Notes under the pieces: model-generated | The model's database searches: none | The model's input: the letters and a program-made list of their open reading frames with translations, nothing else | Told to the model about the DNA's origin: nothing | Assembly: GCA_021798985.1 (NCBI GenBank) | Contig: JAJZBI010000006.1 | Coordinates: forward strand, 1-64,000 | Length of the DNA: 64,000 nt | DNA from: Actinomycetes bacterium | GTDB lineage: Bacteria; Actinomycetota; Acidimicrobiia; Acidimicrobiales; Bog-793 | Direction of reading: 5' to 3' | Part shown: piece by piece, positions 1 through 64,000 of the stretch | Layout of the letters: the number at the start of each line of letters is the position of its first letter | Numbering within the stretch: the stretch's first letter is position 1 | Translations under genes and position numbers: made by a program

Positions 1-589
1 CCGGCGTCAAGGCAAGCCCCCTTGCGGGGGCCGGCCTTCGGCCGCCCTTGACCCCGGCTCGTCTGGCAGCACGCGCCCCTGGCGCCAACAACCAATCCCT
101 TGACGGGGGGCTCCACTGCATAGAGAGCTGAGGTGATCGCCACCCTCGATCGCCGTCGCTTCTCTGTCGTGCGTCCGATGCACACCCGCGCGTTCCGCCT
201 GGTGCCGACGGGCAATTGAGGGATCTCCTGCTGTTGCATCCCTCGGTCGTTGGTCACCCTCCGAGGCCAACCCAGAGGGAGCGAGCGACGGGGGGCAGCT
301 CACGGCCTGCCTGGAAGCGGCGGGCCGAATCCGCCGCGATCGAACAGCAGGGCGATCAGCCGCTCGGGGTGGTTGAAGCCGGTGGCTGAGCATTGCGACG
401 TCTCGTGCATCTCGCGGACTGAGGGATCAGGGCAGCCCAGCTGCCGGCGTAGAGGGCCCCGAGCTCACCTCCTCCAGATGGTCGCGATCGCGGGTCGCTG
501 CATGTGCCCGAAGACGCTTCCGAACGCGAATCAGTTGGTTGTGCGCTCACGAGGTCGCCGGTTTGCTCGCGCGTCCTCTGCGGTGCAGT

Positions 590-830
590 GCCGGCGAGCG
601 CGGCGCGCCCGCTCAGCGGCCGATGCGCGGGCAGATCGACGTATCGACCTGCCATCGAGCTCCAGGTGGTGAAGGTCCTGGAGCGGGCGGTCCGCGATCG
701 TCCCCCAAAAGAGCCTTGGCGATCGTGGGCTCGCCGAGCGCCTCGCGGAGATGGCCGATGGGCAGCTGGCTCGTGACGATCGTCGAGCCCAGTCCCGCTC
801 TCCTCTCCTCGAGATGCTGTGTTCGTGGGC
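590..830 (-). pseudogene. Decayed fragment of IS21-family helper ATPase IstB
   Basis: Read on the minus strand, about 785-813 down to 710 encodes a stretch containing GLGSTIVTSQLPIGHLREAL and then GEPTIAKALLG. After a one-base frame change in the C5A4 run at 702-710 it continues as ADRPLQDLHHLELDGRSIRR. This is the order found near the C-terminus of IstB proteins, after the Walker B part: a strand ending in SQLP, a helix of the HE.IGDPTLADAILDR type, and a final ELxGxSxRK-like tail. The N-terminal AAA+ part with Walker A and B is absent, and I found no IstA in the flanks. It is therefore a dead remnant of a past IS21 insertion. The rest of 1-1050 has only overlapping poor ORFs and short hairpins. 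Homology is by motif recall, not by search. Confidence 0.55.
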
Positions 831-977
831 GTGCCTCGCCAGACGTCGTTCGCGACCGGCGAGGGAGTCCTGCTGAGCGCGGCCGGTGCAGCGCGGTGAT
901 GCACCGCTTCTCACTTGGGCCGCAGCAAGGAGATGCCGGCGTTAGGTGTTCGGCGGCGCCGCCGTTGATCCACGACG

Positions 978-1011
978 CGACAAGGGGCCCGCGTCTGCGG
1001 GCCCCTTGTCG
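978..1011 (-). terminator. Strong hairpin downstream of the MFS gene
   Basis: A perfect 15-bp inverted repeat (arms 978-992 and 997-1011, loop GTCT) lies 40 bases beyond the stop codon of the minus-strand MFS exporter. No U-run follows on either strand, so it is a GC-rich, U-poor terminator or a processing/stability hairpin. Confidence 0.6.
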
Positions 1012-1050
1012 TGGTTGCCGTGACCAAGGGATGACGGACGGGGGTGCGGG

Positions 1051-2577
1051 CTACAGCGCCACGTCGAGCGCCTCGGCCTCGGCCAGGTCCGTCTCGAGCC
1101 GGGCGATAGAAGAGCGCTGTGGAGTGGTGCGTACGAAGGCGGCCACCGTCGCGAGACCGACCAGTGCGAACAGCGCCCCGACTCCGAAGGCGACGTGCAG
1201 GCCGTGCACGAGCACCGCGATCGCTGCCGCGCTGAGGTGCGCAGTGATGGTGAGGTGGTGCGTCGCCGCGGCGAACACGGTGACGAGCACGGCGACGCCG
1301 AGTGCTCCGCCGAGCTGCTGACTCACGTTGATGAGCCCGGAGGCCGCGCCGGCGTCATCGGGGGCGACGCCAGCGAGCGAGGCGGTCGTGAGCGAGACGA
1401 AGGACACCCCCGAGCCGGCACCCATGAGCGCCAGGGCGGCGAGCACGACGACGTAGGGCGACGAGGCACTGAGCTGGCTGGCGATCACGAGCCCGGCGGT
1501 GGCGATGCCGATGCCGAGCAGCATCAGCTGCTTGGGGGCGAGCCGGCGCACGAGCACCCGGCTCGTGAGCTGGGAGCTCAAAAAGACCGAGAGGGGCATG
1601 GGCAGAAAGCTCACCCCGGCGCGCAGCGGGGAGTAGCCCTGGACCTCTTGGAGGAACTGGGAGAGGAAGAAGAACATCCCGTACATCCCGCAGTAGACGA
1701 GGCCGCGAGCGGCATTGGCCGCTGAGCGGGTGGGGTGCGTCAGCAAGCGGAGCGGCAGGACCGGCTCGGCGGCGCGGCGCTCAGTGACGACGAAGGCGCT
1801 AAGCAGTGCCACCCCGCCGACGAGCGAGGCGATCGTGATCGGGCTCGCCCAGCCGTCGTTTCCCGCCTGCACGAGGCCGAGCACGAGGGCAGTCATCCCG
1901 AGCGTCGAGGTGAGCGCCCCGACGGCGTCGAAGCGGCCGCGGCGCACCGGTGTCTCGGCGATCACCTTGCCGGCGAGCACGCTCACCGCGAGGCCGATCG
2001 GCACGTTGACGAACATCACCCAGCGCCAGCCGACCCATTCGGTGAGCATCCCGCCGGCGACGAGGCCGATCGCCCCGCCGGCGGCAGACACCGTGGTGAA
2101 GAGCGCGATCGCTCGGACGCGGGCGGCACCCTCGGGGAACAGCGTCGTGAGCAGCGCGAGGGCCGAGGGCGCCGCCAGGGCGCCGCCGACGCCTTGGGCG
2201 GCCCGGGCCCCGAGCAGCATCCACGGCGCCGTGGCCATGCCGCCGGCCAGGGAGGCGAGCGAGAACACCACGATGCCGGTAATGAAGATGCGGCGCCGTC
2301 CGAGCAGGTCGCCCGAGCGCGCCCCGAGCAGCAACAAGCCGCCGAAGGTGAGGATGTAGGCGTTGAGGACCCACGACAAGTTCGTGCTGGTGAAGCCAAG
2401 GCTGGATTGGATGTGGGGAAGGGCGACGTTGACGATGGTGGCGTCGAGCACGACCATCAGCTGGGCCGCCAAGATGACGAGGAGGGAGAAGCAGGGACGG
2501 GCAAGGAGCCGGCGACGCGGGGGCAGCGACCATTCGGGTAGCGCTCTGGGCGTCGGCTCGAGAACCGGGGTGGGCAT
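1051..2577 (-). CDS. MFS drug exporter, DHA2 (EmrB/QacA) family
   Basis: Predicted 508-residue inner-membrane proton-driven multidrug exporter of the 14-helix DHA2 family. Hydrophobic segments run along the whole length. The family motif LDATIVNVALP lies near residues 44-54, the loop motif A (GARSGDLLGRRR) near 85-97, and a motif-C-like Gly-rich helix (AAGGAIGLVAGG) near 165. I chose the ATG at 2577, which is preceded by GGAAAGG about eight bases upstream; a GTG six codons earlier (2595) is the alternative. It is divergent from the TetR gene at 2680, with repeated CGGAGG half-sites between them, so it is very probably repressed by that regulator and induced by a substrate. The substrate cannot be told from sequence. 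Confidence 0.88.
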   Translation of the reverse strand: MPTPVLEPTPRALPEWSLPPRRRLLARPCFSLLVILAAQLMVVLDATIVNVALPHIQSSLGFTSTNLSWVLNAYILTFGGLLLLGARSGDLLGRRRIFITGIVVFSLASLAGGMATAPWMLLGARAAQGVGGALAAPSALALLTTLFPEGAARVRAIALFTTVSAAGGAIGLVAGGMLTEWVGWRWVMFVNVPIGLAVSVLAGKVIAETPVRRGRFDAVGALTSTLGMTALVLGLVQAGNDGWASPITIASLVGGVALLSAFVVTERRAAEPVLPLRLLTHPTRSAANAARGLVYCGMYGMFFFLSQFLQEVQGYSPLRAGVSFLPMPLSVFLSSQLTSRVLVRRLAPKQLMLLGIGIATAGLVIASQLSASSPYVVVLAALALMGAGSGVSFVSLTTASLAGVAPDDAGAASGLINVSQQLGGALGVAVLVTVFAAATHHLTITAHLSAAAIAVLVHGLHVAFGVGALFALVGLATVAAFVRTTPQRSSIARLETDLAEAEALDVAL

Positions 2578-2609
2578 GGACGCGGACCTTTCCACTGGGT
2601 ACTCTTAAA

Positions 2610-2649
2610 GCGGAAGCTTCCTCCGCTTACTATACGGAGGGTGCCTCCG
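2610..2649. promoter_or_regulatory. Putative TetR operator cluster between exporter and repressor
   Basis: The divergent intergenic region holds closely spaced inverted repeats: GGAAGCTTCC (2612-2621), CCTCCG/CGGAGG with nine bases between (2620-2625 and 2635-2640), and CGGAGG-GTG-CCTCCG (2635-2649). A TATA-like stretch at 2629-2634 sits inside them. Overlapping half-sites of this kind between a TetR gene and an exporter fit autoregulatory operators. No binding data are implied. Confidence 0.5.
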
Positions 2650-2679
2650 GTTTGCAACCCGCCGCGAGGTGATGGCGAA

Positions 2680-3303
2680 ATGAATCCGATGAGCAGCGGC
2701 AATGTCACCGAGGTCGACGCGCCGGGCGAGGGCACGGCGGGCTGCAGGTCGATGCGCGCGGATGCCCGGCGCAACTACGAGCGGCTGGTTGGCGCGGCCC
2801 GCGAGGTCTTCGCCGAGCAGGGCGGGGGCGCTGCGATGGAGGCGATCGCCAAGCACGCCGGTGTCGGCGTCGGCACCTTGTACCGCCACTTCCCCAAGCG
2901 CATCGACCTCGTCGAGGCCGTTTACCGCACCGATGTCGACGAGCTCGTCACCGCAGCCAAGCGGGTCGTTGCCGAGCTCGAGCCGCTCGAGGCGTTGCAC
3001 GCGTGGATGGACGCGTTCCTCGCGTATTCGCGCTCCAAGCGGACCTTGCTCCAAGAGCTGCGCGAGGCCTTCGACAAGAACCCCGATTTGCGCGTCAGCC
3101 TGCGCGAGCGAATCGAAGAGGCCGCCAGCTTGGTCATCACCCACGCCCAGCAGGCGGGAGTAGTGCGCAGCGACGTGAGCGGCCCAGATCTGATGCAGCT
3201 CATCGGGCCGATGTGCACGAGTGCCACCTTGAGCGAGGGCCAGGGTGAGCGGCTGATGGCCATGGTGCTCGACGGCCTGCGCCCGAGCGCGGCGAACGCG
3301 TAG
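2680..3303 (+). CDS. TetR family transcriptional regulator
   Basis: A 207-residue one-component regulator. The N-terminal helix-turn-helix is clear: residues about 28-75 contain NYERLVGAAREVFAEQG followed by EAIAKHAGVGVGTLYRHFPK, the classic TetR_N signature, after a 25-residue tail. The C-terminal part is all-helical and resembles the TetR_C domains found with SbtR-like regulators; it would bind an unknown ligand. The ATG at 2680 is chosen over the upstream in-frame GTG at 2641 because GAGGTG stands five to six bases upstream and because 2641 lies inside the inverted repeats. It likely represses itself and the divergent MFS exporter. Confidence 0.88.
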   Translation: MNPMSSGNVTEVDAPGEGTAGCRSMRADARRNYERLVGAAREVFAEQGGGAAMEAIAKHAGVGVGTLYRHFPKRIDLVEAVYRTDVDELVTAAKRVVAELEPLEALHAWMDAFLAYSRSKRTLLQELREAFDKNPDLRVSLRERIEEAASLVITHAQQAGVVRSDVSGPDLMQLIGPMCTSATLSEGQGERLMAMVLDGLRPSAANA

Positions 3304-3467
3304 GTCCAGACCGGACACCGTTGGGCCGGCAATCGGTCGCGAGCAACACCGCTCCGGGCGAAGGCGGCCCGGATGGTCTGCGGACCGGCGGCGTCCTTGG
3401 AGGCGGGTATCCGCCGTCGTCGATCAGGTGCCGAGGACCGGTCGCAGGCGTCCGAGTGAAGAGTTCG

Positions 3468-3551
3468 ACGCTGCCATATCCGATGGCGACGCTGCCAGAT
3501 CCGATGGCAACGGTGGGGGATCCGTGCGCGACGCTGGAAGCTCCGGGTGGG
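3468..3551. repeat. Four imperfect 21-bp tandem repeats
   Basis: Four consecutive 21-base units begin at 3468, 3489, 3510 and 3531. The first two differ at two positions (units start ACGCTGCCA and contain ATCCGATGGC); the third and fourth are more diverged (ACGGTGGGG, ACGCTGGAA). The unit length is a multiple of three, but I see no convincing gene here. The stretch 3304-3723 otherwise holds nothing I can assign and is the upstream region of the SEC-C gene. Confidence 0.6.
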
Positions 3552-3723
3552 CTCGAGGCGCTTGCGGGCGCGACGGCGGTGGGCGTCTTGGTGGCGCTTG
3601 GTCGGCGGTGACCCGCGGCGCAGCTCGCCCGTGGCGCGGGTCACGACGGGTTGGTCTTGCTCGGGGCAACGGCGCGGGCGGGGTCGCGGGAGTGCGACGA
3701 ATGCGGCGACTAGCGTCCACGCC

Positions 3724-6578
3724 ATGCACGAGCACTCCCCGGGCTCCTGGCTGTTTCCCTCCACCTCCGGGCGGGCGAGGCAAGGGGAGCGTGACCCCTT
3801 CGACGCAGATGACCGTTCCTGGTTGATCGCCGCGGAGCACCCCGGCCTCCTTGAGGAACTGGGCAACGAGGATCGAGTCCGGGCGCACCTCGCACTGCAT
3901 GAGGTCGTCGCCGACCAGCTCCTCTCCGGCGAGCCGCCTGAGGTGTGGGCGACCGCCCAACGCCTGAGCGCGGCCGGCCACGACCGCCACGACATCTGCC
4001 ACATGCTCGCCACCTGCTGGGCGACCGTGTTCCACGACGCCGCCACGAGGAACGAGACGGCCACCGATCCCGCGGTCCAAATCGACCTGGCCGCGTATCG
4101 CTCCGAGCTCGAGGGCCTTCCTGGGACCTGGCTGGCGCTCGAGGACGACGAGGAGGAGCAGGACGACGCGAGCACCGATCTCTTCGACGCCGCGCTGCGC
4201 GAGCTCGAGGCCATCGTCGCGCTCACCCGGGCTGAGCTCGCGCTGCGCCTGGGCGTCGAGGAGGCGCGTCTCGAACCGCTCGAAGGCGACCCCGAGGTGG
4301 TGTCGTTGGACCAAGACCGATTGGCCTCGGTGACGGCGCTGTTGTCTGGGGTGACGCTGACCCGCGTCCTTTCTGGCGAGGAGGTCGCCGCCGACGCGGT
4401 GGTCCTCGATGGCGGCCTCGCTCCCGTCGCCGCCTGGTTAGCGGCGAGCGATGCCGAGCTTGCCGCTGGTCTGTCGCTCGAACGATGGGAGTTGCCACGC
4501 CTTGTGGGCATTGCCACGGCGTCACCGCGACTTGGTGCCGGCATGCGTCTTGGGATCCGGCTCGGCCCCGACGTGTTGTCGGTGCTGGCCGAGCCGCAAG
4601 AGACGTTGTCCAAGGACCGGCTCGCCAGCGTGATGCGGGATTGTCTTGAGCGCTTCGCCTTGCCAGAAGGCATGCGCTCGGAGTCCTCGAACTCGTCTGT
4701 TCCTTGCTCGTCGAGGTGCCCGAGGCGCGTGCCGGCGTGCTCCCGGCCCTCGAGCAGCTCTGCGAGCTGGCGCGCCTCGAGCTGCGCGACGACTACGTCG
4801 GGATGGAGGGGATCGACTGGGAGGACTTCGGCCAAACCCGTGAGCTGGTGGGCCTGGCGGCGCTGCGCGATCTCGAGGGCCGGGACTTTGATCGCTTCGT
4901 GATCTTGACGGCGATCGCCGAGCGTGTCGCAGGCCAGGCGGCGCCCGGGTTTGATCGCGAGCTCGCAAACCGCATCGCCGGCCTCGCCGCGAACCGGGCG
5001 ATCGTGCACGGATTCGCGGACTTCTGCGAGCTGGAGGGGCTCGAAGGTCGACGGTTCATGGAGGCGGCCGCCAAGGCGGCGTCGCGGGGCGAGCGCGCCG
5101 TGCTCACCTGGGCGGTGTCGGCCCTGGCGGCGCGTGAAGGCGATCCGATCGCCGGTGAGGCGGCGCTGCGCCAGGTGCTCGTGCTCGACCCCGACTTCGC
5201 GCCGGCGATCGAGGACGCCGCGTGGTACGCGAGCGACCGGGGCCAGGCGGCCCAGGCCGTGGCGCTGCTCGAGCGCCTTGACGACGACGACGCGCTTGCG
5301 CCGCGCATCGAGCTGCTGCGCCGCTATCTCCCCGAGGTCGACGAGCCGCCTGGGGGTCGCAACGCCCCCTGCCCGTGAAGCTCGGGGCGCAAGTTCAAGC
5401 AGTGCTGCCTGCTCGCATCCAACCACCCGCACCCGCTTCCGGCGCGCGTGGCGTGGTTGTGGGAGAAGCTGCGCTGGTGGCTCGAATGCTCAGGGCGGGA
5501 GGGCGAGCTCGTCGATCTCGCCGAGGTGATGTTGGGCAATGGGCCCGGATCCGAAGACGACCTCGCCCGCATGGTGGAGCTCGACCGTGCGGCCTCCTTC
5601 GTGCTTTTCGCCGATGGAGCGATCGCCGACTTCCTCCACGAGCGTGGCGCGATCCTTCCTGACGACGAGCACAATCTGCTCGTCCAGTGGGCGCTGTCGG
5701 GGCACTCGGTCTATGAGGTGGGCGACCTGCGGTCCGGTGAGGGGATGACGCTGCGTGACCTGCGAAGCGGCGAGCGCTACGAGGTAAACGAACGCCGCGG
5801 CTCGCGGGTGCTGCAGGCTGGTGACCTGGTGCTCGCCCACCCCGTGTTCGACGGCGACGGATATCAGCTCGTCGGCGGCATCCAGCCCTTGCCGCTCGCG
5901 GCACGCGACGCCGCGATGGCCGCCTTGGACGCCGAGGCCGACGCCGACGTGCTTGCCGAGCTGATCGGGGAACTCCGCGCGCCACCCGCCCGCGTCAACC
6001 GCGAAGGCGAGCCGATCGTGATCTGCGAGGCCGCCTATGCCGCGAGCGACGAGGCGGCGCTCAGCCGTCGCCTCGACGTCTTGTTGGAGCGGGGTGAGCC
6101 GGGACGCTGGGAGGAGTGGGTCGAGGTGGATGGCCAACGCGTCCTTCGCGCCTCGGTCAGCCTGAGCGATGGCGAGCTGCAGCTGGTTGCGAACAGCCGC
6201 GAGCGCTTCGAGCGGCTCTTGAAACGGCTCGCGCCAATCCTTGCGGGTCGCGAGCGGATCGCAACGCGCGAACTGCCCCAGTCGGAGCTGGTGCGCGGCG
6301 CCGCAGCGCGCGACGCGGTGCCGGAGGACGACCCGCCTCCTGAGGTCGCCGAGGCCCTTGCCCGCTTCATTGCCGACGCCGAGGAGCGCTGGGTCGATGA
6401 GCCAGTTCCCGCCCTTGGCGGACTGACGCCGCGTCAGGCCGCGGATGATCCAACCCGGCGCGAGCAGCTCGTGGCGCTGCTGCACGAGTTCGATCGCCAG
6501 CGGCCGCCCGCGGGGGCGGCCAGCTTCGATGCCGGGCGCCTCCGCGCGCGCCTCGGCCTCGACGGCGCGCCCGGCTGA
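3724..6578 (+). pseudogene. SEC-C motif protein, broken by a frameshift and an in-frame TGA
   Basis: Three reading blocks join into one protein of about 950 codons. Block 1 starts at ATG 3724 (MHEHSPGSWLFP) and reads to about 4690; it is acidic and helical. The frame then shifts by one base between about 4650 and 4704, where the sense changes from FALPEGMRS to LELVCSLLVEVPEA. Block 2 reads to a TGA at 5376. Block 3 continues in the same frame to 6578. The TGA falls inside a SEC-C zinc motif: GRNAPCP, then TGA, then SSGRKFKQCC, against the usual PCPCGSGxK, so Cys-Gly (TGCGGC) seems to have become TGA-Ser. The family is small-metal-binding and mostly uncharacterised, and I cannot give a function. 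Two lesions suggest a pseudogene, but sequence error or recoding is not excluded. Confidence 0.7.
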
Positions 6579-6694
6579 TCGGGCATGTCGCGTTGCGGTG
6601 GAGCCGAGGGCATACCGAGCGAGCGGTGCGCTGTGGCGTCGAGTCCGTGGCGCTTGGGATGGCGCGGGTGGCGTGGCGACGCCAGACGCGCGGC

Positions 6695-7309
6695 TCAGCG
6701 TTCGGCGAGATTGTGCGATGACGATGCGATCTGTGCCTTCATCTCCACCTCGCTGGTAGCGATCGCCTCGGCTGCGACGAGTACGTCACGTGCCTCGGCC
6801 CGTGGCACGACGACCACGCCGTCTGCGTCCGCGACGATGAGGTCGCCGGGCAGCACGCACACCCCTCCGCAGGCGATCGGTACCTGGTGGCGCGCCGGTC
6901 CGAACTTGTAGGGGCCGGCCGGGGTGGTGGCACGCGCGAAGGTCGCCATGCCGATCGCCTCGAGCTCGGCGACGTCGCGCACCGCGCCGTCGATGACAAA
7001 GCCAGCCAGTCCGGCGGCCTTGGCCCGGCCGGCCAGCAGCTCGCCGATGAGCGCCCGGGTCGTGTCGCCGAAGCCGTTCACCACGAGGACCTGTCCTGGC
7101 GGGGCGAGTGCGAGGGCGTCGTGGATCGCCTTGTTGTCACCCGCGCGGGTGAGGATCGTGTAGGCGGGCGCGGCAATGCGCGCACCGGGGTACATGGGTC
7201 GGATCACCGAATCCATGGCGCCGAAGCGCTCCATCGCATCACCGACGTTGGCGGCCGGGAGGGTGCGGTAGCGGGCGAGGAGGTCGTCATCGAGCGCGGA
7301 GTCGTCCAT
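6695..7309 (-). CDS. RraA-like protein (4-hydroxy-4-methyl-2-oxoglutarate aldolase family)
   Basis: A 204-residue member of the RraA/HMG-aldolase fold. It shows the family start NVGDAMERFG, the central GELLAGRAKAAGLAGFVIDG block, and the D-G-x-x-R-D motif (DGAVRD) that in class II pyruvate aldolases binds the metal and the substrate carboxylate, then PGDLIVADADGVVVVP near the end. Those residues support an aldolase rather than a pure RNase E inhibitor. ATG 7309 gives the usual family length; an in-frame start at 7357 would add 16 residues of low-complexity sequence. The next gene downstream on this strand is the converging SEC-C pseudogene. It could serve as the missing retro-aldol step of the nearby sugar locus, but that is inference. 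Confidence 0.8.
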   Translation of the reverse strand: MDDSALDDDLLARYRTLPAANVGDAMERFGAMDSVIRPMYPGARIAAPAYTILTRAGDNKAIHDALALAPPGQVLVVNGFGDTTRALIGELLAGRAKAAGLAGFVIDGAVRDVAELEAIGMATFARATTPAGPYKFGPARHQVPIACGGVCVLPGDLIVADADGVVVVPRAEARDVLVAAEAIATSEVEMKAQIASSSHNLAER

Positions 7310-7420
7310 CGGCGCATGATGGCATCGCCACCACGGCGCCCGGTAGTCGAGCGGCATGCGCTGGCCTTGGGTTGGCCGGTGAGCGCGGCCGACGTCGCTC
7401 AGGCGGCGAGCCGCAGGCGG

Positions 7421-8347
7421 TCAGCGCGCGCTGAGGAGCGTCTCGCCGAGGAGGGCGACGTGCTCGAGGTCGCGCAGGTCGAGCAGCTGGAGGTAGCAGC
7501 GCGTGAAGCCCGCCGCCTCCCAGCGCGACAGTTGCTCGCGCACCTCGGCGGGCGTGCCGGCGAGGGCGTTCTTGCGCAGGTCCTCGACGCTTCGGCCAAT
7601 GTACGCGGCACGGCGCGCGAGCTCGGCCTCGTCGCTCCCACAGACACAGGTCTGGGCGATCGAGAACGTCATGGTTGCCGGGTCCCTCCCGATCGCCGTG
7701 CATGCCCGCCTCACCGCCTCGGCGGACTCGACGCTGTCATCGCGGGAGGCAAAGGCCCGGTTGAACTCGTCGGCGAAGCGGGCTGCCAGGTCGGCATTGC
7801 GCTCCCTGCCGCTCCCACCGACGATGATCGGTGGGTGCGGGCGCTGGAGGGGAGCGAGCGGCGCCACGTCGAGCTCCACGTTCGTGGTGCGCCCCGAGTA
7901 GGCGAAGGTGGAGCCGGTTGTGCTCCACAGCCCGTGCAAGATCTCGAGCTGGTCCTCGAGGGCGTCATAGCGATCTCGCAGCGCGGGGAAGGCGATGCCG
8001 TAGTTGGCATGCTCTTGCTCGAACCATCCGGCGCCCACGCCCACCTCGATTCGGCCGCCGCTCATGTGATCAACCTGGGAGACGAGGAGGGGAAAGGTGC
8101 CGAGCTGTCGGAAGGTCACCGGCGAGACGAGCGTGCCGAGGCGGATGCGCTTGGTGTCGCGGGCGAGGCCGGCGAGGGTGAGCCAGGCGTCGGTGTAGGC
8201 GGGGAGCGCGTGTTCCTGCTCCATCTTCAAGTAGTGGTCCGAGCGGAAGAAAGCGTCGAAGCCGGCGCGCTCGGCCGCCTGGGCGATGGCGAGCAGCTCG
8301 TCGTAGGAGGCGCCCTGTTGGGGCTCGGTGAAGATTCGCAGCTGCAT
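7421..8347 (-). CDS. LLM-class (luciferase-like) F420-dependent oxidoreductase
   Basis: A 308-residue TIM-barrel enzyme of the bacterial luciferase superfamily. Typical blocks are the N-terminal MQLRIF strand, FDAFFRSDHYL near residue 33, the IRLGTLVSPVTFRQ strand, DHMSGGRIEVGVGAGWFEQEH near 95-115 and PIIVGGSGRERNADLAARFADEFN near 180-205. This pattern is that of the F420-dependent subgroup common in actinobacteria; the physiological substrate is unknown. ATG 8347 is supported by GGGGAG about ten bases upstream; a longer frame to 8407 would add an Arg-rich tail. It reads toward the RraA-like gene with 111 bases between, and is divergent from the aldo/keto reductase. Confidence 0.85.
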   Translation of the reverse strand: MQLRIFTEPQQGASYDELLAIAQAAERAGFDAFFRSDHYLKMEQEHALPAYTDAWLTLAGLARDTKRIRLGTLVSPVTFRQLGTFPLLVSQVDHMSGGRIEVGVGAGWFEQEHANYGIAFPALRDRYDALEDQLEILHGLWSTTGSTFAYSGRTTNVELDVAPLAPLQRPHPPIIVGGSGRERNADLAARFADEFNRAFASRDDSVESAEAVRRACTAIGRDPATMTFSIAQTCVCGSDEAELARRAAYIGRSVEDLRKNALAGTPAEVREQLSRWEAAGFTRCYLQLLDLRDLEHVALLGETLLSAR

Positions 8348-8599
8348 GGGCTTCTCCCCTCTCAGGCCGGATCGGCGACGGGGCGTGGCGTGCGTCGCTC
8401 GTCGCAACCGAAAAGGACCCTACCAGCGCGACCTCGGCCGAAGCGGTTGGCGCGCGGCCGGCCGAACTGCCTTGGCGCGTCCCCGATGCCCGATGCTTGG
8501 CGTCCTCGGCGTCGTCGGTCGCATCTCTGTCGGTCGTTCGCGATGAGCCCGTAGTGTGACCCGGTGTCCCCGAACGAGATCGCAAGGAGTGAGGCATTG

Positions 8600-9628
8600 A
8601 TGGAGTACCGCCTGTTGGGTCGGACCGGGTGCGTCGTCTCGACGCTCGCGCTCGGGACGATGACCTTTGGCAGTGAGACGAGCGAGTCCGACTCGGTCGT
8701 CCAGCTCGAGCGCTATGTCGAGGCCGGGGGCAACCTGGTCGACACCGCGGACGTCTACTCGGCCGGGGTCTCTGAGGAGATCATCGGCCGCTGGCTGAAG
8801 ACCAAGCCGGCGTCGCTGCGCGAGGAGCTCGTGGTCGCGACCAAGGGGCGCTTTCCCCGCGGGAATGGCCCGAACAACCGGGGTCTATCGCGAAAGCACC
8901 TGGCCGTGGCGCTCGATGCGTCCCTCGAGCGTCTGCAGCTCGATGTGATCGACCTCTACCAGGTGCACGCATATGACGCCCTGACCCCGATCGAAGAGAC
9001 GCTGCGCTTTCTGGACGACGCGGTGCGCGCCGGCAAGATCCGCTACGTGGGCTTGTCGAACTTCACGGCCTGGCAGCTGCAAAAGGCCGTCGACGTGGCG
9101 AGCTTCAAGGGCCTGTCGGTCCCTGTGAGCCTGCAGCCGCAGTACAACCTGTTGGTGCGCGAACTCGAGTGGGAGATCATCCCCGCCTGCGCCTCCGAGG
9201 GCCTCGGTCTGCTTCCCTGGTCGCCGCTCGGTGGTGGCTGGCTGACGGGCAAGTACCGCCGAGATGAGCGCCCTACGGGGGGGACGCGGCTCGGGGAGGG
9301 CAAGCGCAACGGGGTCGAGGCCTTCGACCAGCGCAATCCCCAGCAGCGCACCTGGGACGTGCTCGAGGCGCTCGAGCAGGTCGCCAAGGCCCGCGGCGTG
9401 TCGATGGCCCAGGTGGCGCTCTCGTGGCTGGTGGACCGGCCGACGGTGAGCTCGGTGATCTTGGGGGCGCGCACCCTGGCCCAGCTCGAGGACAACCTCG
9501 GTGCCGCCGCCTTGCACCTCAGCACCGAGGAGACCGAGCGTCTCGACGCGGCGTCCGCGCCCTTCACCGCCGACTACCCCTACGGCGCGTCCGGCGTGCG
9601 CCAGCGCCTCCGCACGATCGCGGACTGA
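8600..9628 (+). CDS. Aldo/keto reductase (AKR, voltage-gated K+ channel beta-like group)
   Basis: A 342-residue NADP-dependent oxidoreductase with an AKR barrel. The catalytic tetrad is visible: Asp and Tyr in VDTADVYSAG, Lys in VVATKGRF, and His in DLYQVHAYD. The cofactor-binding end appears as SSVILGARTLAQLEDNLGA near residue 290. ATG 8600 is preceded by AAGGAGTGAGG, a good ribosome site; a GTG at 8564 is unlikely. The substrate is not predictable, and it is distinct from the AKR at 19350, which carries L-fucose dehydrogenase-like motifs. It stands alone upstream of the hydroxyacid oxidoreductase and is followed by a strong terminator hairpin, so it is probably a single-gene transcript. Confidence 0.88.
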   Translation: MEYRLLGRTGCVVSTLALGTMTFGSETSESDSVVQLERYVEAGGNLVDTADVYSAGVSEEIIGRWLKTKPASLREELVVATKGRFPRGNGPNNRGLSRKHLAVALDASLERLQLDVIDLYQVHAYDALTPIEETLRFLDDAVRAGKIRYVGLSNFTAWQLQKAVDVASFKGLSVPVSLQPQYNLLVRELEWEIIPACASEGLGLLPWSPLGGGWLTGKYRRDERPTGGTRLGEGKRNGVEAFDQRNPQQRTWDVLEALEQVAKARGVSMAQVALSWLVDRPTVSSVILGARTLAQLEDNLGAAALHLSTEETERLDAASAPFTADYPYGASGVRQRLRTIAD

Positions 9629-9634
9629 ACCGGC

Positions 9635-9666
9635 GGGCACGGGCGCGCGTCGGCGCGCCCGTGCCC
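9635..9666 (+). terminator. Rho-independent-like hairpin after the aldo/keto reductase
   Basis: A perfect 14-bp inverted repeat (arms GGGCACGGGCGCGC at 9635-9648 and its complement at 9653-9666) has a four-base loop and begins seven bases after the stop codon. No T-tract follows. Confidence 0.6.
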
Positions 9667-9799
9667 GGTGCGCCGGGTGTTGGTGGTGGCGCCTGCGGGG
9701 CCGCGCCCGGTGCTGATCAATCGTCTGGATCAAGCAAACCCGCCAATTCTTTGGCATAATCCAGCTATGTCGTCGGCTGTCGCACAGGTGAGCTAGCAG

Positions 9800-11038
9800 G
9801 TGCGCGCCTCGGAGATCCGCGAGCTGCTCCAGCTCAGGCGACCGACGCTCGATCGAGAGCTTCGTCGTATCGAGCGCTGCTTGAACGTTGGCGACCTGCG
9901 CCGCCTCGCCCGTCGGCGCTTGCCCCGGGCGGTCTTTGACTACGTGGACGGCGGAGCGGACGAGGAGATCTCGCTGCGCGAGAACCGGGCCGCCTTCCAG
10001 GCCTGGCGCTTCGTCCCGAACTCGGCGCGCGACGTGAGCTCGGTGGAGCTTTCCACCGAGCTCTTCGGCCGCCGCATCGCTGCGCCCCTTGCGCTCTGTC
10101 CGACGGGCTACACGCGGATGATGCACCCCGAAGGGGAGCTCGCCGTCGCCCGGGCGGCATCCTCGCACCACCTCCCCTACGCGCTCTCGACGGTGGGGAC
10201 GACCTCAGTCGAAGAGCTGGCGACGAGCGGGCACGACAACTTGTGGTTCCAGCTCTATGTGCTGCGCGACCGCGGCCAGTGCCGGGCCCTCCTCGAGCGC
10301 GCGGCGGCCAGTGGCTTTTCGGTGCTCGAGGTGGCCATCGACACGGCGGTGTCGGGTCGACGCGAGCGGGACGTGCGCAACGGCCTCACGATCCCCCCCG
10401 CCCTCAGCCTGCAGACGCTCGGCGACATCGCCATCCACGTCACCTACTGGCGTTCCATGCTCGGCGCGCCGGCGCTGCGCTTTGCGAGCGTGGACGACCT
10501 GAGCGGCGTGGGCGCTGACACCGTCACCGCGGCGAACATGGCGAATTTGTTCGATCCGAGCGTGGACTTCGACGACCTGGCCGAGATCCGGGGCTGGTGG
10601 AAGGGGCCGATGCTCTTGAAGGGACCGGTCAGCCCCGAGGACGCGAAGCGGGCGGTCGCCATTGGCTTTGATGGCATCCATCTCTCCAACCACGGCGGCC
10701 GTCAGCTCGACCGCTCCCTGCCGACCGCGGAGATGATCCACCCGTTGCGCCAGGCGCTCGGCGAGGATGCCGTGATCGTGGTCGACTCGGGCATCCGCCA
10801 CGGCGCTGACATCACCACCGCGGTGGCGCTCGGAGCCGACGCGGCGGCGATCGGCCGCCCCTACCTCTACGGCCTCGCCGCCGGCGGCGAGCGCGGCGTG
10901 GATCGGGCGCTCAGCATCCTCACCGAACAGCTGCGGCGGACGATGCAGCTGCTCGGGGTGGTCTCGATCGACGAGCTGCGCGAGGGCGGGGTCGGCCTGC
11001 TGCGCAACAGCGAGGCGGGCGGGACGCTCGGCGTCTGA
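9800..11038 (+). CDS. FMN-dependent alpha-hydroxyacid oxidoreductase (L-lactate type)
   Basis: A 412-residue member of the LldD/glycolate oxidase family, which oxidises L-2-hydroxyacids to 2-oxoacids at an FMN. Visible landmarks are FDYVDGGADEE near residue 50, PTGYTRMMHPEGE near 100, QLYVLRDR near 150, LLKGPVSPEDAKRA (FMN-phosphate lysine region) near 275, the catalytic His-Arg motif SNHGGRQLD near 297, and DSGIRHGAD followed by IGRPYLYGLAAGG. No transmembrane helix is seen. The GTG at 9800 is the only reasonable start and has only a weak AGGTGAG upstream. It sits at the edge of the deoxysugar locus, where L-lactate is the expected end product of non-phosphorylative L-fucose breakdown, so a lactate substrate is plausible. 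A MftD-like role is the main alternative. Confidence 0.85.
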   Translation: MRASEIRELLQLRRPTLDRELRRIERCLNVGDLRRLARRRLPRAVFDYVDGGADEEISLRENRAAFQAWRFVPNSARDVSSVELSTELFGRRIAAPLALCPTGYTRMMHPEGELAVARAASSHHLPYALSTVGTTSVEELATSGHDNLWFQLYVLRDRGQCRALLERAAASGFSVLEVAIDTAVSGRRERDVRNGLTIPPALSLQTLGDIAIHVTYWRSMLGAPALRFASVDDLSGVGADTVTAANMANLFDPSVDFDDLAEIRGWWKGPMLLKGPVSPEDAKRAVAIGFDGIHLSNHGGRQLDRSLPTAEMIHPLRQALGEDAVIVVDSGIRHGADITTAVALGADAAAIGRPYLYGLAAGGERGVDRALSILTEQLRRTMQLLGVVSIDELREGGVGLLRNSEAGGTLGV

Positions 11039-11059
11039 GTGCCTGGCCGTGCTCGCCGC

Positions 11060-11908
11060 TCAGGCCCGGTGGCCGAGCTGGTAGATGCGCCGGCCGTTGT
11101 CGGACCACACGGCCTGGGCCTCGGCGGCCGACAGGTCGCCCAGCGCCGAGGCGCACAGCTCGCGGACTTCGTCGTAGCGGGCGACGTCGCTCGAGACGGG
11201 CCAGTCCGAGCCGTACATCACGCGCTCGGTGCCAAAGCACTCGATTAGGTGGGAAAAGCACCGCTTGACATCGACGTCGCGCCATCCCGAACCGGCCTCG
11301 GTGACGAGCCCGGAGAGCTTGCAGGCGACGTGGTCGAGCCGGGACAGCTCGGCCACCTGGCGCTCCCAGGCGAGCAGGCCGTCGGCGTCAAAGAACGGAG
11401 GCTTCGCGCCGTGGTCGAGGACGAAGCGGCAGTCCTCAACCGCTCGGGCGAGCGCGATCGCGGCGGGGAGCTGGTGGGAGCGGATCACGATGTCGTAGGC
11501 GAGCCCCGCCGCCGCGACCGCGCGCACCCCGGCGATCACGGTGGGACGTGTGGCGTAGGCGTTATCGCCCTCGTCCTGGATGAGGTGGCGGATCGCCACG
11601 AGCGCGTCGCCCCCCGGTGCCTCGCGCAGCGCGGCGATCTCGTCGGCGATCGCTTGCGATTCGAGCGGCACCCAGCCGACGACGCCGGCCACGATCTCGT
11701 GGCTCGCGGCGATGGCAAGGAAGTCGCGGGTGTCTCCGAGGTCGTTCAGCACCTGGACGAGCACCGCTTGGCTGACGCCGTTGTTGTGGGCGACGGCCTC
11801 GTAGTCTTCGATGCTGATGCGCCGATTGAGCGCCGGCAGGCCGGCGAGCCAGGCGTGGTCGCGGGTGGCGGGGTCCCAGACGTGGAAGTGGGTATCGAGG
11901 ATCGACAC
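11060..11908 (-). CDS. Amidohydrolase-family sugar lactonase (L-fuconolactonase-like)
   Basis: A 282-residue TIM-barrel hydrolase of the COG3618 type. It has the metal-binding HxH at the start (DTHFHVWDP, residues 5-13), a conserved IRHLIQDE in the middle, and the family end motif RVMYGSDWPV with its metal/base Asp near residue 235. Relatives hydrolyse L-fucono- or L-rhamnono-lactones. The GTG at 11908 has GAAGAGGGAG just upstream. It is the last gene of a minus-strand operon after the importer ATPase (14 bases apart) and the enolase-family dehydratase further upstream, which supports a sugar-lactone substrate. The precise sugar is inferred from the fucosidase and mutarotase nearby. Confidence 0.8.
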   Translation of the reverse strand: MSILDTHFHVWDPATRDHAWLAGLPALNRRISIEDYEAVAHNNGVSQAVLVQVLNDLGDTRDFLAIAASHEIVAGVVGWVPLESQAIADEIAALREAPGGDALVAIRHLIQDEGDNAYATRPTVIAGVRAVAAAGLAYDIVIRSHQLPAAIALARAVEDCRFVLDHGAKPPFFDADGLLAWERQVAELSRLDHVACKLSGLVTEAGSGWRDVDVKRCFSHLIECFGTERVMYGSDWPVSSDVARYDEVRELCASALGDLSAAEAQAVWSDNGRRIYQLGHRA

Positions 11909-11922
11909 GGTGGTCTCCCTCT

Positions 11923-13521
11923 TCAGTGGACCGGCGACCCGGCGATGGCGTCGTGCTCGTCCGGCTGGGCCGCAAGGGTGGCTGCGGTGATCGCCTGCAT
12001 GACCCGCTCGCTGATCGGTGCGTACTGGCCACCGCCCTCGAGCTCGTCGAGGATGCGGAAGTCGCCCATCACGACGATCCGGTCCGCCAGCTGCACCACC
12101 TCGCGCAGGTCACTTGAGATCAACAAGATCGCCGTGCCATCGTCGGCGAGCTCGGCGATGAGTCGGTGCATCGCGTCCTTGGCGGCGACGTCGATGCCGA
12201 CGGTCGGCTCGTCGAAGATCAACAGCTCGGCCTCAGCTGCGATCCACTTGGCGGCCGAGACCTTCTGCTGGTTGCCGCCGCTCAGGCTGCCGACGGGCTG
12301 GGAGACCCGGTGCATGCGCACATCGAGACGTTGAAGCGGGGGAGCGATGTGCGGGCGCACCCTGGTCTCGGAGATCCAGCCGAACTTTGCCTCCAGGCGC
12401 TTCCAGACGGTCATGCCGACGTTGCGGCTGATCGAATGGGTGAGGATGAGGCCCTCGTCTTTGCGGTCCTCGCTGACGTAGCCGATGCGATGGTGGCGCA
12501 GGGCGTCGTAGGGGTTGCGGACCTTCGCGGGCTTGCCGGCGACGCGCAGCTCGCCGCCGGTGATCTTGGCCAAGCCGACGATGGCGCGGGCGAGTTCGGT
12601 GCGGCCCGCCCCGACGAGCCCGTACAGGCCGACGATCTCGCCGCGGTGCACGGTGAGGTCGACGCCGTGGTGCCCAAGCTCGGTGGAGACACCGCGCAGC
12701 TCGAGGTGGGCGGGGCCTGCCGCGCGCTTGGTCGCGCCTCCGGACGCGAAGAGCTCGATGTGGCGGCCGACCATTGCCCGGACGATGTCGCCCTGGCTCA
12801 CCTCGCTGAGCGGGGCGCCGTTCAGCACGTTGCGGCCGTCGCGCAGCACGGTGGCGCGGCTGCACAGCGCGTAGACCTCCTCGAGCTTGTGGCTGACAAA
12901 GACGATGCTCGTCCCGCTGTCGCGCAGCTCGCGCAGGATCCCCACGAGGTGCTCGAACTCGGCGTCGGTGATCGAGGAGGTGGGCTCGTCGAGCAGCAAG
13001 ACCTGGCAGCGGCGCGTCAGTGCCTTGGCGATCTCGAGCAGCTGGGCCTGACCGGGGCTGAGCTGGCTCGCCTCGGTGCGGGGGTCGAAGCGCAGACCGA
13101 CGCGCTCCAGCCACGGCGCGGCGTCCTCGACCATCTTGCGGTAGCTGACGAGGCCCTTGTTGACCGGCTGGCGGCCGAGGAGGAGGTTCTCGGCGAGGGA
13201 GAACTTGCGTACCAGGTTGCGCTCTTGGTGGACGACCGCGACCCCATGTTCGGCAGCGGCGCCCGGCGAGGAGAAGTGCACCACCTGCTCGCCGATGCGG
13301 ATGGTGCCGCGATCGGGGCGGTGCACCCCGGTCGCGATGTTGATCAGCGTGCTCTTGCCGGCCCCGTTCTCTCCGATCAGCGCGTGGATCTCGCCGCGCA
13401 CGAGCTCCAAGGACGCATCGGTGAGCGCGGCCACGCCGCCGAAGGCCTTCGAGATGTTCTGCAGCACCAGGGTCGGGATGGACCCTTTTGCACCCGGTGC
13501 TTCGCGCAGCTGGTCGTTCAC
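11923..13521 (-). CDS. Sugar ABC importer ATP-binding protein, two ABC domains (RbsA/MglA type)
   Basis: A 532-residue fused double ATPase for a ribose-class importer. The first domain has Walker A GENGAGKST (near residue 53), a LSPGQAQ signature and Walker B VLLLDEPTS. The second has a degenerate Walker A region (YGLVGAGRTELARA near 295), signature SLSGGNQQK and LLIFDEPTVGID. This asymmetry is normal in the family. The GTG start overlaps the permease stop (GTGA at 13518-13521), so translation is coupled. It energises the two permeases upstream and takes substrate from the binding protein at 15786. The cluster suggests a monosaccharide such as L-fucose or a fucosylated sugar. Confidence 0.92.
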   Translation of the reverse strand: MNDQLREAPGAKGSIPTLVLQNISKAFGGVAALTDASLELVRGEIHALIGENGAGKSTLINIATGVHRPDRGTIRIGEQVVHFSSPGAAAEHGVAVVHQERNLVRKFSLAENLLLGRQPVNKGLVSYRKMVEDAAPWLERVGLRFDPRTEASQLSPGQAQLLEIAKALTRRCQVLLLDEPTSSITDAEFEHLVGILRELRDSGTSIVFVSHKLEEVYALCSRATVLRDGRNVLNGAPLSEVSQGDIVRAMVGRHIELFASGGATKRAAGPAHLELRGVSTELGHHGVDLTVHRGEIVGLYGLVGAGRTELARAIVGLAKITGGELRVAGKPAKVRNPYDALRHHRIGYVSEDRKDEGLILTHSISRNVGMTVWKRLEAKFGWISETRVRPHIAPPLQRLDVRMHRVSQPVGSLSGGNQQKVSAAKWIAAEAELLIFDEPTVGIDVAAKDAMHRLIAELADDGTAILLISSDLREVVQLADRIVVMGDFRILDELEGGGQYAPISERVMQAITAATLAAQPDEHDAIAGSPVH

Positions 13522-14549
13522 GGCATCCCCAATCCTGGCGTCGCGGCGTCCTGGGCGATCTGACCGAGCCGTCCCGGGCCGGTGCTCGGTCGCCCGACGG
13601 AGCGGCGAGTGCCGCCGCGGACGCTCTGGCCGAGCTTTCCGGCGATGACGGCGGCGAAGATCAACAGGCCCTCGGCCATCTGCACCGCCTCGGTGTTGAC
13701 ATTGAGCACGATGAGCGCGTCGTTGATCGCCGAGAGCACGATGGCGGCGACGAAGCAGCCCGACGCCGGGGCCTCGCCGCCGACAAGTGCGGTGCCACCG
13801 ATGATCGGGACGGCAAAGGAGATGATCAGCCAGTCACTTCCCGTCGCTGGCGTCGCGCTCTGCAGCACGCCGATGTAGAGGACCGCGGCGACGGCGGCGA
13901 GCACGCCCGAGACGGCGTGCGCCGTCACGATGGCGCGCTTTTCCGACAGCCCCGACAGCACCGCGGCGTCCTTGTTGCCTCCGACCGCCAACAGCGAGCG
14001 GCCGATCGGCAGCCAGCGGAACCCGGCGCCGACGGCGAGCGTCATCGCGATCGCCGGCAGCAGCAGGTAGGAGAAGAATGCGGCGCGCCCCTGGCCGAGG
14101 TTGGTGAGCACCGAGGCGATGTTGGAGTAGGGGATCGAGCTCGTGATGCCGTACGCGATGCCGGTGAACGCGGTGCCCGTCGCCAGCGTGACGATGAAGC
14201 CCGACAGCTTGGTGGTGGCGATGATCGCTCCATTGACGAGGCCGCACGCCAGTCCGAGGGCCAGGCTCCCGGCGATCGCCGCACCGATCGGCCAGTGTTG
14301 GACCTGGTAGAGGTTCCCCGTGGCGATCGTGACGAGGGAGGCGATCCCGCCGACCGCCAGGCTCATGTCGGCGACGGCGAGCACCATCATCTGCGAGAGG
14401 CCGATCACGGTGTAGACCGCCGCGGTCTGCAAGATCGTGTAGACGTTGAAGGACGATCCGAACTGCTTGGTCGCAAGGCTGAGGACGATGCCGGCGACGA
14501 TCGTCGCGGCGAGCAGTGGCGCCCACTGGGTGCGCAGCACGCGGTTCAT
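13518..14549 (-). CDS. Sugar ABC importer permease (RbsC type), second
   Basis: A 343-residue membrane protein with about eight to ten hydrophobic segments and the BPD_transp_2 family layout: AVADMSLAVGGIASLV near residue 65, NGAIIATTKLSGFIVTLATGTAF near 110-130 (the conserved loop facing the ATPase), and GGTALVGGEAPASGCFVAA near 250. It pairs with the permease encoded just upstream as a heterodimeric channel. Its ATG overlaps that gene's stop (ATGA at 14546-14549) and its own stop overlaps the ATPase start, so three genes are tightly coupled. The C-terminal 30 residues are Pro/Arg-rich and probably cytoplasmic. Confidence 0.9.
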   Translation of the reverse strand: MNRVLRTQWAPLLAATIVAGIVLSLATKQFGSSFNVYTILQTAAVYTVIGLSQMMVLAVADMSLAVGGIASLVTIATGNLYQVQHWPIGAAIAGSLALGLACGLVNGAIIATTKLSGFIVTLATGTAFTGIAYGITSSIPYSNIASVLTNLGQGRAAFFSYLLLPAIAMTLAVGAGFRWLPIGRSLLAVGGNKDAAVLSGLSEKRAIVTAHAVSGVLAAVAAVLYIGVLQSATPATGSDWLIISFAVPIIGGTALVGGEAPASGCFVAAIVLSAINDALIVLNVNTEAVQMAEGLLIFAAVIAGKLGQSVRGGTRRSVGRPSTGPGRLGQIAQDAATPGLGMP

Positions 14550-15649
14550 TGGGCCACCACCGCATCCGGCTCAGGCGTGCTCGTTGCGCTGCGCGGCTGC
14601 ATCGTCCGCCGCCGCGCCCTCCTTGCCCGGTCCAACAAGACGGCGACGAGGAGCACCAGGCCCTCGGGGAGCTCGATCCAATAGCTCGGGACGTTGATGA
14701 TCGTGAGGCCGGACTGCAGGCTGTCGAAGAACAAGGCGGCGAGCAAGATGCCGGTCACCGAGATCTCGCCGCCGGTTAGCGCTACGCCGCCGAGCACGGC
14801 GGCGATGAAGGAGGGGAGCAGCCAGTCCGACCCAAAGCCGGCATTGACGTTGAGCTCATAGGAGGCGTTCATCACCGTCGCCACGGCGCACAACAGGCCC
14901 GAGAGCGCGTAGGCGGCGAGTACGACGCGCGAGACGTTCACGCCAGAGGCCCGCGCCGCCCGCTCGTTGGCGCCGACCGCCAGCATTTTCCAGCCGAGGC
15001 TGTTGCGGCTGTAGAGGAGCCAGCAGGCAACCCCGCACACGATCGCGATGGCGACGAGCGGGCAGATTGCCGAGGAGAACAACGTGCCGTTGCCGAGCCG
15101 GGTGACGATGGATGAGCTGATCTGGTACTGCCGCCCGCCCGTGAACAACAAGGCGCCGCCGGCATAGGCGGACAAGAAGGCGAGCGTGACGATGAAGCTC
15201 GACAACCCGGTCATCAGCTCCGCGACGCCCATCAGCACGGCCGCGAGCACACCGACGACGGCGACCAGCAAGAAGGCGAGCCAAACCGGGACGCCGGCGG
15301 AGACGAGCAGGTAGCCGAGCAGCGAGGTGCAGACCGCGCCGATGCTGCCGACGGCGAGGTTCATCCGGGCGACGACGATCAGCATCGCCTGGGCCATGCC
15401 CAGCACGGCGTCGCGGGCGGCCAGCTGCCCGATGCTGTAGAGGTTGTAGCTGCCGAGGAAGCCGCTGCCGGCGATGCCGAAGGCCGTCCAGGTGATGGCG
15501 ATCAAGAAGATGAGGCCGATCGCGCTGGTCTGGGTGCCGAGCGCTTCGCGCACCCGCTCGATGGCACTTGGCCACACGCGAGGGACCGGCGCGCTCGCTT
15601 GGAGCTGCCCGTCGATCGCCGCGCTCGCGGCCACTCTGGTCTTTAGCAA
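14546..15649 (-). CDS. Sugar ABC importer permease (RbsC type), first
   Basis: A 367-residue RbsC-like membrane protein. Family segments include MNLAVGSIGAVCTSLLGYLLV near residue 105, AELMTGLSSFIVTLAFLSAYAGG near 145 and GGVALTGGEISVTGILLAALFFDS near 290, with hydrophobic helices throughout. The TTG at 15649 is chosen because GAGGT lies about nine bases upstream; a GTG at 15634 is an alternative. A hairpin at 15724-15761 separates it from the substrate-binding protein gene, probably lowering permease expression relative to the binding protein. It forms the channel with the permease at 13518. Confidence 0.87.
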   Translation of the reverse strand: MLKTRVAASAAIDGQLQASAPVPRVWPSAIERVREALGTQTSAIGLIFLIAITWTAFGIAGSGFLGSYNLYSIGQLAARDAVLGMAQAMLIVVARMNLAVGSIGAVCTSLLGYLLVSAGVPVWLAFLLVAVVGVLAAVLMGVAELMTGLSSFIVTLAFLSAYAGGALLFTGGRQYQISSSIVTRLGNGTLFSSAICPLVAIAIVCGVACWLLYSRNSLGWKMLAVGANERAARASGVNVSRVVLAAYALSGLLCAVATVMNASYELNVNAGFGSDWLLPSFIAAVLGGVALTGGEISVTGILLAALFFDSLQSGLTIINVPSYWIELPEGLVLLVAVLLDRARRARRRTMQPRSATSTPEPDAVVAQ

Positions 15650-15723
15650 TGAAGCTGACCTCGAAGTCCCTGCGGCCCTTGGCGGCCGACGTTGCTTGAG
15701 CTGTCATGCCATCAGTGATGGCC

Positions 15724-15761
15724 GCGAGGGGCACCGGGTCGTCGACCGCGGTGCCCCTCGC
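15724..15761 (-). terminator. Hairpin between binding-protein and permease genes (attenuator-like)
   Basis: A perfect 12-bp inverted repeat (arms 15724-15735 and 15750-15761, GCGAGGGGCACC and its complement) with a 14-base loop lies 25 bases after the binding-protein stop, on the minus strand. Partial termination or 3'-end protection here would give more binding protein than permease, a common arrangement in ABC operons. Confidence 0.55.
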
Positions 15762-15785
15762 GCAATGCTTGGTGCTGTGGTGCTC

Positions 15786-16913
15786 CTAGGGGCAGGAAAG
15801 GAACTTGCTGGTCTCGCCAAGCACCTGCTTGGTCGTGGCCGGAATGTTCTCCATGCCCTTCGCGTACTTGGCCGCGTCCTTGCGTCCGACGAAGAAGTAG
15901 CCGGAGTTGATGAAGTGGCTCGTCTTTCCGACCTTGGTGAACGGTGCCTTGGCCTTCACGGTGCAGCCGTTCGCCAGCATCTTGTAGAGCCACTGCGCGG
16001 CGACCACGCCCTGGCCGTAGGAGTTCTGCCACATCGTGCCATAGATGTAGCCCTTCTCGAGGGCCTTCATGACCGTCGGGTCATTGTCCTGGCCGATGAA
16101 CAAGATGTGGCGGAACTGGGTGTTCTTGGTGAGAACGCTCGCCGCAGCGACCGAGGGGTAGTAGTCGGTCGACAGCATGCCCGTGAGCTGGCTGCCCTTG
16201 GAGGCGAGCAGGCTCTCGACCGCGGGTGGCGCCGCGCTCGGGCTGTCGATGTTCGAGACCACCTGGACGAGCTTGACCTTGCCGTGGCTCGCCGCCACGC
16301 CCTGCTTCACGCCAGCCTCGCGAAGCGCCGTGTTGGCGTCGGTGAGCAGGCCTGTGAGGAAGGCGATCTTGCCCTTGCCACCCATCGCCTTGGTGAGCAC
16401 CTGGGTCTCGTACTTCGCCGAGGCCTCGACGTTGGTCGCAAAGCAGAACAGCGCCGGGGTCGGGTCGCTCGTGCAGCCCGCCAGGTCGATCACCGGAATT
16501 CCCCGCGCCTTCAAGCGGGTGTAGAGCGGGATGATCGACGCCTCGCCGTCCGGGAAGATCGCGAAGGCGTTGTAGCCCTTGGCGACGAGGGAGTCGACCG
16601 TGCTGATCTCGACGGAGGGGTCGAACGTCGGCGTCGGGGGCACGACGTAGCTCACCGTGACGCCGAGCGCCTTGGACTCCGCCTTGGCGGCGGCCGCCCA
16701 TGGCGCGAAGTAGACGTTCGGGCCGCCTGGGATCAGGGCGATCTTGATCTTGGACTTCGGCACCTTGGCGTGTGTCCGGGCCCGTGCCGGCGCCTTGGCG
16801 GCTGTGCTCGCGCTGGCGGCGGTGCCGACACAGAGCGCTCCGACGCTGAGGCTGGCGGCGAGCGCGAGGGCCTGCTTGGCCCGCCAGCGCTGTCGATTGA
16901 CTCGTTGCTGCAT
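15786..16913 (-). CDS. Sugar ABC importer periplasmic-type binding protein (RbsB/Peripla_BP_4)
   Basis: A 375-residue secreted solute receptor. The N-terminus is a signal peptide (basic NRQRWRAK, hydrophobic ALALAASLSVGALCVG, Ala-rich cleavage region near residue 35), followed by an Ala/Lys/Pro linker. The mature part shows IKIALIPGGPNVYFAPWAA, a type 1 binding-protein start, and a typical VIDLAGCTSD strand. Several Cys are present, but no lipobox is clear. GTG 16916 or ATG 16913 may start it, with AAGGGGG upstream; I use the ATG. It is downstream of the dehydratase gene (129-base gap) and feeds the RbsC/RbsA-type proteins encoded next. The ligand is probably a deoxysugar, by context only. 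Confidence 0.88.
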   Translation of the reverse strand: MQQRVNRQRWRAKQALALAASLSVGALCVGTAASASTAAKAPARARTHAKVPKSKIKIALIPGGPNVYFAPWAAAAKAESKALGVTVSYVVPPTPTFDPSVEISTVDSLVAKGYNAFAIFPDGEASIIPLYTRLKARGIPVIDLAGCTSDPTPALFCFATNVEASAKYETQVLTKAMGGKGKIAFLTGLLTDANTALREAGVKQGVAASHGKVKLVQVVSNIDSPSAAPPAVESLLASKGSQLTGMLSTDYYPSVAAASVLTKNTQFRHILFIGQDNDPTVMKALEKGYIYGTMWQNSYGQGVVAAQWLYKMLANGCTVKAKAPFTKVGKTSHFINSGYFFVGRKDAAKYAKGMENIPATTKQVLGETSKFLSCP

Positions 16914-17042
16914 CACTACGCAACCCCCTTCATGGCGCGCCTTGCGCCGACGTACTTTGCGATTCGTTGTGCGTGCACTGCTGTCGTTGCTCCCCCCGGG
17001 CTGGTCCTTCCTTTCTCTTGGCGGTCGAGGCGAACCGAATGG

Positions 17043-18131
17043 CTAGCGCGCAACAGACAGGCGTTGGATCGCCTCGTCGTCCCAGCTGATGCCAATTCCG
17101 GCGGCGCTCGGCGGATGCGCTCGGCCGTCGCTGACGCGGATCGAGCTCGTCGTCACGGGCGCGAGCTGGGGGATCCACTCCACCCAGCGCCCGTTCGGCA
17201 CCGCCGCGGACAGGCTCACATGGAGCTCCATCAAAAAGTGCGGCGCCGTCGGCACCCCGAAGGCCTCGGCGAGGTGAGCCACCTTCAGCCACGGCGTGAT
17301 CCCCCCGATGCGGGCGACATCGGGCTGCACGACGCTGGCCGCGCCGGCAGATAGGTACTCGCGAAAGTGCGCGAGGGAGTACATGGTCTCGCCCACCGCG
17401 ATCGGGATCGAGGTGGACCGGGCGAGGATCGCGTGTCCCTCCACGTCGTCGGCGGCAAGGGGCTCCTCGAGCCAGGTGAGGTCGAAGGGCTCGTAGAGAT
17501 GTGCCCGGCGGACGGCCTCGTCGCGGGTGAATCCCTGGTTGGCGTCGACCATTAGCGCGGCGGCAGGTCCGATCGCCTCGCGAACCGCCCGCAGCCGCTC
17601 GACGTCCTCGCTCGCGTCGGGCTTGCCGACCTTGATCTTCACGCCCTGCCGGCCATCTTTGATCGCCTGGGCCGCATTCGCAGCGAGCTCGTCGATGCTG
17701 AAGTGGAGCCATCCGCCCTCGGTGTCATAGACGGGCACCGAGCGCTGCGCCCCGCCGGCGAGCTCGAAGACTGCAAGTCCGAGCGCCTTGGCCCGCGCGT
17801 CCCAGACAGCGGTGTCGATGGCGGCGAGCGCGAGCGCTGTGACCGGACCGACCATCACCGACCGGCACTGGTTGAACAGGTGGCGCCAGATCTCCTCGGG
17901 GCGGGCGGCGTCGAGGCCGTTCAGCTTCTCGAGCAGGTAGTCGCGCAACAGCGCGAGGACCGCCGAGCCGCCGATGCCGATCGTGTACGCGTAGCCGCGC
18001 CCTACCGTCCCCTCGCTCGTCGTGAGTTCGACGAAGATCGTCTCTTGCGACAAGAACGCCTGGACGGCGTCGGTCCGCGGCTGGAGGACAGGGATGTCGC
18101 AAACCCAGGCGCGAGCACCCGAAATCTTCAA
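17043..18131 (-). CDS. Enolase-superfamily sugar acid dehydratase (mandelate racemase subgroup)
   Basis: A 362-residue enzyme with all catalytic parts of the mandelate racemase subgroup: the KxK base motif (GVKIKVGKP near residue 160), metal ligands in MVDANQGF, WLEEPLA and VGETMYS, then QPDVARIGG, and the His region APHFLMELH near 300. Such enzymes abstract the proton alpha to a carboxylate and usually dehydrate aldonic acids. Context suggests L-fuconate, but known L-fuconate dehydratases are longer (about 440 residues), and the length and end motif are closer to talarate/galactarate-type dehydratases, so the substrate is open. The start is a TTG at 18131 with a G-rich ribosome site. It heads the minus-strand operon and is divergent from the FadR-type regulator. 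Confidence 0.82.
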   Translation of the reverse strand: MKISGARAWVCDIPVLQPRTDAVQAFLSQETIFVELTTSEGTVGRGYAYTIGIGGSAVLALLRDYLLEKLNGLDAARPEEIWRHLFNQCRSVMVGPVTALALAAIDTAVWDARAKALGLAVFELAGGAQRSVPVYDTEGGWLHFSIDELAANAAQAIKDGRQGVKIKVGKPDASEDVERLRAVREAIGPAAALMVDANQGFTRDEAVRRAHLYEPFDLTWLEEPLAADDVEGHAILARSTSIPIAVGETMYSLAHFREYLSAGAASVVQPDVARIGGITPWLKVAHLAEAFGVPTAPHFLMELHVSLSAAVPNGRWVEWIPQLAPVTTSSIRVSDGRAHPPSAAGIGISWDDEAIQRLSVAR

Positions 18132-18184
18132 TGGTCCCCCCGATATGGCCCCTCACGGCTCGTGGAACGAGCCTCCAACATCGT

Positions 18185-18205
18185 GCATGATGTACTGTAC
18201 GGGAC
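18185..18205. promoter_or_regulatory. Putative FadR/GntR operator in the divergent promoter region
   Basis: In the 134 bases between the dehydratase and the regulator lies GCATGATGTACTGTACGG, with a GTAC-T-GTAC inverted repeat at 18192-18200. FadR-type GntR proteins often bind short palindromes of this kind near their own gene. The assignment rests on position and symmetry only. Confidence 0.35.
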
Positions 18206-18265
18206 CACTCGCGGGGCGTCAACACGACAGCTACCTTTGAACAGGCCGAAGGCGAGGGGGTGGTG

Positions 18266-19081
18266 ATGGCGAGCGAGGCTTCGAGCGCGGGACGGGACGG
18301 TGCCGTGCCGTCCGGCGCGTTGCGCCTCAGCGCGCCGATGGACGGAGCGGGCGCAGACGCGCTCCCCGGGCGCCAGGTGCTCGCCGACAGCGTCTATGAC
18401 GTCGTGAAGCAGCAGATCATGGATCTCAAGCTGACCCCGTCCAAGCGACTGGTCATCGATCAGTTGGCGCGCGAGCTCGGCGTGTCGAACACCCCGTTGC
18501 GCGAGGCGCTGACTCGCCTCGAGCTCGAGGGGCTCGTGACCCGCCGGAGCCTCCAGGGCTTCACCGTCGCTCCCGTACCGGACCTGCGCGACATGGACGA
18601 GCTCTTCGAGCTGCGCCTCATGCTCGAGCCCGGTGCGGCTCGCGCCGCGAGCAAGAACGTCAGCCCGGAGGATCTGGCGCTGTTGCGCTCGAGCGTCGAG
18701 CGGATGGTCGAGCTGGCAGGGGACGACAGCGACACGGGACATTACCGCCGCCATCGCAGCCTCGTCTCTGCAGATGCGTACTTCCACGACTTCGTCGCCG
18801 AGGCGTCGGGCAACAAGTTGTTGCGCCGAGCGGTCTCGGGGCTGCACGCGCACGCCACGATCTACCGCCTGTACTTCAAGGCGGGCTACGCGCCTGAGGG
18901 CGGGGATACCGCCGACGAGCATGCGACGATCGTGCAGGCATTCGCTGAGCACAACCCCGAGCAGGCTGCACGCGCGATGAAAGAGCACCTGCGGCGCTCC
19001 CAGGAGCGGCTGCGCCGGATCTACCGCCTCAATCTCGCGGAGGAATCGAGCACCCGAGCGCGAAGCGCGGCCCGGCCGTGA
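18266..19081 (+). CDS. GntR-family regulator, FadR/FCD subgroup
   Basis: A 271-residue DNA-binding regulator. A disordered 35-residue N-terminus precedes the winged helix (VYDVVKQQIMDLKLTPSKRL, then DQLARELGVSNTPLREALTRLELEGLV, residues about 45-95). The C-terminal FCD helical domain has the metal/ligand pattern: ELRLMLEPGAARAAS, then HRSLVSADAYFHDFVAEASGN and a late DEHATIVQAF, giving the Asp/His set expected to hold a metal and an organic acid ligand. ATG 18266 follows GGCGAGGGGG; GTG codons at 18260 and 18263 are alternatives. Being divergent from the dehydratase operon and in the middle of the sugar locus, it most likely controls both sides in response to a sugar-acid intermediate. Confidence 0.87.
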   Translation: MASEASSAGRDGAVPSGALRLSAPMDGAGADALPGRQVLADSVYDVVKQQIMDLKLTPSKRLVIDQLARELGVSNTPLREALTRLELEGLVTRRSLQGFTVAPVPDLRDMDELFELRLMLEPGAARAASKNVSPEDLALLRSSVERMVELAGDDSDTGHYRRHRSLVSADAYFHDFVAEASGNKLLRRAVSGLHAHATIYRLYFKAGYAPEGGDTADEHATIVQAFAEHNPEQAARAMKEHLRRSQERLRRIYRLNLAEESSTRARSAARP

Positions 19082-19349
19082 CGCGAGGCGAGTTGCTGGC
19101 GGGCGGCGAGGAGGCGATCGGGCCGGCGCGCGCCGGCGTCGCAAGCGCCAGGTGGCTGAGATGACCAACAGGCGGTGGGACGCTCAATGGGCGCGAGGCC
19201 GCGCGATCACGAGGGGGACGCGGTGACCATGAGGTGCAGGTGGCACGTGGCCGACGGGCACGGCCGAGCGGGGGAGGTGCGATGGGATCATCGACGCGAC
19301 GCGGGTGCACCTGTTGGATCAGGCGAGCTCCGAAGCGGGAGGCGTCGTG

Positions 19350-20339
19350 ATGGCTGAGGCGACCGCACCGTTGGGCGCGCTCGAGCGCGTCCGGCTTGGC
19401 CGCAGCTCGGTCGAAATCACCCGCTTCGTGCTCGGTTGTGCTCCGCTCGGCGGCCTCTACCAGGCGGTCACCGACGAGCAGGCCGACGCCACCCTCGAGC
19501 AGGCCTGGCGGGATGGCGTGCGGGCCTTTGACACCGCGCCCCACTACGGCGGCGGGCTCTCCGAGCGCCGCGTCGGGCGCTTCTTGCAGCGCCAGCCACC
19601 CGGCTCCTTCGTCCTGTCGACCAAGGTCGGTCGTCTCCTGGTCGACCAGGGCGAAGGGGACGTGCCGGCGCCGGAATTCGCCGGCGAGGCACCCGTCGTG
19701 CGCGTGCGCGACTACAGCGCCGAGGGCGTGCGTCGCTCGCTCGAGGAGAGCCTCGAGCGCCTCGGCATCGACCGGATCGACGTGGCACTCGTCCACGACG
19801 CTGAGGAGCACCTCGATGCGGCGCTCGATGGCGCCTTCCCTGCGCTCGCGGCGCTGCGCGCCGAGGGAGTCGTGGGGGCGATCGGCGCGGGTATGAACTT
19901 CTGTGAGCACCTGGAGCGGATCGTGCGCGAGGCCGACGTCGACTGCATCCTCGTCGCCGGCCGCTACAGCTTGCTCGACCAGTCGGCTGGGCGGTCGCTC
20001 CTGCCGACGTGTGCCGAGCGAGGAGTCAGCGTGCTCGCGGCTGGGGTGTTCAACGGAGACGTGCTCGCCAACCCGCGGCCGGGCGCGCACTTTGACTACC
20101 GGCCCGCAAGCGACGAGGTGATCGCGAGGGCGCGCGCGATCGGCGAGGTGTGCGCCAGCTTCGACGTGCCGCTCGCCGCCGCCGCGCTCCACTTCCCCCT
20201 GCGTCACGATGCGGTGCACGCCCTCGTGGTCGGGGCGCGCACGCCGCGCGAGGTGGCAGAGGACGTGGCGCACTTTTCGGCGACGGTCCCTGACGCGCTC
20301 TATGCCGAGCTGGCGACGCGCGGCCTGGTCCAAGGCTGA
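19350..20339 (+). CDS. Aldo/keto reductase, L-fucose (D-threo-aldose 1-) dehydrogenase-like
   Basis: A 329-residue AKR with the sequence pattern of D-threo-aldose 1-dehydrogenases: GCAPLGGLYQAV near residue 26, FDTAPHYGGGLSERRVG with catalytic Asp and Tyr, LSTKVGRLL with Lys, and VALVHDAEEH with His, followed by GAGMN and VAGRYSLLDQSA. These enzymes oxidise L-fucose and some D-arabinose-type sugars to the 1,5-lactone. ATG 19350 follows GCGGGAGGCG. The lactonase at 11060 would open the product. The 268 bases upstream hold no gene I can support. It converges on the mutarotase gene, with 47 bases between. Confidence 0.85.
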   Translation: MAEATAPLGALERVRLGRSSVEITRFVLGCAPLGGLYQAVTDEQADATLEQAWRDGVRAFDTAPHYGGGLSERRVGRFLQRQPPGSFVLSTKVGRLLVDQGEGDVPAPEFAGEAPVVRVRDYSAEGVRRSLEESLERLGIDRIDVALVHDAEEHLDAALDGAFPALAALRAEGVVGAIGAGMNFCEHLERIVREADVDCILVAGRYSLLDQSAGRSLLPTCAERGVSVLAAGVFNGDVLANPRPGAHFDYRPASDEVIARARAIGEVCASFDVPLAAAALHFPLRHDAVHALVVGARTPREVAEDVAHFSATVPDALYAELATRGLVQG

Positions 20340-20386
20340 GCGCCTCGATGCGGCGGCACGTGCCGAGATCGGCGGCGCGTGCGCGA

Positions 20387-20743
20387 TCAGTCGAGGTGGA
20401 AGACCTCGTCGATGTCGGTCCACCACGGCTCATCGGGACCAGAGCGGAGGCTTCGCTGCATCGGCATCATGAGCGCCCACCAGCGCTGGGTCGCCGGGTC
20501 CTCGGCAATGCGGGCCATGTCGGCCGCGTAGTCGGTCCCGCGGTACTCGAAATAGCTGAAGAGCAGGTCGCCGTGGCGGTAGATGGAGTAGTTGGTGACA
20601 TTCGCGGCGCGCAGTGCGGCCAAGACGTCGGGCCAGACCGCCTGGTGGTAGGAGAGGTACTCCTCGGAGCGCTCGGGGAGGAGTCCCAAGACCGACGCTA
20701 CGCGACGCACGTTTTGTTCGTGCGCATTGTCTGCAGGAGCCAC
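20387..20743 (-). CDS. Sugar mutarotase, RhaM/DUF718 family
   Basis: A 118-residue dimeric ferredoxin-like-fold enzyme that interconverts sugar anomers. Family landmarks are LLPERSEEYLSYHQAVWPDV (with the catalytic His), NYSIYRHGDLLFSYFEY, and the end MARIAEDPATQRWW...PMQ. I place the start at the GTG of 20743, because GAGGAGGAA stands just upstream and the length then matches the family (about 105-115). Longer frames to 20797 or 20926 add residues of no family likeness. Named for L-rhamnose, this family also acts on L-fucose in several fucose loci, which suits the fucosidase and fucose dehydrogenase alongside. It is divergent from the SDR gene at 20963. Confidence 0.85.
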   Translation of the reverse strand: MAPADNAHEQNVRRVASVLGLLPERSEEYLSYHQAVWPDVLAALRAANVTNYSIYRHGDLLFSYFEYRGTDYAADMARIAEDPATQRWWALMMPMQRSLRSGPDEPWWTDIDEVFHLD

Positions 20744-20962
20744 CGATTCCTCCTCGTTTCGCGCTGCGCCGCCCCCGACGCGCTTGGCGGCGCCCATGGT
20801 AAAGCCAGTTCGCGCCAAGGCGCCCAATGCGTCCGCGGCGCCCGATCTACGGGCGAGCGAGCCCGAGCGGCTAGGCGAAGCTCGCGGCAGTTCGTTACGG
20901 TCTGAGGGCCCGAACGGGTCGCACAACGTGCCGGCGCGTTCCGGCGAGAGCGAGGAGGAGAC

Positions 20963-21721
20963 ATGGCTGGAGAGTTCGAGGGACTGCGCGCGATGGTGAC
21001 CGGCGCGTCATCGGGGATCGGCCTTTCGACCGCCGAACTGCTCGCCGCGCGCGGGGCACGGGTGTGCGTGCTCGATCTCGTGGCGCCGGCCGAGCCGTCC
21101 TTTGTCTACCAGCACGCTGACGTTGCCGACGACGCCTCGGTGCGCCAGGCAGTCGCGGCCGGCGTCACCGAACTCGGTGGCCTTGACATCCTCGTCAACA
21201 ATGCCGGCATCGGCGCTCAGGGCACGGTGGAGGAGAACTCCGACGAAGAGTGGCGGCGCATCTTCGAGGTCAATGTGTTCGGCATCGTGCGCGTCACGCG
21301 AGCCGCGCTTTCGGCGCTGCGGCGCTCCGAGAACGCTTCGATCGTCAACACCTGCTCGATCGCGGCCACCGCGGGTCTCATCCGGCGGGCCGCCTACAGC
21401 GCGACCAAGGGCGCCGTGCTCTCTCTCACGCGGGCGATGGCGGCCGACCACATCGGCGAGGGCATCCGGGTCAACTGCGTGAACCCCGGCACCGTCGAGA
21501 CGCCTTGGGTGACGCGGCTGCTCGACGCCGCCGCCGATCCCGCGGCCGAGCGCGCCGCGCTCGTCCAGCGCCAGCCGCACGGCCGCCTCGTTCAGCCAGA
21601 GGAGGTGGCCGCCGCGATCGCCTACCTCGCCTCCCCGCTCTCGAGTTCGACGACCGGCACGGCGATCGAGGTCGACGGCGGGATGGCTGGCCTGCGCCTT
21701 CCACCTCGCCCTCGCTCGTGA
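20963..21721 (+). CDS. Short-chain dehydrogenase (2-keto-3-deoxy-L-fuconate dehydrogenase-like)
   Basis: A 252-residue classical SDR. The NAD(P)-binding TGASSGIG lies at about residues 12-19, NNAG near 77, the catalytic Ser in NTCSIAATAG, and the YxxxK pair in YSATKGAVLSLTRAMAADH near 145-149. The end SSTTGTAIEVDGGMAGL is typical. The acidic residue in VLDLVAP after the second strand suggests NAD(H). In the non-phosphorylative fucose pathway an SDR oxidises 2-keto-3-deoxy-L-fuconate at C4, and its relatives look like this; an L-fucose dehydrogenase role is also possible. The ATG has GCGAGGAGGAGAC upstream. It is followed by the fucosidase (105 bases), probably in one transcript. Confidence 0.83.
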   Translation: MAGEFEGLRAMVTGASSGIGLSTAELLAARGARVCVLDLVAPAEPSFVYQHADVADDASVRQAVAAGVTELGGLDILVNNAGIGAQGTVEENSDEEWRRIFEVNVFGIVRVTRAALSALRRSENASIVNTCSIAATAGLIRRAAYSATKGAVLSLTRAMAADHIGEGIRVNCVNPGTVETPWVTRLLDAAADPAAERAALVQRQPHGRLVQPEEVAAAIAYLASPLSSSTTGTAIEVDGGMAGLRLPPRPRS

Positions 21722-21826
21722 CGCCCGCGAGGAGTCACCGCGCCAGCGTGCCGGCGTCTCGGCGCGTGAGGCGTGGGCCGGGCCGCCTGTCGGCGCAAAG
21801 CGAGGACCAACCGAAGGAGGGGCGCG

Positions 21827-23197
21827 GTGGCGACATTTCCATCTACGGGTGATCCAAGCACCGACTGGTCGCGCTTTTCCCGGCCGACTCCCGAGTGGTT
21901 CCTTGATGCCAAGCTCGGCATCTTCATCCACTGGGGCGCGTACTCGCTGCCGGCGTGGGCCGAGCCCGTCGGTGAGCTCGGGGCGGTCGACCCTGATGAA
22001 TGGTTCGCGCACAATCCCTATGCCGAGTGGTACTGGAACACCATCCGCATCGAGGACAGCCCCGCCGCGCACCACCACCGCGCCACCTATGGGGACCTCG
22101 ACTACGACGCCTTCTTGGACCGCTGGCAGGCCGAGCACTTCGACCCCGCGGACTGGGTGGCGCGCTTTGTGGCGGCGGGCGCGCGCTATGTCGTCCCGAC
22201 GAGCAAGCACCACGACGGCATCGCGCTGTGGGAGGCGCCCGGGAGCGGCGCGCGCAACACCGTGCGTCGCGGGCCACGGCGCGACCTCATCGGCGCGATC
22301 CACGACGCGGCCCGCGCGGCGGGGATGCGCTTTGGCGTGTACTACTCGGGCGGTCTCGACTGGAGCGTGGCGGACCTCGCGCCGATCCGATCCTCAGGCG
22401 ATGTCCGGGGAGTGCGGCCGAACGACGCCGCGTACGCGACCTACTGCGCGCTGCAGGTGCGCGACCTGATCGATCGTTACCGCCCCGAGGTGTTGTGGAA
22501 CGACATCGAGTGGCCCGACAGCGGCAAGCACCCGTGGGCCTTTGGCCTGGCGGAGCTCTTCGAGCACTACTACGAGTGCGTTCCCGAGGGACTCGTGAAC
22601 GACCGCTTCGGCGACACGCACCACGATTACCGCACGAGCGAGTACCAGATGCACCGGGAGAACGAGGCGGCGCCGGTGTGGGAGCACAACCGGGGGCTTG
22701 GCTTCTCTTTTGGGTACAACCAGCTCGAGGACGAGCGCCACTGGATCTCGCTCCCCGAGCTCATCGCGCACTTTGTCGATGTGGTCTCGCGCGGCGGGAA
22801 CCTCTTGCTCAACGTCGGCCCGATGGCCGACGGCACGCTGCCTGCTGGCCAGCGCGAGCGACTCGACGCGCTCGGCGCGTGGAATCGCAGCGAGGGTGCC
22901 GCCCTGTTCGGCTCCCGGCCGCTTGCTGAGGAGGTGGCGACGCCCGGTGAGGACCCGTGGGTTCGCTTTGTGCGCCGCGGGGACGAGGCGTGGGCGTTCA
23001 CGGCGGGTGGCAACGTGGTGCTGCCCATCCGCCACGAGGCGCTGCGCGGGGAGATCGCGCACCTCGCGGACGGCACCGAGCGAGCACTGCGGCGTGTCGA
23101 CGGCGGCGTCGAGGTCGAGGCTCCCCACGGCACGGGAGGGCTATGCGGGATCAGCCTGCCGCTCGCCGGCGGCACGGGGTCCGTGCCTTCCCGCTGA
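21827..23197 (+). CDS. Alpha-L-fucosidase, glycoside hydrolase family 29
   Basis: A 456-residue retaining exo-fucosidase. GH29 features seen are FLDAKLGIFIHWGAYSLPAW near residue 25, NPYAEWYWN, ARYVVPTSKHHDGIALW near 120-135, RFGVYYSGGLDWS, and VLWNDIEWPDSGK near 224 with the likely nucleophile Asp. A GGNLLLNVGPMADGTLP block follows near 330 and a small beta-sandwich ends the protein. GTG 21827 is chosen on GAAGGAGGGG just upstream; the frame opened at 21773 would add an Arg-rich stretch. No signal peptide is visible, so the enzyme is probably cytoplasmic and acts on imported fucosyl-oligosaccharides. Released L-fucose would go to the mutarotase and dehydrogenase. Confidence 0.92.
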   Translation: MATFPSTGDPSTDWSRFSRPTPEWFLDAKLGIFIHWGAYSLPAWAEPVGELGAVDPDEWFAHNPYAEWYWNTIRIEDSPAAHHHRATYGDLDYDAFLDRWQAEHFDPADWVARFVAAGARYVVPTSKHHDGIALWEAPGSGARNTVRRGPRRDLIGAIHDAARAAGMRFGVYYSGGLDWSVADLAPIRSSGDVRGVRPNDAAYATYCALQVRDLIDRYRPEVLWNDIEWPDSGKHPWAFGLAELFEHYYECVPEGLVNDRFGDTHHDYRTSEYQMHRENEAAPVWEHNRGLGFSFGYNQLEDERHWISLPELIAHFVDVVSRGGNLLLNVGPMADGTLPAGQRERLDALGAWNRSEGAALFGSRPLAEEVATPGEDPWVRFVRRGDEAWAFTAGGNVVLPIRHEALRGEIAHLADGTERALRRVDGGVEVEAPHGTGGLCGISLPLAGGTGSVPSR

Positions 23198-23482
23198 GCC
23201 CACCCAGACCGGCGCGGCCGCTCGGTCGGTGATCTGCGGCCGGCAGCCATCACCGCTCGAGCGTCGCGCCCTTGCCTGCTCGCACCACGACAGCTCCGGT
23301 GTCGTGCGCCGCGGCGGGTAGGTGTCGGTTGCATGGATCGACCGGCCACCCGATGGACCCCTGGCGGCGATTGGGCCTCGCGTGCCGCAGCCGTCGCCGG
23401 GCGTGGCCAGCTGGGCGCGCGTATCGCCGACGGTCCACACTGTGCAGCGCCGCGCGTGTGTGCGCGATCAGAAGGGGGAGCG

Positions 23483-24442
23483 ATGTTCACGGACCTCACG
23501 GGCCAGCAGCTCGAGGACTACCGCAGTGCCCAGGTCGATCCCGAGGACTTCGACGCGTTCTGGCAGCAGACGCTCGAAGATGCGCGCCAGCATCCCCTCG
23601 CGCTCGAGCTCACCCCGATCGAGCACCCGCTGCGCACGCTCGAGGTCTACGACCTGCGCTTTTCTGGCTACGGCGGTGATCGCATCGCCGCCTGGCTGCG
23701 CCTTCCTGCCGAGGTCAGCGGACCGCTCCCGACGATCGTCGAGTTCGTGGGCTACGGCGGTGGCCGGGGCCTCGCCGTCGACTCGCTGTTCTGGGCCTCG
23801 TGCGGCTTCGCGCACCTGCAGATGGACACCCGCGGCCAGGGGGCGAGCTGGAGCGTCGGGGTCACCCCCGATACCGGCGCAGCGGGCCCTCGCGTGCCCG
23901 GCATGATGACGGCGGGCATCGAGCACCCCGAGCGCTACTACTACCGGCGGCTCATCACCGATGCCGTGCGCTGCCTCGAGGCCGCGCGTGAGGTCGCCGC
24001 GATCGATGCCGAGCGCATCGCCGCCTACGGCATCAGCCAGGGCGGGGGGCTGTCGCTGGCGGCGAGCATCCTGTCGGCGATCCCGCGCGTGCTGGTCGCC
24101 CACGTGCCCTTCCTGTGCGACTTCCCCCGGGCCATCGGGATCACCGATGCCGACCCGTACCGTGAGATCGGCCGTTTCCTCGCGACGCATCGGGACATGG
24201 CGACCGCGGCGCTGCACACCTTGTCGTACTTCGACGGAGTGAACTTCGCCCGACGTGGCGGCGCGCCGGCCTATTTCAGCGCCGCGCTGATGGACGAGAT
24301 CTGCCCGCCGAGCACCGTCTTTGGTGCCTACCACGCCTACGGCGGGCCGAAGCAGATCCATGTCTGGGACTACAACGGCCATGAGGGCGGGGAGACCTTC
24401 GACGCCCTGCGGATGGCCGACGTGCTCTCCTCGGTGCTCTAA
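23483..24442 (+). CDS. Acetyl xylan esterase/cephalosporin-C deacetylase, CE7 family
   Basis: A 319-residue alpha/beta hydrolase of carbohydrate esterase family 7. It shows the family N-terminus (FDAFWQQTLEDA), EVYDLRFSGYGGDRIAAWLRLP, the QMDTRGQG motif near residue 112, the nucleophile GISQGGG (near 185), the acid Asp in ALMDEICPP (near 270) and the His in YNGHEGG (near 300). CE7 enzymes remove acetyl groups from small sugars and are cytoplasmic, which fits the absence of a signal peptide. ATG 23483 follows AAGGGGGAG. Coming after the fucosidase, it probably deacetylates imported oligosaccharides. The 285 bases upstream hold no gene I can support. Confidence 0.9.
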   Translation: MFTDLTGQQLEDYRSAQVDPEDFDAFWQQTLEDARQHPLALELTPIEHPLRTLEVYDLRFSGYGGDRIAAWLRLPAEVSGPLPTIVEFVGYGGGRGLAVDSLFWASCGFAHLQMDTRGQGASWSVGVTPDTGAAGPRVPGMMTAGIEHPERYYYRRLITDAVRCLEAAREVAAIDAERIAAYGISQGGGLSLAASILSAIPRVLVAHVPFLCDFPRAIGITDADPYREIGRFLATHRDMATAALHTLSYFDGVNFARRGGAPAYFSAALMDEICPPSTVFGAYHAYGGPKQIHVWDYNGHEGGETFDALRMADVLSSVL

Positions 24443-24981
24443 GTGCCGAGCTCGGTCTCGTGTTCTGGCGAGCTCGGCACCGCCGCCTGCGCGCAGTGGA
24501 GGTCCTCGAGGCGGGCAGCGAGGCGGAAGAGGAACGAGCGGAGCGTCGCCTCGGCGACGCGGTGCATGCCCGCCCAGTCGAGCCCGCGTCCGAGCGCGCC
24601 GAACGGCGGCACGTACGAGGCGCGCAGCGTCAACTGGGCGTGGTCGCCCTTCGGGGACAGCACGAGGTCGCCGTCGAGCACTGGGAACAGCTCGCGATGC
24701 TCGATCGCCTCCCAGCGGATCCAGCCGACGAGGGTGCCCCCGACGGGGCGCCAGGCGCCGATGCTGGCACGCACTTCGCGGTGCAGGCGCGCCGAGGCCC
24801 AGGCCGGACCCATCTTGATGATGGTGGTGTCGCCGTCCTCTTCTGCCTCGCCGACCAGCCCGGCGAGCCAGCGGTCGTCCTCGGCGAGCAGGGATCCGAT
24901 CGCCCCGAACTCACAGTTCAGCTCTACCGAGTCCTCGACCAGGACTGGCGCCGGCCCCCGACGCGGCTCAGGCTGCTGCAT
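24439..24981 (-). CDS. SRPBCC-like hypothetical protein
   Basis: A 180-residue protein I cannot name. Its strand-rich pattern, with CEFGAIGSLLAEDDRW, HREVRASIGAW, GGTLVGWIRWEA, FPVLDGDLVLSP and AQLTLRASYVPP, followed by a long C-terminal helix (MHRVAEATLRSFLFRLAARL), resembles the helix-grip START/SRPBCC fold used for binding hydrophobic ligands. The first 15 residues are polar and Pro-rich. ATG 24981 has no strong ribosome site. Its last codons lie inside the palindromic hairpin shared with the converging esterase gene. It is divergent from the peroxiredoxin gene at 25102. Confidence 0.7.
   Translation of the reverse strand: MQQPEPRRGPAPVLVEDSVELNCEFGAIGSLLAEDDRWLAGLVGEAEEDGDTTIIKMGPAWASARLHREVRASIGAWRPVGGTLVGWIRWEAIEHRELFPVLDGDLVLSPKGDHAQLTLRASYVPPFGALGRGLDWAGMHRVAEATLRSFLFRLAARLEDLHCAQAAVPSSPEHETELGT
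24443..24480. terminator. Bidirectional terminator hairpin between converging genes
   Basis: A perfect 12-bp inverted repeat, GTGCCGAGCTCG at 24443-24454 and its complement at 24469-24480, starts one base after the esterase stop and overlaps the last codons of the minus-strand gene. It can end transcripts from both sides. Confidence 0.6.
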
Positions 24982-25101
24982 TACCCTAGGCTGACGGCCA
25001 GCTGAGCTGGGCCCCTAGGGGCGAAGGCAGTTCGCCGAAGGGCCAAAGGTCCCTTGCGGCCGAGGACGGACGTGCTCGTTGCGCGAACCGAAGGAGGGCC
25101 C

Positions 25102-25554
25102 ATGGAGGTCGGCGACCAGGTCGAGGACTTCGAGCTCGTCGACCAGCACGGGACGCCGCGGCGGCTGTCGGACTCCCTGGCACAAGGCCCGGTGGTCCTC
25201 TTCTTCTACCCCGCGGCGATGACCAAGGGCTGCACCGCGGAGAGCTGCCATTTCCGCGACCTCGGCGCCGAGTTCGCGGCGCTCGGCGCCCAGCGCATCG
25301 GCATCAGCGCCGATCCGGTCGACAAGCAGCGCCGCTTCTCGGACACCTACGGCTTTGACTACCCGCTGCTCTCGGACCCCGAGCGCAGCGTGGCGGAGCG
25401 CTTCGGGGTGCGCCGCGGCTTCGGCCCGTTGCCGGTCAAGCGCTGGACCTTCGTCATCTCGCCCGAGTCGGTGGTGCTCGCGGTGATCAAGAGCGAGATC
25501 AACATGGCGAGCCACGCCGACCGAGCGCTCGCCGCGCTGCGCGCCCGGCGCTGA
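25102..25554 (+). CDS. Peroxiredoxin, BCP/PrxQ type (AhpC-TSA family)
   Basis: A 150-residue thiol peroxidase that reduces H2O2 or organic peroxides in the cytoplasm. It has the PrxQ layout: GDQVEDFELVDQHG at the start, then FFYPAAMTKGCTAESCHFRD with the peroxidatic Cys (near residue 45) and the resolving Cys five residues later, which marks an atypical two-Cys enzyme. SADPVDKQRRFSDTYGFDYPLLSDP and a RWTFVISPE strand follow. ATG 25102 follows AAGGAGGG. It is divergent from the SRPBCC-like gene and is not obviously part of an operon. Confidence 0.92.
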   Translation: MEVGDQVEDFELVDQHGTPRRLSDSLAQGPVVLFFYPAAMTKGCTAESCHFRDLGAEFAALGAQRIGISADPVDKQRRFSDTYGFDYPLLSDPERSVAERFGVRRGFGPLPVKRWTFVISPESVVLAVIKSEINMASHADRALAALRARR

Positions 25555-26064
25555 CGCGCCAACCGCGCCCGCTCAGACTGGGTGCGGCCTCCTGGGGTCG
25601 TGGCCGTCGCGCGGCCCGGGACGAGCACCAGGTCGGCGCGCGCCGCGGCGAAACGCCAGGCTGCGGTCACGGGCGCGCCGCACGAGCGTTGGCCCCGTCG
25701 CCGTCGCGCCCTCGGGACTCGGCGCAAGCGCGCGGCGCCCCCGAGGCGGCGTGGCGCCGAGGACGGCGAGTTGACCATGGCATCGCCTGCCAGGTCCTGT
25801 GGCGAGACGGCGCTGGCGAGTTCGGGCAGCCCTGTGTGGCGTCTCAGCAGCCGGCTGAGCCACTTCTCAGCGACATCGAAGAGATTGGCTGGTCAGCGGG
25901 TTGTCGTCTCGCCGTCCGCCACGCGCCGCGCTCGCCAGGGCCCCAACGCGCCATTGACTACTCACTCAACGACCGGCGGTCGCTGCGTTGGGGCGCCGGC
26001 GTTGGGTGCTCCGGCAACGTGCTCGCCACCGGTGTGGGGCGAGCGGTGAGAAAGGAACTTCACG
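25555..26064. other. Intergenic region without a supportable gene
   Basis: These 510 bases have only Arg/Ala-rich overlapping ORFs with no ribosome sites, motifs or hydrophobic segments. The last 15 bases hold the AAAGGA ribosome site of the small secreted protein. I see no repeats or RNA gene. Confidence 0.5.
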
Positions 26065-26436
26065 ATGAAGCTTCGTCCGACCGTCTCCAATGCCAGCCGC
26101 ATCGTGGCGATCGGCGCGATCGCGCTGCTCGGCATCTCTGGCACCGCCGCGGCGGCCAAGGCGTCCAAGCCGACCCACAAGAAGCCCGCCGCCACCAAGC
26201 CTGCGGCCGTGGCGCGCGCGGCCGGTGTGATCAAGGCCGTCGACGCCAAGTCGCACACCGTCACGGTGATGGTCGGCAAGGCCACCGACGTCTTCCACGC
26301 CGCGGCGGCCAAGGTGACCGTCGCCGGTAAGTCGGCGAGCATCGGGGCGCTGAAGGCTGGCGAGCACGCCACGATCACCTACACCCACAAGGGCAAGGCC
26401 TTCGACGCCAGCGCGATCGTCGTCGCCAAGGCCTGA
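26065..26436 (+). CDS. Small secreted protein with a Lys/Ala/Pro linker
   Basis: A 123-residue exported protein of unknown function. Residues 1-33 form a signal peptide (RIVAIGAIALLGISGTAAAA). Residues 34-52 are a KPTHKKPAATKPA-type cationic linker. The rest folds as a compact beta domain (GVIKAVDAKSHTVTVMVGK, then KVTVAGKSASIGALKAGEHATITYTH) that resembles DUF5666-like small OB/beta-barrel domains. AAAGGA eight bases upstream of the ATG supports the start. It lies just before a two-component system in the same direction (183 bases), so it may be a target or a cell-surface partner of it, but no evidence shows this. Confidence 0.8.
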   Translation: MKLRPTVSNASRIVAIGAIALLGISGTAAAAKASKPTHKKPAATKPAAVARAAGVIKAVDAKSHTVTVMVGKATDVFHAAAAKVTVAGKSASIGALKAGEHATITYTHKGKAFDASAIVVAKA

Positions 26437-26619
26437 GCCTGTCCACTGCGACCGCCAGTCGGTGTGTAGGTTCGCCAGCATGCACGAGTGGCGGGAGCCG
26501 ACCGTGCCGGGGGTGGTGCCGGGCGAGCGCTGGCCGACCACCCCTGGCCGGCGCGGCGCGCGCGGCCGGGGTGCTGGCGCGCGCTCGCGCCCAGCGGCTG
26601 GACCGGCGGAGCGCTAGCG

Positions 26620-27324
26620 ATGGGTGAGCGCGGCGCTCGGGTCCTCATCATCGAGGACGAAGACCGGCTCCGCGGTGCGCTCGCAGCCGGGCTTCGCGGC
26701 GAGGGCTACGAGGTCGCGGTGGCCGCGGACGGCCTCCGCGGGTTCGAGCTCGCGCGGACCCGGGAGCTCAACGTCATCATCTGCGACATCTTGTTGCCCT
26801 CCATGAGCGGGTTCCGGATCTGCGCGCGCCTGCGCGAAGAGGGGATCGTGACGCCGATCCTGATGTTGACCGCCAAAGAAGGAGAGTGGGATCAAGCAGA
26901 GGCGCTCGATGCCGGGGCCGACGGTTACCTCACCAAGCCGGTCTCCTTCGTCGTCCTGAGCGCCCATGTCCGGGCGCTGGCGAGGCGGGCGTCCTACCTC
27001 GCGTCGAGCGCTCCGGGGATCGTGCGGAGCGACGGCTTGGTGGTCGACTTCCCCCGGGGCCGATGTGCGCGGGACGGCGTCGAGATCAAGCTCTCGCGCC
27101 GAGAGCTCGTGCTGCTCGGCGCGCTGCTCCGCCGCAAGGGGGCGACCTGCGCGAAAAGGGAGCTGCTCGCCGAGGTGTGGGGGGAGGACTTCGACGGCGA
27201 CGAGAACATCGTCGAGGTCTACATCGGCTACCTCCGGCGCAAGGTCGACCTGCCCTTCGCCCGCCGCTCGATCCAGACGGTGCGCGGGGAGGGCTACCGC
27301 TTCGTGGGCGATGAGCCCACCTAA
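26620..27324 (+). CDS. OmpR/PhoB-family response regulator
   Basis: A 234-residue two-component regulator. The receiver domain (about 6-120) has the acidic pair in VLIIEDEDRLRGAL, the phosphorylation Asp in NVIICDILLPSMSG (near residue 53), Thr in LMLTAKEG and the Lys in YLTKPVSF. The C-terminal winged helix (about 135-230) contains ELVLLGALLRRKG, the WG-D turn (EVWGEDFDGDENIVEVYIGYLRRK) and the final IQTVRGEGYRF. ATG 26620 is chosen over the 26488 frame opening because the receiver begins six codons later. It overlaps the sensor kinase gene by 14 bases. DNA targets are unknown. Confidence 0.93.
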   Translation: MGERGARVLIIEDEDRLRGALAAGLRGEGYEVAVAADGLRGFELARTRELNVIICDILLPSMSGFRICARLREEGIVTPILMLTAKEGEWDQAEALDAGADGYLTKPVSFVVLSAHVRALARRASYLASSAPGIVRSDGLVVDFPRGRCARDGVEIKLSRRELVLLGALLRRKGATCAKRELLAEVWGEDFDGDENIVEVYIGYLRRKVDLPFARRSIQTVRGEGYRFVGDEPT

Positions 27325-28810
27325 CGCCTCGCTCAAGAGGCTCGCGCGCTGGGCCCGCGGCGTCCGGGCGCGCACGGCGGCGGCGGCGATCGTCATCGTC
27401 AGCGCCGCGCTCGCGCTCGGCGGCGTCGGGGTCGTGTGGCTCTTGCAGTCCTCGCTGGACTCGAGCACGGCGAACGCCGCGAGCGCCGAGGCGCTCGACA
27501 TCGCGTCCTTCATCACCTCCCGCGGCGTGCTCCCGCGGCGCCTTCCGGTCTCGCTCGACGAGATGGCCGCCCAGGTCGTCTCGAGCAACGGGACGGTGCT
27601 CTCGGCCAGTCGCAACTTCCTCGGCCAGCCGCCGATGCTCGCCCGTCGCCTCGCCCCGCGCCGCACCCGCACCCAGATCGGCGTCTACCTCCACCCCCGT
27701 CTTCGCCGCGCCGATCAGACGCGCCTCGACCTCGACTACCGCTACGCGGTGGCGGCGGCCGGCTTTTCGGCGCCAGGGCTGTCGGGCACCGTCCTCGTGG
27801 CGGACTCGCTCGGCGCCGCCGACCATGCGGTCTCCCTCGTCGCCTTGGCGGTGATCGTGGCACTGCCGGTGCTCGCGCTGCTCGTCGGTGGTCTCGTCTG
27901 GGCACTGACGGGGCGCGCGCTCGAGCCCGTCGAGCGGATGCGTCGCGAGGTGGCGGACCTCTCGCTGAGCGGGGGCGAGCACCGACTGCTCGAGCCCGCC
28001 ACCGACGATGAGATCGGTCGCCTGGCGCGGACGATGAATGCCATGTTGGAGCGCCTCGATGCCTCCCGAGCGCGCGAGCGACAGCTCGTCGCCGACGTCT
28101 CCCACGAGCTGCGCAACCCGCTGGCGGCGCTGCGCGCCCAGCTCGAGGTGGCGGAGCGGGCGGATCCGGGCGAGGCGCCGGTGCTGTTGTCGGGCTCGGT
28201 CGCCGAGGTCGAGCGGCTGTCCGGTCTCGTTGCCAACCTGCTGGCGCTGGCGCGCCTCGAGGAGGGATCGGGGCGCGTTCGGCGCGATGAGGTCGACCTC
28301 GACGAGCTGGCCCTTTCAGCCGCGGGTCGCCTGCGGGCGCGGGGGCAGGTGGCGGTGTCGGTGCGCGGCGTCTCAGGGGCGCGCCTGTTTGGTGATCGGA
28401 GCCAGCTGGATCGCCTGATCACCAACCTCGCCGACAACGCCGAGCGCCATGCGAGCGGGACGGTCAGCTTCAGCGTGCGGCGAGAGCCCGATGGCGTCGT
28501 CTTGGTGGTCGCCGACGACGGGCCGGGGATCCCTGAGGCGTCGCGCGAGCGAATCTTCGAGCGCTTCGTCCGCCTGGACTCGGCGCGCACGCATCGCGAC
28601 GCGGGGGCAGGGCTCGGGCTGGCGATCGTGCGCGAGATCGCCCGTGCCCACGGCGGCGACGTGCACGTCGAGGACAACGCACCGGGCGCCCGGATGGTCG
28701 TGCGCATCCCGGTGGCCGCCGAGCTCCCCGACGAGGCACCGGCGGCGCCCCTCGAGGTGCCCGAGGCGCCGGCTCGGCTTCCCAGCGCGGCGATTCCCCT
28801 CGACGGCTGA
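27311..28810 (+). CDS. Two-component sensor histidine kinase
   Basis: A 499-residue membrane kinase paired with the preceding regulator. Topology: one helix near residues 20-45, an extracellular sensor part to about 165, and a second helix near 170-200 (VSLVALAVIVALPVLALLVG), followed by a HAMP domain (LEPVERMRREVADL). The H box is VADVSHELRNPLAALRAQ near 260, the N box LITNLADNAERHA near 380, and the G boxes are VADDGPGIPE and GAGLGLAIVREIARAHGG near 440. The ATG at 27311 lies inside the regulator gene, so translation is coupled; frames opened upstream are artefacts of the overlap. The sensor domain has no recognisable fold, so the signal is unknown. Confidence 0.92.
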   Translation: MSPPNASLKRLARWARGVRARTAAAAIVIVSAALALGGVGVVWLLQSSLDSSTANAASAEALDIASFITSRGVLPRRLPVSLDEMAAQVVSSNGTVLSASRNFLGQPPMLARRLAPRRTRTQIGVYLHPRLRRADQTRLDLDYRYAVAAAGFSAPGLSGTVLVADSLGAADHAVSLVALAVIVALPVLALLVGGLVWALTGRALEPVERMRREVADLSLSGGEHRLLEPATDDEIGRLARTMNAMLERLDASRARERQLVADVSHELRNPLAALRAQLEVAERADPGEAPVLLSGSVAEVERLSGLVANLLALARLEEGSGRVRRDEVDLDELALSAAGRLRARGQVAVSVRGVSGARLFGDRSQLDRLITNLADNAERHASGTVSFSVRREPDGVVLVVADDGPGIPEASRERIFERFVRLDSARTHRDAGAGLGLAIVREIARAHGGDVHVEDNAPGARMVVRIPVAAELPDEAPAAPLEVPEAPARLPSAAIPLDG

Positions 28811-28869
28811 GCTCCCGCTCCATTGGTGCCTCGGTCTGCTCAGTGCCCGAGGACGACCGACGGGCTCGC

Positions 28870-29721
28870 TTAGAGGTTGCGGGCCGCTTCGTTGCGCGGG
28901 CTGTCACCGCGCTGGCGCTCGAGCGCCACGAGCTCGCGCACCCGGATCAGGCGCAGCAAGGTGACGAGGCCGATCCCGCCCACGAGGTTGCCGAGCAGCG
29001 CCCAGGCACACCAGCGCGCCCAGTCGCCGTAGTTGAAGCTCGCGTGCTGGGAGTTGAGCGCTGCGAACATGATCAGCGAGTCGAGGATCGAGTGGTAGAG
29101 GGGGAGGCCCGAGAGCAAGAAGGCGATCGCGATCGCTGCGACGATCTTGGCGCCGATCGCGTCGGTGCCGTGCTGCATCCGGGTCATCAAGGTGATGGCG
29201 GCGCCGGCGAGCACGGTCAAGGCGAAGGAGTGCAGCCCGAAACCGGCGTGGATCATCGGACCGGCGAGCTGCTCGGCGGTGGCGCCGAGACGGGGAAAGC
29301 CGGTGATCACGAGCCACATGATCAGCCAGCCCCCGAACAGGTTGGTGACCAAGGTGGCGGCCCAAAAGCGCACCACCTCACGGACGGTCGCCCGGCGCGC
29401 CGTGACGGTGATGATGGGGATCAAGAACCCCTCGGTGAACAGCTCGCTGTGGGCGAGCAGGAGCGCCAGGAACCCAAGGGAGAACGCGATCCCGCCGAGC
29501 AACTTGTCCTGGGTGCGCGCGTCCACGATGAGCAGGGCCAAGATCCCCAGTCCGACCTCGAGCCCCGCGACGGTACCGGTCGAGACGAGTCCGATCCAGT
29601 CGCGCCCGAGGCGTTGTTCGCCCTCGTGCACCAGTCGTTCGAAGGCCTCCTCGAGGTTGTCCTCGACACTGGCCCCTCGTGCCTGGGCGGCGCGGGGGGC
29701 GACCGGCGAAGGATCCGACAT
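28870..29721 (-). CDS. Formate/nitrite transporter (FNT) family channel
   Basis: A 283-residue inner-membrane protein with six hydrophobic helices between about residues 45 and 250. Family-like segments are the Leu/Gly-rich GFLALLLAHSELFTEGFL, then WAATLVTNLFGGWLIMW, and the SILDSLIMFAALNSQHASFNYGDWARWCAWALLGNLVGG region with an Asn-Gly-rich pore half. It is closest in style to YfdC-like FNT proteins, whose substrate is not settled; formate, nitrite or hydrosulfide are options. A basic C-terminal tail follows. ATG 29721 has AAGGGTG upstream. It converges on the kinase gene. Confidence 0.8.
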   Translation of the reverse strand: MSDPSPVAPRAAQARGASVEDNLEEAFERLVHEGEQRLGRDWIGLVSTGTVAGLEVGLGILALLIVDARTQDKLLGGIAFSLGFLALLLAHSELFTEGFLIPIITVTARRATVREVVRFWAATLVTNLFGGWLIMWLVITGFPRLGATAEQLAGPMIHAGFGLHSFALTVLAGAAITLMTRMQHGTDAIGAKIVAAIAIAFLLSGLPLYHSILDSLIMFAALNSQHASFNYGDWARWCAWALLGNLVGGIGLVTLLRLIRVRELVALERQRGDSPRNEAARNL

Positions 29722-29766
29722 GCCGCACCCTTGCCCAAACGGGCGACCGGCAACCCCGGGCGAGGC

Positions 29767-32700
29767 TCAAGGGCGCGTCGTCAACACCAAGGTGGCGGTC
29801 TCGGTCCTGCCGCCGAGGACCGCGACGTGCTCACGGAGGGTGAGGCGGCCGCGCGCCGAGCGGGCGAGTGCCGCCCGAAGCGCGGGCGGGATCGCCAAGG
29901 TGAGCTGGCGGTGGCCCGGCATGAGCACGAAGTGGCGGGTCAGCGCGACGCCGCGGGCGGAGAGCCGGAGCGTCACGAGGCAGCGCAGGCTGCAGCTGAA
30001 GGCGAGACGTGCGTGCTGCCCGCGCACGACAGCCGTCGACGCGCTGTGCACGCGCGGGGTCAGGTGCAGGCGGATCTTGCGAGTGAGGAGCGTGGCTCCC
30101 ATGCGTACCTGCTCGGTGAGCACGACGCTGTGGTCGAGATCGCGCGAGAGGGCCGCGCGCACGAGCTTGGTGAGCCGGACCGTGATGATCCGCTTTCCCT
30201 GGGCGGCGAGCTTGAAGTTGTCGAGGCCCACCAGGCGCCGGCCGAGGCGCACGATCGCCTCACCGCGACACGCGCTGGGGCACCTCAGGCTGACGGCGGT
30301 GGCTGAGCCGGAAGCCGCTCCGCGGGCGGGACCGCTCGCTCCCAGCACCGGGTGTGGCGCCGGTCTGGGTAGCGGAGCTGGCGCCGGCGTCGCGCTTACG
30401 GGAGCCGGAGTCGGGGCGATCGGTGTGCTCGGGGGAGGGCTTGGCGCGCCGCCCCCGCCGCCGGGAAAGGCAGCGCCTCCGCCGCCGCCACCAAAGCCGC
30501 CTCCGCCACCTCCCCCAGAACTGCCTCCGCCTGAGCTTCCTGCTGTCGCCGGCGGGGTCGGGGTCGTGGTCGTGGTTGTCGTGGGCGGCGGCGCTGGTGC
30601 GGCGGTGACGTCGAGCGTGAAGGGCTCGAGGGTGGTGCCGCTCGTATTTGCCGCCGTGATCGACAGGTCATAGGTGCCAACCGTCGTCGCCGTGCCCGTG
30701 AGGCTGGCCGTGCCGTCGCCGTGGTCGGCGAAGCTGAGACCGGCCGGCAGCGGGGCCGTCTCGCTGATCGTCGGGGTCAAGGTGGCTGCCGTGGTGACGG
30801 TGAAGGAGAAGGGGCTGCCTGCTGTCGCGCTGGCGCTCGCGGGCGAGGTGATCGGCACGGCGCCGTAGGTGAACGCCGCTGCGGCGCCCGCTCCGGTCGG
30901 GTTCGTGATGACGAGCGGTGCGGTTCCGCTCCCGCTTGGCACCTCGACGCTGAGCGACGTGGCGCTCTGTGCGGTGATGGTGGCAGCGGCGCCGCCGATG
31001 GTGACGCTGGCGCCGGCGAGGTGGCTCCCGGTCAGCTGCAGGCTCGTGCCCGCCGGGCCGGCGCTGTCGGACATCGCGGTCACCTGAGGACAAGAGAGCG
31101 CGGCCGCATTGATCGTGCCGAGGCCGCTCGCCAGGTCGTAACCGGGTTGCGCTGGGTAGTCCAGCCCGGAGAAGGCGCCGGTGAAGTCGTTGTTGCCGCT
31201 CGTGATGTCGCTGATCACCTGGCTGGCCTCAGGACCTTGGTCCCACGTGTACAGGCGGGGGGCAAGGTCCCCGATCCCCGTCGAGCAGCTGGGGACGAGA
31301 TCGGCGACCATGCCGGCGACGAGCGGCGCGGCGAAGCTCGTGCCCGCGCCGACCTGCCAGGCGCCGGCGCCGTAGAAGACGACGCCGTAGGCGTCGGCCG
31401 AGAGGTCGGGCACCCCTCGGCACGCGGCGCTACCGCAGGATCCACTCAGCGCGCCCGCCACCTGCTCTTGCGCCGAGGGCTCGGAGAAGGTGCTGCTCAC
31501 GCCGCCGCCACCGGCGCCGCTTGTGTCGTGCCAGACGGTGTCGGGACTGCCGATCACGCTGCCGCCAACGGCGGTCACCGACGGGTCGCTCGCCGGGTAG
31601 TCGACCGCAAGCATCGAGGCGTTGGCTCCACTGCTCGGGTCGTAGCAGTCCTCGGCGCCTGAGTCGCCGGCCGCCACGAAGACCGACTGGCCCTGGGCGG
31701 CGGCCTCGGCGAAGAGGCGGTGGAGGGACGCGAGGTCGCTCGCGGCGTAGAGGGCCTCGCACATCCCCCAGCTGATGGAGATCACCTTGACCGCATCGGC
31801 GCTGATGATCGGGTTCAACATGTCGTACCAGCCCGCCAGCGAGTTCGGCGCCTCGTAGGAGTCGATCGTGGCGCCCGGCGCCTGGGTCTGGAGCTGCTCG
31901 ATGTCGAGGTCGGCCTCCATCGTGCCGTTGGCGTCCGGTCCCGCCCCGCCGTCGATGGGCACGACGTGGTAGCTCGCTGCGTCTAGACCAAAGCAGGCGT
32001 CGTAGGCGGCGATATCGCTCGACGAGCTCGGGGCGAACTCCAGCGCGGCGATCGTCACCCCGGTGCCGACCTCGCCGGCAGTCCAGAGCGCTGAGGCGCC
32101 GTAGTGGGTGCCGGAGGTGACCATCGTGTGCCACCCGCCGCCGGCCGCGTAGTTGGCAGCGGTGCTGCACGCCGCCGGCGCGCCGGCGCTCTCGGGCGCC
32201 ACGACGCCCGAAGGGCTCCATCGCTCGGCGGGCGCGCCCGGCAGCGTCGTGAGCTCGGCGTGGGCGACCGGCCGGTCGCTCAGGCCGATGATGGTGACGA
32301 CGTCGGCCGCCACCGCGGCGGGCAGCCCCGGTGGGCCTGCGGCGTAGACGAGCGCGCCGTCGACGCGGTAGTCGAAAAAGTGCACCGACAACAGGCGCTC
32401 AGCCGTCGCGATGCTCGTGGTGAGGTGCAAGGCCCCGCCGATGCGCCGGGCGAACACGCCGTGGCGCGAGAGGAAGCCCTCGAGTGTTCGCGCGGCGCCC
32501 GGCGATCCGGGTGAGGCGGTGGTGCCACCGGCGAGGACCACGTCGAGAGCGAGGTGCTGGCGCGCGCTCGCCGGGCCGATCGGCTGGCCGAGGCCGGCGG
32601 CGGGATGCATGTCGAGGCGCACCAGCCGCTGGCCTCGCCGCGCGTGCTGGGCTGGTTGACGATGCGAGATCGCGCTCGCGGGCTGGGCGGCGGCGGGCTG

Positions 32701-32799
32701 GGTGAGAGCCACCAAGGTGGCGAGGCCGGCAGCCACCAGCGCGAGCGCCGTGGCGGGCCGGCGGGGGCGCGCCCGGCCGAGGCGAAGCGACGGGGTCAT
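29767..32799 (-). CDS. Secreted S53 peptidase (sedolisin/kumamolisin) with TIG and C-terminal repeats
   Basis: A 1010-residue exported protease, of the family active at acid pH. Residues 1-38 are a signal peptide. A pro-kumamolisin domain follows (LEGFLSRHGVFARRIGG... LLSVHFFDYRVDG, about 100-190). The catalytic domain (about 210-560) has the Glu/Asp pair in ADLDIEQLQTQAPGATIDSYE (near 295), the oxyanion Asp in VAAGDSGAEDCYD, and the nucleophile Ser in GAGTSFAAPLVAGM (near 485). Then come a TIG/IPT-like domain (about 575-650), a putative Ig-like domain, a Pro/Gly/Thr-rich linker (about 735-815) and two similar C-terminal beta domains, each opening with a CxxxC pair. ATG 32799 or the GTG just before it starts the gene. 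It probably acts at the cell surface or outside. Confidence 0.88.
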   Translation of the reverse strand: MTPSLRLGRARPRRPATALALVAAGLATLVALTQPAAAQPASAISHRQPAQHARRGQRLVRLDMHPAAGLGQPIGPASARQHLALDVVLAGGTTASPGSPGAARTLEGFLSRHGVFARRIGGALHLTTSIATAERLLSVHFFDYRVDGALVYAAGPPGLPAAVAADVVTIIGLSDRPVAHAELTTLPGAPAERWSPSGVVAPESAGAPAACSTAANYAAGGGWHTMVTSGTHYGASALWTAGEVGTGVTIAALEFAPSSSSDIAAYDACFGLDAASYHVVPIDGGAGPDANGTMEADLDIEQLQTQAPGATIDSYEAPNSLAGWYDMLNPIISADAVKVISISWGMCEALYAASDLASLHRLFAEAAAQGQSVFVAAGDSGAEDCYDPSSGANASMLAVDYPASDPSVTAVGGSVIGSPDTVWHDTSGAGGGGVSSTFSEPSAQEQVAGALSGSCGSAACRGVPDLSADAYGVVFYGAGAWQVGAGTSFAAPLVAGMVADLVPSCSTGIGDLAPRLYTWDQGPEASQVISDITSGNNDFTGAFSGLDYPAQPGYDLASGLGTINAAALSCPQVTAMSDSAGPAGTSLQLTGSHLAGASVTIGGAAATITAQSATSLSVEVPSGSGTAPLVITNPTGAGAAAAFTYGAVPITSPASASATAGSPFSFTVTTAATLTPTISETAPLPAGLSFADHGDGTASLTGTATTVGTYDLSITAANTSGTTLEPFTLDVTAAPAPPPTTTTTTTPTPPATAGSSGGGSSGGGGGGGFGGGGGGAAFPGGGGGAPSPPPSTPIAPTPAPVSATPAPAPLPRPAPHPVLGASGPARGAASGSATAVSLRCPSACRGEAIVRLGRRLVGLDNFKLAAQGKRIITVRLTKLVRAALSRDLDHSVVLTEQVRMGATLLTRKIRLHLTPRVHSASTAVVRGQHARLAFSCSLRCLVTLRLSARGVALTRHFVLMPGHRQLTLAIPPALRAALARSARGRLTLREHVAVLGGRTETATLVLTTRP

Positions 32800-33080
32800 C
32801 ACGGGGCGCAGTCGCCACGATGGCGCGGCGACCGCCGTGCCGTGCCGCGCATCGTCGCATGGGTCCTTCTGGTCACAACCGCGCCCTTACGGCACCGAGC
32901 GCGGGGTCATTGAGCATCCACGCGGGGATGCTGCACCATGAGCCCACCGTCCGGGCACGCCAGCGGGTACGCTCGGGCGATCCTTCCGACGGACCGCTCG
33001 GTCGGTGGCGGGCACGTTGGCCCCGGCGGCCGCCGGACCCGCCGCCAGCGGGCGGACCGCCCGACGCCAGGGGAGCGCAG

Positions 33081-33827
33081 ATGGCAGACCTCGACGCCCA
33101 CCAGCTGGATCGTGACAGTCCGGTCCCGCTGTGGTTCCAGATCGCCGAGCTGTTGCGCAAGGCGATCGAGTCTGGCGAGATCAAGCCCGGCGAGCGCCTC
33201 GACAACGAGATCGAGATCTCCGAGCGCCTCGGCGTGAGCCGGCCGACGGTGCGCCAGGCGATCCAGGCGCTCGTGCAAAAGGACCTCGTCGTACGGCGCC
33301 GCGGCGTCGGCACGATGGTGGCCACCCGGCGTATCAAGCGGCCGGTCGCGCTCACAAGCCTGTACGACGACCTCGAGCGATCGGGTCGCCACCCTTCGAC
33401 CGAGGTGCTGACGCTGGAGGAGGTGGCCGCGGACGAGGAGCTCGCCGGCCTCCTCGCCGTCGAGCGCGAGGACCCGGTGCTGCACATCGAGCGGGTGCGC
33501 TCGGCCGAGGGCGTTCCGCTCGCGTTGATGGACAACTGCGTGCCACTGGCGGTGCTCGCCGCGCCGATCGACAAGGCGGCGCTCGAGGCCCATGGCCTGT
33601 ACCACCTGCTCCGTAGCCAGGGCGTGCGCCTGCAGAGCGCGCACGAGGTGATCGCGGCGCGCACCGCTACCCAGCGCGAGGCGCGGCTGTTGCAGGCGAG
33701 CCGGAGCACCACGGTGCTCACCATGGTGCGCACCGCGGCGGACGTGGCGGGGACGATCGTCGAGCTCGGCCGGCACACCTATCTCGCCAGCCGCTACTCC
33801 TTTGAGATCAACCTCTGGCTGAAGTGA
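33081..33827 (+). CDS. GntR-family regulator, HutC/UTRA subgroup (candidate inositol-locus regulator)
   Basis: A 248-residue regulator. The winged helix spans residues 15-75 (WFQIAELLRKAIESGEIKPG, ISERLGVSRPTVRQAIQALVQKDLV), and a UTRA ligand-binding domain follows (VAADEELAGLLAVEREDPVLHIERVR... YHLLRSQGVRLQSAHEVI... EARLLQ). Such proteins sense small metabolites and bind a palindrome near their targets. ATG 33081 follows GGGGAGC. It lies immediately upstream of iolC, and a TGTCATGACA palindrome sits between the two, so control of inositol catabolism is likely by position; the ligand is inferred. Confidence 0.87.
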   Translation: MADLDAHQLDRDSPVPLWFQIAELLRKAIESGEIKPGERLDNEIEISERLGVSRPTVRQAIQALVQKDLVVRRRGVGTMVATRRIKRPVALTSLYDDLERSGRHPSTEVLTLEEVAADEELAGLLAVEREDPVLHIERVRSAEGVPLALMDNCVPLAVLAAPIDKAALEAHGLYHLLRSQGVRLQSAHEVIAARTATQREARLLQASRSTTVLTMVRTAADVAGTIVELGRHTYLASRYSFEINLWLK

Positions 33828-33870
33828 GTGGCGGCGCCCGGTGGGCGGCGGTCAGGGCGCACCGCGCGTG

Positions 33871-33919
33871 TGTCATGACATATTGCCATGTTGACGTGAT
33901 CGAGCCTGCCGCCTACCGT
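33871..33919 (+). promoter_or_regulatory. iolC promoter with TGTCATGACA palindrome
   Basis: TGTCATGACA, a perfect 10-base palindrome, lies at 33871-33880. Eleven bases on is a -35-like TTGACG (33891-33896), and 17 bases after that a -10-like TACCGT (33914-33919). The same GTCATGACAT core with TTGAC at the same distance recurs in the iolB promoter, in the same orientation to its gene. Confidence 0.55.
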
Positions 33920-34013
33920 GGAGCCGTCCGGGGGGATGGAGCGCGACGCTCGGCGTCGCAGCCGGGTCCGTCCTTGCGGCAGGTCCACGAGCGGCCGTGA
34001 GGGTGGTCTGAAG

Positions 34014-34976
34014 ATGCAGAGCGAGGGGCGCGCGGCGCTGGACGTGATCACGATGGGGCGGGTCGGAGTCGACCTGTACCCCTTGCAGGCGGGCCCGCTC
34101 GAGGACGTCGCGACCTTCGGGCGATTCCTCGGCGGCAGCGCCACCAACGTCGCCGTCGCCGCGGCGCGCCTCGGCGAGCGCTCGGCGGTGATCACCCGGG
34201 TCGGTGCCGATCCCTTCGGTCGCTTCGTGCGCCGCGCGCTCGGCGAGCTCGGCGTCGACGACCGCTACCTCGCCGAGGTGGACCACCTGCCGACGCCGGT
34301 GACCTTCTGCGAGCTCTTCCCCCCCGATCGCTTCCCGATCTACTTCTACCGCCTCCCCAAGGCCCCAGATCTCGAGATCGCCCCTGACGAGCTCGACCTC
34401 GAGGCGATCGCCGCGGCGCCGCTGTTTTGGTGCACGGTGACCGGCCTGTCGGCCGAGCCGAGCCTGTCCGCGCACCGCCGAGCGCTTTCCGCGCGCGCGC
34501 GCCGGCGCTTCACGGTCCTCGACCTCGACTACCGAGCGGTGTTCTGGCCCTCGGTCGAGGTTGCTCGTGACACGATCGCCTCGGTGATCGGTGATGTCTC
34601 GGTCGTCGTCGGCAACCGCGAGGAGTGCGCCGTGGCGACGGGGGAGTCCGAGCCCGACCGCGCTGCCGAGGCGCTGCTTTCGATGGGCGTCGAGCTCGTG
34701 ATCGTGAAGGGCGGCCCGCACGGCGTCCTCGGGCGCAGCGCCACCGAGCGCGTCGAGGTCAAGCCGCATCCCGTCGAGGTGGTGAACGGTCTTGGCGCCG
34801 GTGACGCCTTCGGCGGTGCGCTGTGTCACGGCCTGTTGGCGGACTGGCCTCTCGAGCAGCTGCTCTCGTTCGCGAACGTCGCCGGGGCGATCGTGGCGAC
34901 GCGCCTTGAGTGCTCGACCGCCATGCCCACCCTCGCCGAGGTGGCCACCGAGCTCGGGGAGCTGCCCCGTGCTTGA
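34014..34976 (+). CDS. iolC: 5-dehydro-2-deoxygluconokinase
   Basis: A 320-residue PfkB-family kinase that phosphorylates 2-deoxy-5-keto-gluconate in myo-inositol catabolism. The family start DVITMGRVGVDLYPLQAGPLEDV and GRFLGGSATNVAVAAARLG (residues 13-55) are typical of IolC, and the C-terminal PfkB signature NGLGAGDAFGGALCHGLL (near 262) holds the catalytic Asp. The ATG at 34014 is chosen because GAGGGTGG is nearby and the kinase starts just after; the longer frame to 33918 runs through the promoter. Its stop overlaps the start of the aldolase gene. Control is likely by the GntR protein upstream. Confidence 0.9.
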   Translation: MQSEGRAALDVITMGRVGVDLYPLQAGPLEDVATFGRFLGGSATNVAVAAARLGERSAVITRVGADPFGRFVRRALGELGVDDRYLAEVDHLPTPVTFCELFPPDRFPIYFYRLPKAPDLEIAPDELDLEAIAAAPLFWCTVTGLSAEPSLSAHRRALSARARRRFTVLDLDYRAVFWPSVEVARDTIASVIGDVSVVVGNREECAVATGESEPDRAAEALLSMGVELVIVKGGPHGVLGRSATERVEVKPHPVEVVNGLGAGDAFGGALCHGLLADWPLEQLLSFANVAGAIVATRLECSTAMPTLAEVATELGELPRA

Positions 34977-35850
34977 GCGTCGCACCGACAAGCTGCGCGA
35001 GATCCGACTGCACGACCCTCGCGCCATTAAGGAGGCGGCACTGCGCCGTCGCCGTCGCCCGCTCGTCGGTGGGGACGGCCGGCTCTTCCTCGTCGCCGCC
35101 GACCACCCGGCGCGCGGCTCGCTGTCGGTGGGGGCGAACCCGGCGGCCATGGCCGATCGCGACGACCTCTTGGAGCGGCTGTGCGCGGCGCTCGAGCGGC
35201 CGAGCGTGGACGGCGTCCTCGCGACGCCGGACGTGATCGAGGACCTGTGTTTGCTCGGGGTGCTCGAGGGCAAGGTGGCGATCGGCTCGATGAACCGGGG
35301 CGGCATCGCCGGCAGCGCTTTCGAGCTCGACGACCGCTTCACCGCCTATGACGTCTTGCGCATCGTCGACTACGGGCTCGACGGCGGCAAGATGCTGTGT
35401 CGGATCGCGCCGGACGACCCGGCAACGGCGGCGACGCTCGAGGCGTGTGGACGCGCTGTGACCTCGCTCGCCGAGAACCAGTTGATGGCGATGCTCGAGC
35501 CGTTCTGGGCGTCGCGCGCTGGGGGGGTGGTGCGCAACGACTTGTCGACCGAAGCGGTCATCCGATCGGTCGCGGTCTCCTCGGCGCTCGGCGCGACGAG
35601 CGCCTATACGTGGCTGAAGCTCCCGGTGGTCGCCGACATGCACCAGGTGGTGGGGGCGACGACGCTGCCCGTGCTCGTGCTCGGCGGCGACCCGGTGCCG
35701 AATGGGAGCGAGACCTTGGACCAACTCGAAGCGGCGCTCGCCCTCCCCGGCGTGCGTGGGCTTGCCGCGGGCAGGGCGCTGTTATATCCCCACGACGACG
35801 ACGTGGCGGGCGCGATCGACAAGATGGCCGCCGCGCTCGGGCGGTCCTGA
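34969..35850 (+). CDS. Cgl0158-like (beta/alpha)8-barrel aldolase, inositol pathway
   Basis: A 293-residue class I aldolase-like barrel, of the kind that stands beside iolC in actinobacterial inositol loci. It has VAADHPARGSLSVG near residue 40, KVAIGSMNRGGIAGSAFELDDRFTAYD near 105, the central DGGKMLCRI, and SSALGATSAYTWLKLPVV near 200 with the probable Schiff-base Lys. In the pathway it would cleave 2-deoxy-5-keto-gluconate-6-phosphate to malonate semialdehyde and DHAP, the role of IolJ. It starts at the GTG 34969, eight bases inside iolC, so translation is coupled. The frame to 34792 is a shadow of iolC. The 193 bases after it are empty. Confidence 0.82.
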   Translation: MLERRTDKLREIRLHDPRAIKEAALRRRRRPLVGGDGRLFLVAADHPARGSLSVGANPAAMADRDDLLERLCAALERPSVDGVLATPDVIEDLCLLGVLEGKVAIGSMNRGGIAGSAFELDDRFTAYDVLRIVDYGLDGGKMLCRIAPDDPATAATLEACGRAVTSLAENQLMAMLEPFWASRAGGVVRNDLSTEAVIRSVAVSSALGATSAYTWLKLPVVADMHQVVGATTLPVLVLGGDPVPNGSETLDQLEAALALPGVRGLAAGRALLYPHDDDVAGAIDKMAAALGRS

Positions 35851-36043
35851 GCCATGACAAGCCAGCCGCCGCGCACCTCGCGGCGATGCGAACTGGCGCG
35901 GCGCTGCGCGTGATCGGGTGGCGCGAGCACAGCGTGTGGTGAAGGCCGCCGCGCGCAGCGCGACGCCGAATGGGCTGCGGTCCGAGCGATGATCGCAAGA
36001 GAACGACGACGAGGAGTCAAGTGAGCATGCAAAGGCCAACCCG

Positions 36044-36949
36044 ATGAAGGCGCCACAGGGCACGGTCGCCGACCGACTGGCGGGCGCGCCGATCTCCTGG
36101 GGGGTGTGCGAGGTCCCCGGCTGGGGGGCGATGCTGCCGGCCGACCGTGTGCTATCGGAGATGGCCAGCCTCGGCCTGAAGGCGAGCGAGCTCGGTGCCC
36201 TCGGCTATCTCGGTGACGAGCCGGCGGCCATCCGCGCGCTGCTCGAGCGCCACGGGCTTGGCGCGGTCGGGGGCTTTGTCCCGCTCGTCATTCACGATCG
36301 GGCCTTGCGGGAAGCGCTGCGCCGTGACGCCGAGCGGGCGGCCAGCCTGCTCGCAGGTTCGGGGGGCACCTACTTCGTGACCGCGGCGGTGCTCGACCAG
36401 GACTGGTCTGAGCCCGGCGAGCTGTCGACCCAGGAGTGGGACGCGGCAGCCGAAGGCCTCGAGATCGTCGAGGAGATCTGCGCCGGCCACGGCCTCACCC
36501 AGGTGCTGCACCCCCACGTGGGCACGATCGTCGAGCTCGCCTCGCACTTCGAGGAGGTGTTGGAGCGTTCGCCGGTGGCCTGGTGCCTCGATACGGGCCA
36601 CCTCGCGATCGGCGGCGCCGATCCGGTGGCCTTCGCCATGACGCACGCCGACCGGGTCGGCCTCGTGCACGTGAAGGATGTGGCCCTCGAGCATGCCGAG
36701 GCGGTGCGCAGCCACAAGACCTCGCTCCTCGATGCGACCAAGGCCGGCATGTTCCGCTCGCTCGGACGGGGCGACGTCGATGTTGCCGGGGTCGTGCGAG
36801 TCCTCGAGCAGCGCGGCTATCAGGGGTGGTACGTGCTCGAGCAGGATACGACGATCGACCCGAGCGAGGCCGAGCGGGTCGACCCGAAGGCCGACGTCCA
36901 GGTGAGCGTGGACTACCTGTTGGCGGCGAGCGGCGGCTCGAGCCGATGA
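36044..36949 (+). CDS. iolE: Myo-inosose-2 dehydratase-like sugar isomerase (IolE)
   Basis: A 301-residue AP-endonuclease-2-fold enzyme. The opening GAPISWGVCEVPGWG is the characteristic IolE start. Metal ligands are recognisable: Glu in LKASELGALGYLG, His in VLHPHVGTIVE (near 165), Asp/His in CLDTGHLAIGGADP (near 188), His in LVHVKDV and Glu in YVLEQDT near the end. It dehydrates 2-keto-myo-inositol in the second step of the pathway. Its ATG lacks a strong ribosome site. Its stop overlaps the start of the next gene (ATGA at 36946), the usual sign of coupling. A second, more distant homolog is at 62289. Confidence 0.85.
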   Translation: MKAPQGTVADRLAGAPISWGVCEVPGWGAMLPADRVLSEMASLGLKASELGALGYLGDEPAAIRALLERHGLGAVGGFVPLVIHDRALREALRRDAERAASLLAGSGGTYFVTAAVLDQDWSEPGELSTQEWDAAAEGLEIVEEICAGHGLTQVLHPHVGTIVELASHFEEVLERSPVAWCLDTGHLAIGGADPVAFAMTHADRVGLVHVKDVALEHAEAVRSHKTSLLDATKAGMFRSLGRGDVDVAGVVRVLEQRGYQGWYVLEQDTTIDPSEAERVDPKADVQVSVDYLLAASGGSSR

Positions 36950-37962
36950 GCGCGCCCCTGGCTGTCGGAGTGCTCGGCGCCGGCCGCATCGGCGCCATGC
37001 ACGCCCAGCTGCTGTCCGGCCAAGTCGCCGGGGCACGGCTGGCGGGCGTCGCCGATGCCTTCGCCGAGGTCGCCCAGCGCGCCGCGGCGCCGCTCGGCGT
37101 GCCGGCGAGCTCACCCGAGGCGCTGATCGCCGACCCGGCGATCGACGCGGTCGCCATCTGCAGCCCGACCGACACCCACGTCGACTACATCGTCGCGGCC
37201 GCGGCGGCCGGCAAGGCGATTTTCTGCGAGAAGCCGGTCTCGCTCGACCTCGCCCAGGTGGATCGGGCGCTCGAGGCGGCGCGCGCGCACTCGAGCTTCT
37301 TGATGGTCGGCTTCAACCGCCGCTTTGACCCCGCGCACCGCCACGTCCGCGATGCCGTGGCGAGCGGCGCCACCGGGGAACCGCATCTCGTGCGGATCAC
37401 GAGCCGGGACCCCGGGCCGCCGCCGATCGCGTATGTGAAGAGCTCCGGCGGCTTGTTCTTGGACATGACCATCCACGATTTCGACATGGCCCGCTACGTC
37501 GCCGGTGCCGAGGTCGTCGAGGTCTTCGCCAAGGGCGGCGTGCGCATCACGCCGGAGATCGCGGCCCTCGGGGACATCGACACCGCGGTGGTGACCCTCG
37601 AGCACGCGAATGGCTGTCTGACGGTGATCGACAACTCCCGCCGGGCGAGCTATGGCTATGACCAGCGCGTCGAGGTGCTTGGCGCGCTCGGGCTGTCGGC
37701 CTCGACGAACCCGCTCGATCACAGCGCCATCAGCGCGGACGGCACGGGCTTTCGGTCCGCGGCGCTGCCGAATTTCTTCATCGAGCGCTACCGCGTCTCC
37801 TACCTCCACCAGTGGCAGGCTTTCGTCGAAGCCCTCTCGACGGGGACGCCGCCGCCGACCTCTGGCGAGGACGGCCGGGCCGCGCTCGTGCTCGGCCTGT
37901 GCGCCAAGGCGTCACTCGAGCGCCAGGCGCCCGTCGCAGTGGGAAAGCTCGCCGGCGCCTAG
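36946..37962 (+). CDS. iolG: Inositol 2-dehydrogenase (IolG), Gfo/Idh/MocA family
   Basis: A 338-residue NAD-dependent dehydrogenase. The Rossmann domain has GVLGAGRIGAMHA (residues 8-20), CSPTDTHVDY, and FCEKPVSLD with the substrate Lys near 97. The catalytic region is SSGGLFLDMTIHDFDMARYV (Asp/His near 172-178), the IolG hallmark, and VMVGFNRRFDP-like FLMVGFNRRFD precedes it. It oxidises myo-inositol to scyllo-inosose in the first step. Its ATG overlaps iolE by four bases. The longer frame opened at 36436 is an artefact of that overlap. It is the last plus-strand iol gene before the lower-GC island. Confidence 0.9.
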   Translation: MSAPLAVGVLGAGRIGAMHAQLLSGQVAGARLAGVADAFAEVAQRAAAPLGVPASSPEALIADPAIDAVAICSPTDTHVDYIVAAAAAGKAIFCEKPVSLDLAQVDRALEAARAHSSFLMVGFNRRFDPAHRHVRDAVASGATGEPHLVRITSRDPGPPPIAYVKSSGGLFLDMTIHDFDMARYVAGAEVVEVFAKGGVRITPEIAALGDIDTAVVTLEHANGCLTVIDNSRRASYGYDQRVEVLGALGLSASTNPLDHSAISADGTGFRSAALPNFFIERYRVSYLHQWQAFVEALSTGTPPPTSGEDGRAALVLGLCAKASLERQAPVAVGKLAGA

Positions 37963-38612
37963 CACAGCGGCTGCCCGCGCGAACCAACCCATCAACGCCG
38001 CGCAAAGGGGAACCTTCAGCGCCCCCATTGCTCGCGGACACGCGGGCGCCTCGACACGCGAGATCACGTGGCGGCCGGTCGTGGCCGCGCAGTTCGCGGT
38101 GCCTGTCGCTCCGTTGCTTGCCCCGATCGTTCTTCGAGTACCAGGCAGGTAGCGGTCGGCTCCTGCCCTAGTTGACGAGCGCCGTTACCGCGTCTCGACG
38201 CGCCCGGTCGACGTTCGCGAGCGAGGTGTCGGAGCATGCGCGACGCTCGGTGGTGGCCCGTGTCGGGCGATATCGCCCTGGGTCGTTTGCTGATGGGCCG
38301 GGGTTCGGTGATTCACTGTCGGCCCGGATCCCGTGGACGGCTGAGCGGATGCGACGACGCGACCGGGCGCAGGTGCGGTTGGCTGCCGGCCGGGAGCTGC
38401 CCCGAGGTGACCCGGGCCGTCATGGCCGAACGTTGTAGCAACCGACGAGACCAGCCCACCTTCCGTCGCGTACTGTTACCGTTCGTTCTGCAGGTGCCCT
38501 GCGCCTCGCCAACAGCTTCTCCCTCTGGGAGGGCTGTCCCCGCGGAGGCGCGGTGCTCGGCTCATGGAGGCGTGCGAATGATCGGGGCGAGGAGTAGCCA
38601 GGACTTCGCGCA
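37963..38612. other. Intergenic region at the left edge of the island
   Basis: These 650 bases separate iolG from the lower-GC island. Weak Arg-rich ORFs occur (for example 38236-38616), with no ribosome site, motif or codon pattern of a gene. The G+C content begins to fall around 38450. I see no direct repeat, tRNA or integrase marking an insertion point. Confidence 0.45.
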
Positions 38613-40019
38613 ATGAGAGACGACCGTCGTTCGTGGCGTCCTACGGCCGTTGGCGTACTGGCGTGCGTCGTTGCGCCAGCATTCGGCGCTGTGCATGGCT
38701 CCTATGACCCGGTGATGCAAGTCAGCGCAGGGGCCTCCCGCTCCCTGACGGCGCCGTTTGAAGGAACCAACCTTGACTATTCCGGCGTAGCAGAACCGTA
38801 CGGCGAGGCGTCAGTGATGAACGCAGTCACCTCGTTAGCACCTGGAACGATCCGGTACCCCGGTGGGGCCGTCTCGAACTACTGGGATTGGCAGACCGGG
38901 AGTGTCAATCAGCCACCATCGACGACCGAAACCGCATCGGGAACGATCAAGACTCAACCGGGCCGATACCGAACCTATGGTTTCACGTTGTCCACTCTCA
39001 AGAACATCACCAGGGCGACCGGCGCTGTCCCGATCTTCGATCTCAATGTGATGACGTCCACATTGCACGACCAGATCCAGATGCTGAAGACCGCGGCGCA
39101 GATGGGGATTCCTATTCGATATGTCGAGCTCGGTAATGAGCTCTACCTGTCCAAATCCAACTACCTCCATGCCTTTCCAACCGCCACGGCGTATGCGGAC
39201 CTGGTGGCGTCATGGGCACCGGCGATACGCGCCGCGTTCCCGAACGTGCAGATCGCTGCGGTGGCAAGCGTGTCAACTACGACGCTTCGTGAACAGCATT
39301 GGAACTCCACATTGCTCAGCGTTGCCGGGAGAGACGTCAACGCAGTGACATTGCATGACTATCCTCTGACCAGTGCCCCAGGGAACGCGTCGTCTTCGCC
39401 GGCAACGCTACTGGCGGGAGCAAGTATCGAGTGGCAACCCGTTGAAAGAACCATCAATGCGTTGCCCTCACACCTTTCGGTTTGGTTGACCGAGTACAAC
39501 CTTGGGCTCGGCGCTCTCGCTCAGGGTTCACCTGCGCTAGGAACTACGTGGGAGCACGGCTTGTACATTGCCGGGCTCGACATGCAGGAGTTGGCATCGC
39601 CACGAGTCGTCCTCACGGATTACTGGGATCTGTTTGGCCACTCCGTCAGCGCACAATTCGCAGCGACAACGCCACCCATTGCCACACCTACCGGCCGAGT
39701 GAGCCAACTGATCAATCAAGCGATGCAGGGCGCGGAGAAAATCACGCTCCTTCGCATTGCGAACGACCCGGCGTTGGATGGATCCGTGAAGTCCGTGAGC
39801 GGAGTCAAGGTGACCGTCGCTTCTGGGGCCGACCGACTCATCCTCGTCAACCTTGGTTCGAAATCTGTGACGCTTGCCACAGGCAATGTGATCTCGCCGG
39901 ATGCATCTGTGCGGCAGTTGAGTGGTGCGCCATCGAGGCAAACCGTCGATTTACGCTCATTGCATTTGGGACGTGACTTGATCTTGCCATCATATTCGGT
40001 CACCGTCGTCACCAAGTAG
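38613..40019 (+). CDS. Secreted clan GH-A glycoside hydrolase (GH79/GH51-like)
   Basis: A 468-residue exported glycosidase. Residues 1-28 look like a signal peptide. TIRYPGGAVSNYWDWQTG near residue 92 is the strand found in GH79, GH39 and GH51 relatives. The acid/base Glu is probably in RYVELGNELY (near 170), and the nucleophile Glu in VWLTEYNLG (near 290). A C-terminal beta-sandwich (VTVASGADRLILVNLGSKSVTLATG) follows. The family cannot be fixed by eye; targets might be uronic-acid or arabinose polymers. ATG 38613 has no clear ribosome site. It opens the lower-GC island; codon use is less GC3-rich than in neighbouring genes, and the sulfatase downstream suggests a sulfated glycan. Confidence 0.75.
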   Translation: MRDDRRSWRPTAVGVLACVVAPAFGAVHGSYDPVMQVSAGASRSLTAPFEGTNLDYSGVAEPYGEASVMNAVTSLAPGTIRYPGGAVSNYWDWQTGSVNQPPSTTETASGTIKTQPGRYRTYGFTLSTLKNITRATGAVPIFDLNVMTSTLHDQIQMLKTAAQMGIPIRYVELGNELYLSKSNYLHAFPTATAYADLVASWAPAIRAAFPNVQIAAVASVSTTTLREQHWNSTLLSVAGRDVNAVTLHDYPLTSAPGNASSSPATLLAGASIEWQPVERTINALPSHLSVWLTEYNLGLGALAQGSPALGTTWEHGLYIAGLDMQELASPRVVLTDYWDLFGHSVSAQFAATTPPIATPTGRVSQLINQAMQGAEKITLLRIANDPALDGSVKSVSGVKVTVASGADRLILVNLGSKSVTLATGNVISPDASVRQLSGAPSRQTVDLRSLHLGRDLILPSYSVTVVTK

Positions 40020-40429
40020 GCCTGGATACCCCGTACCGACGCGCTCAACGGGGGGGCAGCGGATTGACTTGAATGGGTTGTGTTGCACTGCCCAACTTCT
40101 CGTCGCTGTTCGCGGCCTTGTCCCCGGCGCGCACGCGGTGCACATTTATGAGGTGGAAGTTCTAAATGCCCGACCGCATCGCCGCGTCAGAGCGGAACGA
40201 TCCATGTGGCGGCGGCGCGGTTGCATCCACGAAGTCGTCGTCGGCAGCGCGACTCACCAGTCCTGGCCCTATTGCCGCCGAGCAAGCGGTCGCTGGAGCT
40301 TAGCGATGTCGCTGCACGCCACCTTGCGCCGATCCAGGGAAGGTGGCCCCGTTTACCTCGTGCCGCTGTTGCGGATCTGCTCGTGTCGGGTGTCATGCGC
40401 GCCGCGCGACGCTCGTCGAAGAGAGATCC

Positions 40430-40615
40430 GTGGCGATCGGGCGAGGCCCGCTCGAGGGCGTGGCGGGCTGGACGGAAGGTCGTTTCCATTCGGGCGCGCC
40501 AGCGTCGAGGTGCCCGGGCCGCCCTATGCGATCTCCTGACGGGGCGAGGTGCGGGCAAGCGATGGGGCTGGGTATTCGGATTGCGAGCGGACCGAGCCCG
40601 TACATGGGCCGCTGC
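40430..40615 (+). pseudogene. Decayed 5' copy of the beta-lactamase-family gene at 47030
   Basis: The bases from about 40420 to 40615 align with 47020-47190, the first part of the intact serine hydrolase gene, including the GTG start and the GAGATCC before it. The copy reads VAIGRGPLEGVAGWTEGRF against MPVTQGLIEDVADWASTWL. One base is then lost, and a matching nucleotide stretch continues (GTGCCCGGGC, TATGCGATC, GGCGAGGTGC) out of frame to about 40615. Only the first 60 codons are present, so it is a truncated duplicate. The rest of 40020-40896 holds no gene; a GC-rich stem-loop lies at 40639-40661. Confidence 0.65.
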
Positions 40616-40862
40616 GCGGCCCGTGCTCTGAACCCATAGGCTCCCCGCTGAGCGCGGAGCCCCAGTTGAGCGGAGCGCGCAGCGTAGTCGCGTCCGGGCG
40701 AAGCCTTCCAGCGGCCGCGAAATTGGTCCCGGCGGTCCGTCGGCATTCTCCGGCGATACCCGAGCGGTGAATCCTGGAGCGGTGCCATCCAGGGAGCGGC
40801 CCAGCTGACGGCAGTCATGCTCAGGTTAGCGCCCCTGCTCAAAGGCATATCGCACAAGATGC

Positions 40863-40915
40863 TTGACAATGGCGACCGCCCGTCGCGTACCATTAGGTGG
40901 TGGATCGTTTAACCA
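40863..40915 (+). promoter_or_regulatory. Leaderless-type promoter and operator of the LacI gene
   Basis: TTGACA at 40863-40868 and TACCAT at 40888-40893 stand 19 bases apart, and the GTG start codon is at 40897, only a few bases after the -10. The transcript would then begin at or very near the start codon. GTGG-ATCGTTTAA-CCAC at about 40900-40916 is an inverted repeat containing TTAAACG on the other strand, a half-site typical of LacI proteins, so autorepression is plausible. Confidence 0.45.
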
Positions 40916-41961
40916 CTTCGACCACAGGGAGACGGCCGACTCTGCGCGATGTCGCCTTGTTGGCGCACGTGTCGCCGGCCTTGGTCTCTTACGTCTTGAA
41001 CGGTCGCGCCGATCGAAAGAGCCCCGCGAGCCCAGAGGTCGAAAGGCGAGTGCGCGCCGCGGCTGATGAACTCGGTTACAGTCCAGACCTCAACGCGCGC
41101 AGCCTCCGCCTTCAGCGCACCGATCGCATCTGTCTGCTTGTTGGCCGACCCGGCAATCCGTATGCGGACCTGCTCCTCGAAGGCCTTCAGTGCGAGGCCT
41201 CCGAGCGAGGATATGCGACTGTGAGCGTGCCGATCGGACCGGACGGCGACACGCGCCGCCCGATTGAGCTGTTGCGCCGCGGCCTTGCAGACGCCGCCAT
41301 CGTCGGGTTCTTCCCGCGCGTGCATCCTCCCGCGCCACGCGATCTTGCTGAACTTGTCGAGCGCGGTACTCCAGTCATCGTCCTTAGCGACGAATTCAAG
41401 CCGGAAGGATTTGACGTTGTGCGCGGCGACGAGGCATCGGTGTTTGAGCACGCGGTGACCAGCATCATTGATTCGGGACGAAGGCATATCGCCTACCTGG
41501 CGCACGCAGATGACACGCATGGGAAGGGGTCACCGCGTTATCGCGGCTATCTTGCGGCGTTGAAGAGGCAAAAGATTACCTTCGACCCAGCGCTCGTCAT
41601 CTTGGGTGCCGCCGATGACCGGGTCGCCGCGTATCGCGCCACCTGCGAGCTGCTCCGACGCGACGAAACACTCGACACGATTGTGTCGGCGTCTGACCGC
41701 GGAGCCATTAGTGCGATTTGGGCACTCCGGGACGCCGGCGTGGCGGTACCGGACACCGTTGCGGTCATGGGCTTCGGGGACCTGCCCGAAGGCGCGGTAA
41801 CTCGGCCCGCGTTGTCAACAATCGGGCAACGCAGTGATCGGATCCATGAGGTCGCGAAACTGCTCTTCGCCAGGCTTGGGGGCGACCTGTCACCCGCTCG
41901 GACGCTGACGATCCCATGGCAGATCCACTGGCGAGAATCCGCCGTACCTGGGCGGAATTGA
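40897..41961 (+). CDS. LacI-family transcriptional regulator
   Basis: A 354-residue repressor. The N-terminal helix-turn-helix reads TLRDVALLAHVSPALVSYVLNG (residues 15-36), followed by the hinge ELGYSPDLNARSLRLQRT. The periplasmic-binding-like core starts with RICLLVGRPGNPYADLLLEGLQCEASERGY and includes DSGRRHIAYLAH, GYLAALKRQ and VMGFGDLPEGAVTRPALSTIGQ. It should bind a sugar and control the island genes. GTG codons at 40897 and 40900 can start it; no Shine-Dalgarno is visible, consistent with a leaderless transcript. The sulfatase begins 58 bases after its stop. Confidence 0.9.
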   Translation: MVDRLTTSTTGRRPTLRDVALLAHVSPALVSYVLNGRADRKSPASPEVERRVRAAADELGYSPDLNARSLRLQRTDRICLLVGRPGNPYADLLLEGLQCEASERGYATVSVPIGPDGDTRRPIELLRRGLADAAIVGFFPRVHPPAPRDLAELVERGTPVIVLSDEFKPEGFDVVRGDEASVFEHAVTSIIDSGRRHIAYLAHADDTHGKGSPRYRGYLAALKRQKITFDPALVILGAADDRVAAYRATCELLRRDETLDTIVSASDRGAISAIWALRDAGVAVPDTVAVMGFGDLPEGAVTRPALSTIGQRSDRIHEVAKLLFARLGGDLSPARTLTIPWQIHWRESAVPGRN

Positions 41962-42019
41962 AAGAGAGACCCGCCGCGAGCCAAACGCCGCGTCCGCATC
42001 TCGGGGAGCGAAAAAGGAT

Positions 42020-43360
42020 ATGTCGACCGCAGCGAACAAACAGAACTTCATCGTCTTCTTCACCGATCAGCAGCGATGGGACACGGTGGGTACCTACGGC
42101 AACCCACTCGGTCTGACTCCGAATCTCGATGAGATCGCTCGACGGGGAACCATGTTCCAGCGGGCGTTCACGCCCCAACCACTCTGCGCCCCTGCGCGCT
42201 CGGTGATGCAGACCGGGCGCTACCCGACCGCGACGGGATGTTTTCGCAACGGGATTCCACTCCCGAAGCACGCACCCACGATTGGGCGCACGTTCTCTGA
42301 TGCCGGTTATGCGACTGCATATATCGGCAAGTGGCATCTCGCTTCCGGGGATCCTGTGCCGAGGGATGAACAGGCCGGATACCAGTACTGGCTCGCCGCC
42401 AGCGAACTCGAGTGGACATCGCACCCTTACGACACGAACGTCTTCGACAGCGACGGCAATCGTAGTTGGCTTCCTGGTTATCGGACCGACGCGCTCGTTG
42501 ATGCCGCCATTCGCTACATCGACCGAGCCGTCCGCGTAGAGGACGAGCCCTTCTTCCTCTTCCTCTCCCTCCTCGAGCCACATCACCAAAATGACGTGGA
42601 CGCCTATCTGTGCCCTCCCGGGTACGAGAGGTACGCGGGCGACTGGATGCCTACTGATCTTGCCGCGTTGCAGGGAACAACCCCCCTGCACCTTCCGGGC
42701 TATCTCGGGATGGTCAAGCGCATCGATGAAGGGGTGGGGCGCCTGGTCGATGCGCTTCGGAGCCTCAACGTGCTCGACAGCACCAACCTCCTCTATACGA
42801 CAGACCATGGGTGCCATTTCCGTACGAGAAACGCCGAGTACAAGCGCTCATGTCACGAAGCATCGATCCGCATCCCAATGCTCGCACAAGGGCCGTACTT
42901 TGATGCGCGAGGTGTCGTGCAGCAGATGGTCTCGCTTCTCGACGTGCCGACGATGCTCTGCGACGCTGCTGGGCTGCAACTCGAGGGGGCTGTTGGTGGC
43001 GTGTTGGGTTCGCGGTCGCACCACAATCAGCAAAACCATGTCGTGCGTCAATCAGATGCAATCTCCGACGACGATGGGCTGTTGATACAACTGAGCGAAG
43101 CTGGCATTGGCAGAGCGCTGCGGACGAACCGGTGGAAATATGGCGTGCTGGCGGGGACAGATGACGGCGAGGCCACCGGCTGCGCGGGGAACTACGTAGA
43201 GAGTCATCTCTACGATCTCGATGCTGACCCCGCGGAGCTCACCAATCTCGTCGATGACTCGCGATACGAGGCGGTGCGACAGCAGTTGCGCAGCGAGCTC
43301 ATGGCAAGGATGCGTCGGAATGGTGAGCCGGAATGTCAAATCGTGTCGGAATACTTGTGA
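42020..43360 (+). CDS. Sulfatase, formylglycine type (CxPxR)
   Basis: A 446-residue alkaline-phosphatase-fold sulfatase. Metal ligands appear early (IVFFTDQQRWDTVG) and late (YTTDHGCHFRTRN near 260). The active-site Cys, to be converted to formylglycine, is in QPLCAPARSVMQTGRYP near residue 55, matching CxPxR. AYIGKWHLAS near 95 holds the conserved Lys/His. The Cys form needs a separate generating enzyme, not seen in this window. No signal peptide is visible, so it is probably cytoplasmic and acts on imported sulfated sugars. The ATG at 42020 follows AAAAGGA. It lies between the LacI gene and the importer. Confidence 0.88.
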   Translation: MSTAANKQNFIVFFTDQQRWDTVGTYGNPLGLTPNLDEIARRGTMFQRAFTPQPLCAPARSVMQTGRYPTATGCFRNGIPLPKHAPTIGRTFSDAGYATAYIGKWHLASGDPVPRDEQAGYQYWLAASELEWTSHPYDTNVFDSDGNRSWLPGYRTDALVDAAIRYIDRAVRVEDEPFFLFLSLLEPHHQNDVDAYLCPPGYERYAGDWMPTDLAALQGTTPLHLPGYLGMVKRIDEGVGRLVDALRSLNVLDSTNLLYTTDHGCHFRTRNAEYKRSCHEASIRIPMLAQGPYFDARGVVQQMVSLLDVPTMLCDAAGLQLEGAVGGVLGSRSHHNQQNHVVRQSDAISDDDGLLIQLSEAGIGRALRTNRWKYGVLAGTDDGEATGCAGNYVESHLYDLDADPAELTNLVDDSRYEAVRQQLRSELMARMRRNGEPECQIVSEYL

Positions 43361-43441
43361 GGGGAGGGAAGAGCGTCACGTTAGTAGCAGGGGTGCCCGT
43401 TAAATCCGGGTTCAGGCACAGCATTGAAGAGGGGGAAGACT

Positions 43442-44803
43442 ATGAGCAAGCTCAAGACGCTTGGAGGTGCTCAGCGGTTGCGTCACGGTACGACTCGCGG
43501 GCTGGCAGTTGCGATGGCAGCCGCGGCGCTGTCCGCGGGCGTAGTGATCACGGGCGCGCAAACCGCGAACGCGTCCCGTCGACTATCGGCAAATATTCAG
43601 ATGTGGATAGCCGGTAACAACACAACGAAGCCCATCTATGAAGCTGAGGCTGCGGCGTTCAGCAAGTCGCATCCGGGCATCACCGTCACGATTACCGACC
43701 TGCCTGGTCCGGCGTACACGCAAAAGCTGGACACCGCGTTGGCTGCCAATCAACTTCCGGCGATCTTTCAGGAGTACTCTCCCGGTCCGGCTCTACAGCA
43801 ACTCGTGCGATCCAAGCAGGTTGTAGACCTTACGCCCTACGTAAAAAGGCATTCTGTTATTACGCGCCGAATCCTGCAATCGGCCCTTGCGCAGGGTCAG
43901 ATCCACGGTCAGCAGTACGGGATTCCATACAACATCTTTCAAGAGACGGTCATCCTGTACAACAAGGCTGACTTCCGGAAGGCCGACATCAGCGGACCGC
44001 CACAGACGTGGTCACAGCTGAATACCGATATCGGCAAGCTGAAGGCTGCGGGGATCATTCCGGTCTCGATCTCTGGAACCGAGTCTGACAACTGGTACGA
44101 GCTCTGGCTCGAGAACTACGAAGTGCGTCATTCGGGGTTGGGCGTGACGAACGCGTTGGAGAAGGGCAAGAGCGCTGCGTTGGGGACGGCACCAGTGGTC
44201 GAGGCGGCGCGTGCCATGCAACAGCTCGTGAAGGCCAAAGCGTTTGAGCCGGGCTATTCAACGATTTCAGAGGCAAACGATGTTCCCTATGCGTTGCTCG
44301 GTACCGGTAAGGCGGGAATGCTCCTGTACGGAGCGTTCACGCCAAACTTTGTCAACGAGGCGGTGCCGAACTTTTCGGCCAGTGGGAATATGGGATGGTT
44401 CTCCTTCCCGAGCGTGTCTGGTGGGAAGGACAACGCCGTCATCGATTTGGCATCGCAGCCACAGCTTGTCGTGAACGCGCATATGAGCAAGGAGGACATC
44501 AAGGCAGCTGAGGAGTTCTTGGCGAGCTTTGTGTACTCCCCGGGTCAGGTAGCCGCGCTTTCGAAGACTGGGAATGTGGGTCCATTCGCGAACTCGCTGT
44601 ACCTTGTAAAGCAGCGTGCGCCAAAGGATCTCAAGTCCTACATGCTGTTCGAGCTGAAGGAAGCCCAGCAGCGCTCTTCGTTCATTAGCTGGAGCCAGTT
44701 GCTGCCGCCCGCGCAGACGACCAATTGGAACAACCTGCTCGAAGAGTTGTTCTCATTGGCAATCACACCGTCGCAGTTTGCCGCTCAAGCGGCCAAGCTG
44801 TGA
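43442..44803 (+). CDS. Sugar ABC importer solute-binding protein, family 1
   Basis: A 453-residue secreted receptor of the MalE-like type. The signal peptide spans about residues 1-45 (RGLAVAMAAAALSAGVVITGAQTANA). The mature part has QMWIAGNNTTKPIYEAEAAAFSKSHPGI and AYTQKLDTALAANQLPAIFQ, then YGIPYNIFQETVILYNKADF, all standard for family 1. No lipobox Cys is clear. ATG 43442 follows GAAGAGGGGGAAG; the frame opened by a TTG at 43424 is not needed. Two permeases follow. Placed after the sulfatase, its ligand is probably a sulfated or uronic oligosaccharide. Confidence 0.9.
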   Translation: MSKLKTLGGAQRLRHGTTRGLAVAMAAAALSAGVVITGAQTANASRRLSANIQMWIAGNNTTKPIYEAEAAAFSKSHPGITVTITDLPGPAYTQKLDTALAANQLPAIFQEYSPGPALQQLVRSKQVVDLTPYVKRHSVITRRILQSALAQGQIHGQQYGIPYNIFQETVILYNKADFRKADISGPPQTWSQLNTDIGKLKAAGIIPVSISGTESDNWYELWLENYEVRHSGLGVTNALEKGKSAALGTAPVVEAARAMQQLVKAKAFEPGYSTISEANDVPYALLGTGKAGMLLYGAFTPNFVNEAVPNFSASGNMGWFSFPSVSGGKDNAVIDLASQPQLVVNAHMSKEDIKAAEEFLASFVYSPGQVAALSKTGNVGPFANSLYLVKQRAPKDLKSYMLFELKEAQQRSSFISWSQLLPPAQTTNWNNLLEELFSLAITPSQFAAQAAKL

Positions 44804-44853
44804 GTCGCACCTGAAGGAACGGTACTGACGACTCGCGGCGGGGAGGGCACGTG

Positions 44854-45777
44854 ATGAGGGTCGAGTCACCGGTAGTGTCGGTGCGCGGAGCCGTGCGCAG
44901 CATGTACTCGCGTACTGATGGACGCGGAAAGCGTGAAGTTGGGCCTGGTCTCTTGGTCCTCCCCGCATTCGCGATCTACGGCGTCTTCGTCATCGGTGCA
45001 CTTCTCGCCGCGGTCGTCATCTCCTTTTTAAACTGGCCAATTGGTGGATCGGTCAGCTTTGCCGGACTGAAGAACTGGAGCACGTTCTTATCCGGTGGTG
45101 GTGTGAAGGCGTTGGGCGTCACGGCCGAGGTTATTGGGATCAGTTTGGTGGTTCAGATTCCGTTGAGTGTGGCCCTCGGAATATTCGCGGCGGGACGACA
45201 GCGCTATCGGGCGGTGCTGTCGTGGTTGTACGTGCTCCCCCTGCTGGTGTCTCCGACAGGGATTGCGATCACCTGGGCACGACTGTTCGATCCGACGTTC
45301 GGCGGCTTCACGTCTATCATTCAACAGACCTGGCTTTCGAGTCGCGCTGCGGCGCCCGTGATCGTGACGCTGGCGTTCAGCTGGCGGATCGTTCCCTTCT
45401 ACGTGATCTTGATCCAGGCAGCGGTGAGGACGATTCCCCGGGAGCTGTTCGATGCGGCTGCGGTGGATGGAGCCTCGGGAGCGCGGCTGATCCGACACAT
45501 TTTGTTGCCGCAGTTGCGACACACCATTGTGGTTGTTGCGATTCTTGCGGTAACGGGTGCGCTGACCGCGTTTGACCTCTACTTCGTCATGACCGGTGGC
45601 GGGCCCGATGGTGCCACAACGACACTTGCGGTGGGGGTCTACCTTCAAGCCTTCTCGAATCAGGTGCTCGGTCCCGCTTCCGTCTACGCCGTGGTGGTGG
45701 CCGCAGCGGGACTGTTGACGGCAGGTCTCGTGTCGCGAGCAACGAAATTCGGTGAAATGCGCAGTCAAAGGCAGTAA
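44854..45777 (+). CDS. Sugar ABC importer permease, MalF/UgpA type
   Basis: A 307-residue membrane protein with six helices. The coupling-loop motif is RTIPRELFDAAAVDGASGARLIRHILLPQL (near residue 200), the EAA-loop consensus. A 30-residue cytoplasmic N-terminus precedes the first helix (LVLPAFAIYGVFVIGALLAAVV). ATG 44854 or the GTG just before it can start the gene; GGGGAGGG is upstream. The permease partner follows with 13 bases between. No ATPase gene accompanies the pair, so a shared MsiK-like ATPase (such as the PotA-type one at 58395, or one elsewhere) is expected. Confidence 0.9.
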   Translation: MRVESPVVSVRGAVRSMYSRTDGRGKREVGPGLLVLPAFAIYGVFVIGALLAAVVISFLNWPIGGSVSFAGLKNWSTFLSGGGVKALGVTAEVIGISLVVQIPLSVALGIFAAGRQRYRAVLSWLYVLPLLVSPTGIAITWARLFDPTFGGFTSIIQQTWLSSRAAAPVIVTLAFSWRIVPFYVILIQAAVRTIPRELFDAAAVDGASGARLIRHILLPQLRHTIVVVAILAVTGALTAFDLYFVMTGGGPDGATTTLAVGVYLQAFSNQVLGPASVYAVVVAAAGLLTAGLVSRATKFGEMRSQRQ

Positions 45778-45790
45778 GAAGGAGAGAACG

Positions 45791-46684
45791 ATGGCGTCGA
45801 TAGCCGTAGAAGAGCCATCGGCAGAGCCGGCATATTGCCGGAGGTCCCGACTGCAGGCATTGAAGATCAGCAGAGTCCTGTCTGGTGTGCTCGGCACCGC
45901 CTGGGCGGTGATCGCGGTTGCGCCGCTGTATTTCTTGGTGCTGGGGAGTCTGCGCGGCGAGGGCGCCTACCTGACGGCCAATCCGTGGTGGCCGAGCGGT
46001 GGGGTGACGCTTTCGAACTATCGGGTTGCCCTCAGTGGCGTGGGAACGGCTCTCTTGAACAGCGTGATCGTTACGGTGAGCGTGTGTGCACTCGTCATCG
46101 TGTTGAGCGTCCCAGCAGCGTACGCGATTGTCAGAGGCAGAGGAAGGGGCATCCGGCTTTGCTATGTGCTGTTCCTCGCCGGGCTGGCGATTCCGATCGA
46201 GGGGACGATCGTTTCAGTATTCATCATTGTGCTGCACCTGCACCTGTATAACTCCTTGGCGGGGATCATCGTGCCGACCGCAGCGTTCTCCATGGCGTTG
46301 GCGGTGCTCATTTTGGTTGCCTTCCTCAGAGATGTGCCGTCTGAGCTCTACGAGGCGATGGAGCTGGATGGAGCGGGGAGAATGCAGCTTCTGCGGTCGC
46401 TCGTGTTCCCGATGGCGCGGCCACCATTGCTTGGGATCGGTGTGTTTGTCGCGCTGTCGAGCTGGAACTCGTTGCTCTTGCCATTGGTGACCACAACGAG
46501 CAATGCGCAGGCGGTACTGCCGGTTGCGCTGTTGCGTTTGGAATCTTCGAATGGTGCGGACTACCCGGCGATTCTGGCATCGGTGGTGTGGTCCGCAATA
46601 CCGATCATCGTCCTCTATCTGGTGGGGCGTCGGCAGCTGATCGGTGGCCTGGTTATTGGGAGCTCAAGCAATCTTGGCCGATAG
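45791..46684 (+). CDS. Sugar ABC importer permease, MalG/UgpE type
   Basis: A 297-residue six-helix protein. The N-terminal helix (GTAWAVIAVAPLYFLVLGSL) and the family stretch NSVIVTVSVCALVIVLSVPAAYAIVRG lie before the coupling loop VPSELYEAMELDGAGRMQLLRSLVFPMARP (near residue 190). ATG 45791 is preferred to the ATG at 45752 because AAGAAGGAGAG lies before it and the overlap with the first permease is then avoided. It is the last gene of the island. The 345 bases after it (46685-47029) hold nothing I can assign, apart from sequence that leads into the beta-lactamase-family gene. Confidence 0.9.
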   Translation: MASIAVEEPSAEPAYCRRSRLQALKISRVLSGVLGTAWAVIAVAPLYFLVLGSLRGEGAYLTANPWWPSGGVTLSNYRVALSGVGTALLNSVIVTVSVCALVIVLSVPAAYAIVRGRGRGIRLCYVLFLAGLAIPIEGTIVSVFIIVLHLHLYNSLAGIIVPTAAFSMALAVLILVAFLRDVPSELYEAMELDGAGRMQLLRSLVFPMARPPLLGIGVFVALSSWNSLLLPLVTTTSNAQAVLPVALLRLESSNGADYPAILASVVWSAIPIIVLYLVGRRQLIGGLVIGSSSNLGR

Positions 46685-47029
46685 CGCCGGGAGGACGTTG
46701 AGGAGTCGGAGCTGGCAGTGAGTGTTGGTTGTGTGGAGCGCGGCGTCGTCGGGGACTCGAGCGACTTGTGCGCCTGAAGTCGCGAAGGCGAGTCGGTCGA
46801 CTTCTGCGCGTTGGCCGCGTTGGCGCTGTGTCCTGGTGGTGAGACAAGTAGCGGGACGCGGTCATGATGATGCACGGGAGGATCGTTCATGGCAACGTGG
46901 TCAACGAGGTGGGCACCGCGCGCCCGCGGCATTCTGGCGGGTGGGCCCGAGGGCTGCCGAGATATGTTGTTCTAGAGCGACGGCGCACGTTCCCGTTCGC
47001 CATTCGTCGCTGTCGTTAGGGAGATCCTC

Positions 47030-48469
47030 GTGCCGGTCACGCAAGGCCTGATCGAAGACGTCGCCGACTGGGCGAGCACGTGGCTGGCCTTCCGGCGTGC
47101 CAGCGTCGGGGTGCCCGGGCTGCAGTATGCGATCGCCTGGCGAGGCGAGGTGCTGGTGAGCGGTGGTGATGGGCTCTCGGACTGCCAGCGGGGCGTCCCG
47201 ATGAGCGATGCGCAGTTGTTCCGGATCGCCTCGCACTCAAAGACCCTCACGGCCACGCTGCTCATGCAGCTGAGCGACCGTGATCATCCGGCTCTTGGCC
47301 TGGACGATCGGGTGGGCGACCACCTCCCCGAGCTTTCTGGCCGGCCCGGGCTCGCTGGGATCGCGCAGTGCCGTATCGGCGAGCTCGCCCACCATGGCTC
47401 GGGGATCAGCCGGGACGGCATCGACGGGGACTACTGGCAGCTCGCGCGCCCCTTTCCCGACCGCGATGCGCTGCTGTCGCTGCTCGAGGTGAGCCCGTCT
47501 CCTTTCGGCCCGAGCGAGCGGTTCCACTACTCGAACCTCGCCTACTCCCTCCTCGGTCTGATCATCGAGCGCGTCAGCGGGGCGAGCTTCTCCGATCTCA
47601 TCGCCGAACGGATCGCTCGCCCGCTCGGGCTCGCCGACACGGCGGCTGACTACCTCGAAGCGCGCGCCGAGGAGTACGCGATCGGCTACAGCCACGCGCT
47701 CGGCGGCCTCGGGCGGCTTGCCATCGAGCACATCCCGACAAACGCCATGGCGCCGGCGACCGGGGTCACGAGCACGGCGAGGGATCTCGTCCGCTTCTTC
47801 TCCGCGCATTGCGAGGGCGACCACACGCTGCTCAGCGAGGCTGCGAAGCGGCGGATGCAGCACGAGCAGTGGCAGCCGCGAAGCGGCGAGGGCTATGCGC
47901 TCGGCCTGCAGACCCTAAAGGTCGGCGAGCGCCGCCTGATCGGCCACTCGGGCGGCTATCCCGGCCACATCACGCGGACCTGGTGCGACCCGAACGACCA
48001 GCTGGTGGTGTCGGTGCTGACGAACGCGACCGCCGCGCCGGCGAGCGCGTGGGCGACGGGGATCTTCCGCTTGATCGACAGCCTCGCCCAACGGCCTGGA
48101 CACGCGCTGAGCGAAGAGATCGAGCCGAGGTCCTTTGCGGGACGCTTCGCCGGGCTGTGGGGCGCCTTTGACATCGCGAGCTTCGATGGCCAGCTCTATG
48201 AGGTTGGCCTCGAGGGCGACGACCCGAGCGCGGCGCTGAGCGAGCTGGCGATCACCGGAGCCGACGCGGCGGTGCTCGCCAAGGCGCCCGACGGCTACGC
48301 GAGCGAGGGTGAGCCCTACCGCTTCGAGCGCGATCTCGACGGCAGGGTCCGCGCCGTGCGGGGCGAGTCGGGGATGCGGGCGGTCGCGCTCGAGGACTGG
48401 GCGGCACGCGTCGCCCAAGGCGATGCGATCGCCCGCCCCGATGCCGGGGCAGAGCGACCCGCGGACTGA
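47030..48469 (+). CDS. Beta-lactamase-family serine hydrolase (class C-like)
   Basis: A 479-residue penicillin-binding-protein-like hydrolase. The three active-site motifs are intact: SxxK in RIASHSKTLTA (near residue 70), Y-S-N in FHYSNLAYSLLG (near 167), and HSGG in LIGHSGGYPG (near 305). A C-terminal beta domain of about 130 residues follows. There is no signal peptide, which argues for a cytoplasmic esterase or peptidase rather than an antibiotic-resistance enzyme. The GTG start has AGGGAGATCC upstream. A decayed copy of its first 60 codons lies at 40430. It converges on the DUF47 gene. Confidence 0.88.
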   Translation: MPVTQGLIEDVADWASTWLAFRRASVGVPGLQYAIAWRGEVLVSGGDGLSDCQRGVPMSDAQLFRIASHSKTLTATLLMQLSDRDHPALGLDDRVGDHLPELSGRPGLAGIAQCRIGELAHHGSGISRDGIDGDYWQLARPFPDRDALLSLLEVSPSPFGPSERFHYSNLAYSLLGLIIERVSGASFSDLIAERIARPLGLADTAADYLEARAEEYAIGYSHALGGLGRLAIEHIPTNAMAPATGVTSTARDLVRFFSAHCEGDHTLLSEAAKRRMQHEQWQPRSGEGYALGLQTLKVGERRLIGHSGGYPGHITRTWCDPNDQLVVSVLTNATAAPASAWATGIFRLIDSLAQRPGHALSEEIEPRSFAGRFAGLWGAFDIASFDGQLYEVGLEGDDPSAALSELAITGADAAVLAKAPDGYASEGEPYRFERDLDGRVRAVRGESGMRAVALEDWAARVAQGDAIARPDAGAERPAD

Positions 48470-48584
48470 GGAGCGCGGAGGCGACCGGTGGTCGCAGCCC
48501 GTCCACGCCCACGCTGCGGCGAGGCGGTGGACGCTCGCGCCGTTGGCGCTCTCGCCATTTCTTGGGCGCGGTCAGGAGCGAGCG

Positions 48585-49283
48585 TCAGGGCTCAGACGGC
48601 AGCACGTAGCTGCCGTTGCGTTTGACGAGCGCGTCGGTGCACACGCCGACCGCCTCGCCGACGCGCAGTCCGATGACGTCGAGGCGGCGCAAGAGCTCGC
48701 GTTGCTTCAGCGTCTCCATGGTGAGCTCGCCGGCGAACAGTCCCGCCAGTTCGGCCTGGAAGTGGCGCCGGATGCCGTTGGCCCCGCGCTTTGCGGTGAG
48801 CAGGCTGGCGATCACGGTGTCGGGTTGCTCGATCAATGCTGCGATGGCGCCGCGCAGCTCGCCCAACCCGTCGGCAAGCGTGGCGAGCACGCCGGCGAGC
48901 CCGCTGGCGTCGCTCGGTGCGTACAGCGCCCACTCGCGCACGAAGTCCCGCGTGTTGTCGAGCACGTCGTCGATCGATCGCGAGAGCCGGAAGAGGTCCT
49001 CGCGATCAAGCGGGGTGACGATCGCCTCGGCGAGTGCGCCGACGAGCTCTTGGCGCAGCGCGTCGCCGCGGCGCTCGATGCCACGCATCGCCTCGTCGAT
49101 GTCTGGTGCGGCGACCTCGCCGCGCACCACCGCGGCGGCGAAGCGGGCGCCTTCCAGCGCACAGTCGAGGTGCGCCACCAAGATGTCGACGAGCACTGGG
49201 CCGCTGCGGCCGGCGACGTCCCTGGCAAAGCTCGACAGGCGCTCGGCGCGGTGGCGGAGCCGCCCGAGGGGGCTCATCGCCAT
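48585..49283 (-). CDS. DUF47/PhoU-like phosphate transport accessory protein
   Basis: A 232-residue all-helical protein of the DUF47 (TIGR00153) family, PhoU-like partners of PiT phosphate transporters. Typical blocks are HLDCALEGARFAAAVVRG, DEAMRGIERRGDALRQEL, PLDREDLFRLSRSIDDVLDNTRDF near residue 95, which in the family bears the metal-binding Asp/Glu, and RRHFQAELAGLFAGEL near the end. ATG 49283 (or 49277) is chosen; the frame opening at 49463 adds a long Arg-rich tail that belongs to the mmsA shadow. Such genes are normally next to the PiT gene, but here the iolB-iolD-mmsA operon lies between them. Confidence 0.85.
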   Translation of the reverse strand: MAMSPLGRLRHRAERLSSFARDVAGRSGPVLVDILVAHLDCALEGARFAAAVVRGEVAAPDIDEAMRGIERRGDALRQELVGALAEAIVTPLDREDLFRLSRSIDDVLDNTRDFVREWALYAPSDASGLAGVLATLADGLGELRGAIAALIEQPDTVIASLLTAKRGANGIRRHFQAELAGLFAGELTMETLKQRELLRRLDVIGLRVGEAVGVCTDALVKRNGSYVLPSEP

Positions 49284-49314
49284 CCGCCCGGATCGCACGG
49301 CGCGCCCGGCAGGC

Positions 49315-50808
49315 TCACTCGGCGGTCGGGAAGTGGTAGGACGCGCCGCCGTCGATCGGCTGGGGCCAGCGCTCGGTGACGACCTTCTGGCGCGTGTAGA
49401 AGCCGACGCCCTCCTCGCCGTGCACCCGGCGCTCGCCGAACAGCGAGTCCTTCCAGCCACCAAAGGAGTAGTAGGCCATCGGCACAGGGATCGGGACGTT
49501 GACGCCGATCATGCCGACCCGGACCTCGCGGTGGAAGCGCCGCGCCGCCTCGCCCGAGCTCGTGAAGATCGCCGTGCCGTTGCCATACGGGTTGGCGTTG
49601 ATGAGCGCGATCGCCTCATCGATGCTGTCGGCTCGCAGCACCGAGAGCACCGGGCCGAAGATCTCGTCTCGGTAAACCTCCATGTCGGGCGCGACCTGAT
49701 CGAGAATCGTCGGTCCGACGAAGAAACCGTCCTCGTGCCCGGGCACCACGAGGCCGCGGCCGTCGAGGGCGACCTTGGCGCCTGCTGGCTTGGCGCGCTC
49801 GATGTAGCCGACGATGCGGTCGCGGGCCTCCATGGTGATCACGGGCCCCATCTCGCTCGCCTGGTCGCGTCCCGGGCCGACGCGGATCGCGCGGGCCTGC
49901 TCGGCGACGGCGTCGACGAAGGCGTCGGCGACCGGACCGACGGCGATGGCCGCGGAGATCGCCATGCATCGTTCGCCGGCCGAGCCGAAGGCGGCGGCGC
50001 TCACGTGCATCGCCGCGTAATCCGTTGCGGCGTCTGGCAGGACGATGGCGTGGTTCTTCGCGCCGCCGAGCGCCTGGACGCGCTTTCCCGCCGCGCTCGC
50101 CCAGCCATAGACGGCGCGGGCGATCGGCGTCGAGCCGACGAAGGAGACCGCCGCGATCTTCTCGTGGCGACACAGCGCCTCGACGGCGACCTTGTCGCCG
50201 TGCAGGACGTTGAAGACGCCCTCGGGCAGTCCGGCCTTCTGCCAGAGCTCGGCCAGCAGCATCGACGGGCTCGGGTCGCGCTCGCTCGGCTTCAACACGA
50301 CGGTGTTCCCGCACGCGATGGCGATCGGGAACATCCACATCGGGACCATGACCGGGAAGTTGAAGGGGGTGATGCAGGCGACGACGCCGAGGGGCTGGCG
50401 GTAGGAGAAGACGTCCACGCCCGTCGAGACCTGGTCGGAGTACTGGCCCTTTAAGAGCTGGGGGATGCCGCAGGCGAACTCGAGGACCTCAAGGCCGCGC
50501 TGGACCTCCCCGCGGGCGTCCGAGAGCACCTTGCCGTGCTCGGCTGAGACGGCCGTGGCGAGCTCGTCCAGGTGCGCGTTGACGAGCTCCCGGAAGGAGA
50601 AGAGCACCTTGGTGCGGGTGCTGAGCGAGCTCTCCGACCAGCGCGCGAAGGCGTCGGCCGCGCAGTCAACGGCCGCGTCGACGTCGGGCTCCTCGGCGAG
50701 CAGGACCTCGGCCTGCTGGACACCGAGCGCGGGGTCGAACACCGGGGAGGTGCGCCGCGAGGAGGCCGCGGTGGCCTTGCCTCCGATGAAGTGCTCGATT
50801 CTGCGCAC
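49315..50808 (-). CDS. mmsA: Methylmalonate-semialdehyde dehydrogenase (CoA-acylating), inositol pathway
   Basis: A 497-residue aldehyde dehydrogenase, the IolA/MmsA type that turns malonate semialdehyde into acetyl-CoA. Landmarks are ITPFNFPVMVPMWMFPIA (near residue 150), LKPSERDPSPS with the NAD-binding Lys, FVGSTPIARAVY, the catalytic Cys in AFGSAGERCMA (near 285), and the closing EIFGPVLSVLRA and SSGEAARRFHREVRVGMIGVNVPIPVPMAYYSFGGWKDSLFG. The latter stretch is diagnostic of the MmsA group, which needs no Glu general base. It starts at GTG 50808 with GAAAGAAGAG upstream, 41 bases after iolD, and is the third gene of the minus-strand iol operon. Confidence 0.93.
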   Translation of the reverse strand: MRRIEHFIGGKATAASSRRTSPVFDPALGVQQAEVLLAEEPDVDAAVDCAADAFARWSESSLSTRTKVLFSFRELVNAHLDELATAVSAEHGKVLSDARGEVQRGLEVLEFACGIPQLLKGQYSDQVSTGVDVFSYRQPLGVVACITPFNFPVMVPMWMFPIAIACGNTVVLKPSERDPSPSMLLAELWQKAGLPEGVFNVLHGDKVAVEALCRHEKIAAVSFVGSTPIARAVYGWASAAGKRVQALGGAKNHAIVLPDAATDYAAMHVSAAAFGSAGERCMAISAAIAVGPVADAFVDAVAEQARAIRVGPGRDQASEMGPVITMEARDRIVGYIERAKPAGAKVALDGRGLVVPGHEDGFFVGPTILDQVAPDMEVYRDEIFGPVLSVLRADSIDEAIALINANPYGNGTAIFTSSGEAARRFHREVRVGMIGVNVPIPVPMAYYSFGGWKDSLFGERRVHGEEGVGFYTRQKVVTERWPQPIDGGASYHFPTAE

Positions 50809-50849
50809 GTCGCTCTTCTTTCCCCCGCAGCGGCGGGCATGGCAATGGG

Positions 50850-52724
50850 TCAGCAGTACGGGCGCTGGCGCGCCTTTGCCTCCTCATACGCGGCGCGCGC
50901 GGCGCGCGTCTCGGGGAGGGTCGAGACCTCGGCGACCGCCACGTCCCACCACGCCTCGCTCGAGGGCGCGCCCACCAACGGGTCGGTCTCGATGCGCACG
51001 AGGGCAGGGCCGGGATGGGCCCTGGCGTCGGCGAGCGCCTTTTGGAACGCGGCGAGATCCCGGCACTCGAAAGTGGCGACGCCGAGGCTCGCCGCGTTCT
51101 TGGCGAGGTCGATCGGCAAGAGGTCACCATCCAGCCGCCCCGTCTTCGGGTTGCGGTAGCGGTACGCGGTGCCAAAGCGCTGCGAGCCCAGGCCCTCGGA
51201 GAGCGCGCCGATCGAGGCGAAGCCGTGGTTGTCGACGAGGACGATCACGAGGTCGATCTGCTCCTGCACGGCGGTGACGAGCTCTTGGGCCATCATCAGA
51301 TACGAGCCGTCGCCGACGAGCACGTAGACGTCGCGCTCTTGGGCGGCGAGCTTGACGCCGATGCCGCCGGCGATCTCATAGCCCATGCAGGAGTAGCCGT
51401 ACTCGACGTGGTAGCCCTTGGGGTCTCGCGTGCGCCACAGCTTGTGCAGGTCGCCGGGCATCGACCCCGCCGCGCAGACCACGACGTCGCGCGGCGCCAT
51501 CGCTTGGTTTAGGGCGCCGAGGACCTCGCTTTGGGCGGGGAGCGGGCCGTGGCCGAGGTGGTAGGCGGCCTCGACGGTTGCGTCCCATGCGCCGGCGAGG
51601 GCGCTCGCCCGCGCCGTGTGCGCCGCCGGTGCCTGGTGGTCACCGAGCGCCTCATCGAGCGCCGAGAGGATCTCGCGGGCGTCGCCGACCACCATCTCGC
51701 CGGCGTGCTTGGCGGCGTCGAAGCGGGCGATGTTGACGTTGACGAAGCGGACGGAGGGGTCCAAGAAGGCGGTGCGCGAGGCGGTGGTGAAGTCGCTCCA
51801 GCGGGTCCCGACGCCGATGACGACGTCCGCCTCGGCGGCGAGCGCGTTGGCGGCGGTCGTGCCGGTGGCCCCGATGGCGCCCACCGCGCACGGGTGGTCG
51901 TAGGCGAGCGCGCCCTTTCCGGCCTGGGTCTCGGCGACCGGGATGCCATGCCGGCTGGCGAAGCTCTGCAACGCCTCGGTGGCCTCGGCGTAGATCACCC
52001 CTCCGCCCGCCACGATCAAGGGGCGCTTGGCGCCGGCGATGAGCGCGGCGGCGCGCGCGAGCGCGCGATCGTCCGGGCGCGGCCGGTCGAGGTGCCAGAC
52101 GCGGCGCGCGAAGAGCTCGTCGGGCCACTCGGCCGCCTCGGCCTGGACGTCCTGGCACAGCGCCAGGGTGACGGCCCCGGTTTCGGCCTGGTCGGTGAGG
52201 GCGCGCATCGCCCCGAGCAGCGCCTCGGGGAGCTGCTCGGGGCGCGTCACGCGGTCGAAGTAGCGAGAAACGGGCCGGAAGACGTCATTGACCGAGGCGT
52301 CGCGGGCGGCGGGAACCTCGAGCTGCTGGAGGACGGGGTCGGCGACCCGGGTGGCAAAGACGTCGCCGGGCAGCAAGAGGACCGGCAAGCGGTTCACGGT
52401 GGCGAGGGCCGCCCCGGTCACCATGTTCGTCGCGCCCGGGCCGATCGAAGACGTGCAGGCGAGCGTGGAGCAGCGGTTCGACATCCTGGCGTAGGCCGCC
52501 GCGGCGTGCACCATGGCCTGCTCGTTGCGAGCCTGGTAGTAAGGGAGCTCGCCCGGCCGCTCGAGCTCAGCCTCGAGCAGCGCCTCGCCCATGCCCGCGA
52601 CGTTGCCGTGGCCGAAGATCCCAAAGCACCCAGCGACAAGTCGCGCCTCGCGCCCGTCCCGCTCGCTGTACTGCTGGGCGAGGAAGCGGACGATCGCCTG
52701 GGCGACGGTCAAGCGGACGCCCAT
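50850..52724 (-). CDS. iolD: 3D-(3,5/4)-trihydroxycyclohexane-1,2-dione hydrolase
   Basis: A 624-residue thiamin-diphosphate enzyme that opens the inositol ring. The N-terminal part has a Glu-containing FGIFGHGNVAGMGEALLE (near 35-52), the central domain SIGPGATNMVTGAALATVNRLPVLLLPGD, and the C-terminal ThDP motif VLVGDGSYLMMAQELVTAVQEQ...DNHGFASIG (near residue 480). ATG 52724 is correct: it overlaps the iolB stop (TGATG). The frame opening at 52784 would run into iolB. It is the second gene of the iolB-iolD-mmsA operon. Confidence 0.93.
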   Translation of the reverse strand: MGVRLTVAQAIVRFLAQQYSERDGREARLVAGCFGIFGHGNVAGMGEALLEAELERPGELPYYQARNEQAMVHAAAAYARMSNRCSTLACTSSIGPGATNMVTGAALATVNRLPVLLLPGDVFATRVADPVLQQLEVPAARDASVNDVFRPVSRYFDRVTRPEQLPEALLGAMRALTDQAETGAVTLALCQDVQAEAAEWPDELFARRVWHLDRPRPDDRALARAAALIAGAKRPLIVAGGGVIYAEATEALQSFASRHGIPVAETQAGKGALAYDHPCAVGAIGATGTTAANALAAEADVVIGVGTRWSDFTTASRTAFLDPSVRFVNVNIARFDAAKHAGEMVVGDAREILSALDEALGDHQAPAAHTARASALAGAWDATVEAAYHLGHGPLPAQSEVLGALNQAMAPRDVVVCAAGSMPGDLHKLWRTRDPKGYHVEYGYSCMGYEIAGGIGVKLAAQERDVYVLVGDGSYLMMAQELVTAVQEQIDLVIVLVDNHGFASIGALSEGLGSQRFGTAYRYRNPKTGRLDGDLLPIDLAKNAASLGVATFECRDLAAFQKALADARAHPGPALVRIETDPLVGAPSSEAWWDVAVAEVSTLPETRAARAAYEEAKARQRPYC

Positions 52725-53593
52725 CACCGGCTCCCCAGGCGCCCGCCGGGAACCAAGCGGGCGTCGATCGCTTGGGAGGCCCACGACTCGCGCACGAAGG
52801 CGTGTGCCGGGTCGTCACTTGCCAGCCACTGGCGCGCGCCGGGCCCGGCCATCACGTTCAGGTAGTACAGGTCGTAGCCAGGCGGCGCCATCGCCGGGCC
52901 GTGGTAGCCGTGGGGGATGAGGACCACATCACCGCTGCGCACCTCGGCGCACAGCTCGACCGGCCGCTCGGGCGTGCCGTAGAGGCGCTGGTAGGCCATG
53001 CCGGGATCGCCGCTCGGGCCAGGGGCGACCTCGAAGTAGTAGATCTCCTCGAGCTCGCGCTCGGACTCGCTGTGCTCGTCGTGCTTGTGGGGCGGATAGG
53101 ACGACCAGTTGCCCGCCGGGGTCACGACCTCACAGACGAGCAGGCGGGTGGCCGTCCCCTCGGCCATGGCGTAGTTGGTGACGCGACGCGAGCAGCTCCC
53201 CGCCCCGCGCAGCTCGACGGCCACCGACTCGGCGGGGTGGTGGCGCCACTCGAGCGTTCCGTCGGCTCGCGCCCCGCAGAGCGCGAAGCGCCCGCCCACT
53301 GGGCTCTCGAGCACCGCCGTGGCGTCGCGGGGGAGATAGACCCAGTCCGTCGGGCCGTCGAAGACGTCGCGCCGTCCCTCCAGGCGGAACTCGCCGCCCG
53401 AGCCACGCAGCTCGGCCGAGCCCGCCAACGGCACGAAGGCGATCTCGTCCGGTCCGGTGGCGAACTCATAGCGCCCCCCGGCTTCGAGCGCCACCACCCA
53501 AAGGGAGCTGAACCTCCAGCCGGCGCGCGCTTGGCTGAGCGCGACCGCGCACGCGCCGTCGGCGAGCGCGCCATCCTCGTAGTGCAGCCTCAT
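52724..53593 (-). CDS. iolB: 5-deoxy-glucuronate isomerase
   Basis: A 289-residue bicupin that converts 5-deoxy-glucuronate into 2-deoxy-5-keto-gluconate. The N-terminal cupin begins at MRLHYEDGALADGA. The C-terminal cupin has its metal ligands in WSSYPPHKHDEHSESERELEEIYYFEV (His, His, Glu; near residue 165-190) and VVLIPHGYHGPAMAPPGYDLYYLNVMAG (last His). ATG 53593 follows AAAGGCGAGAG; the longer frame to 53695 is a shadow. It is the first gene of the minus-strand iol operon, and its promoter carries the same palindrome as iolC. Confidence 0.92.
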   Translation of the reverse strand: MRLHYEDGALADGACAVALSQARAGWRFSSLWVVALEAGGRYEFATGPDEIAFVPLAGSAELRGSGGEFRLEGRRDVFDGPTDWVYLPRDATAVLESPVGGRFALCGARADGTLEWRHHPAESVAVELRGAGSCSRRVTNYAMAEGTATRLLVCEVVTPAGNWSSYPPHKHDEHSESERELEEIYYFEVAPGPSGDPGMAYQRLYGTPERPVELCAEVRSGDVVLIPHGYHGPAMAPPGYDLYYLNVMAGPGARQWLASDDPAHAFVRESWASQAIDARLVPGGRLGSR

Positions 53594-53732
53594 CGCTCTC
53601 GCCTTTCTGGCGCTTCCACGGCTCGTGCCGTCGAAGCGCCCACCCGGCGCGACCAATTCGCGCGCCGCGATGCTAAGCCGCCTCCCGCTCGGCACCAGGG
53701 CCGCGGCGAGTGTCGCGCCGGCTGGGGGAGTA

Positions 53733-53758
53733 GGTCAAATAATCCGAATGTCATGACG
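53733..53758 (-). promoter_or_regulatory. iolB promoter element sharing the iolC palindrome
   Basis: Read on the minus strand, GTCATGACAT stands at the start of this 25-base element and TTTGACC at its end. The same 25-base window before iolC (33872-33896) shares 16 positions, including all ten of the palindrome and the final TTGAC, with equal spacing and orientation. The plus-strand core is TGTCATGACG (53749-53758). The region from 53594 to 53762 is otherwise non-coding. Confidence 0.55.
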
Positions 53759-53762
53759 TAGC

Positions 53763-54731
53763 TCAGGCGAGGCGCACGGCCGCGCCCAGCAGCGCTCCGA
53801 GCCCGAGGGCGAGGGGCAAGGTCGCGACCCAGGCCACGAAGATCTGGCGGACGGGTTGCCAGCGCACGCCCCAGGGGGTGAGGCGCGCCGAGCCACCGAG
53901 CAGCGCGGCGGTGACGGCCTGGGTGGACGAGAGCGGCATCCCGATCACGGCGCCGCCGAGCACCGCGGCTGTGGCGCCGATCAGCGCCGACAGCGTCCCG
54001 TCCTGGCTGGGGCGGGCCATGCCGGTGGTCAGCCGAGGCGCGATGGCGCGGATCGAGGTCAGCGCGCCGAGGCCAAAGCACAGCGCGATCAGGCCTTGGC
54101 CGGCGAGCGTCGCGTGGACCTGGACGGTCCCGGCGCCGGTCGCGACCGCGAGGATCGCTACCAGCTTCTCGGCGTCGTTCGCCCCATAGGCGAGGCTCTG
54201 GGCGAGGAAGGCGATCACGCCGAGGCGCCGCCCGCGCACCGCGGCGTGCTCGCGGTCCCCGAGCGCCCGGCGCAGCACCGGGGCCAGCGCGAAGGCGACC
54301 AACAAGGCGAGGAACGGCGCGCCGATCCCGGCGCCGAGGACGCCGAGCGCGGTGGACCAGCGCGTCGGAAGGTCGTCGCCGAGTCCCACGCCGACGATTG
54401 CCCCGCTGAGCGCCATCGTGAGGCTGGTCGGCAGGCCGCGGCGCGCCAGGGCGGCCACGACGCAAAGGGCGATCGCGACGGCGGAGAGAAAGGCGAGCCG
54501 GCCGCCGCCCGACTCGAAGGAGACGAGGCCGTGAGCAAGGGTCGCCGCCACCTTGGTCCCGACGAGGAGCGGGGCGGCGCCAGCGGCGAGCGACAGCGCG
54601 CCAATGCCGGCGAGGGGCGAGAAGGCACCTGAGCGCGAGCTCGTGGCGGCCAGGGTCGCGCCGTCGTTCGCACCGCTCACGGCGCACATGGCGAGCGCCG
54701 CGCAGAACAAAGCAACGTGCTCCAGCACCAC
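53763..54731 (-). CDS. PiT-family inorganic phosphate transporter
   Basis: A 322-residue membrane symporter with about nine to ten hydrophobic helices. The two PiT signatures appear: SGANDGATL (near residue 19) and YGANDAEKLVAILA (near 180), each in a symmetric repeat, with the second signature partner PLSSTQAVTAALLGG near 275 (GSARLT follows). It takes up phosphate with protons or sodium. It begins at ATG 54731, and the promoter region probably lies before it, where CAAGA-TG-TCTTG (54766-54777) forms an inverted repeat. Its usual partner DUF47 is not adjacent but about 4.5 kb further on, after the iol operon. Confidence 0.88.
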   Translation of the reverse strand: MVLEHVALFCAALAMCAVSGANDGATLAATSSRSGAFSPLAGIGALSLAAGAAPLLVGTKVAATLAHGLVSFESGGGRLAFLSAVAIALCVVAALARRGLPTSLTMALSGAIVGVGLGDDLPTRWSTALGVLGAGIGAPFLALLVAFALAPVLRRALGDREHAAVRGRRLGVIAFLAQSLAYGANDAEKLVAILAVATGAGTVQVHATLAGQGLIALCFGLGALTSIRAIAPRLTTGMARPSQDGTLSALIGATAAVLGGAVIGMPLSSTQAVTAALLGGSARLTPWGVRWQPVRQIFVAWVATLPLALGLGALLGAAVRLA

Positions 54732-55331
54732 GCGTCCCCCCTTTCCGCTGTGCTGTAGAGGATATCAAGATGTCTTGACAAAGCAGCCCGTTGGAGGAGG
54801 CTTCTGGCGCGAGGGGAGCGTTCACCCGGCGTTCACCGCGCCGCGCTGAGCACGCGCCCCGGTGTCTACCTGGGCCGCCTACGGTGTCGCCGGCGGCGCG
54901 TCCGAGCACGGTCGGCCGCTCTGTCACTCGCCCTGCCGGGCGTTCCCGCCGCGGCATTTGTAAAGGCATCTTGACCAATGAGATCGGCCATCGCTAGGCT
55001 TAAACTCGGTAGCCGCCGAGGCAGGTGGGTTTGTGGTGCCCCCGGGCAGGTCGGTTGCAGCGCTGCGGACTTGGGGGGCGATGGTGGTGGCTCGGGGGGA
55101 CATCGGCGCCTCGTGCGAAACGGCGACGGCTCGTCACGCGATGGCGGGGCCGCGTCGGGTGCGATGCGTCCAAAGAGCGCGCCACTTCGATCTCGGTCAG
55201 GTGCTGGAGCAGCTTGAGCCACGCGTGACGGCGGGACTGAGGCACCACACATCTACATCTCCGTGGATGGCCACTGCGTTACTCGTTGCAGCTACCGTGC
55301 GGGCTGCACCGCATCAGAGAGGGGAGAACCA
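54732..55331. other. Promoter/leader region of the phosphodiester importer operon
   Basis: These 600 bases hold no supportable gene. Two plus-strand promoter-like sequences occur: TTGACA at 54775 and, better, TTGACC at 54971-54976 with TAGGCT 18 bases later (54995-55000). A short Gly/Arg-rich ORF (54978-55217) begins inside the promoter and is unlikely to be real. The long leader (over 300 bases) leaves room for RNA-level control, but I see no known riboswitch. Confidence 0.45.
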
Positions 55332-56474
55332 ATGAGAACACGTTGGTATGGCCGGGGCATCCTCGTCGGTGCTGCCGGGCTCATGGCTTATGGCTTTGCG
55401 CCGAGTGCGGCTGCCGCACCCGCGCGCCACGCCACCAAGCTGCCGAAGACCTTGACGGTCTATTCCCAGGGCGACGTGAACGTCCAGACGGAGTGGCAAA
55501 AGGTGCTGGTGCCGCTGTTCGAGCGATCGCACCCAGGGACGAAGGTGAAGCTGGTCTTTACGACGGACTCCTCGGAGAACACCGACGTCTACGACGAGAT
55601 CGCGGCCGCCGCGAAGGCCGGCAAGTCCACGCAGTTCGACGTGGTGGACGGCTCGGTCCCTGCCGAGGCGGCGACGGCGAACCTGCTCGTCAAGGTGAAC
55701 ACCAAGGAGATTCCGAACCTCAAGAAGATTCAGCCGTCTGAGTTCAAGCCCGTGTACAACGAGGCCGTGCCGCTGCGCGGCTCACAGGTCTTGTTGGCTT
55801 ACAACTCGACCGCAGTGAAGAACCCGCCGAAGACGCTCAGCGCGCTGATCTCGTGGATCAAGGCGAACCCTGGCAAGTTCGCCTACTGCAACCCGAGCGA
55901 TGGCGGGTCCGGCGAGGGCTTCGTGCAAGACGTCGTCAGCGCGTACACCTCCAAGGCCAACAACGACAAGTTCGCCCTGGGCTACGCGCCGAACCTCGAG
56001 TCGGCGTGGAACAAGGGTTTCTCGGTCCTGAAGTCGATCGGGCCGGACATCTTCCAGCACCAGTACCCGAACAGCAACACCGGCGTGGTGACGTTGCTCG
56101 CCTCGGGCGCGATCGACATGGGCACCGTGTGGTCCGACCAGGGGACCGCGGCGCTGAAAGATGGCCAGCTCCCGAGCACGATCAAGCTCACGGGCATCAC
56201 CCCGGCGATGCCGGGCGGCCCGGACTACCTCGGCGTGCCGAAGAACATCCCCAAGGCCTACCAGCAGCTCGCCTTCGAGTTCATCAACTGGACGCTCAAG
56301 GCCAACATCCAGGCCGACATCGTCAAGGTGATGCACGGGACCCCGGGGGTCGAGTTCAAGTACCTGCCGAAGTCCTACCAGAAGCTCTTCGCCGGCTACC
56401 CCGCTCCCGCCCTGCCGTACTCGGCCAAGAGCTCGAGCGACATGGAGAGCGACTGGACCAACCAGGTCGGCTAG
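55332..56474 (+). CDS. ABC importer solute-binding protein (family 1, YnjB/AfuA-like)
   Basis: A 380-residue exported receptor. Signal peptide residues 1-28 (GILVGAAGLMAYGFAPSAAAA) precede LTVYSQGDVNVQTEWQKVLVPLFERSHP. The motif NPSDGGSGEGFVQDV near residue 195 is typical of relatives of YnjB and AfuA, which bind phosphorylated or inorganic ligands. No lipobox Cys is clear. ATG 55332 follows GAGAGGGGAG. A strong hairpin separates it from the permease genes. Because a glycerophosphodiesterase and an inositol phosphatase end the operon, the ligand is likely a glycerophosphodiester or sugar phosphate. Confidence 0.88.
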   Translation: MRTRWYGRGILVGAAGLMAYGFAPSAAAAPARHATKLPKTLTVYSQGDVNVQTEWQKVLVPLFERSHPGTKVKLVFTTDSSENTDVYDEIAAAAKAGKSTQFDVVDGSVPAEAATANLLVKVNTKEIPNLKKIQPSEFKPVYNEAVPLRGSQVLLAYNSTAVKNPPKTLSALISWIKANPGKFAYCNPSDGGSGEGFVQDVVSAYTSKANNDKFALGYAPNLESAWNKGFSVLKSIGPDIFQHQYPNSNTGVVTLLASGAIDMGTVWSDQGTAALKDGQLPSTIKLTGITPAMPGGPDYLGVPKNIPKAYQQLAFEFINWTLKANIQADIVKVMHGTPGVEFKYLPKSYQKLFAGYPAPALPYSAKSSSDMESDWTNQVG

Positions 56475-56495
56475 TCCAAACAGGGAGATGATGGC

Positions 56496-56532
56496 GTGCT
56501 CGGCCGGGCCCCGTCGGGGCCCGGCCGAGCAC
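56496..56532 (+). terminator. Perfect 17-bp hairpin between binding-protein and permease genes
   Basis: Arms GTGCTCGGCCGGGCCCC (56496-56512) and its complement (56516-56532) surround a three-base loop, 21 bases after the binding-protein stop. It is strong enough to end most transcripts or block 3' exonucleases. A partial stop would set receptor over permease output. Confidence 0.65.
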
Positions 56533-56600
56533 GATCTCATGGCAGATCGTTGGCGTTGGGTTGCGGCCTGTTGACACCACATGAACGGGGAAGTTGATCG

Positions 56601-57500
56601 GTGAAGGCGTTGCGAAGGCTCGGACAGCTGCTGATGGTGGCGCCGCCAGTCGCGATCATCGGCTTTTTCGTTGGTGTCCCGATCGTGATCTCGGTGATCT
56701 ACACCCTCGGCCACGTGGGCGGCCCGAACTCGGCCGTGGCGGCGGTCGCCCAGCACCAGGTCGCCACGCACGGGCTGTTGACCTGGGCGGCATACCAGCA
56801 GGTCTTCGCCCAGCACAACTTCCGTGCCTCGCTCGTGGCGTCGGTCTGGGTGACGGTCGTCTCGGTCGTGATCGTCCTCATCTTGTCCTGGGCGATCGCG
56901 CTGTATGCGTGGCAGACGAACTCCCGCCTCGGCCGAGCGCTCAGCGCGCTTGCGATCGTGCCGATGTTCATCCCGGTCGTCATCGCCTCCTACAGCATCT
57001 TGCAGTTCTGGAGCTACGGCGGCTTCGTGAAGACGATCGCCTATGCGCTCGGGATGCCCAACTTCCCGACGCTCGGCTTCAGCCTGCAGCTCGTCGTGCT
57101 CGGCGAGGTGTGGGTGAGCGTGCCTTTCGGGGTGCTGATGATTGCGTCGGGCCTCGGTGGCATCTCGCCGTCGGTCTTCGAGGCCGCCCGAGACGCCGGG
57201 GCGGGTGTGGTGCGGGCTACCTTGAGCGTGCTCGTGCCGATGAACCTCTTGCCGACCGTCATCGTCACCTGCTTCACGGGGATCTCGATCCTCGGCAGCT
57301 TCACCGTCCCGTATCTGGTCGGCCCCACGGCACCGAACCTGCTCGGCCCGGAGGCGACCGAGACCTTTTCCTCTTTCAATGAGCCACAGCAGGCCGAGGT
57401 GATGGCGATCGTGCTCTTCGGCCTCTCGGTCATCGTGGCGGTGCCCTACATTTGGGCCACCTATCGATCGAACCGGAACGCGGGGGTGCAGGCAACGTGA
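56601..57500 (+). CDS. ABC importer permease (PotB/AfuB type), first
   Basis: A 299-residue membrane protein with six helices. The family coupling loop is SPSVFEAARDAGAGVVRATLSVLVPMNLLPT (near residue 195). The first helix (LMVAPPVAIIGFFVGVPIVISVIYTLG) is followed by a large extracellular loop. It starts at GTG 56601, and its stop overlaps the next start (GTGA at 57497). It forms the channel with the second permease. Confidence 0.9.
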   Translation: MKALRRLGQLLMVAPPVAIIGFFVGVPIVISVIYTLGHVGGPNSAVAAVAQHQVATHGLLTWAAYQQVFAQHNFRASLVASVWVTVVSVVIVLILSWAIALYAWQTNSRLGRALSALAIVPMFIPVVIASYSILQFWSYGGFVKTIAYALGMPNFPTLGFSLQLVVLGEVWVSVPFGVLMIASGLGGISPSVFEAARDAGAGVVRATLSVLVPMNLLPTVIVTCFTGISILGSFTVPYLVGPTAPNLLGPEATETFSSFNEPQQAEVMAIVLFGLSVIVAVPYIWATYRSNRNAGVQAT

Positions 57501-58384
57501 GCGTCGGCGCGACCGTAGCGGCGCAAGAGCCACGGATCACCCTCGACCAGCCGACGGCGCGCGTCCCCCGGCGGGCACGGCGCATCACGTGGACCAAGGT
57601 GGTGAGCACGATCGCGGTCGTGCTGCTGTTCGTGTTCATCTTCGGCCCGCTCGTCTGGCTGTTGCTGTGGGCCTTCGCCGGCGTCTGGCACTACCCCTCG
57701 CTGCTACCCCAGAAGTGGTCGCTGTCGTGGTGGCGCCAGGTCTTCAACTACCCTCAGCTCGTCCGCTCGGTGGAGCTGAGCTTCCTGTTCGCCCCGACGG
57801 TGACGGCGCTGTCGGCCGTCGTCTGCCTACCGGCCGCCTACGCCTTCGCCCGCTTTCGCGTCCCCGGCCGCCGGGCCCTCATGATCACGCTCTTCTCGGT
57901 GAACGCGTTCCCGAAGATCGGGCTGTACATCACGATCGCGACGCTGTTCTTCGCATTGCACTTGATGGGCACCTTCTTCGGGGTCGTGCTGATCCAGTTG
58001 CTCGGCACCATCGTCTTCATGACCTGGATCCCGACGGCGGCGTTCGCCGCGGTGCCCCGGGCGCTCGAGGACGCGGCGCGCGACGTGGGCGCGAGCCGGC
58101 TGCGGACCTTCTTCTCGGTCACCTTGCCGCTCGCCGCGCCGGGGATCTTCGTCGCCATGGTGCTGTCCTTCCTCGCCTCGCTGGATGAGGCCCAGGGCAC
58201 CTTCTTGGTCGGCATCCCCAACTACGTGACGATGCCGGTGCAGATGTACTCGTTGGTGAGCGACTACCCGCCCGAGGCGGCGGCGGTGTTCGCGGTGCTC
58301 TTGTCGATCCCGTCGGTCATCTTGATGCTGCTCGTGCGCAAGCACGTGATGGGCGGGGCGCTGGCCCGGGGATTCCAGGTATAG
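57497..58384 (+). CDS. ABC importer permease (PotC/AfuB type), second
   Basis: A 295-residue six-helix protein. A cytoplasmic N-terminus of about 35 residues (TVAAQEPRITLDQPT) precedes the first helix (VVSTIAVVLLFVFIFGPLVWLLLWAF). The coupling loop is VPRALEDAARDVGASRLRTFFSVTLPLAAPG (near residue 200). The GTG at 57497 overlaps the previous stop by four bases. The frame opened at 57452 is a shadow of the first permease. The ATPase gene starts ten bases after its stop. Confidence 0.9.
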   Translation: MSVGATVAAQEPRITLDQPTARVPRRARRITWTKVVSTIAVVLLFVFIFGPLVWLLLWAFAGVWHYPSLLPQKWSLSWWRQVFNYPQLVRSVELSFLFAPTVTALSAVVCLPAAYAFARFRVPGRRALMITLFSVNAFPKIGLYITIATLFFALHLMGTFFGVVLIQLLGTIVFMTWIPTAAFAAVPRALEDAARDVGASRLRTFFSVTLPLAAPGIFVAMVLSFLASLDEAQGTFLVGIPNYVTMPVQMYSLVSDYPPEAAAVFAVLLSIPSVILMLLVRKHVMGGALARGFQV

Positions 58385-58394
58385 GCGGAAAGAG

Positions 58395-59543
58395 ATGACT
58401 ACAGCCGAATCACACGGGCTCGAGATCACCGGTCTCACGAAGAAGCTCGGCGAGAACACCGTCGTCAAGGGCATCTCGCTCAGCGTGCGCCGCGGGGAGC
58501 TCGTGTGCCTCCTCGGCCCCTCGGGGTGCGGCAAGACCACGACGTTGCGGATGATCGGGGGCTTTCTCCAGCCAGATGGTGGCCGGATCGCGATCGACGG
58601 GCGCGATGTCACCGAGCTTCCCCCCGAGCGGCGGCCGACGGCGATGGTCTTCCAGAACTACGCGCTGTGGCCGCATATGACGGTCTACAAGAACGTCGCC
58701 TACGGCCTGCGGCTTCGCAAGCTCGCCAAGTCCGAGATCGACGACCGGGTCGCCGCCGCCTTGAAGATGGTCAACCTCGACCAGAAGGCCAACCGGCACC
58801 CCGGTGCCCTGTCCGGCGGCGAGCAGCAGCGCGTCGCCCTGGCGCGGGCGATCGTGCTCGAGCCGGCGTTGTTGTTGTTGGACGAGCCGCTCTCCAACCT
58901 CGATGCGAAGCTGCGTGTCGGCGTGCGCGAGGAGATCCGCGAGATTCAACAGCGGCTCTCAATCACGACGGTGTTCGTCACCCACGACCAGGACGAGGCG
59001 CTCTCGGTCGCCGACCGCATCGCGGTGATGTCGTCGGGTGACATCGAGCAGTACTCGGATCCCGACGACCTCTACCGCCATCCCGAGAGCCGCTTTGTCG
59101 CCGGCTTCGTCGGCGCCATGAACATCTTCGAGGGGCGCGTCACGACCGGCGGGGTGCTCGTCGGCGCCGAGGACGCCTTCCTCCCGTGCGCGGAGGGGGT
59201 GCTGTCTGGCCTGCGGGCCGAAGCAGGCAACCTGGAACTGGCGGTGCGCCTCGAGGACGTGAGCGTCGCGCCCGCGAGCAGCGGGGGGCCGTCTGGCGGA
59301 GCGGGCAGGGTGGTCCGCCAGGTCCCCCACGGGCACTTCAAAGAGGTGCTCATCGAGCTCGGCAAGCAAGCGTCGCTTCGCGCCTATGTCGATCCTGACG
59401 TCGATCTGTCGGGTCCGGTGGCCGTCACGGTCCGCAGGCTGCTCGCCTATCGCGATGGCGAGCTCGTCTATTCCTCCCATGCCCGGGACCAGGCAGGGCG
59501 GCGGAGCGAGGCGGCCGCCGCGCGCGTGGAGAGCGCCCGATGA
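58395..59543 (+). CDS. ABC importer ATP-binding protein (PotA/UgpC/MsiK type)
   Basis: A 382-residue ATPase with a C-terminal regulatory OB (TOBE) part. Walker A is GPSGCGKTTT (near residue 42), the signature LSGGEQQRVALARA (near 142), Walker B LLLLDEPLSNLD, and the switch His in VTHDQDEALS. The TOBE part starts near residue 240. It energises the two permeases before it and could also supply the island importer that has no ATPase of its own. Its ATG has GCGGAAAGAG nearby. The stop overlaps the start of the diesterase gene (59540). Confidence 0.93.
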   Translation: MTTAESHGLEITGLTKKLGENTVVKGISLSVRRGELVCLLGPSGCGKTTTLRMIGGFLQPDGGRIAIDGRDVTELPPERRPTAMVFQNYALWPHMTVYKNVAYGLRLRKLAKSEIDDRVAAALKMVNLDQKANRHPGALSGGEQQRVALARAIVLEPALLLLDEPLSNLDAKLRVGVREEIREIQQRLSITTVFVTHDQDEALSVADRIAVMSSGDIEQYSDPDDLYRHPESRFVAGFVGAMNIFEGRVTTGGVLVGAEDAFLPCAEGVLSGLRAEAGNLELAVRLEDVSVAPASSGGPSGGAGRVVRQVPHGHFKEVLIELGKQASLRAYVDPDVDLSGPVAVTVRRLLAYRDGELVYSSHARDQAGRRSEAAAARVESAR

Positions 59544-60235
59544 CCATTTCGATCGCCCACCGCGGCGAGCCGGTTGGCCACCGCGAGAACACGATCGAGT
59601 CCTTCCTGGCGGCGTGCGCGCTCGGCGCCGACATGGTCGAGCTCGACTGCCGGGTCTCCCGTGACGGCGTGGTGATCGTGCTGCACGACCCGACCCTCAC
59701 GCGCCTGTGGGGTCGCGACGCCCGGCCGGGCGAGCTGGACCTCGCGGAAATCGAGGCGCTCGGGGAGCCGGGGACGCGGATCCCGACCCTCGAGGCCGCC
59801 TTGTCGGCGGTCGAGGTGCCGATCATGGTGGATGTCGAGGACCCCGCGGTGATGGAGCCGGCGCTCGCGGTCGTCGAGCGCTGCGGTGCCTTCGAGCGGA
59901 GCCTGTTCGCTGGCAAGTTGGACGGCTTGTTGTGGCTGCGCCACGCGCGCCCCGCGGCGCGGATCGCGCTCAGCTGGGATCGCCGCGAGCTCCCAGCTGA
60001 CGAGCTGCTCGGCGAGCTTCGCCCCGAGTACTTCAACCCCCGCGTTGACCTTGCGACCGAAGCGGCGATTGTCGCCATGCACGAGCGCGGGCTCGGCGTG
60101 TCGACCTGGACCGTGGACCAAGAGCAGGTGATGGCCGGGCTGGTCGAGCGCGGCGTGGACGCCATCATCACCAACCGGATCGCCATCCTCGTCGACCTGC
60201 TCGGTCACACCGGCGCGCCGGCGGGCGCATCATGA
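59540..60235 (+). CDS. Glycerophosphodiester phosphodiesterase (GDPD), small cytoplasmic type
   Basis: A 231-residue UgpQ-like TIM-barrel enzyme that splits glycerophosphodiesters into glycerol-3-phosphate and an alcohol. Active-site pieces are ISIAHRGEP (His/Arg), RENTIESF (Glu), VELDCRVSRDGVVIVLHDPTLTRLWG (Glu, Asp, His). The family VE-x-K element reads VDVEDPAV, so the usual Lys is missing. The barrel end GLGVSTWTVDQEQVM...GVDAIITN is intact. The ATG overlaps the ATPase stop by four bases, so it is translated with the importer. No signal peptide: it acts on imported substrate. Confidence 0.9.
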   Translation: MTISIAHRGEPVGHRENTIESFLAACALGADMVELDCRVSRDGVVIVLHDPTLTRLWGRDARPGELDLAEIEALGEPGTRIPTLEAALSAVEVPIMVDVEDPAVMEPALAVVERCGAFERSLFAGKLDGLLWLRHARPAARIALSWDRRELPADELLGELRPEYFNPRVDLATEAAIVAMHERGLGVSTWTVDQEQVMAGLVERGVDAIITNRIAILVDLLGHTGAPAGAS

Positions 60236-61053
60236 GGCACGAGACCGAGGTCCTCGATGCCTACGAGGAGGCCGCGCTCGAACTCGCCGCCGCCGCGATG
60301 GAGCGGATCGGCGAGCGCCACGTTGATGCCGAGGAGCGCTCGACGAAAAAGGACGCCTCGGACTGGGTGACGGTCGTTGACGTCGAGGTCGAGCGGATCG
60401 TTCGTGAGGAGCTGGCCGCTCGATTCGGCGACCACGTCGTGATCGGCGAGGAGTTCGGCGCGAGCGGCGAGGCGGCGGCGGACTCCCTCGTGTGGTACGT
60501 CGACCCGATCGACGGGACGACCAACTTCGTGCACGGCCTGCCGTGGTCCTCGTTCAGCTTGTGTCTGGCCGACGACGAGGGGCTGGTGCTCGGGGTCGTC
60601 GCGGACCCGCATCGCAATGAGGTGTTCAGTGCGCGCCGCGGCGCGGGCGCGCGCCGCAACGGCGAGCCGGTGCGCTGTCGCGACGACACCACGCTCGTCG
60701 GCGCCGCCGTTCTCGCCGAGCTGGCGGGAGTCGAGTGCTGGCCGGGCCTGCTCGAGATGCTCCTGGGTCTGAGCGAGCACCAATGCGTGAGCAGGATCAT
60801 GGGCTCCTCGGCGCTCTCGCTGGCGAGCGTGGGCGCCGGCCGGGCCGCGGGTGTGGTGCTCGCCGGTTGGAACCCGATCGATGTGGGCGCCGGCGTGCTC
60901 GTCGCCCGGGAGGCGGGTGCGGTGATCTTGGGCGGCGCTGGCGCGCCCGGTCTCCTTGGCGCCAAGGAACTGTCGAAAGAGCTGCTCGTGGCCGTGGCGC
61001 CCGGGGTCGCCGCCGAGCTCACCGGGCTGCTCGAAGGGCTGTCGGGCGCCTGA
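60232..61053 (+). CDS. Inositol monophosphatase-family phosphatase
   Basis: A 273-residue Mg-dependent phosphatase of the IMPase (SuhB/CysQ) fold. Metal-binding motifs are GEEFG (near 70-75), WYVDPIDGTTNFVHGLPWSSFS (near 86-107), and the second metal site WNPIDVGAGVLVAREAGAV (near 220). It should cleave inositol-1-phosphate or a related sugar phosphate. Its ATG overlaps the diesterase stop (ATGA at 60232), so the two steps are coupled. Histidinol-phosphate or fructose-bisphosphatase activity is possible in this family, but the neighbours favour inositol phosphate. Confidence 0.9.
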   Translation: MRHETEVLDAYEEAALELAAAAMERIGERHVDAEERSTKKDASDWVTVVDVEVERIVREELAARFGDHVVIGEEFGASGEAAADSLVWYVDPIDGTTNFVHGLPWSSFSLCLADDEGLVLGVVADPHRNEVFSARRGAGARRNGEPVRCRDDTTLVGAAVLAELAGVECWPGLLEMLLGLSEHQCVSRIMGSSALSLASVGAGRAAGVVLAGWNPIDVGAGVLVAREAGAVILGGAGAPGLLGAKELSKELLVAVAPGVAAELTGLLEGLSGA

Positions 61054-61123
61054 GCGACGGCGCCGCGACCGTGAGCGAGATGGCGCCGTGTCGGCGTCGG
61101 CGCGCGGGCACGGGGGAGTGCGG

Positions 61124-62302
61124 GTGATCACAGCGAGCAAGCCCATCGGCGTCGGGATCATCGGGCTCGGCACGATCGCTGAGGCGGTGCACCTCCCTGC
61201 GCTGCGGCGCCTGGCCAATTGCTATGCGGTGCGCGCCGTCGCTGACCTGTCGCCAGGGCGGGCCGAGTTCGTCGCCCGCCGCGCCGGTTCGGACGTGCTG
61301 GCGACCACCGACCCGCTCCAGGTCATCGAGCACCCCGGCGTCGAGCTCGTGATGCTGCTGCACAGCGGGGCGCACGGGCGCCTGTGCGACGTGGCGCTGC
61401 GCAGCGGGCGCCACGTCTTCGCGGAGAAGCCGCTCTCGATGAGCCGAACCGAGGCCCTCGGCCTGGACCGCCTCGCGAAGAACGCGGGCGTGGTGCTGCA
61501 GGTTGGCTACATGAAGATGTACGACCCGATCCTCACCCCGGCACGCCGCGCCCTTGGCGAGCTGCACGGCAAGCGGCTCATCCGGATCACGGTGCTGCAT
61601 CCTGACGAGCCCCACCAGTTCGCGCACCTGCGGCCGACGGTCGCCGCCGACGACGTCGAGGCAGACGCCCTTGCGGCTGCGCGCGCCGATGACGCCATGC
61701 GCACGACCGAGGCGATCGGGGCGGTGCCCGCATGGCTCGCCTCGCTCTACCAAGACGTGCTCAACGGGTCGGTGATCCACGAGCTGTCGCTGCTGCGGGC
61801 GCTCGGCCTCGGCCTGCCCGAGCGCTTCGAGCACGTCCGGGCGTGGCCGTCGGCGCCGCCCGCGCCCCCGGACCTTCCGCCCTGCCTCGAGGCCGCGGCG
61901 AGCTTGGACGAGCGCACCCGCCTGCTCCTCAGCTGGAACTTCTTGCCCACCCATGCCGAGTACGTCGAAGAGCTCGCGGTCTTTGCCGACGACGGCCGCC
62001 TCGAGCTGCGCCTCGCGCCGCCCTATCTCCTCGACGCCCGAAGCTCCTTGTCCGTCGCGCGCAGCGAGGGAGAGCTGCGCAGCGCCGCCGAGCACCAGGG
62101 GGCGTTCGAGAGCGGCTTTTTGCTCCAGCTGGAAGCGCTCTTCGCCTCGATCCGCCACGGCGACGCGGTCCGATCGAGCGCGGCGGACGCGGCCGGGGAC
62201 ATCAGCTGCCTCCAGGCGATGACGCGGGCGCTCGCCGCGGGCTACGGCGTGGAGCTCGGTGGTGAGGCAGCGGCACAGGAGGGCATCGATGGCGCTCGGT
62301 GA
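61124..62302 (+). CDS. Gfo/Idh/MocA-family oxidoreductase (second IolG-like enzyme)
   Basis: A 392-residue NAD(P)-binding oxidoreductase. The Rossmann motif GVGIIGLGTIAEAVHLPAL is at about residues 9-27, the EKP motif in HVFAEKPLSM near 97, and VLQVGYMKMYDP near 125. The usual catalytic His region reads NGSVIHELSLLRAL near 215, unlike the iolG DMTIHDFDMAR. A longer insert precedes it. It may oxidise a modified inositol or another cyclitol. GTG 61124 is preferred (GGGGGAG six bases before); a GTG at 61118 is near. It starts 70 bases after the phosphatase and ends 14 bases inside the next gene. Confidence 0.85.
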   Translation: MITASKPIGVGIIGLGTIAEAVHLPALRRLANCYAVRAVADLSPGRAEFVARRAGSDVLATTDPLQVIEHPGVELVMLLHSGAHGRLCDVALRSGRHVFAEKPLSMSRTEALGLDRLAKNAGVVLQVGYMKMYDPILTPARRALGELHGKRLIRITVLHPDEPHQFAHLRPTVAADDVEADALAAARADDAMRTTEAIGAVPAWLASLYQDVLNGSVIHELSLLRALGLGLPERFEHVRAWPSAPPAPPDLPPCLEAAASLDERTRLLLSWNFLPTHAEYVEELAVFADDGRLELRLAPPYLLDARSSLSVARSEGELRSAAEHQGAFESGFLLQLEALFASIRHGDAVRSSAADAAGDISCLQAMTRALAAGYGVELGGEAAAQEGIDGAR

Positions 62303-63206
62303 GGTGCGCATCGGCAATGCGCCGGTCAGCTACGGCGTCTTCGGCCAGGCCGCCGGCGGGCCCGGCGCGTCGCCGACGATGCTACTCGACACGATCGCCG
62401 ACGCCGGCTATGCCGGAAGCGAGCTCGGCCCACCCGGGTTCTTCGGTACGCCCGAGGAGACGGCCGCCGCCTTCGCGACGCGCGGCCTGGCGGTGATCGG
62501 GGGCTACGTCCCCTTGCACCTCGGAGCCGGCGACGAGGCGCTGATCGAGGCCGACCTCGCGGCGATGCGGCGCACCGCCGCGGAGCTCGTCGCGGCGGGC
62601 GGCGGTGGCTGGTTGATCCTCGCCGACGAGGGAGATGCGGTGCTGCGGACGCGGGCGCCGCGCGGCCCGGGCGACGCGGCGCTGGCCCTGGATGCTGCGG
62701 GCTGGGCGCGCCTTACGGCTCGCCTCGAACAGGCGTTGGCGGTCGCGGCCGCATTCGGCCTCGCTGCGGCCTTCCACCCCCACGTCGGGACCTATGTCGA
62801 ATCGCCGACGGAGGTGGACCGGTTGCTTGAGGGCAGCGAGGTCACCCTGGCGTTCGATAGCGGGCACATCGCCCTGGGCGGGGGCGACGTCGTCGGCTGC
62901 GCCCGCCGCTGGCGCGAGCGGATCGCCCACGTGCACGTCAAAGACGTCGATCTCGGCGTGGCGGCGCGCGTGAAGGCCGGGGTCCCCCAGGACCTCGACG
63001 CCTGGTTCGGCGGGGTCTGCCGGCCGCTCGGCGCTGGCGACGTCGACCTGCCGGGCCTGTTGGATGAGCTCGCCGAGGCAGGATACGCCGGCTGGATGGT
63101 GGTCGAACAGGACCGGGACCCGATCCCGCTCGAGGGTTACCCAGAGGTGGCCACCGAGCAGGCGGCGAACTACCACTGGCTCGTCCGAGCGCTCGCGGAG
63201 CGGTAG
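62289..63206 (+). CDS. Sugar isomerase/epimerase (second IolE-like enzyme)
   Basis: A 305-residue AP-endonuclease-fold enzyme, a paralog of iolE at 36044. Shared landmarks are IGNAPVSYGVFG at the start (IolE has GAPISWGVCE), SELGPPGFFG, AFHPHVGTYVE near residue 160, LAFDSGHIALGGGDV near 190, HVHVKDVDL near 215 and GWMVVEQDRDP near 275, which hold the metal ligands. The probable reaction is dehydration or epimerisation of a keto-inositol made by the preceding oxidoreductase. ATG 62289 follows ACAGGAGGG and lies within the end of the upstream gene. Confidence 0.85.
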   Translation: MALGEVRIGNAPVSYGVFGQAAGGPGASPTMLLDTIADAGYAGSELGPPGFFGTPEETAAAFATRGLAVIGGYVPLHLGAGDEALIEADLAAMRRTAAELVAAGGGGWLILADEGDAVLRTRAPRGPGDAALALDAAGWARLTARLEQALAVAAAFGLAAAFHPHVGTYVESPTEVDRLLEGSEVTLAFDSGHIALGGGDVVGCARRWRERIAHVHVKDVDLGVAARVKAGVPQDLDAWFGGVCRPLGAGDVDLPGLLDELAEAGYAGWMVVEQDRDPIPLEGYPEVATEQAANYHWLVRALAER

Positions 63207-63290
63207 GTGCGAGATGGGCGACCGTTTGATCCATGCCGACGGGTGAGGATTCGCCCGGTGGCACCGTGCGGTGAAAGAGGAGGCCGAGCG

Positions 63291-63329
63291 ATGACGACGA
63301 CGTCGATCCCGGACGGGTGGGCACGATGA
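63291..63329 (+). CDS. Tiny leader ORF coupled to the second GDPD
   Basis: ATG 63291 has a very strong ribosome site (AAAGAGGAGG) and opens a 12-codon frame, MTTTSIPDGWAR. Its TGA overlaps the ATG of the diesterase (ATGA at 63326-63329). Such a leader can deliver ribosomes to a start that has no ribosome site of its own. Whether the peptide does anything is unknown. Confidence 0.45.
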   Translation: MTTTSIPDGWAR

Positions 63330-64000
63330 GCGCGCGCTCGCCCTTCGCCGAGCGCCAGGCCGGTGAGCTCCCCTTCGTCTGGGCCCACCGTGGCGCCTCG
63401 GCGCTCGCGCCGGAGAACACGATCGCGGCCTTCGCGCTCGCCGGTGAGCTCGGTGCGGACGGGATCGAGCTCGACGTGCAACTCGATGCGGACGGAACCG
63501 CCGTCGTGTGCCACGAGCCGCACCTGTTCGCGACGCCAGACGGCCTGCACCTGCGCGACCCTGGCGGAGGCCGACCGGTCGCCGTCGCTCACCTGGACAC
63601 GGCGACGCTCACTTCGGGCGTGGTCTTCCCCGACGGCTCGCGCCATCGGATCGCTCGCTTCGACGAGGCGTTGGAGGCGATCCCGGCGGCGATGTGGCTC
63701 GATGTCGAGCTGAAGGCGGGCGGCGCCTACGACCCGCGCCTTTCCGAGGCGGTGGCGGGGGCGCTCGCCGCGCGGGGCGAGCGGACCCTGTTCTCCTCCT
63801 TCGACCACGTGGTGCTCGCCGAGCTCGCCCACCTCGCCCCACAGATCCCTCGTGCCGTGCTCTGCGACGCCCGGCTGGTCGATCCCTCGGTGGTGCTCGC
63901 CCCCCTCGGATCGACGATGTTGAACCTCCGCCGCGCCAACTGCACCGCAAGCGACGTGACTGCGTGGCGAGCGGCGGGCATCGCGGTTTGCCTCTACGGT
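63326..64000 (+). CDS. Glycerophosphodiester phosphodiesterase, second copy (partial, runs off the end)
   Basis: 225 codons are visible to the end of the window with no stop, reading MSARSPFAERQAGELPFVWA at the start. GDPD features are VWAHRGASALAPENTIAAF near residue 20, DGIELDVQLDADGTAVVCHEPHL near 50 (the usual His-Asp is His-Glu here), and WLDVELKAG near 120 with the conserved Glu and Lys. Unlike the copy at 59540, the Lys is kept. No signal peptide is seen. Its translation is coupled to the 12-codon leader. It shares the operon direction with the importer and inositol-like genes. Confidence 0.88.
   Translation, partial: MSARSPFAERQAGELPFVWAHRGASALAPENTIAAFALAGELGADGIELDVQLDADGTAVVCHEPHLFATPDGLHLRDPGGGRPVAVAHLDTATLTSGVVFPDGSRHRIARFDEALEAIPAAMWLDVELKAGGAYDPRLSEAVAGALAARGERTLFSSFDHVVLAELAHLAPQIPRAVLCDARLVDPSVVLAPLGSTMLNLRRANCTASDVTAWRAAGIAVCLYG

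Follow-up and report, generated by a model that had tools for sequence, protein, structure and literature searches.

The start of a serine-hydrolase gene at 47030–48469 recurs upstream as a truncated and decayed copy, and this repeat does not mark an island boundary but is a scar left by multi-step assembly inside a 10.6-kb block of extra DNA. We give a probability of roughly 0.45 to the reading that a foreign operon, encoding a LacI regulator, a sulfatase and a sugar importer, was joined in at the gene start during stepwise build-up of the block, and that the truncated upstream copy then decayed. Coordinates refer to the window, i.e. the whole 64,000-nucleotide stretch of DNA that was analysed.

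36946–37962, + strand: iolG, inositol 2-dehydrogenase, left chromosomal flank (TIGR04380, 404.9 bits, cut-off 355)
About 37963–48585, no strand: 10.6-kb block between iolG and the DUF47 gene, absent in three relatives (homology breaks)
38613–40019, + strand: putative glycosidase-like gene, left of the decayed copy (GC3 0.67; no Pfam match)
40400–40617, + strand: decayed partial copy of the serine-hydrolase gene start (blastn, local alignment, resampling)
40897–41961, + strand: LacI-family regulator (Pfam; foreign composition)
42020–43360, + strand: sulfatase (PF00884, E 4.5e-49; foreign composition)
43424–44803, + strand: solute-binding protein of an ABC sugar importer (PF01547, E 1.3e-29; foreign composition)
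44851–45777, + strand: ABC importer permease 1 (PF00528; foreign composition)
45752–46684, + strand: ABC importer permease 2 (PF00528; foreign composition)
46998–47213, + strand: counterpart at the intact gene, with about 30 upstream bases and about 61 codons (blastn, local alignment, resampling)
47030–48469, + strand: intact serine hydrolase, Beta-lactamase family (PF00144, E 1.2e-54; GC3 0.88, host-like)
48585–49277, − strand: DUF47/PhoU_div-like gene, right chromosomal flank (PF01865; longer frame 48585–49463)

The block sits in a cluster for myo-inositol catabolism (36044–37962 and 48585–53695), where the left flank carries an iolE-like gene and iolG and the right one the DUF47 gene, an iolA-like gene of the MMSDH family, iolD and iolB. 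The DUF47 gene scores under the cut-off of TIGR00153. The glycosidase-like protein shows a weak NCBIfam match to ArfA (arabinosylfuranosidase; 25.3 bits vs a cut-off of 625) and no solved-structure match at E ≤ 0.1, and its RYPGG, ELGNE and TEYN stretches resemble clan-A glycoside hydrolases. The C-A-P-A-R stretch of the sulfatase fits the Cys-type formylglycine signature CxPxR.

When the window was compared with itself by blastn, positions 40420–40590 matched 47018–47191 on the same strand, with 75% identity over 174 columns and an E value of 4e-24, and the only other off-diagonal pairs at E ≤ 1e-5 were two short self-palindromes. Palindromes of about 40 bases lie at 56495–56533 and 15723–15762, and are 97 and 93% self-complementary respectively. 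By local alignment the repeat reaches 40400–40617 against 46998–47213, about 215 bases, so that the decayed copy runs from about 30 bases 5' of the GTG codon to approximately codon 61, and 138 of its 183 coding columns are identical (45 mismatches). The initial annotation had placed a decayed and frameshifted recurrence of the first 60 codons at 40430–40615, which is borne out, its coordinates being off by no more than a few bases over the coding part and the frameshift being a single base near codon 16. Chance similarity of high-GC sequence might be considered with a copy of 72% GC, and we regard its probability as negligible: the alignment score of 179 stands against a mean of 28.8 (sd 5.6) in 60 first-order Markov resamples, giving a z-score of 26.6, and the pair ranks first among 218-base tiles over 80 kb of the contig with 110 bits, the next unrelated pair having 61.7 bits. 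These values, together with the E value, refute it.

A search of the whole genome at the DNA level found only the copy and the gene at E < 0.01 (40 of 91 first-look candidates scored), with the next-best match to the gene start at E 0.018, and a third copy was not found in 34 other genomes of the family either (at most 14 first-look candidates scored in each), which makes the duplication unique to this genome among those searched. Distant members of the serine-hydrolase family are common, with matches at E ≤ 0.001 in 40 of 59 other relatives, the own genome excluded. A widespread multi-copy family is nevertheless inapplicable as an explanation of the repeat, because the protein matches its own genome at only two places with E ≤ 0.001, namely its gene and the fragment. 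Two further candidates were rejected. A match of G024 to 40277–40340 (78% over 64 bases) was treated as chance, and the G024 reading frame overlapping it had no match in the island better than E 0.48; a match of about 31 bases and 94% in G008, within the copy, came upon realignment to only 32 columns and a 19-base opposite-strand match. On the contig just past the window, 68.3–69.1 kb and 78.0–78.9 kb (L053) are direct repeats with longer stretches of 68–78% identity, and these are probably paralogous genes.

Extension of the repeat, and likeness between segments of the island, were screened in 36 segment pairs on both strands (72 comparisons). Besides the repeat itself three pairs, each on the same strand, came out above z 3: 40020–40399 against the gene start (z 3.3, 0 of 60 resamples as high), 40618–40896 against 46685–46997 (z 3.1, 1 of 60) and the gene start against the remainder of its own gene (z 3.5, 0 of 60), and with 72 comparisons made they were not built on. 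Opposite-strand similarity between spacers did not exceed z 3 in this screen. A looser one compared four spacers with eight loci on both strands, using six plain shuffles per comparison; 12 of 64 combinations were flagged, all at 1.35 times the best shuffle or less.

Besides the one-base frameshift, an in-frame TGA near codon 37 disables the copy, which has further small gaps toward its 3' end. Its mismatches to the gene are spread over codon positions 1, 2 and 3 as 13, 18 and 14 (61 sites each), while the gene and its nearest homologue, in G013 with 53% protein identity, differ in the same stretch at 17 of 61, 16 of 60 and 26 of 59 positions. Taking the G013 homologue as outgroup, we could assign 44 of the 45 mismatches: 35 are informative, with 29 changes on the copy's side against 6 on the gene's, and the remaining 9 sites match neither. 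Identity is 75% between copy and gene, 67% between gene and G013, and 61% between copy and G013. The even differences over codon positions and the 29 to 6 changes argue that the copy is drifting freely, and since the outgroup agrees with the copy at 6 sites the intact gene has also changed slightly. Similarity to an intact gene, a disabled frame and a lost codon-position bias with the changes mostly on the copy are what is found in a pseudogene fragment, and judged by these features the copy, a partial duplicate from the serine-hydrolase gene start, is dead and drifts without constraint. Third positions of the two copies differ at 14 of 61 sites and fourfold sites between the window and the congener G002 at 285 of 666, summed over four flanking genes; the duplication is therefore probably younger than the split from G002, with small counts and two divergence measures that are not identical.

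The pattern of changes suggests that the copy has been unconstrained for most of its life, whatever its origin, and it would look the same had the serine-hydrolase gene been duplicated whole as a tandem paralog, with one copy later cut to its first 215 bases by a foreign insertion or a later deletion. Whole-gene tandem duplication is common in bacteria. Codons 62–479 have, on the other hand, left no trace 5' of the gene, the full protein having no further match there in the island better than E 2.4, and at E ≤ 0.001 the genome holds no place for this protein apart from the fragment and the intact gene. In our judgement such a tandem paralog, mostly deleted since, is somewhat unlikely; it is the main rival and explains the fragment nearly as well.

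The extent of the extra DNA was defined with a 17-kb stretch searched in eight genomes, the window's own included. An empty site in relatives, proposed as a check in the initial annotation, is present in three of them, where iolG adjoins the DUF47 gene. In G002, of the same genus, homology ends at 37928 and restarts at 48601 with 125 bases between; in G001, also of the same genus, the break is at 37898/48618 with 290 bases between; and in G005, of the same family and another genus, at 37935/48618 with 126 bases between. The two genes at the break are conserved in all three, while the right flank varies beyond the DUF47 gene, as in G001 and G005 iolD follows it without a full iolA between. In G003, G006, G013 and G019 this search did not find the two flanks joined, nor did an intermediate genome turn up. 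Three genomes without the block against one with it favour, on this comparison of sequences, a gain in this lineage rather than loss elsewhere.

The missing block holds the decayed copy and the intact gene, and also the glycosidase-like gene outside the bracket. The regulator, sulfatase and importer genes thus do lie between two copies in the same direction as first described, and the idea that the copies bracket the island falls away, with both contained in the missing DNA and both lacking in the relatives with the empty site. Nor does the repeat mark the insertion point against the old chromosome; the missing block ends elsewhere and foreign genes lie on both sides of the copy. A site-specific mobile island ending at the two copies, as att-type sites or a transposon target duplication, would account for copies in the same orientation around a block of foreign composition, and we find it very improbable: foreign DNA runs past the bracket, the repeats do not coincide with the ends of the missing DNA, there is no tRNA in the window to serve as target, and Pfam detected no integrase or transposase among the seven proteins of the island and no recombinase in ten open spacer frames (two sub-cut-off matches, E 0.065 and 0.14). 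Transposon target duplications are moreover usually far shorter than 215 bases. Nothing usable came from comparing positions 40020–40900 with plasmids, 37963–40900 with phages or 37800–48800 with Rfam.

The operon shows GC3 values of 0.69–0.73 and five flanking genes 0.89–0.93, and genes of foreign composition stand on both sides of the decayed copy. Third-order Markov models, trained on mostly coding DNA with 300-base controls and thus only rough in placing short spacers, put the copy on the host side (+0.038) and the spacers 40020–40399 and 40618–40896 (−0.021 and −0.022) within the 5–95% range of foreign DNA (−0.090 to −0.008). Between the host and foreign ranges lies the spacer that precedes the intact gene (−0.001), and just inside the host range (5% point 0.002) the leftmost one, 37963–38612 (+0.0075). 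Another stretch of lower GC (0.64–0.67) in the window is 55000–58500. As it stands, the decayed copy looks like a host-like chip amid foreign-like surroundings, which disfavours a single insertion at the gene start and is the chief weak point of the favoured reading. The same surroundings could have arisen if the glycosidase-like gene and the operon, alike in composition, came as one foreign block and the 215-base host-like piece was copied in between later, with the foreign-looking spacers on either side of it. Such a course seems unlikely to us, as no sign of a paste-in mechanism was seen, and the one retrieved locus with a similar cassette, Actinocatenispora comari L069, does not support an original adjacency of that gene and the operon: within 5.5 kb it matches LacI, the two permeases and the sulfatase, and it has no match at E ≤ 1e-8 to the glycosidase-like protein, the solute-binding protein or the serine hydrolase. 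Unlike here, the sulfatase is last in L069.

In named genomes the sulfatase has matches at 21 loci with 25–55% identity, 15 of them titled Caldilineaceae and one being L069, and among the candidates scored in the other 346 genomes of the order there is no counterpart at E ≤ 1e-100. The serine hydrolase is found at E ≤ 1e-50 in at least 4 of these 346 genomes and at E ≤ 1e-60 in at least 4 of the other 395 genomes sampled from the phylum. In these order and phylum searches, that with the sulfatase included, at most four first-look candidates were scored per genome and the counts are lower bounds. A search of named genomes with it gave no relative. It matches 1510 plasmid records, all below 60% identity, and the best of these are Deinococcus serine hydrolases near 40%. 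Around its homologues in G013, G052 and G019 eight frames were scanned, some of which may be shadow frames; six had no Pfam match, one a weak sub-cut-off peptidase match, and one is an MFS transporter.

Entry of the operon at the gene start would fit these observations as follows. The 10.6-kb insert would have been built up step by step between iolG and the DUF47 gene, in two or more acquisitions, because a single insertion would leave old chromosome 5' of the left copy. In one of them illegitimate or homology-assisted recombination would have brought the foreign operon in at the serine-hydrolase start, with a truncated copy left by the junction upstream of the operon and a complete copy downstream; the truncated one, having no function, would have decayed. 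The duplicate itself probably arose in this lineage, once it had parted from the closest congener found. As suggested at the outset, recombination at the gene start is plausible for one assembly step, and a single insertion between the copies does not suit the layout. The edges of the repeat are blurred by the 25% divergence between the copies.

Homology-facilitated illegitimate recombination (HFIR) of foreign DNA is described for bacteria (PMC3240628, PMC5361080): on one side the foreign DNA joins at a homologous anchor, and its other side joins illegitimately. An HFIR-like process is proposed in PMC5361080 for remnants of displaced genes retained at Vibrio cholerae T6SS loci. In comparison, the remnant here is no more than consistent with such a process, and no donor molecule, anchor or junction was seen for it. 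It is also like the merodiploidy arising in transformation (PMC3784515) in that resident sequence is duplicated with one copy free to change, but unlike the tandem duplications given there (about 100 to 900 kb) it measures 215 bases, with the copies 6.4 kb apart and unrelated DNA between them. A narrow literature search matched no paper, and is a weak guide to what is in print.

The repeat is ordinary genome evolution. It is quite doubtful, though conceivable, that the start of the serine-hydrolase gene acts as a repeated anchor capturing foreign genes for sugar use beside the inositol cluster; if true, gene-start scars would record successive captures. Repeats around foreign-looking genes need not be island boundaries, since the empty site here gives other ends. 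The case is also a small and clean example of a decayed partial duplicate that is of use in dating and ordering the steps by which an acquired metabolic block was put together.
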